Positions 1 to 36,876 of a DNA stretch of 36,876 bases are shown here, in pieces (position 1 is the stretch's first letter; every line of letters begins with the position of its first letter). A model generated the notes under the pieces. The model had not been told where the DNA came from and searched no databases. It worked only from the letters and a program-made list of their open reading frames with translations. Source of the stretch: Deltaproteobacteria bacterium (lineage in GTDB: Bacteria; Myxococcota_A; UBA796; UBA9615); contig JAGSHC010000031.1 in NCBI GenBank assembly GCA_023954745.1, positions 1-36,876 on the forward strand, given 5' to 3'. The position numbers and the translations under genes were made by a program.

Positions 1-650
1 ACCATGGCGGCGACGTCGTCCGCAGTGCAGATGGTCTGCGAAAGGGCGATGTCTTCGACCTCGTCCAGCTCATCCATGATGAAGCCGGTGTCGACGGGGC
101 CAGGGCTGACCGCCGAGATGGTGATCCCCGACCCGCGCAGCTCCTCCGCCATCGCGTACGTGAAGGCGCGGAGTCCGAACTTCGTCGCGGAGTAGGTGGC
201 GGCCCCGTCGAGGGGGACCTTGCCGGCCAGGCTCGCCACGTTGACCACAAATCCCGACCCCGCCGCGCGCAGGTGCGGCAGCGCGATCCGTGTCAGCGCG
301 ATGGGTGCGCGCAGGTTCACGTCCACCATCACGGCCAACTGCTCCGGGGTGCGCCCTTCGGCTGGTCCGCGGAAGTGCGCTCCGGCGTTGTTCACCACGC
401 CGTGCAAGGCCCCGAAGCGGTCCACCGTCGCCTGCACCAGCCGGTGCAGGGCGCTGACGTCGGCGACGTCGCAGGTGACGGTGTGTACCCGCTCGGGCGC
501 GCCGATGGCGGCGGCGGCTTCATCGAGCGGCCCCTGGCGGCGCGCGCAGAGCACGACATTGGCTCCCTCAGCGGCGAACTGCTCGGCGGCGGCGCGGCCG
601 ATACCCAGGGAGGCTCCAGTGATGAGGACGGTCTTGTGGGCGAAGCGCAT
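1..650 (-). CDS. Short-chain dehydrogenase/reductase (SDR), C-terminus outside window
   Basis: Classical SDR, an NAD(P)-dependent oxidoreductase of unknown substrate. Reading from the ATG at 650, the translation shows the Rossmann motif TGASLGIG (residues 11-18), a CDV motif with D61, NNAG (87-90), and the full catalytic set N112, S140, Y153 and K157 (YSATK). About 216 residues are present; a full SDR is usually 240-280, so only the C-terminal tail is lost at the window edge. It is the last visible gene of a minus-strand run after the hydroxyacid dehydrogenase (46-base gap), so co-transcription is likely. The substrate cannot be read from the sequence: the substrate-binding C-terminal lid is the missing part. 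Family call is firm; specific role unknown. Confidence 0.9.
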   Translation of the reverse strand, partial: MRFAHKTVLITGASLGIGRAAAEQFAAEGANVVLCARRQGPLDEAAAAIGAPERVHTVTCDVADVSALHRLVQATVDRFGALHGVVNNAGAHFRGPAEGRTPEQLAVMVDVNLRAPIALTRIALPHLRAAGSGFVVNVASLAGKVPLDGAATYSATKFGLRAFTYAMAEELRGSGITISAVSPGPVDTGFIMDELDEVEDIALSQTICTADDVAAM

Positions 651-696
651 CGGTTCTCCTGCGAAGGGCGCGGAGTGTAGACGCGAGCGACCATCC

Positions 697-1650
697 CTAG
701 TCGGGCGGACTGAGGGCTGGGAGCGGCTCTCCCCGGAGCAGGGCGTCCCTCAGATCACAGAACCGCTGCGCGAACCGGCGCGGGAAGTCGGTGACCTGGT
801 CCGCGCAGTGCGGAGTGATCAGTACGTTGGGGAGTGACCAGAGGGGGGACTCACTGGGCAGGGGTTCCACGGCGAACACGTCGAGCCATGCTCCTCCCAG
901 GTGTCGGGACTGGAGCGCGTCGATGAGAGCTCGCTCGTCGACGATGGCGCCCCGGGAGGAGTTGAGGAACAGAGCGCCGTGCTTCATGGCCTCGAACTCG
1001 TCCCTCCCCACGAGACCGCGCGTGGCCGCCCCAGCTCGGGCGTGGACCGAGACGATGTCGGCCTGGGGGAGCAGCGAGCGGAGGGACTGGGGTCCATGCA
1101 TGGCGTGCACGGCGGGGTGGGGCTCTGCAGAGGCGCGAATGCCGAGGACGGTCATTCCCAGAGCGCGGGCCCGGTGCGCGAGCTCGCCGCCGGTGGCGCC
1201 CACCCCGACGATCAGCAGGGTCTGACTGGCCAGGGAGCGGAACCGGCGCGGTCTCCAGGCGCGCTCACGCTGATCGCGGGCATAGAGAGGCAGACCCGTG
1301 GCGAGGGAGAGCATCGCCGCGAGCGTCATCTCGGCGAGGAAGGGGGCGAGAACTCCCGCGCTGTGGGTGACCTGCACCACCGACGGGTCCCAGGTGCCCA
1401 GGTGCTCGAAGCCAGACCCGCCCACGTGGAACCACTGCACTCCCGGGGCGTGCACGGCCGGCGCGTGGACCTCACCGGGAAAGCCGGAGTGCTTGATGGA
1501 CAGGACGGCGGTGGGGCGGAAGCCCGCGAGCGAGCTCGCGACCTCCTCGGCGCGGGTCGCGAAGCGGACCTCGGCATCTGCGCAGCGCTGCGCGAGCAGG
1601 TCCGCGAAGTCCGCGGGGGTGTCGTGGAGGGCGAGGATGCGCGACGTCAT
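697..1650 (-). CDS. D-2-hydroxyacid dehydrogenase family protein
   Basis: 317-residue NAD(P)-dependent D-isomer 2-hydroxyacid dehydrogenase, a family that reduces 2-keto acids to D-2-hydroxyacids or the reverse. The dinucleotide-binding motif is GVGATG (149-154). The catalytic triad of the family is visible: R233 in NSSRGAIVDE, E262 in VFAVEP, and H281 in ITPHC. Length is normal. ATG start at 1650, ten bases after the stop of the upstream phosphatase lipoprotein gene, so probably translated from the same transcript. The N-terminal catalytic domain is divergent, and I cannot choose between glyoxylate/hydroxypyruvate reductase and other substrates. Confidence 0.88.
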   Translation of the reverse strand: MTSRILALHDTPADFADLLAQRCADAEVRFATRAEEVASSLAGFRPTAVLSIKHSGFPGEVHAPAVHAPGVQWFHVGGSGFEHLGTWDPSVVQVTHSAGVLAPFLAEMTLAAMLSLATGLPLYARDQRERAWRPRRFRSLASQTLLIVGVGATGGELAHRARALGMTVLGIRASAEPHPAVHAMHGPQSLRSLLPQADIVSVHARAGAATRGLVGRDEFEAMKHGALFLNSSRGAIVDERALIDALQSRHLGGAWLDVFAVEPLPSESPLWSLPNVLITPHCADQVTDFPRRFAQRFCDLRDALLRGEPLPALSPPD

Positions 1651-1660
1651 CGCGCCGAGA

Positions 1661-2824
1661 CTACTTCGTCCAGGAGCCCGAGTAGTCCAGGACTGCGTTC
1701 TTGTTCCAGAACTCCACCGTGATGGTGTTGCCCAGGATCTCGAACCAGATGAAGCCCTCCATGTCGTCGTCCGTGTCCTGCCAGTACACGGGATTGGAGC
1801 CTTCGATGTCGGTGCGCTTTGCGCCGCCGCCGCTCACCATCAGCTCCGTGCCCGCGCAGGTCTGCACGTTCCACTGGCGACTGTGGTCGTGACCGCACAG
1901 GTACAGGTCGACCTCCCCACAGACGTTCGCGTCCATGAAGTTCTTGATCTCGGTTCCCGCCGCGTAGGGCGTGAACGAAGGGAGACCCTCGTAGTTCCCG
2001 GCGTTCCCGTGAGGGCCGTTGGAGAGATACGGGTGGTGTCCGTAGGCGATCTTCCACTCCGCCGTCGACCCTGCGAGAGCCGAGGTGATCCACGTCTCCT
2101 GGTCATCGACGAGGTTCGTGATGATGGGGAAGCCGTCGAAGAACATCAGGGACGTGTCGAGGGAGAAGAACTCGGCGTTGGCGTGGGCGTGCGCGTAGTA
2201 CCGGTCGGGCATGGTCCAGTTCGTCGTGGTCGACGTGGTGTAGGCGACCTGCACGTTCCCCGCGAAGACGTCGAGGCCTGTCCCGCCGGCGCCTCCATCG
2301 TGGTTGCCGAGGGTGGGGTAGAACGGCATCTGGAGGTTCTGGTAGGGCGTCTCGAAGTGGGTCTCCCACAGGCTGTCGTTCACGTCCTCGACGCCGACGT
2401 CGTAGAAGTTGTCCCCCAGGAGGAGCGCAAAGTCGCATCCCTGCGCGGCGCAGACCGTCTCGATGGCGTCGGCCACCAATGCCTGGTCGGTGTTGCCCTC
2501 TCCCGTGTCTCCGAGGGCAACCCAGCGCACCGGCGTTGGGGCCGGGGTTCCGTCGTCGTCGTCGTCGGCGATGGTGCTGTCGTCGTCGTCGGCGACGGTG
2601 CTGTCGTCGTCGTTGGCGGTGCTGTCGTCGTCGTCGGCGACGGTGCTGTCGTCGTCGTTGGCGGCCGTGCTGTCGTCGTCGTTGGAGGCGGCCGTGCTGT
2701 CGTCGTCGTCGGCGACGTCATCGTCGTCGGGCACGACCACGTCGTCATCGTCCACAGGGGTGACGAAGCCGGCGTTGCAGGCGGGGAGCAGGAGCAGGAG
2801 CAGAAGGCAGGAGATTCTTGTCAC
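1661..2824 (-). CDS. Lipoprotein with Asp-rich linker and purple-acid-phosphatase-like metallophosphatase domain
   Basis: 387 residues from a GTG start at 2824. The N-terminus is a lipoprotein signal (leucine run, LLPAC, lipidated C16). Residues 25-91 form a low-complexity linker of NDDDST/DDDDST units. The rest is a calcineurin-like metallophosphoesterase with the five motifs of the tartrate-resistant acid phosphatase type: GDTG (105-108), GDNFY (137-141), GNHD (173-176), GHHP (262-265) and GHDH (311-314). These supply the two-metal site, so an active phosphomonoesterase is likely, tethered to the outer membrane or cell surface by the acidic linker. The same linker type occurs in three other lipoproteins in this window. 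First gene of a minus-strand unit with the hydroxyacid dehydrogenase and SDR. Substrate unknown. Confidence 0.88.
   Translation of the reverse strand: MTRISCLLLLLLLPACNAGFVTPVDDDDVVVPDDDDVADDDDSTAASNDDDSTAANDDDSTVADDDDSTANDDDSTVADDDDSTIADDDDDGTPAPTPVRWVALGDTGEGNTDQALVADAIETVCAAQGCDFALLLGDNFYDVGVEDVNDSLWETHFETPYQNLQMPFYPTLGNHDGGAGGTGLDVFAGNVQVAYTTSTTTNWTMPDRYYAHAHANAEFFSLDTSLMFFDGFPIITNLVDDQETWITSALAGSTAEWKIAYGHHPYLSNGPHGNAGNYEGLPSFTPYAAGTEIKNFMDANVCGEVDLYLCGHDHSRQWNVQTCAGTELMVSGGGAKRTDIEGSNPVYWQDTDDDMEGFIWFEILGNTITVEFWNKNAVLDYSGSWTK
2552..2752 (-). repeat. Imperfect Asp-rich coding repeat (DDDDSTxA units)
   Basis: In-frame repeat encoding residues 25-91 of the phosphatase lipoprotein. Units of 7-9 residues alternate between DDDDST and NDDDST followed by one to three small residues. 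The Asp codons are almost all GAC, so the DNA is a GAC/GTC-rich microsatellite-like tract that could change length by unequal pairing without breaking the frame. Confidence 0.85.
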
Positions 2825-2908
2825 AGCGGCGCCACATTACCGCCGAAAACGGGAGGCGCAAGGTCCCTGTCGCAGGGTCGGACTCCCGCCCCGGAGTAGA
2901 TTGCGCAC

Positions 2909-4060
2909 ATGAGCAGCGAACCCCTGGACGACCTCGATCGCGTCACCCAGAAGGACTACGGCGAGTCGGCGATCAGCCTACTGCCCGCGAGGCTGCGCCC
3001 GGTCGTCGTGCGGGACATGCTCCGGGCGAGGCTGCAGGAATACTCCGACTTCGAGGAGCGCTCGGTGAGTCTCGGGCGCCAGATCGAGGTCGCCATCGCG
3101 GAGGGACGGGGGGGCGACGCGTCGCGACTGCACCGGAAGCGCACCACCGTGCAGCGCCACATGTCGGACCTGGTGCCCGAGATTCAGGAGCTTCGCGCTG
3201 GCTGGCACGACTCGAAGCTCCGGGCGCGCCTGGTCGAGGTTCTGGGGTCGGAGCGTCGTGTTCAGTTCAAGGAGGTCTTGATCTTCGCCCTCATCGGGCT
3301 CGTGCTCGCCCTGTTGGGGCTCGAGTACCTCGCCGACGTGAGCGACCACGTCCTCGGGATCTTCTTCGCCGTCGATACCGCCTGCTGCGTGGTGTTCCTC
3401 GCGGACTTCTTCGTCGAGGTGCGGCTCTCGGACGACAAGAAGCACTACGTGAAGACCCACTGGGTCGATTTCGTGACCTCCATCCCCATCCCGGTGGCGA
3501 TGGGCGGCCTCGATCCGCTCCGGGCCGGGCGGTTCCTGCGGCTTCTGCGGCTCCTTCGCGTGCTGCGTGCGCTTCGGGTGGTCCTCTTCCTCTGGCGTGG
3601 GATGGAGCATCTCCAGAACGTCATGGACGTCCGTCTGATGCGACGGACCCTGACGTTGACTGCGGGGTTCATCATCGTCGGCGCGGTGCTCATCAACGTG
3701 AGCGAGGGCGAGATGGCGCCGGAAGAGGTGGGGACTGTCTGGCAGAGCATCTGGTGGAGCTTCACCACGACGGTCACCGGCGGGTTTGGGGACATCCACA
3801 ATCCGTCCACCGGTGTCGGCCGCATCCTCACCGTGGTGTTGATCGTGGCGGGGATGGTGATCGTGGGTGTGTTCACCGCCACGCTGACCGCGGTGCTCGT
3901 GCGGGACTCCGCCGAGGACGCCTCCGAAGAGAGGGACCGGCTCGAGGAGCTGCTCGCCGAGCAGCTGAGACTCAATCGGTCGTTGGCGGAGCGCTTCGAT
4001 GCGCTGGAGGGGCGACTGGATTCGGTGGCTTCGACACCGGAACCCGAATCTCCAGGCTGA
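2909..4060 (+). CDS. Voltage-gated cation channel-like protein (six-helix, Kv/NaChBac superfamily)
   Basis: 383 residues. After a hydrophilic, probably helical N-terminus (1-118) come S1 (~122-138), S2 (~148-168), S3 (~186-198), and an S4 voltage sensor with Arg at every third position (R205, 208, 211, 214, 217, 220, 223). S5 (~250-265), a pore loop, S6 (~305-331) and a short coiled coil (~336-372) follow; the coiled coil may aid tetramer assembly. The pore loop reads TTTVTGGFGD (286-295), where potassium channels usually have TVGYGD, so the residue before GFGD is Gly instead of Val. Likely an inner-membrane tetrameric channel; K+ selectivity is an inference and the filter is atypical. Its last 89 bases overlap the opposing GyrI-like gene. 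ATG at 2909 with only a weak ribosome site; divergent from the phosphatase lipoprotein (84-base gap). Confidence 0.85.
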   Translation: MSSEPLDDLDRVTQKDYGESAISLLPARLRPVVVRDMLRARLQEYSDFEERSVSLGRQIEVAIAEGRGGDASRLHRKRTTVQRHMSDLVPEIQELRAGWHDSKLRARLVEVLGSERRVQFKEVLIFALIGLVLALLGLEYLADVSDHVLGIFFAVDTACCVVFLADFFVEVRLSDDKKHYVKTHWVDFVTSIPIPVAMGGLDPLRAGRFLRLLRLLRVLRALRVVLFLWRGMEHLQNVMDVRLMRRTLTLTAGFIIVGAVLINVSEGEMAPEEVGTVWQSIWWSFTTTVTGGFGDIHNPSTGVGRILTVVLIVAGMVIVGVFTATLTAVLVRDSAEDASEERDRLEELLAEQLRLNRSLAERFDALEGRLDSVASTPEPESPG

Positions 4061-4529
4061 TCTCGCCCGGTTCGACGTTGGGCATGTAGGCGTGGTGGTG
4101 ACGGGTGCCATGCCTGACCAGCCCCGCGTCGTCGATCCAGGCGAACATCTCCTCCTGAGCGTGTCGTAGCGCGACCCCCACCGGACCCGAGTAGACGCGG
4201 CACGCCGCCCGGAACCGGTCCACCCGAACGAACTCGATGCTCCCGCCTTCGCGGGCGACGGACTCGGCGGTGTTGCTCACGGGCACCCGCAGCTCGGCGT
4301 GCAGGGTGGGCACCTGGAGACGCCCCTCGGTGTCCAGGGACGCGGTCGCCTGGGCCGGGAACAGGGCGATCGCAACGCCCACGGGGCCGACTCCCCGAAG
4401 GCGTGCCGCAGCCTCGACTTCCTTGAGCGCAGGCCCGAGCCCCGACGAGGAGCCCGCATAGAACAGACGGGCGACCCGCATGCGGGGCACCGTGCGGAGC
4501 TCGATGGGGCTGATGTCCGGCTCCCTCAC
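3972..4529 (-). CDS. GyrI-like small-molecule-binding domain protein
   Basis: 185 residues, no DNA-binding domain. The sequence has two related halves, each with a GPVGVA segment (48-53 and 115-120) and a strand ending RVPVS (81-85 and 162-166). This fits the duplicated SHS2 layout of the GyrI/AraC-effector-binding fold; the second half carries the typical pattern around WIDDAGL and LEIRVPV. Such stand-alone proteins bind or hydrolyse small hydrophobic molecules. GTG start at 4529 overlaps the DedA stop in GTGA and has a good GAGGAG ribosome site, so the two genes are translationally coupled. Its 3' end converges on and overlaps the channel gene by 89 bases; the last predicted strand lies inside the overlap, so the overlap is not just a disordered tail. 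Ligand unknown. Confidence 0.72.
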   Translation of the reverse strand: MREPDISPIELRTVPRMRVARLFYAGSSSGLGPALKEVEAAARLRGVGPVGVAIALFPAQATASLDTEGRLQVPTLHAELRVPVSNTAESVAREGGSIEFVRVDRFRAACRVYSGPVGVALRHAQEEMFAWIDDAGLVRHGTRHHHAYMPNVEPGEISLEIRVPVSKPPNPVAPPAHRSAPPTTD

Positions 4530-5161
4530 CGGGGCTCCTCGACGGCGCCTCCATCAGGTGCCTGGGCCGCCTCGGCCTTCCGCGCGCGCCACCAGCGCCA
4601 CAGCACGACGACGGCGATGAGGGCCACCACGCTCATGGAGACAGCCCTGAACTGAGACACGATCTCCTGGATACGGGGCAGGTTCTTGCTGAACGCGTAG
4701 CCGACCCACACGAAGAACGGCAGCGAGATGAGCGCCGCCAGAAAGTCCATGGTGAAGAACGTGAGCGGCCGCACCTTGCTCGCGCCCGCCGCGAAGAACA
4801 CCGCCGCGCGGAACCCCGGCAGGAAGCGACCGACGAAGACCACGAGGGCGCCTCGGCGCTCGAGGTGATGCTGCGCTGTGTGCACGGTCTCCTGGCTCAC
4901 GATGCGACGCGCCCAGCGGTTCTCGAAGAACGCGACTCCGAACCGACGACCCAGGAAGTACACGATGGAGTCCCGGGCGAGCACGAAGATCCCGCAGGCG
5001 GCGCTGGCGGTCGCGACCGGCATCCCGCCGTTGTCTGCCAACACTCCGGCGGCGATGAGCGGTACGTCCTCGGGCACGGGCACGCCGAGCCCGCTCGCGA
5101 GCAGCATCAAGAAGATGATGGGGTAGCCATTGGCGACCAGCCAGGCGACGAGATCGGTCAC
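4526..5161 (-). CDS. DedA family membrane protein
   Basis: 211-residue inner-membrane protein of the DedA/SNARE-associated superfamily. Members act in membrane homeostasis; some are C55-P or phospholipid flippases. Family features visible: the acidic pair in VPVPEDVP (27-33), ARDSIVYFLGRRFG (62-75), the GRFLPGFR motif (111-118) with conserved Arg residues, and several hydrophobic segments ending in a basic tail. GTG start at 5161; no strong ribosome site. Coupled to the downstream GyrI-like gene by a four-base overlap. A link to undecaprenyl phosphate recycling is possible because uppP is in the same window, but they are not in one operon. Confidence 0.88.
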   Translation of the reverse strand: MTDLVAWLVANGYPIIFLMLLASGLGVPVPEDVPLIAAGVLADNGGMPVATASAACGIFVLARDSIVYFLGRRFGVAFFENRWARRIVSQETVHTAQHHLERRGALVVFVGRFLPGFRAAVFFAAGASKVRPLTFFTMDFLAALISLPFFVWVGYAFSKNLPRIQEIVSQFRAVSMSVVALIAVVVLWRWWRARKAEAAQAPDGGAVEEPR

Positions 5162-5201
5162 CAGATGGGATTAGCACACGCCGGAGGGGTGCGCCCGAAG
5201 C

Positions 5202-6014
5202 CTACTCCTCGGGGAAGCCTTCGCAGTACATCTCCTCGACGTTGTCGAGGCCGAAGGGCAGGGCACCTTCGGGGGCGCGGTCACGGTCGCCACGCAGCGT
5301 GCACTCATCGATCTGCACCGGGCAATTGCCCTCACGGACCTGAAGCGCGTACTTGAGCTCGTTGTCGTCCACTGGCACCGAGAACGCGTACAGCGCAATG
5401 CGGTACGGCGTGTTCTCCAGCGTCTGGAACGAACACATCTCGGGGGTCGCTCGCCCGGAGGTTCCGCCCGTCTGGCCGTGGGTGTCGTCTTGCAGGCAGA
5501 GGTTGAGGTCAACCCGCCGGCTCACGCCGTTGTCGTCCACGAAGTCATTGACGAAGTCGCCCATCGTGTCGCCGGGGGTGCCCGTGTAGTAGCTCGCCAG
5601 ACCGGTGAGGAGATCGAGATCCCCGTCGTCAAACGGGTAGTCGTCCATGAAGGGGTTGGTCACCGGGTTGCCAGAAGGCTCCAGGACCCGGTCGTCGCGC
5701 CAGACACTCTGGGGGTCGATGAGCACACAGACGCGTCCTCCCGTCCCGTCGAAGGTGAACGTCGCCCCCGACAGCTGCCCGGTGCCGAGGTCCGACGGTC
5801 CCACCGCGCCCAAGTAGGTCTCGCAGTCGCCGTCGTTGACGTCTTCCTGAGAGCAGACCGTGGGCGGCTCGTCGACCCGGTCGAGATCGACGACCGTGAC
5901 CGGCAGCGACTCACCCGTCTCCGGGTCGAAGCTCTGAAGCAGCTCGGAGCCGTCGAGGTCGCAACCGGTGAAGAGGAGACCGCTCGCCGCGAGGAGGAGG
6001 AGAGACCGAGTCAA
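5202..6014 (-). CDS. Hypothetical lipoprotein, third gene of the TonB-receptor operon
   Basis: 270 residues with a lipoprotein signal (LLFTGC, lipidated C18). I do not recognise the mature domain: it is acidic, contains scattered cysteines (for example CSQEDVNDGDC, and CTLRGDRDRAPEGALPF near the end), and looks like a secreted beta-rich fold. The start is TTG at 6014, overlapping the previous stop in TTGA, with GAGG seven bases upstream. Together with the neighbour lipoprotein and the TonB-dependent receptor it forms a tightly overlapping three-gene unit, suggesting surface or periplasmic partners of the receptor. Function unknown. Confidence 0.8.
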   Translation of the reverse strand: MTRSLLLLAASGLLFTGCDLDGSELLQSFDPETGESLPVTVVDLDRVDEPPTVCSQEDVNDGDCETYLGAVGPSDLGTGQLSGATFTFDGTGGRVCVLIDPQSVWRDDRVLEPSGNPVTNPFMDDYPFDDGDLDLLTGLASYYTGTPGDTMGDFVNDFVDDNGVSRRVDLNLCLQDDTHGQTGGTSGRATPEMCSFQTLENTPYRIALYAFSVPVDDNELKYALQVREGNCPVQIDECTLRGDRDRAPEGALPFGLDNVEEMYCEGFPEE

Positions 6015-6790
6015 TTGAGCACCTCATCGATGACCAGTTGGTAGCCGTCCTTCTTGTCCTCGGTGAGCACGGTGGGTTGGCTGCTGACGAGGTCACCCTC
6101 GGTGATGTACTTGTCCGGGAAGTTCAGGACGTCCGCGAAGTTGGTGCCTTCGCGGAAGAAGGCGCCGTCGTCGCTCCGACGCCGGTTGATGGCGCCCTGG
6201 CTCGCCGAGCAGGTCGTGAAGTCGTTGTCGACGAAGCCCCAGACGATGGAACCGGCCGGAAGCTGGCTGTGCCACGCGAGGAACTCGGCTTCGTAGTCGC
6301 CGGCCTCGTTCTCCGTGAAGTCGAGCTCGTCTCCAACGAAGCGGAACTCGTCGACGGAGTTCCAGCCGTAGTACCACTGGCACTGGTCGTAGAACTGCTC
6401 GGACGTCATGTCCGAGCCGTCCTCGTTGGCGATGGGGTTGACCTCGAGGAGGTCGTCGATGCTGGGGTAACGGCCCGTCACGACCTCGCACTGGATGGCG
6501 CGCAGGCAGGGATAGGCGTACTCGCCGACGGTGGTTCCGCCGTAGGGCTGTGCGTCGCCGAGGGGGTTGTCACCCACGCGGGGGCCCGTGGCCGGGTAGC
6601 TGTAGCCCAGCTGTTCGGGGTTCCAGCCTTCGAAGATCCCGATGTAGACCATGCCCAGTGAGCGAATGTCGTCGACGACATCTCCCGACACGACCACGGT
6701 GCCGCTGAGGTTCTGCTCTGGCAGCTCCTCCTGGAAGCAACCGCCGAGCAGGATGATCGCGGCGCACGCCGCAAGTGCCTTAGAACTCAT
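6011..6790 (-). CDS. Hypothetical lipoprotein, second gene of the TonB-receptor operon
   Basis: About 259 residues. I chose the ATG at 6790 over a TTG two codons upstream: it gives the signal peptide MSSKALAACAAIILLGGC with lipidated C18. It overlaps the end of the receptor gene (ATGAGTTCTAA contains the receptor's TAA stop). The mature part begins with a segment (SGTVVVSGDVVDD) resembling a beta-sandwich start, is rich in Tyr/Trp, and has several Cys; no family recognised. Being overlapped on both sides indicates strict co-translation with receptor and lipoprotein. Possibly a surface-exposed accessory of the receptor; this is inference from position only. Confidence 0.8.
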   Translation of the reverse strand: MSSKALAACAAIILLGGCFQEELPEQNLSGTVVVSGDVVDDIRSLGMVYIGIFEGWNPEQLGYSYPATGPRVGDNPLGDAQPYGGTTVGEYAYPCLRAIQCEVVTGRYPSIDDLLEVNPIANEDGSDMTSEQFYDQCQWYYGWNSVDEFRFVGDELDFTENEAGDYEAEFLAWHSQLPAGSIVWGFVDNDFTTCSASQGAINRRRSDDGAFFREGTNFADVLNFPDKYITEGDLVSSQPTVLTEDKKDGYQLVIDEVLN

Positions 6791-9509
6791 AACCAATGCC
6801 CAGCTGGAGGTCCATGGGGCCCTGACGCCCGCTGGCGTTGTATTCGCCGCGCGAGTTGAGGGTCGCGGTCGAGATGCCCGTGGCCTGCCGGTTGTTCGTC
6901 ACGTTGTAGAGGTCCACCTGAAAGAAGAGTCGCCCGTACGGCATCTTGAGCTTGTAGATGGCGCGCAGGTCGACGGACCAGAAGGGGTTGACCGAGTCGA
7001 AGGTCCCGACCTCGGCGACGTAGACGGCGTAGCCGCCGGACTTGTCGCTGTAGTAGGTGCGGTCGAAGCGGCTGCCGCTCTGGAAGCGGAACGTCCCGGC
7101 GACCTGTAGGCCGAAGGGCGTCAGATACGCCGCGCTCGCCTTGATGACGTGGGGACGGTCCGAGCCCAGCCACCCGTACTCGAAGGGCTGCTGCGTGGGG
7201 TTGTCCAGAGCGCCCGTGATCTGGGTCTCCGTGAGCCCCCGCGTCATCGACATCGTGTAGTTGATGTCGAGCAGGAGGCCCTTGAACATCTGTCGCTGCA
7301 GGATGAACGAGAGGCTGTAGTAGTTCCGGGACGCCTGGTTGGGCGTGCGAAGGCGAAAGAAGTAGTCCTGGAGGCCATTGATCACGCCGATGGTGTTCGT
7401 GCCTGCGCCGTTCCAGATGTAATTGACCTCGTCGTCCTCCCACAGGTTGCGGAACCACTTCGCGGTGCCCTCGAGGCCGACCTTGGTCTTGGCCCCGATG
7501 TTCATCTCGAAGCCGGTCACCAGTCCGTAGACCCGGGGCGCGGTCAGCTTGTCGTGACTGTTGTAGTTGGACTGTCCGCGGCTGTAGTTCCACTGAGAGA
7601 AGGAGGTGTTGACCTCACTGCCGCCGTAGCGCTCCTCGACGTAGAGCTTGCTGCCGGTGCCGTTCTTGTCGAGGAAGCCCGAGACCAGGAGCTTGCCCTG
7701 GTCGATGTTGATGCCACCGCCGAGGTAGATCTTCGCCATCTTGCGCCCCGACGGGTCGACGGAGACACCGCCGACCGGCGTGAAGGCGTTGAATCCCACG
7801 ATGCGCTCGCCGACGTCGTTGTTGAGCACGACGCGGTCGTACTTCACTCCGAGGTCGACCGTGAGCCACGGGGCGGGCTGCCAGGTGTCCTGAAGGAACC
7901 CGAAGATGGAGTTTCCGTTGTTGGCCTGGCTGATCTGGCCGTCGTACTCGACCCACCAGAACGGCTCCACCGAGGTGGGGTCGCCGGAGTCATCGAGGCC
8001 CTGGGTGAGCCGCAGGTTGCCGGGGACGCCGAACTGGACCTGGCTGCGCGTCCAGCCGAACTCCACTCCGCCCTTGATCTTGTGGGTACCCAGCGCCCGC
8101 CGGACGAACCCGGTGACCGAGGCCCGCACGGAGTCGCGCCAGCGGTCGTTGAGGCTGAAGCGCCAGTAGTTGTCCTCGTACCGCGCGCCCGACGCACCGA
8201 GGGTCGCTGGGGTGAGGAAGTCGATGTAGCCCTCGGACTGCCCCTCCTTGCACTGCTTGAAGCGCAGGTCGTCGCGCCAGGTGCAGGGCTGCGGCGTCAC
8301 GTCGATGGCCGACTTGAACCGCGTGTAGTGCACGTTGGCGATGATCGAGTCGGTGATCCGCCAGTTCCACTCCGCGCCGAGAGTGAAGTTGCTCTGGTGC
8401 TGGTGCCGCTGGGCGTCCGGGTCGTAGCGGAACGACTGGATCTGGTTGCTGATGTTGGCGACGGAACCCAGCGCGCTGAGGATCACCTCGTGGCGGGGGT
8501 GGGGGCGCGCAGTGAGCTTGGTGAAGAGGTTGAAGCCGTCGAAGACCCGGGGCGAGCGAGCGCCGGCCGACGTGCCCACGTTGTGGATGTACTTCAACGA
8601 GCTGAAGAACCAGAGCTTGTCCTGGACGATGGCCCCGCCGACGGAGACGTTGAGGTCGAAGTTCTGCGAGTCGCGGTCGAACTCGCTGCCCTCGAGCTGC
8701 CGGCCGTCCGGCGTGTAGATGGCGTCGCGCTTCGGAGACCAGTTCCCGTTGCTGTAGAAGCCGCGGATGCTGCCGTGCAGCTCGTTGCCACCGGACTCGG
8801 TGCGCACGTTGATGATCGAGCCGAGCGTCCCGCCGTTCTCGGCCTTGAAGCCGCCCGTGATCACCTCGATCTCCTCGATGGCGTCGAGGTTGAAGTTGAA
8901 CGAGAAGGTCCCCGTCACCGGATCGGTGGTGTTCGCGCCGTCGAGCAGCCAGACGTTCTCGCTGGAGCTGCCGCCCTTGACGTTGGGGTTCGCGCCCCCG
9001 GTGACGCCCGGAGCGAACTGCACGGCCGACTGGTAGCTGCGCCGGTTGGGCAGGGCTTCCAGGTACTCCTTGGTGACCACAGCGCCTTGGCCCGAGTCGG
9101 CGGTGTCGACGGTGGGCTTGTCGTCAACCACCGTGACCACGTCCGTGACCTCGGCGGTGGTGAGCACGACATCGACCCGAACCTCGGAGCCGATCGTGAC
9201 TCGAATGCCGGTCTGCACGTAGGTCTGGAGGCCGGAGAACTCCGCGCGGAGCTCGTAGAGACCTGGCGGCAAGCCGGGCATCCAAAAGCTGCCGTCGCCC
9301 TTCGTGGTGAAGGAGCGCACGCCCTGCATCTCGTCGGACTGCAGGGTGACGACCGCGCCCGTGAGGGGGCTGCCTTCGTCGTCGGCGACGGTTCCCTGGA
9401 CGGTGCCGGTCTGCTCTGTGGCCGCGGCAAAACCGGGGACCAGCAGCGCGATCAGCGCGACCAGGAAGAGAAGTGGAGCAACGCCGGGATGCTTCCCGCT
9501 GCGGTTCAT
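6780..9509 (-). CDS. Oar-like TonB-dependent outer-membrane receptor with carboxypeptidase-regulatory-like domain
   Basis: 909 residues from the ATG at 9509, preferred over a GTG at 9542 because a GGGG-containing ribosome site precedes it and the signal peptide then begins MNRSGKHPG and ends near GFAAA. An N-terminal Ig-like carboxypeptidase-regulatory domain follows (GTVQGTVADDEGSPLTGA ... GDGSFWMPGLPPGLYEL). Then comes the plug: segments TKEYLEALPNRRSYQS, VWLLDGANTTDP and IEEIEVITGGFKAENGG are typical of Oar/OmpA-related TonB receptors. The long remainder is aromatic-rich beta strands of a 22-strand barrel, ending in the terminal Phe (LGIGYEF) recognised by the Bam machinery. In Myxococcus Oar supports protein secretion; other relatives import substrates. 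First gene of an operon with two lipoproteins. Substrate unknown. Confidence 0.9.
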   Translation of the reverse strand: MNRSGKHPGVAPLLFLVALIALLVPGFAAATEQTGTVQGTVADDEGSPLTGAVVTLQSDEMQGVRSFTTKGDGSFWMPGLPPGLYELRAEFSGLQTYVQTGIRVTIGSEVRVDVVLTTAEVTDVVTVVDDKPTVDTADSGQGAVVTKEYLEALPNRRSYQSAVQFAPGVTGGANPNVKGGSSSENVWLLDGANTTDPVTGTFSFNFNLDAIEEIEVITGGFKAENGGTLGSIINVRTESGGNELHGSIRGFYSNGNWSPKRDAIYTPDGRQLEGSEFDRDSQNFDLNVSVGGAIVQDKLWFFSSLKYIHNVGTSAGARSPRVFDGFNLFTKLTARPHPRHEVILSALGSVANISNQIQSFRYDPDAQRHQHQSNFTLGAEWNWRITDSIIANVHYTRFKSAIDVTPQPCTWRDDLRFKQCKEGQSEGYIDFLTPATLGASGARYEDNYWRFSLNDRWRDSVRASVTGFVRRALGTHKIKGGVEFGWTRSQVQFGVPGNLRLTQGLDDSGDPTSVEPFWWVEYDGQISQANNGNSIFGFLQDTWQPAPWLTVDLGVKYDRVVLNNDVGERIVGFNAFTPVGGVSVDPSGRKMAKIYLGGGINIDQGKLLVSGFLDKNGTGSKLYVEERYGGSEVNTSFSQWNYSRGQSNYNSHDKLTAPRVYGLVTGFEMNIGAKTKVGLEGTAKWFRNLWEDDEVNYIWNGAGTNTIGVINGLQDYFFRLRTPNQASRNYYSLSFILQRQMFKGLLLDINYTMSMTRGLTETQITGALDNPTQQPFEYGWLGSDRPHVIKASAAYLTPFGLQVAGTFRFQSGSRFDRTYYSDKSGGYAVYVAEVGTFDSVNPFWSVDLRAIYKLKMPYGRLFFQVDLYNVTNNRQATGISTATLNSRGEYNASGRQGPMDLQLGIGYEF

Positions 9510-9576
9510 TCGGAACCCCTTTTGCTGACTGCGGATCGCCACACACGTGAGCGCGCGGGTCCGCAGAACGGCACAT

Positions 9577-9606
9577 CCTATAGCTCGCGCGATTTCGCCG
9601 CTGCAA
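9577..9606 (-). promoter_or_regulatory. Candidate sigma70-type promoter for the receptor operon
   Basis: On the minus strand: TTGCAG (9606-9601), an 18-base spacer, TATAGG (9582-9577). It lies about 70 bases upstream of the receptor ATG in the 252-base divergent region 9510-9761. The match is moderate; the rest of this gap shows no further structure I can name. Confidence 0.35.
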
Positions 9607-9761
9607 GGAACCGCCCCGGTGATCAGAAGCGATGCCGGTGCGGTTGTTTTGAGCCATCGATCAGCAGAGGCGTTTCGTCACCCTGGCAAGAGAGCGTGAG
9701 ATCGACCATGCTTGCGCGTTGTCGGAGTACCCCTGCCTGGGCGCCGACTCTGGAGTTGCTG

Positions 9762-10466
9762 ATGCATCGTCTCTCTCCCGCACTTCTCCTCTTCGCGCTG
9801 CTCGTCGCTGCGCCCGCGAGCGCGACCACCATGGTCGAGCTCTCTCAGGACGAGCTGACTTACATCGCCGATCTGGTCGTCGAAGCCGAGGTGGAGGTCG
9901 TCGAGGCGGAGCGCGAAGCAGGCCAGAACTGGATCAAGTCCATCGCCACCTTGAAGATCACGCGCGTGCTCAAGGGCGAGGCCATCGAGGGTGACCGTGC
10001 CCTCGTTCGCGAGTGGGGCGGCCGAATCGACGCCGACGAGACCATTCTCGAGGGAGCTCCTGTCTACACCGCCGGAGAGCGCGTGCTGGTCTTTCTCGAG
10101 CGGGAGAACCGACCGGATGCGATGTGGCGCACTCTGGGCATGACCCAGGGGAAGTTCACGCTCATCGAGGAGGTGGACACGGGCCGCGACGTGATCCTCA
10201 AGCGGGTCGCCCGGTCCGGTCTCGAGTTCGTCGAGGCATCCGTTCCCCTCCCCGCCGCGCGCAGGTACAGCGACGCGGTCATCGACGCGGTCATCGAGCG
10301 GGTTTCGATGGACTACGTGCCTCCCTACAGCCGCATTCCCGGGGTCCCACAGTGGAAGGACGACCAGTTCCACACTGACGCACTGGCGGCCGGCCAGGAG
10401 CTGGATCCGAGGTGGGAAGCGGCACGTGCAGAAATGATCTCGTTCCAGGACGGAGGTGGCCGATGA
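9762..10466 (+). CDS. Conserved secreted protein paired with matrixin protease
   Basis: 234 residues from the ATG at 9762 (TGGAG ribosome site seven bases before). Signal peptide MHRLSPALLLFALLVAAPASA. The mature protein has a compact pattern: IADLVVEAEVEVVEAE, then IATLKITRVLKGE, then YTAGERVLVFLERE and LGMTQGKFTLIEE. To my recollection this resembles a family of secreted proteins that often sit next to matrixin metalloproteases in myxobacteria-like genomes, but its molecular role is not known. Its stop overlaps the protease start in ATGA, so the two are co-translated. A chaperone, inhibitor or substrate of the protease are all possible; none is shown. Confidence 0.78.
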   Translation: MHRLSPALLLFALLVAAPASATTMVELSQDELTYIADLVVEAEVEVVEAEREAGQNWIKSIATLKITRVLKGEAIEGDRALVREWGGRIDADETILEGAPVYTAGERVLVFLERENRPDAMWRTLGMTQGKFTLIEEVDTGRDVILKRVARSGLEFVEASVPLPAARRYSDAVIDAVIERVSMDYVPPYSRIPGVPQWKDDQFHTDALAAGQELDPRWEAARAEMISFQDGGGR

Positions 10467-11812
10467 CCCGCTCACGGTTCCTCATCCTCCCGCTCCTCCT
10501 TCTCGTGGTTCCGCTCCTGGGCGGCTGGAAGTTTCTGAGCCCGCCCCGCGCGTGGGACATCACCGACACGGGTCCGGGGGGCACCTGGCCCATCGAGTTC
10601 CACGCCGGGGATGTCGTGCCCCAGGGCCTCGACACCCACGAGGAGAAGTGGGATCTCATCCAGCAGTCCTACGACCACTGGGGCGAAGAGGTCCCCTGCT
10701 CGCCCATCGAGGCGGTTCAGGGCGCGGACATCAACAACAGCACGCAGGGATTCGGCGCGTCGGGCCTCACGACCCTTACGTTCAATGACCCGACCAATGC
10801 CCTGGGCTCCAGCACCCTCGCAGCGGCGTTGAGCTACACCAGCAACGGCGTGGTCACCAACAACGGGGTGACCTTCGCGGCCATCGCGGAGTCCCACATC
10901 GTCTTCAACGACTGGGTGGTCTGGGGAGACGCGGCGGACATCTCGGCCGCGTCCTGCTTCAACCGACACGACTTCATGTCGACGACCACTCACGAGATCG
11001 GACACACGATCGGCCTCGGTCACAGCTGCGAAGACGGCGAGGCGTGCAGCGACCCGTTGCTGCGCGGAGCGACCATGTACTGGTCCGGCGGCTCCTGCAG
11101 CAGCGCGAAGCGCATCCCCAACGAGGATGACGCTGCGGCCATCAACGTCGCCTACGGCGTCTCCATCGACTTCGAAATCGAGCCCGCCGACGGCCAGGAG
11201 CTGGTCGGTCCGGCTCCGCTCACTGCGTCCATGGACGTGCCGTCGGAGTACCAGGCCACGGTGGTCGAGTACGAGTGGAACTTCGGCGACGGGACCGAGC
11301 ACATCATCACCACCACCGCCGAGAGCGTGGAGCACACCTGGGAGGAGGAAGGGCAGTACACCGTCACCCTCAGCATCCTGGGCGAGGACGCCGAGTGCGG
11401 TGGCGAGTATGAGGCTGAGGAGCGCAAGGTCGGCGTCGTGCTGGTCTGCAACGAGCCCCGCCCCGCCTTCGAGTTCGTGAACGAAGGTGACTTCACGGTG
11501 CAGATCGAGAACGTCTCCGATCTGGGTGCCTTTGGCTGCATCACCGACTTCGTCTGGATTCTGGATGGCGACGAGGACAGCGCGCTGCGCACCTACGAGC
11601 CGACGTACGTGTTCGACGACAACTCGAGCCATACCGTGACTCTCCGAGCCTCGGGCCCTGGCGGTGAGACCGAGATCACCCAGACCATCGACCCGACCAA
11701 GCAGTCGGGCGAGGGATGCAGCGCCAGTGTCGCTGGGACCGAGCCCGTCGGACTGCTGGCCCTGCTTATCGGAATGATGGGTTTGGTGCCCCTCGCGCGT
11801 CGCCGCCGGTAG
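10463..11812 (+). CDS. Matrixin-like zinc metalloprotease with PKD domain and MYXO-CTERM-like anchor
   Basis: 449 residues from the ATG at 10463. An N-terminal signal segment precedes a metzincin catalytic domain with HEIGHTIGLGH (177-187; zinc ligands H177, H181, H187; catalytic E178) and a Met-turn (ATMYW, M205). A PKD-type domain follows (~235-325, EYEWNFGDGTEH), then a second PKD-like repeat (~332-412, FVWILDGDED). The C-terminus is GCSASVAGTEPVG (C419), a hydrophobic helix (~428-444) and RRRR, matching the MYXO-CTERM sorting-signal layout of Cys, transmembrane segment and Arg cluster. The protein is therefore expected to be exported, trimmed and attached to the cell surface. Extra cysteines around the active site (S-C-E-D-G-E-A-C) may form disulfides. 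Substrate unknown. Confidence 0.9.
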   Translation: MTRSRFLILPLLLLVVPLLGGWKFLSPPRAWDITDTGPGGTWPIEFHAGDVVPQGLDTHEEKWDLIQQSYDHWGEEVPCSPIEAVQGADINNSTQGFGASGLTTLTFNDPTNALGSSTLAAALSYTSNGVVTNNGVTFAAIAESHIVFNDWVVWGDAADISAASCFNRHDFMSTTTHEIGHTIGLGHSCEDGEACSDPLLRGATMYWSGGSCSSAKRIPNEDDAAAINVAYGVSIDFEIEPADGQELVGPAPLTASMDVPSEYQATVVEYEWNFGDGTEHIITTTAESVEHTWEEEGQYTVTLSILGEDAECGGEYEAEERKVGVVLVCNEPRPAFEFVNEGDFTVQIENVSDLGAFGCITDFVWILDGDEDSALRTYEPTYVFDDNSSHTVTLRASGPGGETEITQTIDPTKQSGEGCSASVAGTEPVGLLALLIGMMGLVPLARRRR

Positions 11813-11888
11813 AGTCCCGCGCCGAACCACGTTGTCCCCGGGCAGCGAAACGCGCGTAACTAGGCGCCTTTTACCAGTCGAAATCTGT

Positions 11889-11906
11889 CGAAGGACCTTT
11901 CCTTCG
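11889..11906. repeat. Perfect 7-bp inverted repeat
   Basis: CGAAGGA-CCTT-TCCTTCG, upstream of the double-zinc-finger gene and after the protease gene. No T-run follows, so it is not a textbook terminator; it could be a hairpin in the leader or an operator. The surrounding gap 11813-11956 has nothing else clear. Confidence 0.45.
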
Positions 11907-11956
11907 CGCCTGCATGCACCTATCACTTGGGGGCAAGCTTTGACCGAGGAATTGTC

Positions 11957-12541
11957 GTGACTCAGAACCCTGTCTACTGCGGCCGCTGCCACACGACCCG
12001 GCCTCCGCTCTTCTCCATTCGCACCTACACCTGCGTGATGTGTGGCAAGTCCCGCACCGTGGACGAGTACAAGGACGAGATGGCGAAGCTGCGCTCTGCG
12101 GCCCCTCAGGGGGACACGGGGGTGTACCCCAGCGCCGCCTGGCGTCCCGACGCCGGGACCGCCGCGCGGGTTGCTGCGGCGACGGCGCGACAGAATCCTC
12201 CGAAGGTCCGCCGGCCCAAGCCCGCGCCCCCGACACCCGCGAAGCCAAAGGCTCGGGCAAAGGCTGCTCCGAAGCCGGTCCCCGTCGCCAAGGCCCCCGC
12301 TGCGAAGGTGGCCCCTGCGCCGAAGCCTGTCGCGAAGCCGGCCCCCGTGCCGAAGCCTGCTGCGAAGGCGGTCAAGGCCGCTGCGGCGCCGAAGGCTGCG
12401 GCCGCGGCTCCCAAGGTCGTCGGTGTCGGCACCGGTTGCGCCTGGAAGGACTGCGGCAACACCGCCCGTCCGAGGAGCAAGTACTGCAGCCGAGCGTGCA
12501 GCAACAAGAACGCGCGCTACCGCCACTCGCAGCGGAAGTAG
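11957..12541 (+). CDS. Double zinc-finger protein with histone-H1-like Lys/Ala/Pro linker
   Basis: 194 residues from a GTG at 11957, chosen because GAGGA lies seven bases upstream; a TTG at 11927 is possible but has no such site. An N-terminal four-Cys zinc ribbon (C8, C11, C26, C29: CGRC ... CVMC) is followed by a short charged segment. Residues ~75-157 are a Lys/Ala/Pro linker made of KPAPxPK/AAKA-like units resembling histone H1 tails or myxobacterial HU-like tails. The C-terminus is a second four-Cys finger (C161, C166, C177, C181; CAWKDC ... YCSRAC) ending in a basic helix KNARYRHSQRK, similar to CGNR-type zinc fingers. The layout suggests a DNA- or RNA-binding architectural protein. No established name; single gene, convergent with uppP. 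Confidence 0.78.
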   Translation: MTQNPVYCGRCHTTRPPLFSIRTYTCVMCGKSRTVDEYKDEMAKLRSAAPQGDTGVYPSAAWRPDAGTAARVAAATARQNPPKVRRPKPAPPTPAKPKARAKAAPKPVPVAKAPAAKVAPAPKPVAKPAPVPKPAAKAVKAAAAPKAAAAAPKVVGVGTGCAWKDCGNTARPRSKYCSRACSNKNARYRHSQRK

Positions 12542-12568
12542 CGGTCCCCCCTTGCGGGGTCAGGGCTC

Positions 12569-13405
12569 TCAGCCCATCAGGATCGCGGCGATCCCCACGG
12601 GCCAGACGTACCAGGTGAACCTGTGCAGTCCTCCGCGCTTCACGAGCGCCACGAGCAGGACCAGCGCGAGGTAGCCCACGACCATCGCCGTGATGAATCC
12701 GACCGCCAGGGCGGCCAGGGAGGCGCCTTCGAAGGCGATGCCGTCCCGTGCGAGCAGCACCGCCGCTCCGAGGATGGCGGGCACCGCGAGGAGGAACGAG
12801 TACCGCGCGGCGAGGTCCCGGTCGAAGCCGAGGAACAACGCCACCGCAATGGTGGTGCCCGAGCGTGAGATGCCCGGCGTGATGGCGAGTCCCTGGGCCA
12901 GCCCGATGAGCAGAGCCGCCCCGATGCCCATGGAGGCTGCGGAGACGGCACCTCCCGAGCGCCACCTGGTGGCCAGGAGCAGGGCGCCGGTCACCAGGAG
13001 CGCAATGCCCACGGGCCGCACGCCATGGAAGAGCGACTCGAAGATGTCCTTCAGTCCAAGGCCGATGAGGGCCGTAGGAATCGTGCCGACCGCGACCAGG
13101 AAGGCGAGCCAGCGGTCGGGGTCGGCGCGGAGCCAGTCCAGGACGCCGCCGTCGTCTGGCTTCGGCGCACCGCCACCGGTCCAGGAGCGGACGATTCGGC
13201 CCAGGTCGTTGCGGTAGAACCAGAGCACCGGGAGCAAGGTGCCGACGTGCAGGACCAGGTCGAAGAGGACCGCCTGCTCTGTGGCGAAGAAGCTGTCACC
13301 GAGCCACTGTTGGAAGAGGACCAGGTGACCGGAGGAGCTGACGGGGAGGAACTCGGTCAGGCCCTGGACGAGGCCCAGGAGCGCTGCCTGAAGCCAGTCC
13401 TTCAT
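12569..13405 (-). CDS. uppP: Undecaprenyl-diphosphatase UppP (BacA)
   Basis: 278-residue polytopic inner-membrane enzyme that dephosphorylates undecaprenyl diphosphate to recycle the lipid carrier for peptidoglycan and other envelope glycans. Both family signatures are present: EFLPVSSSGHL (18-28) and PGISRSG (177-183), plus the conserved FDLVLHVGT helix (48-56). Length is normal. The start is the ATG at 13405, which overlaps the TGA of the upstream AgmX/PglI-like gene; longer in-frame extensions are Arg-rich and not membrane-like. Bacitracin resistance is a known effect of overexpression in other bacteria. Coupling to a periplasm-facing anchored protein is unusual and suggests envelope-assembly context. 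Confidence 0.95.
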   Translation of the reverse strand: MKDWLQAALLGLVQGLTEFLPVSSSGHLVLFQQWLGDSFFATEQAVLFDLVLHVGTLLPVLWFYRNDLGRIVRSWTGGGAPKPDDGGVLDWLRADPDRWLAFLVAVGTIPTALIGLGLKDIFESLFHGVRPVGIALLVTGALLLATRWRSGGAVSAASMGIGAALLIGLAQGLAITPGISRSGTTIAVALFLGFDRDLAARYSFLLAVPAILGAAVLLARDGIAFEGASLAALAVGFITAMVVGYLALVLLVALVKRGGLHRFTWYVWPVGIAAILMG

Positions 13406-14028
13406 TCGTCTTCGACCGGAGCCTGCACGACGAGGCCGCGCTCGGGCCACATGGCGAGCGGCCACAGGACGCGCGCGAGGCCCTGCACCCCCGAGAAGTC
13501 CGCCTTGGGAACCAGGTCACCGAAGCAGTCCCGGAGCTCGACCGACGGAATGGCGCGGAGCTCGACGCTGACGTCGCCTTGCAGGGCGCCGTTCTCCACG
13601 TTGAACATCAGGATCGCCCGCCCCTTGGAGGTGCGGTCCGCCTTCAGCGCGGTGTCGTAGCAGGCCTGGAAGTCGGCCTCGAGGGGTTGCAGTGAGGCGT
13701 AGACAGCCTGGGTGAGAGCAGGGGGGCGCACGCTGGGAGACTTGAGTCCCGGGACCATGCTCGGCAGGGGGTTGCGGCGCCGATTCTTTTCGGCGGTCTT
13801 CGCTGCCTCCATGGGGTCCATCGGCGTCGCCGCCTCTCTGGGCGCACCCCCGGTGACCGTGGCCGGGGTGGGGGGCATCATGGGCGTGAGGGAGCGGCCC
13901 TTCGTGTCGAGCGGCTCCGAGCGCGAGGTCTCGGCGGTTTGACCGAACCAGAGAAACGCGCCCCCTCCGAGGACCAGAAGAGCGACGGCGGTCGCGATCA
14001 GCAGTTGTCGGTTCTCGCCTTCGCTCAT
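13402..14028 (-). CDS. AgmX/PglI-like C-terminal domain protein with single membrane anchor
   Basis: 208 residues from an ATG at 14028 with a GGAG ribosome site. A transmembrane helix at ~8-29 is followed by a Pro/Met-rich periplasmic linker and a C-terminal domain (~110-195). This domain has the pattern of the AgmX/PglI (TonB-C-like) module: a helix LQPLEADFQACYDTALKAD with a Cys, a strand pair GRAILMFNVENGALQGDVSV, then SVELRDCFGDLV with a second Cys. In Myxococcota these modules occur in gliding-motility and other energised envelope machines, where they interact with outer-membrane partners. The match is by pattern only. Stop overlaps the uppP start (ATGA), so the two are translated together. 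Confidence 0.65.
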   Translation of the reverse strand: MSEGENRQLLIATAVALLVLGGGAFLWFGQTAETSRSEPLDTKGRSLTPMMPPTPATVTGGAPREAATPMDPMEAAKTAEKNRRRNPLPSMVPGLKSPSVRPPALTQAVYASLQPLEADFQACYDTALKADRTSKGRAILMFNVENGALQGDVSVELRAIPSVELRDCFGDLVPKADFSGVQGLARVLWPLAMWPERGLVVQAPVEDE

Positions 14029-14084
14029 CTCGTCTCCGTCGCCTGCCCCCGAGGGGCGCCGGATGGTAGTACAACTCTCCAACC

Positions 14085-14465
14085 ATGTTCGTCGCCCAGA
14101 TCCGAGAGACCATCTGCATCGCCCACCGCGTCCTGTCGGCGGATGGGAAGTTGGGCCCGTTGCACGGTCACAATTGGACGATCGAGGTCTCGCTCGGCGC
14201 GGAGTCTCTCGATGAGCGTGGACTGGTCGGCGACGCACCGGCTCTGCGGCGCGCGCTCCACGAGGTCGTCGATTCCATCGATCATCGGACCCTGGACGAT
14301 CTGCCCGCATTCCTCGAGCCGAGCTCCCGCACGGCCCCCGCGTTTGCCCATTGGGTGGCGCAGCGACTGGGGCCGGAGCTGCCGTCGGGCCTGGCCCTCG
14401 TTTCGGTCCGGGTGGTCGATGGCACCGGAGCCGTGGTCTCCTGGGCGCCGAGGGGCGTGCAGTGA
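14085..14465 (+). CDS. 6-pyruvoyl-tetrahydropterin synthase/QueD-fold protein lacking the usual catalytic Cys
   Basis: 126 residues. The zinc triad is intact: H14 (CIAHR), H27 and H29 in LHGHNW. The D-H pair of the active site is also present (SIDHRTLDDLPAF, D66/H67). However, the cysteine expected four residues before the first His of HGH (as in QueD KCGRLHGH) is Leu here (GKLGPLHGH, L23), and the late active-site Glu before Thr is replaced by D112-G-T. The AEN-type motif before the last helix is also altered (SSRTAPAFAHW). The protein may therefore bind zinc and a pterin-like ligand without normal QueD or PTPS catalysis, or carry out a different reaction. Its stop overlaps the GTG of the next gene, a zinc-ribbon membrane protein. 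No other queuosine or pterin genes are nearby. Confidence 0.8.
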   Translation: MFVAQIRETICIAHRVLSADGKLGPLHGHNWTIEVSLGAESLDERGLVGDAPALRRALHEVVDSIDHRTLDDLPAFLEPSSRTAPAFAHWVAQRLGPELPSGLALVSVRVVDGTGAVVSWAPRGVQ

Positions 14466-15451
14466 CTGAGCAGAAGACGCGGCGGAAGAAGCAGCGGGGA
14501 GCTCCGGCCGAGAAGGCGAAGTGTCCGTGCGTGTACTGCTATCTGGAGTCCTACAACGTCATTGAGGTGAGATTCGCCCGCACGCTGAAGTCCGCCTCGG
14601 TGAACAGCTCCAACCTCAGTGAAGAGACTGCTCCCCGCGAGATCGTGGGGCGCGGGTACTACGTGTGCGATGGGTGCCTCGCGGTGCTCGACTACCACGA
14701 AGAGCACCACCTCGATCCAGGGCGGCACGGATTCTTCAACATCCTCAGCGGCGCCTACATGCTGTTCCTCATCTGGCTGATGGTGGCGGTCTGGTGGGTC
14801 GCCAGCGGCAACTTCGATCGCCTGCTGGACCCGCGCACGATCGGGATGGGGGGGGTGCTGGCCATCGTGGCTCTCGGGGTGTGGTTGCTGCGCGCCACCG
14901 TGCACTTCCGCTACCTGCGTCAATGGCGTGAGGCCCGAGGGAAGCCGATGTTCCCGCGGAACACCCTCGGCGCGTTCACCAGCCTGCGCGACAAGCGCAG
15001 CCCCGAGCTGGGCGCGTACCTCCCGGTCCGTTTCGACGACTCGCTCCGCCTCGCGGGGCTCCCGGGATCGCCTCCGATCCGAGCCATCGGGCCGGGCGGG
15101 GAGCCCTGGGGGCAGGGGGCGGAGACCAACTTCGCAGGGCGGGGCGACAACGACATGTATCGGCTGGTGTGGATCTCCTGGAGGTTGTGGCCGCTGACCC
15201 GCGTGGTGGTCCCCGAGGGGGTCGAGTGGGACGAGCCGCCGCAGCCGTCGGTGCAGGAACTCGAGGTCGCCGCTGCGTCCTTCGCGGGGGTCGGACTGAC
15301 CACGTTCTTCGTGCTGGCGCTGGGGCTGCACCCCCTCGTCTCGGTGGGCGTGGGGATCGCCGTCGGCGTCGGGGCGTTTTTCGGCGGGCGCACGGCCCGC
15401 CTGCGCCTCGAAGAGCGCCGGGCAGAGAAGTACGGCGGACCCGCCGTCTAG
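14462..15451 (+). CDS. Zinc-ribbon-containing multi-pass membrane protein
   Basis: 329 residues from the GTG at 14462, which forms a GTGA overlap with the QueD-fold gene. A basic N-terminus precedes a split Cys cluster (C21, C23, C26 and C69, C72: CPCVYC ... CDGC) that looks like a zinc ribbon with a long insert. Two transmembrane helices (~95-115 and ~126-147) follow, then a soluble region of ~130 residues, and two more hydrophobic segments near the C-terminus (~287-320). I do not recognise the family. Overlap with the zinc-binding QueD-fold protein suggests a linked function at the membrane, but nothing more specific can be said. Confidence 0.72.
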   Translation: MTEQKTRRKKQRGAPAEKAKCPCVYCYLESYNVIEVRFARTLKSASVNSSNLSEETAPREIVGRGYYVCDGCLAVLDYHEEHHLDPGRHGFFNILSGAYMLFLIWLMVAVWWVASGNFDRLLDPRTIGMGGVLAIVALGVWLLRATVHFRYLRQWREARGKPMFPRNTLGAFTSLRDKRSPELGAYLPVRFDDSLRLAGLPGSPPIRAIGPGGEPWGQGAETNFAGRGDNDMYRLVWISWRLWPLTRVVVPEGVEWDEPPQPSVQELEVAAASFAGVGLTTFFVLALGLHPLVSVGVGIAVGVGAFFGGRTARLRLEERRAEKYGGPAV

Positions 15452-15481
15452 CGAGGTGTTCAGGGGCGATCCGGGGGTTCC

Positions 15482-15504
15482 CGGAGGTCGGCCCGAGGCC
15501 TCCG
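15482..15504 (+). terminator. Weak hairpin between membrane-protein gene and atp promoter
   Basis: CGGAGG (15482-15487) and CCTCCG (15499-15504) form a 6-bp stem, extendable to eight with a G-T pair. Only a short T-rich stretch (GGTTTG) follows. It lies between the end of the zinc-ribbon membrane gene and the atp promoter, where a terminator would be expected. Confidence 0.3.
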
Positions 15505-15509
15505 TCGGT

Positions 15510-15538
15510 TTGACACTGTCTGCCCCGTCCGGTACTAG
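15510..15538 (+). promoter_or_regulatory. Candidate sigma70-type promoter of the atpI-atpB-atpE cluster
   Basis: A perfect TTGACA (15510-15515), a 17-base spacer and TACTAG (15533-15538). Transcription would start near 15545, leaving only about eight bases before an ATG at 15553. It therefore favours the later TTG (15637) or GTG (15613) as the atpI start. Confidence 0.5.
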
Positions 15539-15636
15539 GGCGTCCCGATCTGATGAACCTGGTGCGAACGGGCCCTGATTTTGGCGCTCACAAGCACTCC
15601 ATCAGCCGGCTAGTGACGACTCAAAAGGACGATCCA

Positions 15637-16047
15637 TTGCACGCCGCAACTGCCTCAGAGCAGCTACCACCGCCAGTCACCGAGGGGCTCCCCCACGGTG
15701 CCCGTCGGATCGCGTTTCTCGCGGCGTTGCTGATCGTGCCGGCCATGTGTGCCGGGTTCTCGGTTGGGGGCCTCGGGGCCGCCGCGAGTGTCGTCGTGGG
15801 CGGATTCATCGCCGTCGTCAATTTCTGGCTCCTGTCGCGTCTCGTGGTGGCTACCACCGCGAGCGAGGACCTCAGCGCCGCCAAGCTGCTCTTTCAGTTG
15901 ATGAGCAAGTTGGCTGTGCTGGGCATCCTCATCGCCGTGTCCGTCTTCGCCTTGGGGCTCGACCCCCTGGGATTGTTGCTCGGCCTCGGCGTGATCTTCG
16001 CGGCGGTCCCGCTCAACCTCTTCTCGGAATGGATGGCGGCTCGCTGA
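15637..16047 (+). CDS. atpI: ATP synthase subunit I-like membrane protein (AtpI)
   Basis: 136 residues from a TTG at 15637, chosen because AAGGA lies seven bases upstream and the putative promoter leaves a ~90-base leader. Alternatives in frame are ATG 15553 and GTG 15613. Four predicted transmembrane helices: IAFLAALLIVPAMCAGF, then AAASVVVGGFIAVVNFWLL, then LMSKLAVLGILIAVSVFAL, then LGLLLGLGVIFAAVPLNLF. Size, topology and position directly before atpB match AtpI, which helps assemble the c-ring in F-type ATP synthases. Sequence identity among AtpI proteins is always low, so position carries much of the call. 19 bases separate it from atpB. Confidence 0.75.
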   Translation: MHAATASEQLPPPVTEGLPHGARRIAFLAALLIVPAMCAGFSVGGLGAAASVVVGGFIAVVNFWLLSRLVVATTASEDLSAAKLLFQLMSKLAVLGILIAVSVFALGLDPLGLLLGLGVIFAAVPLNLFSEWMAAR

Positions 16048-16066
16048 GCCGTCTGGAGAACGTCAC

Positions 16067-16840
16067 ATGAGTTCGATGTTCGCACTCTCCGGAGGTTTCA
16101 CCTGGCTCGGCTCGGTGGTTTCGGAGTACCTCCACTTCCCCCACGGGCAGGAGGTGCGCTTCGCTCACTCCGTCCTCGTGATGGTGGTGATCTTGATCGT
16201 CGCGGTCCTCGCACGCATGTCCCTCAAGGGAGTGCCCGAAGGGCGTGATGGACTGATTCCCGAGGCCAACCTGCGGCCGCGGAACCTGTTGGAGCTCTAC
16301 ACGGAGTCCATGTACAACATGGTCCGCGGGCTCCTGAGCAAGGAGGACTCGCAGCGGTTCTTCCCGCTCATCGCGGGGATCTTCCTCTACATCTTCGTCA
16401 GCAACATCATGGGCGTCATTCCCGGCTTCTCGCCGCCGACGGACCATGTGAACACCAACCTCGGCATGGCCCTGCTGGTGTTCCTGACCTACAACTACTA
16501 CGGCATCAAGCGGCAGGGTATTGGCGGCTACATCAAGCACATGATGGGCCCCGTTCTGGCTCTCGCGCCCCTGCTGCTTCTCATCGAGATCATCGGGCAC
16601 ATCGTGCGCCCGCTCTCGCTGTCGATTCGCCTCTACGGAAACATGTCCGGTGACCACCTGGTGCTGGACATCTTCATGAACCGATTGCCGGAGTTCGTCA
16701 GCGCCATCATGGGCTGGGGCATCCCGGTGATCTTCCTGGGTTTGGGCATCTTCGTGTCCCTCATCCAGGCCTACGTGTTCTCGCTCCTGTCCCTCGTCTA
16801 CATCGCCTTGGCCGTCGACGTACCCGACGACCACCACTAG
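16067..16840 (+). CDS. atpB: F-type ATP synthase subunit a
   Basis: 257-residue F0 subunit a, which forms the proton or sodium half-channels against the c-ring in the inner membrane. The essential stator arginine is R188 in LSLSIRLYGNMSGDH, and the conserved polar residues of the last helices are present (Q234 in SLIQAYVFSLLSLVYI; E174 and H178 in LLIEIIGHIVRP). Typical five to six transmembrane helices and the FVSNIMGVIPG motif (110-120). ATG at 16067 preceded by TGGAGA. Between atpI and atpE; the remaining ATP synthase genes are not next to them. Confidence 0.96.
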   Translation: MSSMFALSGGFTWLGSVVSEYLHFPHGQEVRFAHSVLVMVVILIVAVLARMSLKGVPEGRDGLIPEANLRPRNLLELYTESMYNMVRGLLSKEDSQRFFPLIAGIFLYIFVSNIMGVIPGFSPPTDHVNTNLGMALLVFLTYNYYGIKRQGIGGYIKHMMGPVLALAPLLLLIEIIGHIVRPLSLSIRLYGNMSGDHLVLDIFMNRLPEFVSAIMGWGIPVIFLGLGIFVSLIQAYVFSLLSLVYIALAVDVPDDHH

Positions 16841-16894
16841 TCCCTTCACCACTTCCAGCCTGCAACCACGGCTGGGCTCCCCGGAGATCCGATA

Positions 16895-17212
16895 ATGAAC
16901 CGCAAGCAGACTGTTTTTCTCGCTCTGAGCCTCTTCGCCGTCATGGCGATGCCCTCCATGGCCTTCGCTGAGGGCATCGCGCCCGAGAGCCAGGGCTGGG
17001 TTGCCCTCGGTGCCGGCCTCGCCATCGGCCTCGCCGCCATGGGCTGCGGTGTCGCTCAGGGAATCGCCGCCTTCGCCGCCCTCCAGGGCATCGCGCGCAA
17101 CCCCAGCGCGGCCGGCAAGATCCAGACCCCGATGATCATCGGCCTCGCGCTGATCGAGTCGCTCTGCATCTACGCCCTGGTCATCGGCTTCCTGCTGCAG
17201 GCCAAGCTCTAG
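16895..17212 (+). CDS. atpE: F-type ATP synthase subunit c with N-terminal signal peptide
   Basis: 105 residues, longer than the usual ~80 because of an N-terminal signal-like segment (MNRKQTVFLALSLFAVMAMP, probable cleavage after SMAFA at 25). The mature hairpin has helix 1 with Gly-rich face and Q55 (GCGVAQGIAAF), the polar loop ARNPSA (67-72), and helix 2 with the ion-carrying E88 in LIESLCIYALV. Q55, E88, S89 and Y93 correspond to the ligand set of Na+-binding c-rings, with Leu at the position that is Thr in Ilyobacter; related deltaproteobacterial subunits also have ES-type helices, so the coupling ion is open. CGGAGA ribosome site. Last gene of the cluster, followed by a strong hairpin. 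Confidence 0.95.
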   Translation: MNRKQTVFLALSLFAVMAMPSMAFAEGIAPESQGWVALGAGLAIGLAAMGCGVAQGIAAFAALQGIARNPSAAGKIQTPMIIGLALIESLCIYALVIGFLLQAKL

Positions 17213-17239
17213 TCTGAAGCGTTAGCTTCCAGACTTCGT

Positions 17240-17276
17240 CGACGAGGCGGCCTCCTTCGGGAGTGCCGCCTCGTCG
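17240..17276 (+). terminator. Long TTCG-capped hairpin after atpE
   Basis: CGACGAGGCGGC (17240-17251) pairs perfectly with GCCGCCTCGTCG (17265-17276). Inside, CTCC-TTCG-GGAG extends the helix to 16 bp with one bulged T and a stable UUCG-type tetraloop. It starts 28 bases after the atpE stop. The following bases are GC-rich, not a T-run, so it may act as a terminator of a GC-rich genome or as a 3'-end stabiliser. The rest of the gap to 17462 holds only a GATAAT (17359-17364) that could be a -10 element for the next gene. Confidence 0.65.
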
Positions 17277-17462
17277 CGCTTGGGGGGCGCGGCCTGGGGG
17301 GCCACGGCGGGTCCGCGTCAGTTTCCGCGCTTCCCTGTGCGCCGCCGAAACCCGGGCTGATAATGTCGCCCCGGTTTTGACCGTCGCCCGGTCCTACGGA
17401 GCGGTCCCGGACCAGGTGAGGGCATGACCTGCGCCCTCGCGAACGATCACCAAGGGGTTCTC

Positions 17463-18386
17463 ATGCGTCGCTCGATGCTCTTCATCCTGCTCATCCTCAT
17501 CTCTGCGGGCCTGCTCGCGTCCCCCGCCTTCGCGGCGAAGAAGAAGAAGAAGAAGAAGAAGAAGGGTGAGGAGGAGCCGCCGCCCGTCGGTGAGATGTTC
17601 GTCGGAAACCTGCCCTGCTACGCCCCGCCCGACTTCGCCGCGATGTCCGAAGGAAACCGCCGGATGGAGCGCCAGAAGGGCTTCCAGGCGGTGAACAAGC
17701 TCGTGACTGGCCAGGCGGTCGGCAAGGATGGAGCGCCTCTCGAGTCCTACAAGATCGAGATGGATGACTACGACTACTTCGAGCGTGCCTTCCTCGGCCG
17801 CCCGCAGCTGCTCGACTCCTGGCTGACGGAGAACTTCAAGAAGTGCTCCGACACCGGAAACAAGAAGATGAAGGAAGCCGACTACGTCAGCTACCTCGCC
17901 AAGATCGGCCGCGAGCTGGAGTCCAACGAGTGCTACCGCCCGCTGGACTATGAGTGGCACGACTTCTTGGACATCGGAACGGGCTGGCAGCGTCGCGTGC
18001 ATGCATGCAAGGGCGACAAGGTCCTCATCGAGGGCACCAACGCCGAGAACGGGCAGTACACCATCGCTGACACCGGCAAGATGGCGAACAACACGTTCAT
18101 CACGGCGGAGGGCGACCCGAACACCCCCGAGGCCGGCGAAGCTGGCCTCGTCCCCGAGCTGCCCCTGGGAGCGTTGGTGATGCGGTTCCAGGCTGAGGAC
18201 GACTCCTACACGAAGTACTACAAGATCGGCCTCGCGACGGAGTGGACGGCCCCGGACCACGGGTTTATTTCGTTCTCGGTCAACGACACGACCTACTACG
18301 ACAACAAGTTCCGCGACATCAAGGGCGCGATCGACTACCTCGGTGTGGACATCTACCCCGAGGAGACGGAGGACAAGGTCGAGTAG
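17463..18386 (+). CDS. Secreted protein with poly-Lys stretch and LecA/PA-IL-like C-terminal domain
   Basis: 307 residues from the ATG at 17463 (AAGGGG just upstream). Signal peptide MRRSMLFILLILISAGLLAS ends at PAFA-A; it is followed at once by nine Lys (26-34, nine AAG codons) and GEEEPPP. A charged middle region with five Cys (41-200) precedes a C-terminal domain (~200-300) whose layout resembles the PA-IL (LecA) galactose-binding lectin fold: VLIEGTNAENGQYTIADTG, then LPLGALVMRF, YYKIGLA, GFISFSVNDTTYYDN and YLGVDIY. In LecA the P-x-GALxxRIG and ND..YxDN segments line the calcium/sugar site. The match is by pattern and should be treated as tentative. Stand-alone gene downstream of atpE. 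Confidence 0.65.
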   Translation: MRRSMLFILLILISAGLLASPAFAAKKKKKKKKKGEEEPPPVGEMFVGNLPCYAPPDFAAMSEGNRRMERQKGFQAVNKLVTGQAVGKDGAPLESYKIEMDDYDYFERAFLGRPQLLDSWLTENFKKCSDTGNKKMKEADYVSYLAKIGRELESNECYRPLDYEWHDFLDIGTGWQRRVHACKGDKVLIEGTNAENGQYTIADTGKMANNTFITAEGDPNTPEAGEAGLVPELPLGALVMRFQAEDDSYTKYYKIGLATEWTAPDHGFISFSVNDTTYYDNKFRDIKGAIDYLGVDIYPEETEDKVE

Positions 18387-18405
18387 CTCCCCTCGGGCTT
18401 CGTCC

Positions 18406-19668
18406 ATGTCTCGCAAGCGCGTCCTCCGCGTGCTCTTCGTGCGCCCCGCAGCGGGGCACGCGCTGCAGACCCTGCTCGGATTTGACGAGCGGCGTGACCC
18501 TGCGTCCGTCCTCCCCGTCGGGCTCCTTCGTCTCGCTACAACCGCGAAGCTCGGCTCCCGTCATCGGGTGTTCGTGCACGACGCCCGGCGGGACCGGGCG
18601 GGGAATCGCTCGACGCGGGCTGTCGCCAGCGTCACGAAGGCCGAGATCACCCTCGTCGAGATGCAGCTCCCCCTGCTGGCCGACGGGCTGGAAGCAGCGC
18701 GCGCCGCCAGGGAGGGGGGCAGCCGACTGGTCCTCGGCACTGGTCCGCTCGTGGCTCGCTGGCCCGAGAGCCTCGCCGGCATGCCGGAGTTCGATGGGCT
18801 GCTCCACCCGGGTGGGGCGCCCTCACTCCTGTCGCTCCTGGAGAGCGCGGAGACCGACTCGCTCGATGCCGCGTCGCTCGTCGACGCCCTCGCCCTCTCT
18901 CCTGGTGCCCCGGCACCCGAGGCTGCGGGCACGGACCGTCGATTGCTCGACTACGCCGCCTACCGACTCGCCCACGACGCCCAGCGGGCGGGGCGCGGGC
19001 ACCGGGTGGACAAGGGGCGACACGCCGCCAGCCCTCTCCTGCTCGAGGACGAGGCCGGCGCGCTGCGCACCGTGTCTTCGGTGCGTGCGGAGCTCGAGGA
19101 GTGTGCTCTGCTCGGTATTCCCAACCTGGCCCTGAGGACGGCCCGGGAGCGCCCCACGGCTGCGTACCTGACAGAGCTCCTCGCCGGTGGAGGCCGGAGG
19201 CGGGTGGTGCTTCCGAGACCGTTCGGCGCGGGAGGCGACCTGGAGCCGCTGACGCGACACGGCGCGACGGCCATCGATCTCGGTGACATTTCGGTGGGCG
19301 ACCCCAGTGAGCTGGACGAAATCGCGTCGTGGGTCGACGCGGCGCGAAGCGCGGGTCTCGTGGCCTTCGGTCGGGCCTGCTTCGGACAGGCTGATCTGGA
19401 GGCCGAGGAGCGTGGACTCGAGCGGCTGCGTCGCTGGGATCTACCCATGGGGGCGGTGCTCACCGCGTCGGTGCCTCCCGAGGCAGGCGCTGCGCGCGCG
19501 TGGTCCCAGTGGCTCAGCGCCCCGCGGCCCGACTTCGTGCCGCCGACTCCAGGGGGGCACCGGACCCACGAGCTCGCCGAGCGCGCGCGGGTGTTGCTCG
19601 CAGAGCACGATCAGCGAGGAGCCCGTGCCTTTGTCGGGCGTCTGGCGAAGATCGCCCGAAGGGGCTGA
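18406..19668 (+). CDS. Radical-SAM/B12-binding-like protein without the iron-sulfur cysteines
   Basis: 420 residues. The N-terminus (VLRVLFVRPAAGHALQTLLG, LPVGLLRLATTAKLG, HRVFVHDARRD) has the Rossmann pattern of the cobalamin-binding domain that starts many B12-dependent radical SAM enzymes. The second half has an alternating strand/helix pattern (RRVVLPRPFG, LEPLTRHGATAIDLGDISVGD, AARSAGLVAFGRACFG, LRRWDLPMGAVLTASVPP) that resembles the barrel of those enzymes. But the whole protein has only two Cys, far apart (ECALLG and RACFG), so there is no CxxxCxxC motif and no [4Fe-4S]/SAM chemistry is possible. It may be a non-catalytic partner or a remodelled enzyme. Twenty bases after the lectin-like gene; convergent with the Lon-N-domain gene. 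Assignment by fold pattern only. Confidence 0.55.
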   Translation: MSRKRVLRVLFVRPAAGHALQTLLGFDERRDPASVLPVGLLRLATTAKLGSRHRVFVHDARRDRAGNRSTRAVASVTKAEITLVEMQLPLLADGLEAARAAREGGSRLVLGTGPLVARWPESLAGMPEFDGLLHPGGAPSLLSLLESAETDSLDAASLVDALALSPGAPAPEAAGTDRRLLDYAAYRLAHDAQRAGRGHRVDKGRHAASPLLLEDEAGALRTVSSVRAELEECALLGIPNLALRTARERPTAAYLTELLAGGGRRRVVLPRPFGAGGDLEPLTRHGATAIDLGDISVGDPSELDEIASWVDAARSAGLVAFGRACFGQADLEAEERGLERLRRWDLPMGAVLTASVPPEAGAARAWSQWLSAPRPDFVPPTPGGHRTHELAERARVLLAEHDQRGARAFVGRLAKIARRG

Positions 19669-19676
19669 TCGGACAC

Positions 19677-19688
19677 CCCGGGCCCGGG
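19677..19688. repeat. 12-bp perfect GC palindrome between convergent genes
   Basis: CCCGGGCCCGGG occupies the 22-base gap between two converging stop codons. It could contribute to bidirectional termination, but has no loop or T-run. Confidence 0.4.
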
Positions 19689-19690
19689 AA

Positions 19691-20383
19691 CTAGACCTGT
19701 CCGTGGGCCTCGGTCAGGCTGTCCGCGACGGCCTCAGCGAGCACGGAGATCAAGAGCTCCGCGCGCTTTACGAGGTTGAGCTCGGACAGCATCTCCTGCT
19801 TTCTCACGGGCTCCGCCGGCGCCGTGCTCGCGATGGCGTCCAACACGTGGCCCGGATCCGCGTCAGGGGAGAAGATCTTGTCGGACTCCTGTGCCTGAAG
19901 CTGAGGAACGCGCGCGACCACCGTGCTGAAGAGCTGGCGCACGGTCGCGAGCTGACGAGTGAGCGTGTCCCCCTCACCTCCCACAAGCTCAGCGCCCTGG
20001 ACCTTCGCCCGCATCACCCGGAAGTCGTGCGGCGTCTCCAGCTCCTCCAAGACGCGCCCACGCCCCACCCCGCGCAGCACGAGGTTGGACCGGCCGTCGG
20101 GCAGAGCGCTGAACATGATGATCTCGCCGATGCAGACGACGTCGTGCACCTCTGGGGCGCCGTAGTAGTCCGTTTCGAATCCTGGCTTGAGCAACGCGAT
20201 CGCGATGCGCTGGTCGGCCTCCATTGCGTGGCTCACCATCGCCCGATAGCGCGGCTCGAAGATGTGGAGGGGCAGAAGCGTGCCGGGGAAGAACACCGAG
20301 TTGGGCAACGGGAACACGGGGAGCTCCGCGAGGACGGCTCCAGGCTCGAGTTGTTCGGTGGTCTGAAGGCTCGTCTGGGTCAT
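19691..20383 (-). CDS. LON peptidase N-terminal (substrate-binding) domain protein
   Basis: 230 residues from the ATG at 20383 (GGAG ribosome site within the upstream gene). The N-terminal part is the Lon-N/LAN domain: LPVFPLPNSVFFPGTLLPLHI, FEPRYRAMV, DVVCIGEIIMFSALPDGRSNLVLRGVGRGRV. It lacks the AAA+ and Ser-Lys protease domains of Lon, so it is a stand-alone substrate-binding-domain protein, a widespread family without a settled function. The C-terminal half is helical (~130-225). Overlaps the pseudouridine synthase stop (ATGA), indicating co-translation. Confidence 0.9.
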   Translation of the reverse strand: MTQTSLQTTEQLEPGAVLAELPVFPLPNSVFFPGTLLPLHIFEPRYRAMVSHAMEADQRIAIALLKPGFETDYYGAPEVHDVVCIGEIIMFSALPDGRSNLVLRGVGRGRVLEELETPHDFRVMRAKVQGAELVGGEGDTLTRQLATVRQLFSTVVARVPQLQAQESDKIFSPDADPGHVLDAIASTAPAEPVRKQEMLSELNLVKRAELLISVLAEAVADSLTEAHGQV

Positions 20384-21408
20384 TGCGAGAGCTCCGGGAG
20401 GGACGGGACCGAGCCTCCATGCTGCCGCGCAAAGTCCGCGAGGTCCTCCGGAACTGGAGCGATCAGACGGATCGGGTGCTCCTCGATGGGGTGGGCGAGG
20501 CCCACGGACCAGGCATGCAGGCCGTGTCTGTGCAGGCCGAGGCGGGCCACGTCGGTGGCGTCGTACTCGCCGTCCCACCAGCGAAGGAAGGCCTCCCCCC
20601 CGCCGATGTAGAGCTTGTCCCCCACCAACGGATGGCCGGCGTGGGCGAGGTGCAGGCGAATCTGGTGGGTGCGTCCAGTCAGCGGCTTCGCGAGGACGAA
20701 GGTGTACCCCCTGCCCGCCTCTCCCCAGTCGTCGGAGCCGAAGTGGGTGAGGGGCTGGACTTGGGTCTGCGCAGCCTGCCCGTCTTCGTGCACCCGCATC
20801 CGGATCCGGATGTTTCCGTTGTCCGGCGCGATGGGGGCGTCGATGAGGAACTCCTCGGCGATGTGGCCACGCACCAGAGCCAGGTACTGCTTGCTGATCC
20901 GGCGCTTCTGGAACGCCTTCTTCACCTTCCGGTCCGCCTGGATGTTCCGGGCGAACATGAGGACCCCAGAGGTCTCCCGGTCGATGCGGTGCAGCGGGCG
21001 AAGCTCTGTCGGCTCGCCGTCGGCCTCCAGCTGGCGCTCCGCCAGCGAGCGGGCAGCGACCTTGCGTGGCCCGAGCGGGTAGCAAAGGAGTCCCGGCGGC
21101 TTGTTCACCACGTACATGTGGGGGTCGCACAGCAACACGTCGAGCCGCTCCGGGGGCGCCGGCATGAACGGGTCTGCCGGCGTCATGTCCGGAACGTCCG
21201 CCATGAGGGTCTCGCCGGCCCGCATGGGGGAGTCCGGCCCGAGACGCTCGTCCTCACCGCGCCACCAGAAGGAACCGGCCTCGATCGCCTCGGCCACCGC
21301 TTCCTCGGTCGCTCGGGGCACCACCATCAGCAGGTACGCATCGAGCCTCAGCCCGTCGCCCTTGCGTTTGACCCGGTGCGGGATGGGGCGGTCCTTCAGA
21401 GGACGCAT
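20380..21408 (-). CDS. RluA-family pseudouridine synthase
   Basis: 342 residues, cytoplasmic enzyme converting specific uridines in rRNA or tRNA to pseudouridine. A weak S4-like RNA-binding region at ~18-70 (LRLDAYLLMVVPRATEE) precedes the catalytic domain. Key motifs: NKPPGLL (102-108), HRIDRETSG (140-148) with catalytic D143, and GRTHQIRLHLAHAGHPLVGD. ATG at 21408. It is the first gene of a two-gene unit with the Lon-N-domain protein. Target position (RluC/RluD-like large-subunit sites or others) cannot be decided from sequence alone. Confidence 0.93.
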   Translation of the reverse strand: MRPLKDRPIPHRVKRKGDGLRLDAYLLMVVPRATEEAVAEAIEAGSFWWRGEDERLGPDSPMRAGETLMADVPDMTPADPFMPAPPERLDVLLCDPHMYVVNKPPGLLCYPLGPRKVAARSLAERQLEADGEPTELRPLHRIDRETSGVLMFARNIQADRKVKKAFQKRRISKQYLALVRGHIAEEFLIDAPIAPDNGNIRIRMRVHEDGQAAQTQVQPLTHFGSDDWGEAGRGYTFVLAKPLTGRTHQIRLHLAHAGHPLVGDKLYIGGGEAFLRWWDGEYDATDVARLGLHRHGLHAWSVGLAHPIEEHPIRLIAPVPEDLADFARQHGGSVPSLPELSQ

Positions 21409-21453
21409 GCTGTGCTTTGGTGGCGCATGGGGGGTTGGCTACCATGCTCAGCC

Positions 21454-22770
21454 ATGAGCGTCACCCGAAGCTGCGCGTCCTGCGGTCGCCCGAATGGCCC
21501 CAAGTTCGTGAGCTGCATGTACTGCGGTGGCGAGCTGCCGCCGGCGGGTGAGTCCGCGGTTGCTCTTCAGGTGGACCCCGCAGAGAAGGCTGAGCGGGCG
21601 CGGGAGCTGTTGGACTCGCTGAGCGCGAAGGCCCGGTCGATGATGCCGCCGTCGGTCCTCACGAAGCTCGAAGCGGACGCGGCGTACGCTCGCGAGGCGG
21701 AGCCGGCGCCCTCTCCCGACTCTCCCGCGCCTCGTGCGTCGGCGCCTGCCCCTGCGCCCCCATCGGCGCGATCGACGGGGCCACGCCTTGTGTACTCAGC
21801 ACCTCCGCGGGAGGCGCCGGTTCGAGCTGTGGCCGTAGGGCGCGGCCCACCCGTCGTGCCCCTGGCGGGGGAGCGCTCGTCGCACTCCATCGCGGACCTG
21901 CCGCCGGCCAATCAGGAGGAAGGGCGTGGCAGCTTCGAGGCCACGATGCTGGAAGCCCTTGGTCGAGGGGGCGGGCCGTTCGGTCCGCGGAAGGCCCCAT
22001 GGCGGCTGATGCTTCTGCCTTCGTCTTCGTATCGGGAGGGGCTTCCGTGGCTGCGATCGCGGCTTGCGCGCACGGTGGGCATCGACCTCTATACGGCGAG
22101 CCAGCATCTCCAGCGTTCCATCGCCACCTGCCTCGGGGTCGCGGATGAGGCTGTGGAACTCGAACCGGTGCGGGACGCCCTCGGGGAGGCGGACTTCGAG
22201 GTGGCGATTCTGCAGAGAAGAGAGTGGGTCCGGGGTCGGCTCCCGCGCATCGTTCACGAGATCTTGGACCTGCACGAGGACCCTCTCCTCTTCACGCTCG
22301 AAGACGGAGAGCCCATCGCGGTTCCACGCCGCACCCTTCACGCGGCCCTTCTGGCGGAGATCAGTCCGGTCCGCGAGTCGATCCGCATCGAGAAGAACCG
22401 GTGGGGGGTTCCGATCAAGACCGAGCGCGCTTCTCTCGGCGACAGGTTCACTCCCTACCTCGCGTTGGACCTGCTGCTCGACGATGACCCACGGCCGCTC
22501 CGGATTCGCAGCTCGGCCCTCGACTTTGCTGAGCTGTTTGGCTCCGACGTACAGATCGCCGCAACCCTCAACATGCGGCACCTCGTGTCGGTCCTCAGTC
22601 CCCGGGACCGAGAGCTGCCGTTGGACGTGGACTTCCGCAAGGTCCAGGTGCTCCCCGGGCCCCAGGAGCGGGAGCAGGCGGGAGGCATGAAGCCGGGCAC
22701 GGTGCCTCGCCGAGCGGTGGACTTCACCGAGTACGGGCTCCTCAGGGCGCTGGCGTTGCACCCCCTGTAG
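21454..22770 (+). CDS. Zinc-ribbon protein of unknown function
   Basis: 438 residues from an ATG at 21454. N-terminal zinc ribbon with C7, C10, C21 and C24 (CASC ... CMYC), then a helix, then a Pro/Ala-rich low-complexity region (~85-150), then a folded domain of about 270 residues starting near WRLMLLPSSSYREGLPW. That domain contains segments such as LARTVGIDLYTASQHLQRS and VPRRTLHAALLAEISPVRES which I cannot assign. Ends 27 bases before the exchanger gene, probably co-transcribed with it. No membrane segments seen, so likely cytoplasmic. Confidence 0.75.
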   Translation: MSVTRSCASCGRPNGPKFVSCMYCGGELPPAGESAVALQVDPAEKAERARELLDSLSAKARSMMPPSVLTKLEADAAYAREAEPAPSPDSPAPRASAPAPAPPSARSTGPRLVYSAPPREAPVRAVAVGRGPPVVPLAGERSSHSIADLPPANQEEGRGSFEATMLEALGRGGGPFGPRKAPWRLMLLPSSSYREGLPWLRSRLARTVGIDLYTASQHLQRSIATCLGVADEAVELEPVRDALGEADFEVAILQRREWVRGRLPRIVHEILDLHEDPLLFTLEDGEPIAVPRRTLHAALLAEISPVRESIRIEKNRWGVPIKTERASLGDRFTPYLALDLLLDDDPRPLRIRSSALDFAELFGSDVQIAATLNMRHLVSVLSPRDRELPLDVDFRKVQVLPGPQEREQAGGMKPGTVPRRAVDFTEYGLLRALALHPL

Positions 22771-22797
22771 AGTCCCGGGCACTTCCGGAGTCCCTTC

Positions 22798-24006
22798 TTG
22801 GCCAATCTCATCTGGCTCGTGTCCGCCTTGTTGGTGCCCCTTGTGTGGCTGGTCTCGCTGTTCACCGGGGTGGGCGAGGAGATGTCCCACGTGTTGGTCG
22901 CGGTGTTGGCCGGCTTCGCCGTGGTGGGCGCAGCGTTCCAGCTCTCGTGGGGCTGCGAGCTCGCGGAGCAGGACATTCCTCCGGCCCTGGCTCTGATCAT
23001 CCTGGCCCTCGTGGCCGTGCTTCCCGAGTACGCCGTGGACCTGCACTTCGCGTGGGTGGCCGGGGTGGACCCCTCCTCGGGGTACCTCGATTACGCGGTG
23101 GCCAACATGACGGGGGCCAACCGGGTGCTCATCGGCGTCGGGTGGGCGTCGCTCGTGATTGTGCTGTGGCTGCGCAATCGAGAGAAGCAGCTGCATGTGG
23201 ACAACGATCAACGGTTGGAGCTGGGCTTCCTGCTGATCGCGACTCTGTACTCCTTTGTGTTGCCCCTCAAGCAGACGATCTCGGTCCTCGACTCCGCGGT
23301 GTTCTTCGGAATCTTCATCTTCTACGTCATCCGCGCCATGAAGTCGGCCGGGGCCAGTCACGACCTGGTGGGGCCTGCGCGGTGGATCGATGACCGGGTG
23401 GACAAGGGCGGGAGGTGGGCGATCGTCCTCCTCTTCCTCGTCTACGCCTGCGGGGCCATCTGGTTCAGCGCACACCACTTCGCCGACAGCCTCGTCGCCA
23501 TCGGAAAGACGATGGCCGTCGATGAGTTCATCCTGATCCAGCTCGTGGCCCCGCTGGCAAGTGAGGCCCCCGAGTTCATCGTCGCGATCCTGTTCGTGAT
23601 CCGGCATCGGCCGTCGACGGCTCTTGCAGCGCTGGTCTCCAGCAAGGTGAATCAGTGGACCCTGCTGATCGGCGCCTTGCCCATTGCCTACTCCCTGGCG
23701 CGCTGGTCGGTGGGGGATGCCTCCCCCCCGACCCCATCGGCCATGGAGCTCAGCAGCCGTCAGGTTGCGGAGCTGCTGCTCACTTCGGCGCAGAGTCTGT
23801 TTGCGGTGGCCGTTCTGGCGGACCTGCGCTTCACGCTGAAAGAGGGCTTGGCGTTGGCGGGGCTGTTCATCGCGCAGTGGTTCTTCCCCGGGAACCTGTC
23901 GCGCTACCTGTTCGCAGGGACCTACCTCGTGCTCGTGTTGATCATTGGGTTCGGCACGCGGCGCAAGCAGCAGGAGTTCCTCAAGCTCCTGAAGGCCGGC
24001 CGATGA
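22798..24006 (+). CDS. Sodium/calcium exchanger (CaCA) family protein
   Basis: 402-residue polytopic inner-membrane protein. The TTG at 22798 is used because CGGAG lies seven bases upstream and the membrane helix begins at once. Both inverted alpha-repeats of the CaCA superfamily are recognisable: first LPEYAVD (75-81) with NMTGANRVLIG (103-113), second SEAPEFIVAIL (255-265) with SSKVNQWTLLIGALP (281-295). The acidic residues in the two repeats (E77 and E256/E259) are the expected cation-coordinating positions. About ten helices with a soluble loop in the middle. Ion specificity (Ca2+, or another cation) is not certain. Overlaps the next lipoprotein gene (ATGA). Confidence 0.87.
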   Translation: MANLIWLVSALLVPLVWLVSLFTGVGEEMSHVLVAVLAGFAVVGAAFQLSWGCELAEQDIPPALALIILALVAVLPEYAVDLHFAWVAGVDPSSGYLDYAVANMTGANRVLIGVGWASLVIVLWLRNREKQLHVDNDQRLELGFLLIATLYSFVLPLKQTISVLDSAVFFGIFIFYVIRAMKSAGASHDLVGPARWIDDRVDKGGRWAIVLLFLVYACGAIWFSAHHFADSLVAIGKTMAVDEFILIQLVAPLASEAPEFIVAILFVIRHRPSTALAALVSSKVNQWTLLIGALPIAYSLARWSVGDASPPTPSAMELSSRQVAELLLTSAQSLFAVAVLADLRFTLKEGLALAGLFIAQWFFPGNLSRYLFAGTYLVLVLIIGFGTRRKQQEFLKLLKAGR

Positions 24007-24311
24007 GCCGCGCGGCGTGGTCCGTGGTGGCGCTGGTGCTCGTCGGCTGCGGTCCCAAGGAGACCACCCGCGTCGAGACGGCCCCGGTCACGGCGAAGGC
24101 ACCGGCCAGCGGTGTCGACACGAAGACGACCTGTTGCGCTGAGTGCAGAGCGGCGTCGAGCAGGGACCCTCAGGCACGTGACCTGGAGCTTCTTGAGTGC
24201 GGTTCGTACCGGGGCCAGACGATCAACGGCGCGCCTGCGCTCTCGGATCAGTGCGCTACGTGGTTCGCGGAGCACCCGACGATGGTGGGTGGCTGCGGTG
24301 CCGCGCGCTGA
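24003..24311 (+). CDS. Small Cys-rich lipoprotein
   Basis: 102 residues with a lipoprotein signal (ALVLVGC, lipidated C16). The mature part starts with a Thr/Ala/Pro linker and contains six further Cys in a compact arrangement (CCAEC, LLECG, DQCATW, GGCG), suggesting disulfides in the periplasm. Start overlaps the exchanger stop in ATGA, so it is co-translated with the exchanger; it may be its periplasmic accessory. No family recognised. Confidence 0.75.
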   Translation: MSRAAWSVVALVLVGCGPKETTRVETAPVTAKAPASGVDTKTTCCAECRAASSRDPQARDLELLECGSYRGQTINGAPALSDQCATWFAEHPTMVGGCGAAR

Positions 24312-24336
24312 ATCGGCCGATCGGAGCGGATATAGT
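24308..24336 (+). promoter_or_regulatory. Candidate promoter for the substrate-binding-like lipoprotein gene
   Basis: CTGAAT (24308-24313), 17-base spacer, TATAGT (24331-24336), followed by a ~45-base leader before the TTG start at 24388. The -35 match is poor. A 10-bp palindrome ATCGGCCGAT (24312-24321) overlaps the spacer and could be an operator. Confidence 0.3.
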
Positions 24337-24387
24337 GACGGCGCTTCGGAGAGTCGCTGGACTCAGCGCTCGGGTGGAGGGCCCTGG

Positions 24388-25587
24388 TTGATCTCGTCGT
24401 TCGCCCGCGCATCCGCGCTCATGCTCTTGCTCATCGTCGCGCCGCTGACGGGCTGTCCGCCCGACGACGGCTCGGTGCCGCAGGCGTTCCCGACCCTCGA
24501 CGAGTCCGCGACGCCCACGGTCACGGTCGTGGACGACGACAAGCTCATCGTGCGGATCTGCACCATCCTTCCGAGCTCGGGGCCGTCCAAGGATGTCGGG
24601 GCGGAGATCCGGAGGGGCGCCGACATCGCGCGCAGCGCGATCGAGTCGAGCAAGCACACCTTCCAGTGGACGGACAAGGACACGAAGTCGACAGAGCCTG
24701 GGGCGATGGCTGCGTTCCGTGCGTGCTTCAACGAAGGTCACCACATCATCATCGGCCCGGTGCATCCCGCAGCGATCACTGCCCTGATTCCAGTGGCTGC
24801 ATCGCACGACGTGGTGCTGATCATTCCGGAGCTTGGGGCCGCCGTGCCGTCGACCTGGGGCCCGAGCATGGCGGCTGTGGCGCCACCGGCGACGGAGATG
24901 GGGCGCATCGCGGGGAACAGCGCCCGCCGTGCCCGAGGACTTCGAAAGGGCGCGGTGCTTCACGTGCCGAAGGTCTTTGGGGAGGGTCTGCGGGACGCCT
25001 TCAGCAAGGAGTTTCTGGAGGCGGAGGAGGGCGGCACGATGGTCGACACCCGCGAGCTCGCGCCCGACAGCCCGCAGAGTTGGGGTGCCGCGGCGAAGGA
25101 GCTGGCGAGTCAGGGCGTGGATGCCCTGTTCGTGGTGGGGCCCCCGGAGCCGAGTCGGGCTGTGGCGAAGGCCGTGCGAGGCACGAAGACCCACGCGTGG
25201 TTCATCGACTGGGCGATGCACCCGCCGGTGCTTGACGCGGCGGCACCCGATGCGCGGGCGCAGGTGCACTGGGTGAACCGCGCCCTGCCCCGCGGCGAGT
25301 TTGAGGTCGCGTACCGCGATCGGCACCAGGCGAAGCCGGAGTATCCTGCCGGTGCGGGCTACGACGCAGTGAAGCTCGCGACCCTTGCGGTCGCTGGGTC
25401 CAAGAGCAACTGGCATGAGGACATCAGCGCCGCGCTGCGCAAGGTCGACAACCTGCCGTCGGCCTTCGGCACGGCCCAGGTTGTCGAAGAGGGCGGGATC
25501 GTGTTCGTGGATGCCGCGGGCTACCGGCTGATCGAGCCAGTCCCCCTGCCGGACACCAATGAGTGGGTCTTCGGCGGCTTCGAGTGA
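24388..25587 (+). CDS. Lipoprotein with type-1 periplasmic-binding-protein fold (Leu/Ile/Val-binding-like)
   Basis: 399 residues from a TTG at 24388, with TGGAGG seven bases upstream. Lipoprotein signal ending PLTGC (C23), then an acidic linker. The mature domain begins VRICTILPSSGPSKDVGAEI, followed by RRGADIARSAIE and FRACFNEGHHIIIGPVHPAA, a clear match to the ABC-type branched-chain amino acid binding-protein fold (PBP type 1). The second lobe follows (GAVLHVPKVFGEGLRDAFS, GVDALFVVGPPEPSR, YDAVKLATLAVAG). No ABC permease or ATPase genes are adjacent. It may thus be a sensor or an LpoA-like envelope protein and not a transporter part. Ligand unknown. Confidence 0.82.
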   Translation: MISSFARASALMLLLIVAPLTGCPPDDGSVPQAFPTLDESATPTVTVVDDDKLIVRICTILPSSGPSKDVGAEIRRGADIARSAIESSKHTFQWTDKDTKSTEPGAMAAFRACFNEGHHIIIGPVHPAAITALIPVAASHDVVLIIPELGAAVPSTWGPSMAAVAPPATEMGRIAGNSARRARGLRKGAVLHVPKVFGEGLRDAFSKEFLEAEEGGTMVDTRELAPDSPQSWGAAAKELASQGVDALFVVGPPEPSRAVAKAVRGTKTHAWFIDWAMHPPVLDAAAPDARAQVHWVNRALPRGEFEVAYRDRHQAKPEYPAGAGYDAVKLATLAVAGSKSNWHEDISAALRKVDNLPSAFGTAQVVEEGGIVFVDAAGYRLIEPVPLPDTNEWVFGGFE

Positions 25588-25614
25588 TGGGCCCCGAGCG
25601 CGGTGCCTCCACTC

Positions 25615-25647
25615 CTTGCGCCCTCGGTCGCAAGCCCCCGAAGGGGC
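25615..25647 (+). terminator. Two adjacent hairpins after the binding-protein gene
   Basis: CTTGCG (25615-25620) pairs with CGCAAG (25629-25634), and immediately after, GCCCC-CGAA-GGGGC (25634-25647) forms a second stem with a CGAA tetraloop. No T-run follows. They lie in the 138-base gap before the radical SAM gene and could terminate the upstream transcript; nothing else is clear in this gap. Confidence 0.35.
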
Positions 25648-25725
25648 GCCGCACCCCACTCCTTCGGACCCTTGCCTTCCGCCCCCGCGGTGCCGCCTCT
25701 GCTGACGTGAGGCTACGCTGCCCCC

Positions 25726-27327
25726 GTGGCAGACGACTCCAATGACGGCTCTCCCGGCTCGCGCCTCAGGGATGGCGCGCGCGCGGCCCGGTTTCTCGTG
25801 GGACAGCTGCGATCCCGAGCCTGGACCGTCGACGATCGACTGACCGCGGCTGCCCCGGAGCGCAAGCCGTCCGTGCTCCTGGTGAAGACTCCTCCGTGGG
25901 ACACCCGCCTCGCGCCCCTCGGGATCAACTACCTGAGCCGCTACCTGCGCACCCACGGCGTCGACGCGCCCGTCTGGGATTGCAACATCGACACCTACCT
26001 GCGCTTCCGCATGGACCAGAAGCAGCTCTGGGACATGGAGGAAGCGGTCTTCTGGTTCACGCCCGAGCGTGTGGCAGAGGTCTTCAACCACGAGTGCGAC
26101 ATCGTCGCCCGCCGCATCATCGAGGCAGACACTCCCTACGTCGGCTTCAGCCTGACGATGGAGGGCATCCAGTTCGCGAAGCTGGTCACGGACCGCATTC
26201 GTCGCGACGCGCCGGACAAGATCATCGTGATGGGTGGGCCCGGAGTGGCGTTCCCGGAGTTCCGCGCGCTCTTCCCGCGCGGGGCGGTGGACCTCTTCGT
26301 GGTGGGCGCCGGCGAGGAGGCCCTCCGGCTCATCGTCACTCAGGGAGTCAAGCCAGACGGCACCGCGCAGCACGGGCGCCTTCCGGACACCCTCCAGATG
26401 TGGCGGGATGAGCCCGACCACCCCGACTGCCCTCTCTGCATCAGCCACCCCGTCACTCCTCAGCAGTTCGAGCACCCGGACTTCGAGGGCATCGACCTGT
26501 GCAAGTACAGCGGGCGCGACCACATCGCTCTGATCATGGGTCGCGGCTGCTTTCGGTCGTGCGCCTTCTGCTCCGACAAGCCCGACCAGGGGAAGTACCG
26601 CGCCTTCGACTTCGAGAAGCTGATGCAGGCCATCGCCTTCTACAAGGAGCACTACTGGATCGGCGGGATCACCTGGAACGACTTGATCCTCAACGGGAAC
26701 ATCAACCAGCTCGAGCGGTACTGCGACGTGCTCTTGGAGAACAACGTCGACCTCGTCTGGGATGGTCAGGCCACCGCGCACCGCGTGATGAACAAGCGCC
26801 CGCACCTCTTCCACAAGATGGCGGACGCCGGCTGCACGGACCTCACCTACGGTCTCGAGTCGTTCAACAACGACGTGCTCGCCATTATGCGCAAGGGCTA
26901 CACCGAGGATGTCGCGGTCCACACCCTGCGCAACACCAAGGCCGCCGGGATGGTCACGGGGATCAACATGATCTGCGGCTTCCCCGGCGAGACGGAGGCG
27001 CAGTTCCAGCACACCCTGGACGCCCTCGAAGAGCATCGAGACGACATCGATCGCGTCACCTCGCTCAGTGTCTGCGCGGTGGTGCCCGGCTCTCCGCTGT
27101 GGACCGAGCACGCCAAGTTCGGCATCCAGCGTCCCAAGCCTGGCCACTATCACGAGTGGGAGACCCTGGACGGCACGAACACGCTGCCCGTGCGGATCGA
27201 CCGTCACGCGCGCATGAAGGCCCGGGTCGCTGAACTGGGGCTCAGTGCAGTGATTCAGAGCACCGACGAGTTCGACCCGGACGTGCGGGCGGAGCTCGCG
27301 CGGAAAGAAGCCCTCACGATGCGTTGA
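25726..27327 (+). CDS. B12-binding-domain radical SAM enzyme
   Basis: 533 residues from a GTG at 25726. An N-terminal cobalamin-binding-type Rossmann domain (~48-210) includes VLLVKTPPWDT, LGINYLSRYLRTHGVD, IIVMGGPGVAFPEFR and the GAGEEAL turn (194-200). The radical SAM barrel follows, with GRGCFRSCAFC (C275, C279, C282: the CxxxCxxC ligands of the [4Fe-4S] cluster). Later motifs are typical too: TYGLESFNNDVLAIMRKGY and GINMICGFPGETEAQF. Such enzymes use SAM and usually cobalamin for methylations or other C-C chemistry on lipids, cofactors or natural products. The N-terminal ~45 residues are extra. Substrate unknown; it stands alone on the plus strand, 36 bases before an Asp-linker lipoprotein gene. 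Confidence 0.92.
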   Translation: MADDSNDGSPGSRLRDGARAARFLVGQLRSRAWTVDDRLTAAAPERKPSVLLVKTPPWDTRLAPLGINYLSRYLRTHGVDAPVWDCNIDTYLRFRMDQKQLWDMEEAVFWFTPERVAEVFNHECDIVARRIIEADTPYVGFSLTMEGIQFAKLVTDRIRRDAPDKIIVMGGPGVAFPEFRALFPRGAVDLFVVGAGEEALRLIVTQGVKPDGTAQHGRLPDTLQMWRDEPDHPDCPLCISHPVTPQQFEHPDFEGIDLCKYSGRDHIALIMGRGCFRSCAFCSDKPDQGKYRAFDFEKLMQAIAFYKEHYWIGGITWNDLILNGNINQLERYCDVLLENNVDLVWDGQATAHRVMNKRPHLFHKMADAGCTDLTYGLESFNNDVLAIMRKGYTEDVAVHTLRNTKAAGMVTGINMICGFPGETEAQFQHTLDALEEHRDDIDRVTSLSVCAVVPGSPLWTEHAKFGIQRPKPGHYHEWETLDGTNTLPVRIDRHARMKARVAELGLSAVIQSTDEFDPDVRAELARKEALTMR

Positions 27328-27363
27328 GGCGTCCGGTAGCTTCTCGGCCATCGGAGCCCGCCC

Positions 27364-28176
27364 ATGAACATTCTGTCACTTCGCTTCCTGCTGCTCGTTC
27401 TCCTGTCCCTCGCTGTGGGTTGCGCGCCGCTTCGTCGCGGAAGCGGTAGAGGTGGCGGGAGCGACGATGACGACTCTGCTTCCGCGGACGACGACGACGC
27501 GACGGGTGACGACGACGACGCAACGAGCGACGACGACGACGACGCAACGAGCGACGACGACGACGATGACGACGACGACGACGGGGCTCCAATCCCCAAT
27601 GAAGACGACATCCTCGGGGTGACCTTCGCGCTGAATCTCGAGAACGCGACCTGGGTGGAGCCGGCTGGGGTGGGACCGCTCCTCGTCGGTCAGCTCGAGA
27701 ACGACATTGGTTTCTCGCCACTGCCGAGCAGCAACCTCGGAGGGAATGACATCGAGCTTCGGCTCGGTGCCTTGGAGCTGGGGGGGGGCCAGGACCCCTG
27801 CATTGAGACCTCAACCTCGAACGGCGATTGGGCAAACCCGACGGCCGACGTGAGCGGGGGCGTGATTCTGCTGGGAGGCTTCCCCTTGGACCCGGCGTCG
27901 CTGGTCATCGTCTTCGGGTCGACATCGAGCATCATCGACGGGTCCCTCAGCGGGACTACGGACATGCGCAACCTGTACGCGGACGTGGGCTTGGGGAGTC
28001 CGGACGAGCTCTGCGACCTGCTTGTGTCGGTGGGCTCGACTTGCGCTCCTTGCTCCGATGGCCAGAGCTACTGCCTCGACTTCGAGATTGAAGACCTCAC
28101 GGGCTCCATCGCGTTGGAGTTGCCACTTCAAGCCCGCACTGAGGCGGACGTCGACAGCGACCCCAACTGCAACTGA
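27364..28176 (+). CDS. Lipoprotein with Asp-rich linker and conserved C-terminal domain (paralogue of the 35795 gene)
   Basis: 270 residues, ATG with GGAG nine bases upstream. Signal ends LLSLAVGC (C20). After an Arg/Gly spacer, residues 34-73 are DDDDATG/DDDDATS units ending in a run of ten Asp. The C-terminal ~190 residues are beta-rich. They share a pattern with the protein at 35795-36595: NATWVEPAGV versus SVTWVSPSAGV, SPLPSSNLGGNDIELRL versus SPLSVVGSTIDVRL, and the late CAPCSDGQSYCLD versus CFPCSGDATADCID. This is an unrecognised paralogous domain with a CxxC motif, likely displayed at the surface by the acidic linker. Its stop is four bases from the opposing lipoprotein stop. Confidence 0.82.
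   Translation: MNILSLRFLLLVLLSLAVGCAPLRRGSGRGGGSDDDDSASADDDDATGDDDDATSDDDDDATSDDDDDDDDDDGAPIPNEDDILGVTFALNLENATWVEPAGVGPLLVGQLENDIGFSPLPSSNLGGNDIELRLGALELGGGQDPCIETSTSNGDWANPTADVSGGVILLGGFPLDPASLVIVFGSTSSIIDGSLSGTTDMRNLYADVGLGSPDELCDLLVSVGSTCAPCSDGQSYCLDFEIEDLTGSIALELPLQARTEADVDSDPNCN
27463..27582 (+). repeat. Asp-rich coding repeat (DDDDATG/S units)
   Basis: In-frame GAC-rich tract encoding residues 34-73 of the lipoprotein, with seven- or eight-residue units ending in a pure Asp run. Similar tracts lie at 2552, 35885 and 36698. Confidence 0.85.
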
Positions 28177-28180
28177 AGGC

Positions 28181-28735
28181 TCAGCCCGGCTGCGCGGGAG
28201 CTCCCGGTAGGCCGGGGTTGTAGGGGCCCACGAGGATGTCGGCCTCCGTCGCCGCTGCCGCGTCCATCACCCGGTACAGCTCGATGGCCCCTCCGATGTC
28301 GGCCGGGCAGGCCACGTTCTGCTTGCCGTAGGCGGAGTCGCCCCGCAGGACCCACGCGGTGACCGTGCTCTCGTCTTCGCTCATGTAGAAGCCGTGCACG
28401 CCCCACTCGCCGAGGCAGCCTCCGAGCTGCACGCTGACGACGACGATGGCTTCGCCCTCTTCGAGGTCATCCGCCACGGCGACCACCGCGTCCTGGACCT
28501 CCTGGTTGTTCCCGGCGCAGTCGTTGGCGAGGAAGTCGGCGGCCTCGGACCCGTCGTGGATCAAGAAGGCGTCGTCCCGGAAGAAGTCGCAGAACAAGCC
28601 TCCGGGGTCCATGGCGATGGAGGTGAACTCTTCCAGCGCGGTGCCGTCGGGCGGGGGGCCGCCGGAGTTGTCGGCGCAGCCCACGAGTGGGGCCGCAAGA
28701 GCCAGCGCGGCAAGACAGAGAAGCAAGCGGTGCAT
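28181..28735 (-). CDS. Hypothetical lipoprotein, second of a tandem paralogous pair
   Basis: 184 residues, lipoprotein signal ending PLVGC (C20), followed by ADNSGGPPPDG. The mature domain has Cys at positions shared with its neighbour: FC near the start, a DC in the middle, SVQLGGC, and YGKQNVAC near the end. It ends ILVGPYNPGLPG, like LVGIWNPELPG in the neighbour. These conserved features show tandem duplication of one unrecognised domain. Three bases separate its ATG from the stop of the upstream copy, so they are co-transcribed. Function unknown. Confidence 0.82.
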   Translation of the reverse strand: MHRLLLCLAALALAAPLVGCADNSGGPPPDGTALEEFTSIAMDPGGLFCDFFRDDAFLIHDGSEAADFLANDCAGNNQEVQDAVVAVADDLEEGEAIVVVSVQLGGCLGEWGVHGFYMSEDESTVTAWVLRGDSAYGKQNVACPADIGGAIELYRVMDAAAATEADILVGPYNPGLPGAPAQPG

Positions 28736-28738
28736 GAC

Positions 28739-29284
28739 CTACTCCTCGCCGAGGATGGTGACGGGACCGCCGGGCAGCTCGGGGTTCCAGATTCCCACGA
28801 GCATCTCGATCGTCTCGGCATCCGCTGCACCCTCGACCACGATCATGGACTGGCCCTCGCCGAGGTCGTCGGTGCACGCGATGTTGTTGCGACCGTAGCT
28901 GGTGTCCTCCTTGAGCATCCAGACGTTCAGCTCGGCTCCGTCGAGGTACACGCCAGCGACGTCGAAGTCTTGGATGCAGCCCCCGAGCTGGGCGCTCACC
29001 ATGATGAGGGTCTCGTTCTCGAGCAAGCCCGCGAAGGCAGCCTCGATGTCGGCGCGGGCGTCCTCCTGGTCGGTGCATCCCTCCATCCAGGAGTCGATGT
29101 CTTCGTCGGAGTCGATGAACTTCGCGCTGTCCTGGGCCTGGCAGAAGATGCTCGGCTCCCCGACGACCTCAAACTGAAGAGCCTCGCCGGCTGGGGGCTC
29201 ACCCCCGCTGTTGTCGACGGGTGCACACGCAGCGGTGAGCGAGAGGAGGCAAAGGGCAAGGGTGGTGGATCGGAACACGTGCAT
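28739..29284 (-). CDS. Hypothetical lipoprotein, first of a tandem paralogous pair
   Basis: 181 residues, signal ending LTAAC (C20). The mature part is very acidic (for example DSDEDIDSW) and shares with the following gene the segments IFC, SAQLGGC, SYGRNNIAC and the NPELPG ending. The four conserved Cys may form two disulfides. The ribosome site (GGAG six bases before the ATG) lies at and inside one arm of a predicted hairpin, see 29285-29325, so translation may be controlled. No family recognised. Confidence 0.82.
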   Translation of the reverse strand: MHVFRSTTLALCLLSLTAACAPVDNSGGEPPAGEALQFEVVGEPSIFCQAQDSAKFIDSDEDIDSWMEGCTDQEDARADIEAAFAGLLENETLIMVSAQLGGCIQDFDVAGVYLDGAELNVWMLKEDTSYGRNNIACTDDLGEGQSMIVVEGAADAETIEMLVGIWNPELPGGPVTILGEE

Positions 29285-29325
29285 CGGTCTCTCCCAGGTG
29301 AGCCGTTCAAGGTGGCTCGAGAGAC
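29285..29325 (-). promoter_or_regulatory. Leader hairpin that would sequester the ribosome-binding site
   Basis: In the mRNA of the minus-strand lipoprotein, GUCUCUCGAGCC (from 29325) can pair with GGCUC (29304-29300) and GAGAGAC (29293-29287), giving 5 + 7 base pairs with a 6-base bulge and a 9-base loop. The second segment overlaps the GGAG Shine-Dalgarno and ends two bases before the ATG. Such a structure could act as a thermosensor or attenuator. The remainder of the gap to 29397 is featureless. Confidence 0.45.
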
Positions 29326-29397
29326 GGCAAAGCGCGATCCGTGCCGAGGGCGTCGGGCGGGGGCGTGCCCGACGGCCTCGGAGGACTCAGGCGGGAG

Positions 29398-30015
29398 CTA
29401 CTTGCTCTTGTTCAGCTCGAGCTCGAGCTCGATGGTCACGTCCTCGCCGACCACGAGGCCGCCGGTCTCCAGGACGTTGTTCCACTCGAGGCCGTACTCC
29501 GTGCGGTTGACGGTGGTCTTGGCGGTGGCGCCGGACTTCGTGTTGCCCCACGGGTCGACGACTCCCGAGACCCAGTCGGTGACGTTCAGAGTGACCTCCT
29601 TGGTGGTCCCGCGCATGGTGAGGTCACCCACGAGATCGAACGACGTTCCGTCGGCGCCGACGTTGACCACCTTCTTGCTCTTGAAGGTCATCGTGGGGTG
29701 GTTGGCGGCGTCGAAGAAGTCGGGGCTCTTGAGGTGCTCGTCGCGCTTGCTGTTCTCGGTGGAGATGGAGGCGATGTCGATGGTGACCTCGGCCGACAGC
29801 TTCGTCAGGTCCTTGCCGTCGTAGTCGATGGTCGCCTCGACCTTGCTGAAGTCTCCGCGCACCCAGCTGACCGCGAGGTGCCGCACCTTGAAGCCCACGT
29901 GGCTGTGAGCGGCATCGATGGTCCAGGTGTCGGCCTGAGCGCTCGACGGAGCGAGGGAGACGAGGGAGAGCGCGGCAGCTGCAGCGACGGCGAGGGTGGT
30001 GCGAATCAGGGTCAT
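29398..30015 (-). CDS. YceI-family periplasmic protein
   Basis: 205 residues from an ATG at 30015 with a strong CGGAGG ribosome site. Signal peptide MTLIRTTLAVAAAAALSLVS ending near SSAQA, then the YceI lipocalin-like barrel: WTIDAAHSHVGFKVRHLAVS, VRGDFSKVEATIDYD, KLSAEVTIDIASISTENSKRD, EHLKSPDFFDAANHPTMTFKS, VGDLTMRGTTKEVTL. YceI proteins bind polyisoprenoid or other amphiphilic lipids in the periplasm. Length and motifs are standard. Own promoter likely upstream. Confidence 0.95.
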   Translation of the reverse strand: MTLIRTTLAVAAAAALSLVSLAPSSAQADTWTIDAAHSHVGFKVRHLAVSWVRGDFSKVEATIDYDGKDLTKLSAEVTIDIASISTENSKRDEHLKSPDFFDAANHPTMTFKSKKVVNVGADGTSFDLVGDLTMRGTTKEVTLNVTDWVSGVVDPWGNTKSGATAKTTVNRTEYGLEWNNVLETGGLVVGEDVTIELELELNKSK

Positions 30016-30064
30016 GGCGACCTCCGTGTGTGTGTTCAGTGCGCCGGGGTGCGGCGACGAAGGA

Positions 30065-30092
30065 ATCCTAATTCGCCCATCTCGGATGTGAA
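30065..30092 (-). promoter_or_regulatory. Candidate promoter of the YceI gene
   Basis: On the minus strand TTCACA (30092-30087), 16-base spacer, TAGGAT (30070-30065), about 50 bases before the ATG. An 8-bp palindrome TTGCGCAA (30101-30108) sits just upstream of the -35 element and could be a regulator site. The rest of the 190-base divergent gap shows no clear promoter for the plus-strand gene. Confidence 0.4.
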
Positions 30093-30205
30093 TCCCACGC
30101 TTGCGCAACGTACTGGTGCGAAAAATGGACGAAACAGGATGAACCGGCCAAAACGCGGCCGACTTCGCCGCCGAGTACCCTCTGTACGGGAGCATCATTC
30201 GACCC

Positions 30206-32194
30206 ATGCCTCAGCAGAGCGACCCGGCCCGGCCCGATCGAGCGCGCGCCCTCGCGGTGTTGGGTGTGGTTGCGCTCACTGCCGCTCTGAATGCGCCGGC
30301 CCTCGCCCGTTGGTTCGACAATCCCGACGACTGGATTCACCTCGCCCAGGCCCAGGCCGTCCTCGCTGGTGACCCCGGGGTCCTGGGGCGAGTCCTGGTC
30401 GGGGACCCCGGTCTCGCCTCGCTCCGTCCGGTGCCGAAGCTCTTCTGGCTAGTCGACTACGCCGTGTGGGGCTGGTCCGCGGGCGGCTACTTCCTCACCA
30501 ACCTGCTGCTCCTCTGCGCGTTGACCGCTGGGGTCGCCGCTCTGGTGGCCCGAGTCACGGAGTCCGCTGGAGCCGGGGTCGCTGCGGCGTCCCTCGTCGG
30601 ACTCTCCGTCGCCACGAACCAGCCCATGTACTACCTCGCGGCGCGGGACGACCTGCTCGCGGCGGTCTTCAGCGTGGGGGCGCTCCTCGCTTGGGAGCGG
30701 GGCAGGGAGCGCCTGCGTGGGCGCTCCCTCGCCGCGGCGCTCACGCTGTTCGCGCTGCTGTGCAAGCCCTCGGGAATCCTGATTCCAGTGGCGATGCTGG
30801 CCCTCGATCCGCGGGGGGGACTGCGCGCGCGTCTGGGTCGGCTGGCCCCGGTGCTCGCCGCCGTCGGTCTTTACGGCGTGATGCTCGTGGCAGCCATCGG
30901 CCTCGATCTCTCGAGACTGATGGCTGGCGGCGCCCCCTGGCAGCCGCTCGTCGCCCTCAAGAACCTCGTGCTGCCGGTGGTGCTGCCCAGCCTCGCTCGC
31001 TCAGGTCGCGCCCCTTCGCTCGTGCACGACCTGCCGCGCCTCATCGCCCTCTCCCTCGTCGTCATCGCCTCACTGCGGACCTCGACGGACCGGCTTACCG
31101 GCGCGGGGCTGGTGGTGTGTGCGTCGGGCGCCTTGATGCACCTGCCGTTCCTGGGCACGGCCGAGTTCGTCCTTCAAGACAGCGGCCGCTACTTGCTCCT
31201 GGTGGTGGCAGGGGTTGGAATCGCCGTCGGCGGAGCGCTCGGGCGCATGCCCTCCACCGCGCGCAAGCCTCTCGTCTGGTCAGTCGTGGCCGCCAGCGTG
31301 TTTGGCTTCGCCCTCGGCGCTCTCCCTGGCCTCAGCAAGGACCTCGGCGCCAGTCGCGCGCTCTTCGAGAGCCTGACGGCGGAGCGGGACGCCGGCCACG
31401 GGATGGACGAGGTGTTCGTGGGCATCTCGTTGCCCGAGCGCGGGCTGCTCAGCTTCGTGACCTCGGAGGCCCTCGCGCGCGCACTGGCGGGGAGCCCCCG
31501 CTCCTTCATGCAAGGAACCGGCGCGTTGCTGCTTCCTTTGGGAGACCACGGCGAGATTCGGCTGTCCAAGGAGCGATTCCAGTCATCCCAGGTGGGCAAC
31601 GGCACGCTGTTGGTGGACCGGGGAGCGCTGCGGCCGACCTTCACGAGGGTCACCACTCCTCCCCCAGCCCGCGGCGAGGACCGAACCCTCGCTCTCGGCG
31701 CCGGATGGGGCTTTCAGCCGGACCCGCAGTGGCGCGCCACGCCCCCTCCCGTCGTGACCGACGACGGCGTCACAGTGCAGACACGCTCAACGCTGTCGTG
31801 GATCTCCCTGGGCCGCACCCTGTCGGCGATGGTGGTCCCGCCCAGTCATCTTGGGCGGTCGATCGAGCCCCTGGCCTCGTCCAGTGTGTGTGCCATCGAG
31901 CTCTCCCTGACGCTTGCCTCCGCGGCCGCTTCGCGAGGCCCCCGGGCCGCCCCGGGGACGCCAAAGCAGTTCGCGATGGTGATGTTCTCGGGGGACCAGA
32001 CCCCGGCTCACCCTGCGGATCACGCCCTCGTCGTGCCCCTCGGCGACACGAGGGACCGCCAGACCGTGCGGCTCGAGCTGGACTCCAGCCCGGGCTGGGC
32101 CGCGGTGCCGGAGATTCGCTGGCTGGGCCTGATGCCATCCAGCGTGCCGGCCCATGTGACAATCCATGAGCTCCGCCTGGTTGGCTGCCGCTGA
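30206..32194 (+). CDS. Multi-pass membrane protein, GT-C glycosyltransferase-like
   Basis: 662 residues. The N-terminal ~400 residues hold about ten transmembrane helices, with an acidic motif DNPDDWIHL (38-46) in the first extracytoplasmic loop. This matches the position of the catalytic acidic residues of GT-C (PMT/ArnT-like) enzymes that use polyprenyl-phosphate sugars. A second loop motif, YYLAARDDLLAAVFS (~142-156), fits the conserved helix pattern of the same group. The C-terminal ~270 residues are a soluble domain, probably periplasmic, with beta-rich character. Converges (31-base gap) with the epimerase and radical SAM-GT2 unit, so the three may serve the same glycan. Donor and acceptor unknown. 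Confidence 0.65.
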   Translation: MPQQSDPARPDRARALAVLGVVALTAALNAPALARWFDNPDDWIHLAQAQAVLAGDPGVLGRVLVGDPGLASLRPVPKLFWLVDYAVWGWSAGGYFLTNLLLLCALTAGVAALVARVTESAGAGVAAASLVGLSVATNQPMYYLAARDDLLAAVFSVGALLAWERGRERLRGRSLAAALTLFALLCKPSGILIPVAMLALDPRGGLRARLGRLAPVLAAVGLYGVMLVAAIGLDLSRLMAGGAPWQPLVALKNLVLPVVLPSLARSGRAPSLVHDLPRLIALSLVVIASLRTSTDRLTGAGLVVCASGALMHLPFLGTAEFVLQDSGRYLLLVVAGVGIAVGGALGRMPSTARKPLVWSVVAASVFGFALGALPGLSKDLGASRALFESLTAERDAGHGMDEVFVGISLPERGLLSFVTSEALARALAGSPRSFMQGTGALLLPLGDHGEIRLSKERFQSSQVGNGTLLVDRGALRPTFTRVTTPPPARGEDRTLALGAGWGFQPDPQWRATPPPVVTDDGVTVQTRSTLSWISLGRTLSAMVVPPSHLGRSIEPLASSSVCAIELSLTLASAAASRGPRAAPGTPKQFAMVMFSGDQTPAHPADHALVVPLGDTRDRQTVRLELDSSPGWAAVPEIRWLGLMPSSVPAHVTIHELRLVGCR

Positions 32195-32225
32195 GTCGGG
32201 GCCCGGGCCGGCCGGAGGTCCGCCC

Positions 32226-33242
32226 TCAGTCGATGCCGAGCAGCCGCTTCAGGCCCACTTCGGGACCGGTCGTGGGAGCCCACCCGTAAGCCGCAGTCGT
32301 CGCAGAGACGTCGGTCACGAAGACCTTCTGGTCGCCAGAGCGCTCGTCGAGGAAGCTCATGTTGGCCGTCTTCCCGCTCAGCCGCTCCAGAGCGCGCACC
32401 ACCTCGAGGAGCGAGCGCGAGCTGGCCGCGCTCCCCCCGACGTTGAGGGTGCAGCCCACCGTGGGAGCCGGTCCGTCGACGATGCGCAGGTACAGGTCGA
32501 CGAGGTCGTCCACGAACAGCATGTCGCGGGTCGTCTTGCCGTCGCCGAAGATGCGCAGCGGCAGGCCCTCGGTGACGGCCTTGCCGAACCACGCCACCCA
32601 GCCCTGGTCTTCTTGCTGGCTCTGGCGGGGTCCGTAGATGCACGAAGCGCGCAGGACGACGGTCTCCATCCCCCAGGTGCGGGCGGCGTCGCGGAAGTAG
32701 GCCTCGCCGGTGCCCTTGCTGACTCCGTAGGGGGTCTGCGGGTCGAAGGGGCGGTCGTTGCCGATGCCCTCGGGCATTCCGATGAGGCGGAGGCGGTCGC
32801 CGGCGGGATCGGGCTCGAAGCCGAGGTCTTCCAGTCCGCCGTAGACCTTGTTGGACGACATGTAGAGGCAGCGTGCCTTGGGGCAGAAGCGCCGCGCCGC
32901 CTCGATGACGTGAAAGGACCCAAGGGCGTTCACCGCGAAGTCGCGGGCGGGGTCCTCCATCGACCAGGTCACGGCGACCTGAGCAGCCAGGTGGTAGACG
33001 GCATCGAGGGGTGCCGCTTCGCAGTGACGGCCGAAGGCGGCTCGGACAAAGTCGCCGTCGACGATGTCGCCGATCTCGGTGTGCAGCGCGCCGCCGAGCT
33101 GGCGGGTCGCATCGAGGCGCTCGGTGGAGCCGGGTCGGGACAGGTCGTCGATCACCACGACTTCGTCGCCGCGGGCGAGCAAGGCGCGGACCAGGGTCGT
33201 CCCGATGAAACCAGCCCCGCCGGTGACCATGATGCGGCTCAT
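32226..33242 (-). CDS. NAD-dependent epimerase/dehydratase, CDP-tyvelose (paratose) 2-epimerase-like
   Basis: 338 residues from the ATG at 33242, which overlaps the stop of the radical SAM-GT2 gene (ATGA) and has GGGGAG upstream. Extended SDR: NAD motif GGAGFIG (8-14), active-site S129/S130 and YGVSK (Y172, K176). Several segments fit the RfbE/Tyv family, which interconverts CDP-paratose and CDP-tyvelose: AQVAVTWSMEDPARDF, YMSSNKVYG (127-135), QEDQGWVAWFGKAV and RSGDQKVFVTDV. This points to a nucleotide-sugar 2-epimerase making a deoxy- or unusual hexose; UDP-glucose 4-epimerase-like activity cannot be excluded. Strict coupling to the fused enzyme suggests a joint glycan pathway. Confidence 0.85.
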   Translation of the reverse strand: MSRIMVTGGAGFIGTTLVRALLARGDEVVVIDDLSRPGSTERLDATRQLGGALHTEIGDIVDGDFVRAAFGRHCEAAPLDAVYHLAAQVAVTWSMEDPARDFAVNALGSFHVIEAARRFCPKARCLYMSSNKVYGGLEDLGFEPDPAGDRLRLIGMPEGIGNDRPFDPQTPYGVSKGTGEAYFRDAARTWGMETVVLRASCIYGPRQSQQEDQGWVAWFGKAVTEGLPLRIFGDGKTTRDMLFVDDLVDLYLRIVDGPAPTVGCTLNVGGSAASSRSLLEVVRALERLSGKTANMSFLDERSGDQKVFVTDVSATTAAYGWAPTTGPEVGLKRLLGID

Positions 33243-35668
33243 CGGGCGGTCTCCCCGGACGTCGTCATGCGCTGCAGCGTGCGCTGCCACCGACAGTGCT
33301 CCATGTCCTGCTCGAACTCCGAGAACGCCTCGCCAACCCACTCGGCGCCTACCCGGCGTCGGCCAAGGAGCTTGCGTCGCTCGTCAAGGGTGCGGGTGGC
33401 CGACGAGGCTCCCGCCGCGAAGCCGCGCAACAGGCCCGCTGGCGAACGTCCACGGCGTGCACCGCGCCACAGATCTGCTGCCAGTTCGAGCGCCAGGGGA
33501 GCAGCCGCTGCCTGCCAATTCTCCCGCGGGAGGGTCTTGAGGAGCATGCGGACACGACCCTGGGCCCAGCGCTCAGCGGCGACGGGGTCCGACAGCGCGT
33601 CGTGCTCGGCGAGCAGCGAGGTGTCCTCGAGCAACTCCACCCCGGGGCCGGCGGCAAACCAGGCCCGGTAGCCGAGGAGCAGCCCGCGTACACCGAGGTC
33701 CGCGTCCGCGAGCTCGAAGGGCAGGTCGGGGTCGAATCCCCCGGAGTCCTCGAGGAGGGCGCGCGAGAAGAGCCCCGCCCGGGAGGAGACGGCGGCGACG
33801 GTTGCGTCGTCGTGGCCCTCCGGCCGCGCGGTGAGCACCCGCCCCCAGCGAGAGACGGAGAGCGCCGAGGACACCGCCGGTGACGAGAGCCCTGCATTCG
33901 CCGCGACGTGCAGGGGAACCGCGAGGGCACCGGCGTCGGGATGGCGTCGGCTGGCGTCCAGGACCGACTCGAGCCAGCCGGGGCGGGGCAGGGCCCCCGA
34001 GTGAAACAGTGCGATCCACCGCCCGGTGCACGCAGGCGCCACGCGGTTGGCCATGGCGGCCAACGGCTCCCCCGGGTCCGCGTCCACGAAGGTCGCCCAG
34101 TCGCAGACCGCGGCGGCCGCCGCTTCGAGGGACGGATCCGAGCGGTCCGCGACGATCACGATCTCGCGGGCCGGGCCCTCCTGAGCGAGCAGGGACTTGA
34201 TGGCCTGCTGCATCCACTCGGCCTGGCCGGCCCGCACGAGCAGTCCCGCGGAGATGCCGGACCCCCCGATCTCGCTGATGGGGATCTGCGGCGCGATGGT
34301 CGTGGGGCGCTCCCGCGTCTCCCAACGCCGGTGGATGCCGTGTACGAAGCTGATGATCTGCTCGGCCTCGAGGGCGTCGGTGCTGACTACGCCGGTGCGG
34401 TAGCCATCGAGGGCGTCGAAGTCGATGTCGCCCTCGGCCAGGCGTCCCTCGGCGATCATCTGGTCGTAGAACCGCGAGCCCGGGAAGGGCACGGCGATGG
34501 TGAACTGCGCCGAGTCCGGGTCGAGCTCGTACGCGAGGTCGAGGGTGCGCTGCATGGTGTCGAGGGTCTCCCCCGGCAGCCCGAACATGAAGGTGAGGTG
34601 GATGGCGACCCCCTGGGCCTTCGCCGCCCTCACCGAGCGACGCACCGCGTCCACGTCCAGGTTCTTCCCGATCTGCTTGAGCCGTGCCGTGTCCGCGCTC
34701 TCGACCCCGTACTTCACTGCCTTCAGCCCCGTGCGGGCGAGGGCTGCGTACTGGTCGGGGTGACAGGTGTCGGCGCGTCCCATGAAGGCCCAAGGAGCGT
34801 TGATCCCGCGGTCTTCGAACGCCTTGATGAGGTCGGCCGTGCGCTTCTTGCCGAGGTTGAACGTGTCGTCGTCGAAGTAGACGGACGCGTAGCCCTGCTC
34901 GAGCAACGAGGCGACTTCGTCAGCGACGGCGGCGGCGGAGCGCACGCGGTACTGATTGTCGCCATAGAGGATCTGTGGCCAGGCGCAGAAGTCGCAGGTG
35001 AAGGAGCAGCCGCGGGAAGCCCACATCTGCACCGAGGGGGCGGGAATTCCGCCGGGCAGATCGTGGTAGCGGTCCATGGGGAAGAGGTGGCGCGCCGGCA
35101 GGGGGAAGTCGTCGAGGTCTTCCTGACTGTGCTTGCGTCCGCCGTCCAGAATCTGGTTGCCTCGCCGCCAGATGAGTCCCGGGATGGCGTCCTTGGGGCC
35201 CTGGGGATCGTCGGCGAGGGTGCGCAGGAGGTCGCGCAACGTCAGCTCGAACTCCCCGACGAGGGTGCCTTCGATGAGCGGCAGCCCGGCCAGGAACTCG
35301 GTCCCGTACAGAGGCTTGTGTAGACCGCCGAGCACGATGGGGCCGGTGTAGCCCGCGTCTTCGCGCAGAGCCGCGACGGTGCGAATGTCTTCGGTGAGGG
35401 ACGGCGTGCTGATCTCCGCCATCACGAACTCGGGGTCGAACGCCTTCACCCGCTCGATGAATTCGGTGCGGCCGATGCGCTCGGCGCACGCGTCGATGGC
35501 CATGACCTCGTGCCCATCCTCCTCCAGAACCGCGGCCGCGTAGCCGAGCAGGAAGGGGAACGGCATATACGGCGACTCAGCCCGCTCCATGTGGGGCCAG
35601 CGAGAACCGGCGCGGACGCCGTACCAGCCGGGGCGGAGCCAAGGCGGATTGGTAAGAAGGACCCTCAT
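33239..35668 (-). CDS. B12-binding radical SAM enzyme fused to a family-2-like glycosyltransferase domain
   Basis: 809 residues from the ATG at 35668 (a longer frame upstream has no membrane or domain features). Domain order: cobalamin-binding-like Rossmann domain (~1-180; VLLTNPPW, LGYAAAVLEEDGHEVMAIDA, GPIVLGGLHKPLYG); radical SAM barrel (~215-450) with ASRGCSFTCDFCAW (C221, C225, C228), YFDDDTFN (264-271) and FMFGLPGETLDTM; then a GT-A-like region (~470-690). The latter shows the GT2 layout: QAIKSLLAQEGPAREIVIVAD, TGRWIALFHSGALPRPGWLE, and GGFDPDLPFELADADLGVRG. The metal-binding DxD expected in the FLDSDxxP position is HSG (556-558), so transfer may be lost or altered. A helical C-terminus (~695-809) follows. 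Coupled to a nucleotide-sugar epimerase by a four-base overlap. Confidence 0.88.
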   Translation of the reverse strand: MRVLLTNPPWLRPGWYGVRAGSRWPHMERAESPYMPFPFLLGYAAAVLEEDGHEVMAIDACAERIGRTEFIERVKAFDPEFVMAEISTPSLTEDIRTVAALREDAGYTGPIVLGGLHKPLYGTEFLAGLPLIEGTLVGEFELTLRDLLRTLADDPQGPKDAIPGLIWRRGNQILDGGRKHSQEDLDDFPLPARHLFPMDRYHDLPGGIPAPSVQMWASRGCSFTCDFCAWPQILYGDNQYRVRSAAAVADEVASLLEQGYASVYFDDDTFNLGKKRTADLIKAFEDRGINAPWAFMGRADTCHPDQYAALARTGLKAVKYGVESADTARLKQIGKNLDVDAVRRSVRAAKAQGVAIHLTFMFGLPGETLDTMQRTLDLAYELDPDSAQFTIAVPFPGSRFYDQMIAEGRLAEGDIDFDALDGYRTGVVSTDALEAEQIISFVHGIHRRWETRERPTTIAPQIPISEIGGSGISAGLLVRAGQAEWMQQAIKSLLAQEGPAREIVIVADRSDPSLEAAAAAVCDWATFVDADPGEPLAAMANRVAPACTGRWIALFHSGALPRPGWLESVLDASRRHPDAGALAVPLHVAANAGLSSPAVSSALSVSRWGRVLTARPEGHDDATVAAVSSRAGLFSRALLEDSGGFDPDLPFELADADLGVRGLLLGYRAWFAAGPGVELLEDTSLLAEHDALSDPVAAERWAQGRVRMLLKTLPRENWQAAAAPLALELAADLWRGARRGRSPAGLLRGFAAGASSATRTLDERRKLLGRRRVGAEWVGEAFSEFEQDMEHCRWQRTLQRMTTSGETAR

Positions 35669-35794
35669 TTCCGGGCCATGGAGTCTAGCCCATGGTCCCC
35701 GACATTCGCCGAGACAGTGACCAGGGCGTACCGGCGCACCCCCGGGAGGGAGCTCACCTCTGCTAAAGACGTCGGGTCGCGATTGGAGACCCTG

Positions 35795-36595
35795 GTGCAA
35801 AAGTCCGCGTGGTTGCTGAGCTTCGCAATGCTGTGTACAGCCTGTAGCCCCGGGGGGCGCGGTGGCGGGAGCGGCTTCAGCAGTGACGACGACGACTCCG
35901 GTTCGGACGACGACGACTCCTCCTCCCCTGACGACGACGACGCGACGAGCGACGACGACGACGCGACGAGCGACGACGACGACGACGCGACGAGCGACGA
36001 CGACGACGCGACGAGCGATGACGACGACGCCACGAGCGATGACGACGACGCCACGAGCACCGGATACCCCTGGGAGGGCGACGCCTTCTGCCTCGACTGG
36101 AGCTCAGTCACCTGGGTGAGTCCCTCCGCCGGGGTGGTCACGACGCTGAGCGGCCTCGGCTTCAACGTCACCGACTCGCCGCTGCTGCTCTCGCCCCTGT
36201 CCGTCGTGGGATCGACCATCGACGTGAGGCTCGCGGCGGCGACGGCGAACACGTGCAACCAGGACATCTCCCTATCTACCGCCGACGAGTCGGGGTCCTG
36301 GAGCGAGCCCACCTTCGACTTCGGGCCGACCGACCTCACCTTGCCCCTCGTGGTTGGCTCGGTGTCCCTCTACGACGTCGCGTTCGACGGTGACATCAGC
36401 AGCACGGGCACCCAGATCACCGGTTCATCCATCGAGGGCGAGCTGCAAGTCCCCAGCCTCGCGTCCTCGGCCTGTACCTTTGTCCTCACGTGCTTCCCAT
36501 GCTCGGGCGACGCGACCGCCGACTGCATCGACCTGGACGTCCAGAACGCCACGTGGAACAACGTCGGCGCCGGTCCGCTCCTCTCCGTCCCCTGA
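35795..36595 (+). CDS. Lipoprotein with Asp-rich linker, paralogue of the 27364 gene
   Basis: 266 residues from a GTG at 35795, chosen because GGAG lies six bases upstream and the signal segment begins at once. Signal WLLSFAMLCTAC gives a lipidated C17; the Cys at -3 is unusual for a lipobox. Residues 31-88 are DDDDSGS/DDDDATS units. The C-terminal domain (~90-266) matches the 27364 protein in several segments (SVTWVSPSAGV, SPLSVVGSTIDVRLAA, CFPCSGDATADCID) and likely has the same fold. Twelve bases before the next Asp-linker lipoprotein gene, so they form an operon. The 126-base divergent gap to the radical SAM-GT2 gene shows no clear promoter. Function unknown. Confidence 0.8.
   Translation: MQKSAWLLSFAMLCTACSPGGRGGGSGFSSDDDDSGSDDDDSSSPDDDDATSDDDDATSDDDDDATSDDDDATSDDDDATSDDDDATSTGYPWEGDAFCLDWSSVTWVSPSAGVVTTLSGLGFNVTDSPLLLSPLSVVGSTIDVRLAAATANTCNQDISLSTADESGSWSEPTFDFGPTDLTLPLVVGSVSLYDVAFDGDISSTGTQITGSSIEGELQVPSLASSACTFVLTCFPCSGDATADCIDLDVQNATWNNVGAGPLLSVP
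35885..36058 (+). repeat. Asp-rich coding repeat, 21-bp units (DDDDATS)
   Basis: Encodes residues 31-88. Several consecutive units follow a 21-bp period (four GAC, then GCG or GCC, ACG, AGC), with one 24-bp unit having five Asp. Confidence 0.88.
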
Positions 36596-36607
36596 CCCTG
36601 GAACCTC

Positions 36608-36876
36608 ATGCGCCTTCACACCCTGCTTCTTCTTCTCCTCCTCTCCCTCGCCGTCGGCTGCGGCACTTCGGGGCGTCTCGGCGGCGACCGGAGCAGTGAC
36701 GACGACGACTCTGCCGCGGGGAGCGACGACGACGACGCCGCGGGGGACGACGACGACGCCGCGGGGGACGACGACGACGCCACGGGCGACGACGACGACG
36801 CCACGGGCGACGACGACGACGCCACGGGCGACGACGACGACGCGACGGGCGATGACGACGACGCCACGGGCGACGA
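36608..36876 (+). CDS. Asp-linker lipoprotein, 5' part only (cut by window edge)
   Basis: Starts at the ATG 36608, twelve bases after the previous stop. The 89 complete codons encode the lipoprotein signal MRLHTLLLLLLLSLAVGC (C18), closely like LLSLAVGC in the 27364 protein, then GTSGRLGGDRSS and a linker of DDDDAAG and DDDDATG units that runs off the window end with no stop. This is the third member of the paralogous Asp-linker group in the second half of the window and probably carries a similar C-terminal domain beyond the edge. It is co-directional with and probably co-transcribed with the 35795 gene. Confidence 0.8.
   Translation, partial: MRLHTLLLLLLLSLAVGCGTSGRLGGDRSSDDDDSAAGSDDDDAAGDDDDAAGDDDDATGDDDDATGDDDDATGDDDDATGDDDDATGD
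36698..36876 (+). repeat. Near-perfect 21-bp coding tandem repeat (DDDDATG), open at window end
   Basis: After two early irregular units, at least seven consecutive units of GAC-GAC-GAC-GAC-GCC-(GCG/ACG)-GG(C/G) are seen. Low divergence between units suggests recent expansion by slippage or unequal recombination. Confidence 0.9.

Follow-up and report, generated by a model that had tools for sequence, protein, structure and literature searches.

What purpose is served by the long aspartate-rich repeats that follow the lipobox of several lipoproteins in a single deltaproteobacterial contig? The stretch of DNA analysed here (the window) runs to the end of contig C29 (36,876 bases), and its stalked lipoproteins are listed in Table 1.

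Stalked lipoproteins of the window

The initial annotation had proposed three paralogous lipoproteins on acidic stalks, and this was borne out: in P1, P2, and P3 a lipobox cysteine closes the signal sequence, a D-rich stalk comes next, and the C-terminal parts of P1 and P2 align. The three named proteins are real, but the total is four, because the phosphoesterase on the opposite strand had been missed. All four have a lipobox according to the pattern rule of this analysis, which is not a trained predictor, and their lipidation is predicted. The claim of a 21-bp repeat holds for two of the arrays. Tandem Repeats Finder gave a period of 21 for P2 (35930-36058, 6.0 copies, 92% matches) and P3 (36698-36876, 8.2 copies, 89% matches), but a period of 24 for P1 (27487-27583, 4.3 copies, 88% matches).

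Table 1. Features of the stalked lipoproteins in the window
Feature	Position	Strand	Description
P1, stalked lipoprotein	27364..28176	+	signal sequence, lipobox (Cys ~27421), stalk after a 13-residue gap, CxxC domain at the C terminus
P1 Asp stalk	27463..27582	+	40 aa
P1 CxxC domain	27583..28173	+	kin to the P2 domain, with relatives in 55/58 class genomes
P2, stalked lipoprotein, GTG start	35795..36595	+	
P2 Asp stalk	35885..36049	+	55 aa
P2 CxxC domain	36059..36592	+	
P3, stalked lipoprotein, cut by the contig end inside the stalk	36608..36876	+	continuation probable at the start of C291
P3 Asp stalk, incomplete	36698..36876	+	at least 55 residues
Fourth stalked lipoprotein	1661..2824	-	lipobox, Asp stalk, calcineurin-like phosphoesterase (PF00149)
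Phosphoesterase Asp stalk	2552..2752	-	67 aa

The C-terminal parts of P1 and P2 share 32% identity over 171 aa (E 5e-9, as a single-comparison E value). Failure of these domains to align had been named in advance as a refuting result and did not occur; the late CxPC motif said to be common to both proteins falls in register in the alignment, as CAPC and CFPC. This family has matches in 55 of the 58 genomes of the class. Neither P1 nor P2 matched Pfam at E values up to 0.1, the one NCBIfam match for P1/P2 was far below threshold and located in the P1 stalk, and P1 had no match among the plasmid records searched. An AlphaFold2 model of the CxxC domain built from the two window copies had a mean pLDDT of 32.

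P3 had been described as cut off, and the window indeed ends, with its contig, within the P3 stalk. When the first 191 bases of another contig, C291, are set against the final 191 of the window, 185 positions agree in register; beyond this overlap C291 runs on into a CxxC domain as in P1 and P2. In the genome G001, the gene following the P2 relative (44% identity) bears a relative of the C291 domain (53%). This overlap and gene order suggest that P3 probably carries a CxxC domain, continued on C291; C291 may instead be a recent paralog. Contig ends cut 13 of the 73 stalk ORFs sampled, and no contig end lay within a stalk among 20 blind contigs (38 true ends), indicating that stalks account for only part of the assembly breaks. 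The stalk lengths given below derive from fragmented assemblies and, since stalks break assembly, need long reads. Envelope proteins bearing stalks are perhaps under-reported in metagenome-type genomes for the same reason.

Composition and position of the stalks

The coding-sequence pattern DDDDAT matched 439 times in the genome (266+173), and the reversed-pattern control gave 0+0. The pattern under-counts members with other units, as in G002, where it gave 9 matches versus 130 with a three-block pattern. The units are mostly of 5-9 residues; the commonest are DDDDATG, DDDDATS, and DDDDSG rather than Ser-Asp dipeptides, and 62% of the stalk residues are Asp. The Asp:Glu ratio was 1511:10 in stalks versus 1420:675 in tails, using a wide definition of the stalk (a narrower one, able to split arrays at Glu, gave 1538:1). 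This near-exclusion of Glu exceeds what a generic spacer needs and, in that respect, counts against a spacer. Among 53 stalks, the median distance from the Cys to the stalk end was 44 residues (up to 88), and the median net charge was -22.

The stalk directly follows a lipobox in 62 of the 73 sampled stalk ORFs, and in 39 of the 45 that were sampled with a query lacking a lipobox. A second kind of anchor bears the same stalk. MYXO-CTERM (TIGR03901) was found over its curated cut-off at 68 places in the genome and at none in 14 control genomes. Among the best 50 of the 68, at least two Asp runs lay within 70 aa upstream in 22, one in 9, and none in 19; on inspection, three of the 22 (L156, L162, and L214) had no continuous stalk abutting the anchor. 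Two Asp runs in the 80 aa preceding the last 24 were found in none of 104 blind gene calls. P1, P2, and the phosphoesterase, which are lipobox proteins, were absent among the MYXO-CTERM matches listed. Stalks also occur away from an anchor, in an internal or interdomain position in L031(+) and the L080/L294 family and near the C terminus in the lipoprotein L104, and L028, L087, and L100 contain lipoproteins that consist of a stalk only.

The domains carried are diverse. The stalked tails of at least 80 aa (51 of 64) matched 31 Pfam families, and 21 of the 25 families listed had a single member. Thus, the stalk usually adjoins an anchor, at either end of the protein, on unrelated domains. Outside f1, the window's own family, relatives put other linkers at the stalk position: DDDTGTP, (DT)n, (DA)n, (EP)n, SDGGT, or STTTPTG. 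In the phosphoesterase survey, no linker was obtained for 10 of the 30 loci and the Cys was misassigned in four (L110, L121, L127, and L132), and hence the survey was used for linker type alone; the G001 length was taken from a separate pair comparison.

Stalk length within families and between species

In the CxxC family, the linker was shorter when the protein also contained a Big_5-type domain (median 30 aa, n=36) than when it did not (median 67 aa, n=13; p=2e-4), although the members share ancestry and the 36 and 13 are therefore not independent points. Linkers of less than 44 aa were found in 27 of the 36 and in none of the 13; two proteins initially scored as lacking the Ig-like domain were moved out of that group after inspection. 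Within f1 there was no overlap, the seven members with the Ig-like domain having linkers of 19-31 aa and the seven without it 53-119 aa. Nine of the 36 Ig members, all outside f1, have linkers of 54-89 aa; in L279 at least, the Cys is doubtful.

Stalk lengths were also similar between two species. Seven G000/G001 pairs measured 75/81, 68/63, 74/68, 24/22, 46/39, 25/23, and 21/16 aa, with ratios of 0.93-1.31 and r=0.986; 4 of 5040 permutations were as close, with one gap rule adjusted. Because the gap rule split one G001 stalk, the first-pass test had given r=0.61 (11 of 5000 shuffles as close); a wider rule for that stalk, the sole value changed, gave 68 aa instead of 13. One of the seven pairs depends on C291 continuing P3, and another (38% identity) is maybe not strictly orthologous. 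One query contained a second, internal stalk; the short matches it gave were stalk-to-stalk and were ignored, and the full-length relative L301 was taken, although another match in G001 had about the same score. The fasciclin-type L031(-) yielded no length pair, with no relative in G001 and partial matches alone in G005.

In most of the seven pairs the repeat units had turned over despite the similar length. The periods are multiples of three, so that gain or loss of whole units alters the length without switching the gene off. The idea that stalk length varies as a phase- or strain-tuning device was accordingly not upheld, given these periods and the similarity of the seven between-species pairs, each species being represented by one genome.

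The stalk as a probable tether, and known anchor-proximal systems

We consider it fairly probable that the repeats encode a portable tether, disordered and strongly anionic, which links a membrane anchor to a folded domain. In the sequences, this reading draws on the anchor-adjacent position, the unrelated domains, the Asp over Glu preference, and the homogenisation of units within arrays. An extended spacer had been one of the roles first suggested, and it appears the likely one from the length relation to the Ig-like domain, the similar pair lengths, and the substitute linkers in relatives. We infer disorder, extension, lipidation, exposure at the surface rather than in the periplasm, and selection on reach. 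The anchor would be the lipidated Cys at the N terminus or, in other proteins, a processed C-terminal MYXO-CTERM tag. Charge repulsion would keep the stalk extended, holding the domain up to ~15 to 30 nm from the membrane (contour length). Each protein would keep a characteristic reach, while tandem duplication rewrites the units inside the stalk. A more sweeping version seems doubtful: a universal surface mast in one bacterial family, in which an Asp-only module beside either lipid anchor both flags proteins for the outside and determines their height, the height being under stabilising selection and the sequence continually rewritten.

Alternatively, the Asp runs that adjoin the lipidated Cys might be recognised by an export machine that delivers the lipoprotein to the cell surface, in the manner of the lipoprotein export signal (LES) of Bacteroidetes, long stalks being several copies of the signal. 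The LES predicted for B. fragilis is SDDDD, and exchanging two Asp for two Glu made exposure at the surface weaker in C. canimorsus according to PMC5080379, which fits stalks that nearly exclude Glu; stalks also mark a subset, as about 2 of 12 lipoproteins in a blind sample were stalked. Such a signal is nevertheless unlikely here, because the position of the LES is given as critical (PMC5080379) whereas the gap between lipobox and stalk ranged from 2 to 41 aa (median 6.5; three or fewer in 6 of 62) and residue +2 was Pro in 38 of 62. C-terminal anchors have the same stalk upstream, and a sorting signal would need neither a similar length per protein across species nor a relation to the Ig-like domain. 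Asp clusters that capture Ca2+, or some other cation, and so stiffen the stalk or bridge cells and matrix would account for the use of Asp nearly to the exclusion of Glu, and the Pfam matches of stalked tails include the MopE metal-binding, TSP3, and Ca2+-dependent PI-PLC families. Relatives, however, fill the stalk position with other linkers, including the nearly uncharged STTTPTG, and we regard a calcium-dependent element as quite improbable.

The reading we disfavour most is that slippage expands GAC-rich repeats wherever they are tolerated, leaving a functionless stalk. Units of the same amino acid sequence do differ less within arrays (1.09 nt) than when shuffled among arrays (1.92 nt; 0 of 300 shuffles reached 1.09), and most of the dense stalks cluster in a single family. 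Yet C and G are both common at the third position of the Ala and Thr codons (GCC:GCG 165:106 and ACC:ACG 77:77) while GAC:GAG is 1394:8; together with the similar lengths in two species and the mostly anchor-adjacent position, this makes neutral growth very unlikely.

Anchor-proximal tethers are already known; by titles and the starts of abstracts among the matches listed, we found no description of an Asp-only, anchor-adjacent stalk in Myxococcota. The same acidic stalk occurs with two kinds of anchor and unrelated domains, is similar in length and changing in sequence between species, and is longer without an Ig-like domain. The question of what low-complexity linkers after a lipobox do thereby becomes testable and, if reach is a selected trait, genomes would reveal height above the membrane through linker length.

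The SD stalks of staphylococcal ClfA/Sdr proteins are likewise described as Asp-containing low-complexity repeats, encoded by a DNA minisatellite and lying beside the anchoring region, but they consist of SD dipeptides with a Gram-positive cell-wall anchor and an unstable, polymorphic copy number. The stalks described here have DDDD units, belong to proteins anchored at either end through a lipobox or MYXO-CTERM, and are similar in length in two species. Functional display of ClfA is reported to require a certain number of SD repeats (PMC3324548). Periscope Proteins also set their reach by surface-attached stalks of highly identical tandem repeats, but, as presented in PMC9704523, each of their repeats is a domain with a fold of its own, these domains form rods, and the repeat number varies, whereas units of 5-9 residues should not fold alone. 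The LES of Bacteroidetes shares the Asp-rich residues after the lipidated Cys and the advantage of Asp over Glu, but is short, just a few residues whose position is critical (PMC5080379); the stalks span tens of residues after a variable gap, occur at C-terminal anchors too, and do not have acidic residues fixed at +3 to +5 after the Cys. In the surface protein TraA, an intrinsically disordered segment adjoins the MYXO-CTERM anchor (PMC11980579); the main text of that source describes no Asp repeat, with 0 occurrences of 'aspart', 'repeat', and 'linker'. Unlike in TraA, one type of stalk here serves both N- and C-terminal anchors.

Stalked lipoproteins in the window

The initial annotation had described three lipoproteins with Asp-rich stalks, tandem repeats of DDDDATG/DDDDATS-type units. 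All three are real, and the C-terminal parts of the first two are homologous (32% over 171 aa), as had been proposed. These proteins are listed below with a fourth stalked lipoprotein and other features.

Stalked lipoproteins and other features of the window
Feature	Position	Strand	Remark
Fourth stalked lipoprotein	1661-2824	-	Calcineurin-like phosphoesterase
Metalloprotease-like protein (by eye)	10412-11812	+	MYXO-CTERM-like end (17.2 bits, under the cut-off); no stalk
Protein with Lys run	17424-18386	+	GAA repeat (17537-17564) encoding about nine Lys right after a signal-like sequence; charge opposite to that of the Asp stalks
Radical SAM/B12-binding protein	25726-27327		Pfam
First lipoprotein	27364-28176	+	
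Two adjoining lipoproteins of similar sequence	28181-29284	-	Beside the first lipoprotein; no stalk; no family over the cut-off in a Pfam search
Long ORF	33239-35800	-	By eye, resembles a B12-type radical SAM protein with a glycosyltransferase-like part
Second lipoprotein	35795-36595	+	
Third lipoprotein	36608-end	+	

The window is the whole of contig C29, whose end falls within the stalk of the third lipoprotein. Its last 191 bases align in register with the first 191 of contig C291, with 185 of 191 positions identical; beyond them, C291 runs on into the same C-terminal domain (the CxxC domain) as that of the first two lipoproteins. In G001, a genome of the same genus, relatives of the second lipoprotein and of the C291 domain adjoin in the same order. 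From the overlap, the shared domain and this gene order, we infer that the remainder of the third lipoprotein lies on C291; alternatively, C291 could carry a recent paralog. The assembly is broken by the stalk repeats. Contig ends cut 13 of the 73 stalks sampled in the source genome (L013, L015, L018, L022, L036, L037, L075, L078, L079, L095, L098, L101 and the window end), so the assembled stalk lengths are uncertain. Several MYXO-CTERM tails with Asp runs also lie at contig ends.

Anchors and abundance

Among the 73 stalk ORFs, part of which came from a lipobox-like query, 62 had the stalk following the lipobox, three had it before a MYXO-CTERM-like end (the C-terminal sorting tag TIGR03901), two were cut at the 5' end, and six were of other kinds. 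In the part found without that query, the stalk followed the lipobox in 39 of 45 ORFs. The six comprise an acidic tail without a stalk (L016), an apparent wrong-frame artefact (L087+), two stalks at the ORF end (L029 and L013, the latter cut by the contig end), L099 (5' end open) and L104. Adjacency to the anchor has exceptions. MYXO-CTERM exceeded the cut-off at 68 places in the source genome. Among the best 50, the 70 aa upstream held two or more Asp runs in 22 cases (three of which, by inspection, lacked a continuous stalk abutting the anchor), one run in 9 and none in 19. Two Asp runs in the 80 aa before the last 24 residues were found in none of 104 blind gene calls. Stalks occur after the lipobox and before MYXO-CTERM, and thus one kind of stalk is common to two anchor types at opposite ends. 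Because the M. xanthus cell surface is the destination of sorted MYXO-CTERM proteins, according to PMC11980579, this analogy suggests that the stalked lipoproteins may be displayed on the surface.

Very small lipoproteins, scarcely more than a signal sequence and an Asp stalk, were seen at L028 (-), L087 and L100. The L080/L294/L301 paralog cluster, also in G001, has a second Asp stalk within the protein, distant from the anchor.

The DDDDAT coding sequence gave 266+173 matches in the source genome and none in the reversed control. Across the 58 genomes searched, matches numbered 9 to 555 in the six genomes of the window's own family and 0 to 26 in the others. A second pattern, three DDDD blocks with a 7-residue period, matched in 35 of the 188 genomes drawn from the phylum, with 340, 130 and 325 matches in the three drawn from the family and at most 31 in each of the other 185; among the matches listed, places outside the family were mostly long, near-pure Asp runs, confined in each genome to a single locus or a few. 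The uncultured relatives were 'Deltaproteobacteria' OFTM289, UBA6601 and ERR2206756_bin.78, and the start of a stalk gene in the last resembles that in G001. In the light of PMC11980579, the MYXO-CTERM content suggests membership of Myxococcota. A blind sample of 20 contigs (142 kb, 104 gene calls) contained two stalked genes, one of them missed by the lipobox rule, among about 12 lipoproteins; stalks therefore mark a subset, perhaps 100 genes in the source genome by extrapolation from these two.

Domains, linker length and proposed reach

The stalk is modular. The 51 stalked tails of at least 80 aa (from 64) matched 31 Pfam families in all, counting families rather than tails, and 21 of the 25 families listed had one member each. 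The CxxC domain itself had matches in 55 of 58 genomes of the class. The comparison of linkers took in those members in which the lipobox was visible and the domain complete; 15 ORFs lacking a visible lipobox and two whose domain was partial were set aside. The Big_5-type domain was called by our own model (of five examples, two were over and three under the Pfam Big_5 cut-off), and two proteins initially counted as lacking an Ig-like domain were removed because they have Big_7. The median linker was 30 aa with the Big_5-type domain (n=36) and 67 aa without it (n=13; p=2e-4), and linkers shorter than 44 aa occurred in 27/36 and 0/13, respectively; as members of one protein family, these are not independent data points. 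Within the window's own family of genomes, linkers measured 19-31 aa in seven proteins with the domain and 53-119 aa in seven without.

Stalk lengths in seven pairs between the source genome and G001, taken as found rather than drawn at random, correlated with r=0.986 (as close in 4 of 5040 permutations), or r=0.61 without the adjustment of one value. Units were altered in most pairs, e.g., from ATS or ATG to TTAG or TTAA. The phosphoesterase has a whole Asp-run stalk in four members of the family and Asp runs at a cutting contig start in the other two; in other families, the same place is occupied by DDDTGTP, (DT)n, (DA)n, (EP)n, SDGGT or STTTPTG. The relation of the linker to the Ig-like domain, the pair lengths and the phosphoesterase linkers are sequence-based evidence for reach. 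At 0.36 nm per residue, the stalk contour would have a median of about 16 nm and a maximum of 32 nm; disorder, extension, lipidation and surface exposure are predicted.

Repeat turnover and known systems

Units of the same amino acid sequence differed by 1.09 nt within an array vs 1.92 nt when shuffled among arrays (0/300 shuffles), so local duplication rewrites the arrays. In 62 lipoproteins, Asp:Glu was 1511:10 in stalks vs 1420:675 in tails, the latter counted without tails at open ends. Third-position C and G were both common in Ala and Thr codons; at Asp codons, where a third-position C-to-G change would yield Glu, GAC:GAG was 1394:8. The residue itself appears to be kept, and not the DNA repeat alone.

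Functionally, the Asp stalk parallels the SD stalks of staphylococci and, partly, Periscope Proteins. Its composition resembles the Bacteroidetes lipoprotein export signal (LES); judged by its repeat units and its variable distance from the Cys, it is of neither the SD nor the LES kind.

Follow-up and report, generated by a model that had tools for sequence, protein, structure and literature searches.

The 809-residue protein encoded on the minus strand at 33239-35668 of the window (the whole 36,876-nucleotide stretch of DNA analysed) is, on balance, probably an enzyme of a cell-surface glycan pathway, a radical SAM protein resembling AprD4 and HpnJ in which a C-terminal GT2 glycosyltransferase domain has been retained as a pseudo-glycosyltransferase, probably serving as a docking or acceptor-binding module. 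Its N-terminal part would be a B12-type radical SAM enzyme of the AprD4/HpnJ/BchE kind, probably using radical chemistry to rearrange, dehydrate or methylate a sugar in a lipid- or nucleotide-linked glycan. The GT2 domain would derive from a working glycosyltransferase like the one still fused in genome G006. In the fusions of family f1 (the f1 fusions), which are those of the window genome (G000), G001, G004 and G002 and span three genera, the transferase activity would be carried by a separate GT2 gene (on contig C343 in G000), and the fused domain would have lost its donor and metal site and been kept under purifying selection as a non-catalytic module. Through such a module the radical SAM part may dock on the acceptor glycan, on the lipid carrying it or on the active GT2. 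What is new here is a likely reason for the missing DxD motif, as alignments and models suggest that one lineage keeps the fused GT2 intact and that another retains it as a pseudo-glycosyltransferase.

Architecture and orthologues of the fusion

The features of the locus are listed by position, with residue numbers referring to the fusion protein.

32226-33242 (-): NAD-dependent sugar-nucleotide epimerase; start overlaps the fusion stop (ATGA); CDP-tyvelose 2-epimerase is the closest solved relative
33239-35668 (-): 809-aa fusion of B12-binding-like, radical SAM, pseudo-GT2 and helical tail parts (open frame, Pfam, full-length orthologues)
33242-33583 (-): helical tail, residues 696-809, common to the intact stand-alone GT2 (alignment, model)
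33347-33367 (-): LGRRRVG tail motif, residues 768-774, with L768, G769, R771 and R772 unchanged across fused and stand-alone copies
33584-34258 (-): degenerate GT-A (GT2-type) domain, residues 471-695 (PF13641/PF00535; model and Foldseek; motif losses)
33686-33709 (-): ADADLGVR, residues 654-661; base-position Asp655 retained, adjacent Glu changed to Ala (alignment)
33995-34003 (-): HSG instead of the metal-binding NDD/DxD, residues 556-558 (alignment)
34259-34303 (-): low-confidence linker, residues 456-470 (pLDDT below 50 in the full-length model)
34304-35068 (-): radical SAM barrel, residues 201-455 (PF04055, 63 bits; AprD4 6fd2 best by sequence and fold)
34985-35008 (-): CxxxCxxC cluster motif, residues 221-228 (invariant in alignments)
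35069-35668 (-): B12-binding-like N-terminal domain, residues 1-200, Pfam core 41-147 (PF02310, 37 bits; Foldseek AprD4, TsrM, OxsB)

The frame runs uninterrupted for 809 codons from its ATG (35668 to 33239). The sequence-only reading had placed B12-binding-like, radical SAM and GT2-like parts in this one frame, and its coordinates and motifs were borne out by the open frame and by Pfam matches above the curated cut-offs: B12-binding (residues 41-147, 37 bits), Radical_SAM (218-379, 63 bits) and, overlapping one another, Glyco_tranf_2_3 (486-685, 38 bits) and Glycos_transf_2 (484-639, 37 bits). The CxxxCxxC motif is intact, as had been read, with the cluster cysteines C221, C225 and C228 invariant in 17 aligned proteins. 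An N-terminal B12-binding-like domain followed by a SAM barrel with this motif places the protein in the B12-binding/radical SAM class. The model of the full-length fusion has a pTM of 0.65, at which the domain arrangement is not reliable. No family was returned by an Rfam search of the window.

An assembly join of two genes near residue 460, raised earlier as a possible artefact, was rejected because full-length orthologues are present in four other genomes of this order of bacteria (75% identical in G001, 67% in G004, 57% in G002 and 43% in G006), so that the same fusion occurs in five. In G004 the contig end falls inside the tail; the most distant orthologue is that of G006, a genome from a different family. 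Among 379 genomes sampled across the phylum, no further fusion passed E 1e-75, the next matches, in G107 and G112, being radical SAM proteins only, and no radical SAM-GT2 fusion was found in literature searches.

Fold and active-site losses of the fused GT2 domain

The AlphaFold2 model of residues 455-809 has a pLDDT of 85.0 and a pTM of 0.86, and a Foldseek search of the PDB with the GT-region model matched GT-A enzymes with probability 1.00 (GalNAc-T2, WrtF, SpsA). The region therefore has a GT-A fold, and the structure prediction agrees with its earlier description as GT2-like. The fused GT2 of G006 is complete, carrying VFDGG, LLNDDAEP, SAGHG, YLEDVDL and VRHRG. The window protein has HSG where the DxD is expected, as had been noted, against NDD in the intact relatives. 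This metal triad is replaced in every f1 fusion (HSG in G000 and G001, ESP in G004, QAG in G002) and kept in the G006 fused domain and in all stand-alone copies. The His of SAGHG is replaced by Leu in G000, G001 and G002 and by Arg in G004, and the Glu of the catalytic pair (ED) by Ala in G000, G001 and G004 and by Gly in G002, with Asp655 kept. The second His (VxH) is absent, the donor-loop segment deleted and the uridine-side Gly lost in all four. Both His and the catalytic-pair Glu are invariant in intact relatives and absent from the f1 fusions. The window protein thus has the GT-A fold of a GT2 and lacks both the metal-binding DxD and a complete catalytic ED pair.

The end of the domain had been described as a kept GGFDP...ADADLGVR. 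Both elements are present (GGFDP at residues 643-647), but ADADLGVR is incomplete, reading A-D-A-D-L against E-D-x-D-L in intact relatives. Asp655, R661 and a minority of the other invariant residues are kept in all four f1 fusions, and the whole DxDL..R segment in three. Replacement of the DxD by another conserved acid had also been proposed for checking, and was rejected as the four triads show no consistent acid.

These losses suggest that catalysis has disappeared from the fused GT2 domain in f1. Some GT-A enzymes and families function without a DxD, and the intact fold, together with Asp655 and R661 in all four proteins and the DxDL..R segment in three, would suit a domain that is still catalytic, either without a metal site or on another activated donor, using Asp655 and other residues. 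We regard this as improbable: the DxD, uridine-side Gly, two His, Glu and donor loop have gone from all four f1 fusions, the triads differ among them with no acid in common, and three of the four genomes have an intact homologue as a gene of its own.

In the window genome this homologue is a stand-alone GT2 at C343:10923-12128, which has NDD, LEDVDL and the same tail. Its orthologues are found in G001 (68% identical), G005 (58%) and G002 (49%). In G006 it matches best, at 48%, the GT2 domain of the fusion. Compared with this GT2 (an SpsA-like GT-A with NDD and LEDVDL), the window domain shares clade, fold and helical tail and keeps the FD and the D-x-D-L..R segment, but is without the metal triad, the two His, the catalytic-pair Glu and the donor loop. 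The helical tail, which had been counted as a further part of the chain, is present; it is not a fourth independent domain, however, but belongs to the GT2 subfamily, intact stand-alone members of which carry the same LGxRRV tail.

Degenerate fusion and stand-alone GT2 occur together in G000, G001 and G002. This co-occurrence, the tail common to both proteins and the presence of both functions in one chain in G006 would suit a more specific form of the docking explanation, in which the pseudo-glycosyltransferase pairs with the separate intact GT2 and the complex couples radical modification to transfer, replacing the bifunctional G006 chain. We offer it tentatively, with contact between the two proteins as a hypothesis; no stand-alone copy was detected in G004 (assembly 79% complete) and no fusion in G005 (73% complete). 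Conceivable, though less likely than not, is an ancestral bifunctional enzyme, of which G006 would be the intact form, whose GT2 half transfers a sugar and whose radical SAM half modifies that same sugar; in f1 the transfer would have moved to a separate gene, leaving the pseudo-glycosyltransferase, as a pseudoenzyme module within a radical SAM enzyme, to dock the radical SAM part on the glycan or the GT2. The sequence-only reading envisaged radical modification and glycan handling in one chain; with handling taken as transfer, this is plausible for the G006 relative and not for the window protein.

Constraint on the fused domain and its history

The radical SAM parts of the f1 and G006 proteins are 55-59% identical and the GT parts 24-29%. 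By a counting method, with synonymous sites partly saturated, dN/dS was 0.14-0.35 in the radical SAM part, 0.36-0.57 in the GT region of the fusions and 0.21-0.37 in the stand-alone GT2. Across the stretch containing the DxD, three f1 fusions have 11 invariant positions out of 65 and their three stand-alone counterparts 31; across the tail the counts are 40 of 114 and 31 of 114, respectively. Constraint on the fused domain has thus shifted from the donor site toward the tail.

Faster evolution than the radical SAM part, a long stem in the tree and the length variation seen among fusions around residues 680-700 would be expected if the domain were a passive, functionless relic in slow decay, harmless to the radical SAM part. 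We think this unlikely, since the frame is open in four genomes of three genera, the fold is predicted with confidence, dN/dS is clearly below 1 and the tail motifs LGRRRVG and EQDMxHCxWQR are conserved in the f1 fusions. The pattern of constraint does not prove a binding or docking role without catalysis, but fits it better than it fits simple decay.

In the tree, the fused and stand-alone glycosyltransferases group together, apart from nine other GT2s of the class (100/100). Within this group the degenerate fused domains are again a clade (100/100), set off by a stem of 1.47 changes per column. For the branching of the G006 domain with the fused or with the stand-alone copies, support is 55/46, based on five fused proteins, and the alternatives are not rejected. 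The likely history is that an intact fusion came first, its GT part was duplicated or split off in the f1 ancestor, and the fused copy then lost catalysis. As the domain is intact in a fused relative and a separate intact copy exists in the genome, binding or docking is probably what the fused copy has been retained for. Reuse of the GT domain for binding had been suggested before; its negative half is well supported (site lost in all four f1 fusions, no acid taking over, an intact homologue elsewhere in the genome), and the binding itself is putative.

The f1 fusions add an example of a fused glycosyltransferase domain that lost its active site in a genome with an intact homologue in another gene, and with both states alive in one bacterial order the sequence of duplication, split and decay can be tested. 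The pseudoglycosyltransferases VldE and ValL resemble trehalose-phosphate synthases and not GT-A enzymes. They too use a GT-like fold beyond ordinary glycosidic transfer, but are catalytic (PMC3441724, PMC12041759), whereas the window domain looks non-catalytic and is fused to a radical enzyme.

The radical SAM part and its gene neighbourhood

The best NCBIfam family was HpnJ (TIGR03471, residues 2-452), at 191.6 bits against a cut-off of 577.6, followed by BchE (TIGR02026, 133.1 against 481) and AprD4 (NF033070, 112.6 against 500). All three scores are far below the equivalog cut-offs and membership of each family was rejected; at 192 bits the window protein is not an HpnJ. The nearest solved structure by both sequence and fold is AprD4 (6fd2, with its sugar substrate paromamine), an enzyme that is not known to use cobalamin. 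The two share the B12-binding-like and radical SAM architecture (sequence E 6e-23, profile E 1e-31, TM 0.80 on the target), but are only about 25% identical, and AprD4 has no GT domain. AprD4 is a radical SAM 1,2-diol dehydratase of apramycin biosynthesis that acts with the reductase AprD3 (PMC5461906); the fusion locus has no aminoglycoside setting, and its SDR neighbour is epimerase-like and not constant. HpnJ completes BHT cyclitol ether formation, a glycosyltransferase and a deacetylase having first produced the hopanoid-linked glucosamine (PMC12583986). Its substrate is thus a glucosamine attached to a lipid, and its gene lies near that of the glycosyltransferase HpnI, but the 472 positions of the TIGR03471 model contain no GT, and no hopanoid genes were noticed at the fusion locus. 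Since AprD4 and HpnJ, the nearest structure and family, both act on sugars, a sugar is by analogy the most likely substrate of the radical SAM part. An undescribed sugar- or glycolipid-modifying enzyme, as proposed earlier, remains plausible given these relatives and the glycan neighbourhood.

In G006 a single cluster encodes the B12-radical SAM-GT2 fusion together with a GT2, a phosphodiesterase (PF01663), a SPASM radical SAM protein and two epimerases. These genes are dispersed in f1. In G001 and G004 the fusion gene is preceded by that of the phosphodiesterase, which in G000 lies at C291:3576-5192 (-). An Asp-repeat coding stretch at the start of C291 is almost identical to one at the window end, so the G000 phosphodiesterase is probably just upstream of the fusion too; the C29 and C291 contig ends have no exact overlap. 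A second locus in G001 contains the SPASM radical SAM protein, the GT2 and the first epimerase; in G000 contig C15 has a SPASM radical SAM protein preceded by a frame that contains a GT2, and C343 has the GT2 and epimerase. A GT2-sugar phosphotransferase fusion adjoins the GT2 in G005 and G002. The B12-radical SAM protein of G112 is near SPASM radical SAM, sugar phosphotransferase, epimerase and GT2 genes, and that of G107 near epimerases and a glycosyltransferase. Judged from these gene families, the fusion probably belongs to a pathway for a lipid-linked surface glycan. Radical SAM proteins of the B12 type turn up repeatedly in glycan gene clusters, mostly with no known substrate. The intact G006 fusion links the radical step to one particular transfer reaction, and the substrate can therefore be sought as the product or acceptor of the GT2.

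The gene downstream of the fusion had been read as a co-translated epimerase. The ATGA overlap and the resemblance to CDP-tyvelose 2-epimerase uphold this, with E values of 6e-64 to 9rl0 and 1e-61 to 1orr against 2e-38 for UDP-glucose 4-epimerases. The NKVYG and YxxxK motifs are present as SNKVYG and YGVSK, and the protein is predicted to be CDP-tyvelose 2-epimerase-like (reaction described in PMC13098431). It is not a constant partner, however. An orthologue adjoins the fusion only in G000 and G006, so the epimerase says little about function; as none was found in G001 or G002, where an alpha/beta-hydrolase-like or YceI-like gene follows the fusion instead, an obligatory partnership was rejected. 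The window epimerase is 50% identical to the second epimerase of G006 over the readable part, and the first epimerases of G000, G001 and G002 are 53-58% identical to the first of G006.

Fused and stand-alone GT2 frames

33270-33311 (-): C-terminal motif EQDMxHCxWQR of the fusion, together with loci L009 and L011
L059 (contig C95 of relative G002) 5568-7313 (+): 582-aa frame, N-terminal stretch joined to an intact GT2

The motif EQDMxHCxWQR is conserved among the degenerate fusions of G000 (the window genome), G001 and G002, and is conserved neither in the intact fusion of the distant orthologue G006 nor in the stand-alone GT2; it may have been gained together with the loss of catalysis.

The N-terminal stretch of the L059 frame is without the cluster cysteines, and hhalign finds in it a weak similarity (E 2e-4, probability 49) to the SPASM radical SAM protein of the sister genomes. 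This frame is possibly a mirror image of the window protein, with a dead radical SAM and a live GT. A run of N was also seen at about 9400-9750 of L059, within an FAD-linked oxidase-like frame.

Neighbouring genes

25873-27327 (+): second B12-type radical SAM protein, top NCBIfam match rSAM_ocin_1
30206-32194 (+): 662-aa largely hydrophobic protein, flanked by the epimerase gene on one side and a YceI-like gene on the other

The match to rSAM_ocin_1 scored 86 bits, which is under the cut-off. A close homologue of this second radical SAM gene lies near the fusion in G002 (locus L039, 4547-6085), and apparently in G001 too. The hydrophobic protein had no match in Pfam or NCBIfam.

Repeats and assembly

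35717-36876, and the start of contig C291 of the same genome: secreted-protein genes with long Asp-coding runs (GACGACGAC...)

These genes are repeated within the window and are also located at the contig end, and the Asp-coding repeats probably caused the assembly breaks. The second epimerase gene of G006 (locus L041, 13464-14700) has a frame that is disrupted in the assembly past about residue 223, and the rest continues in a different frame.
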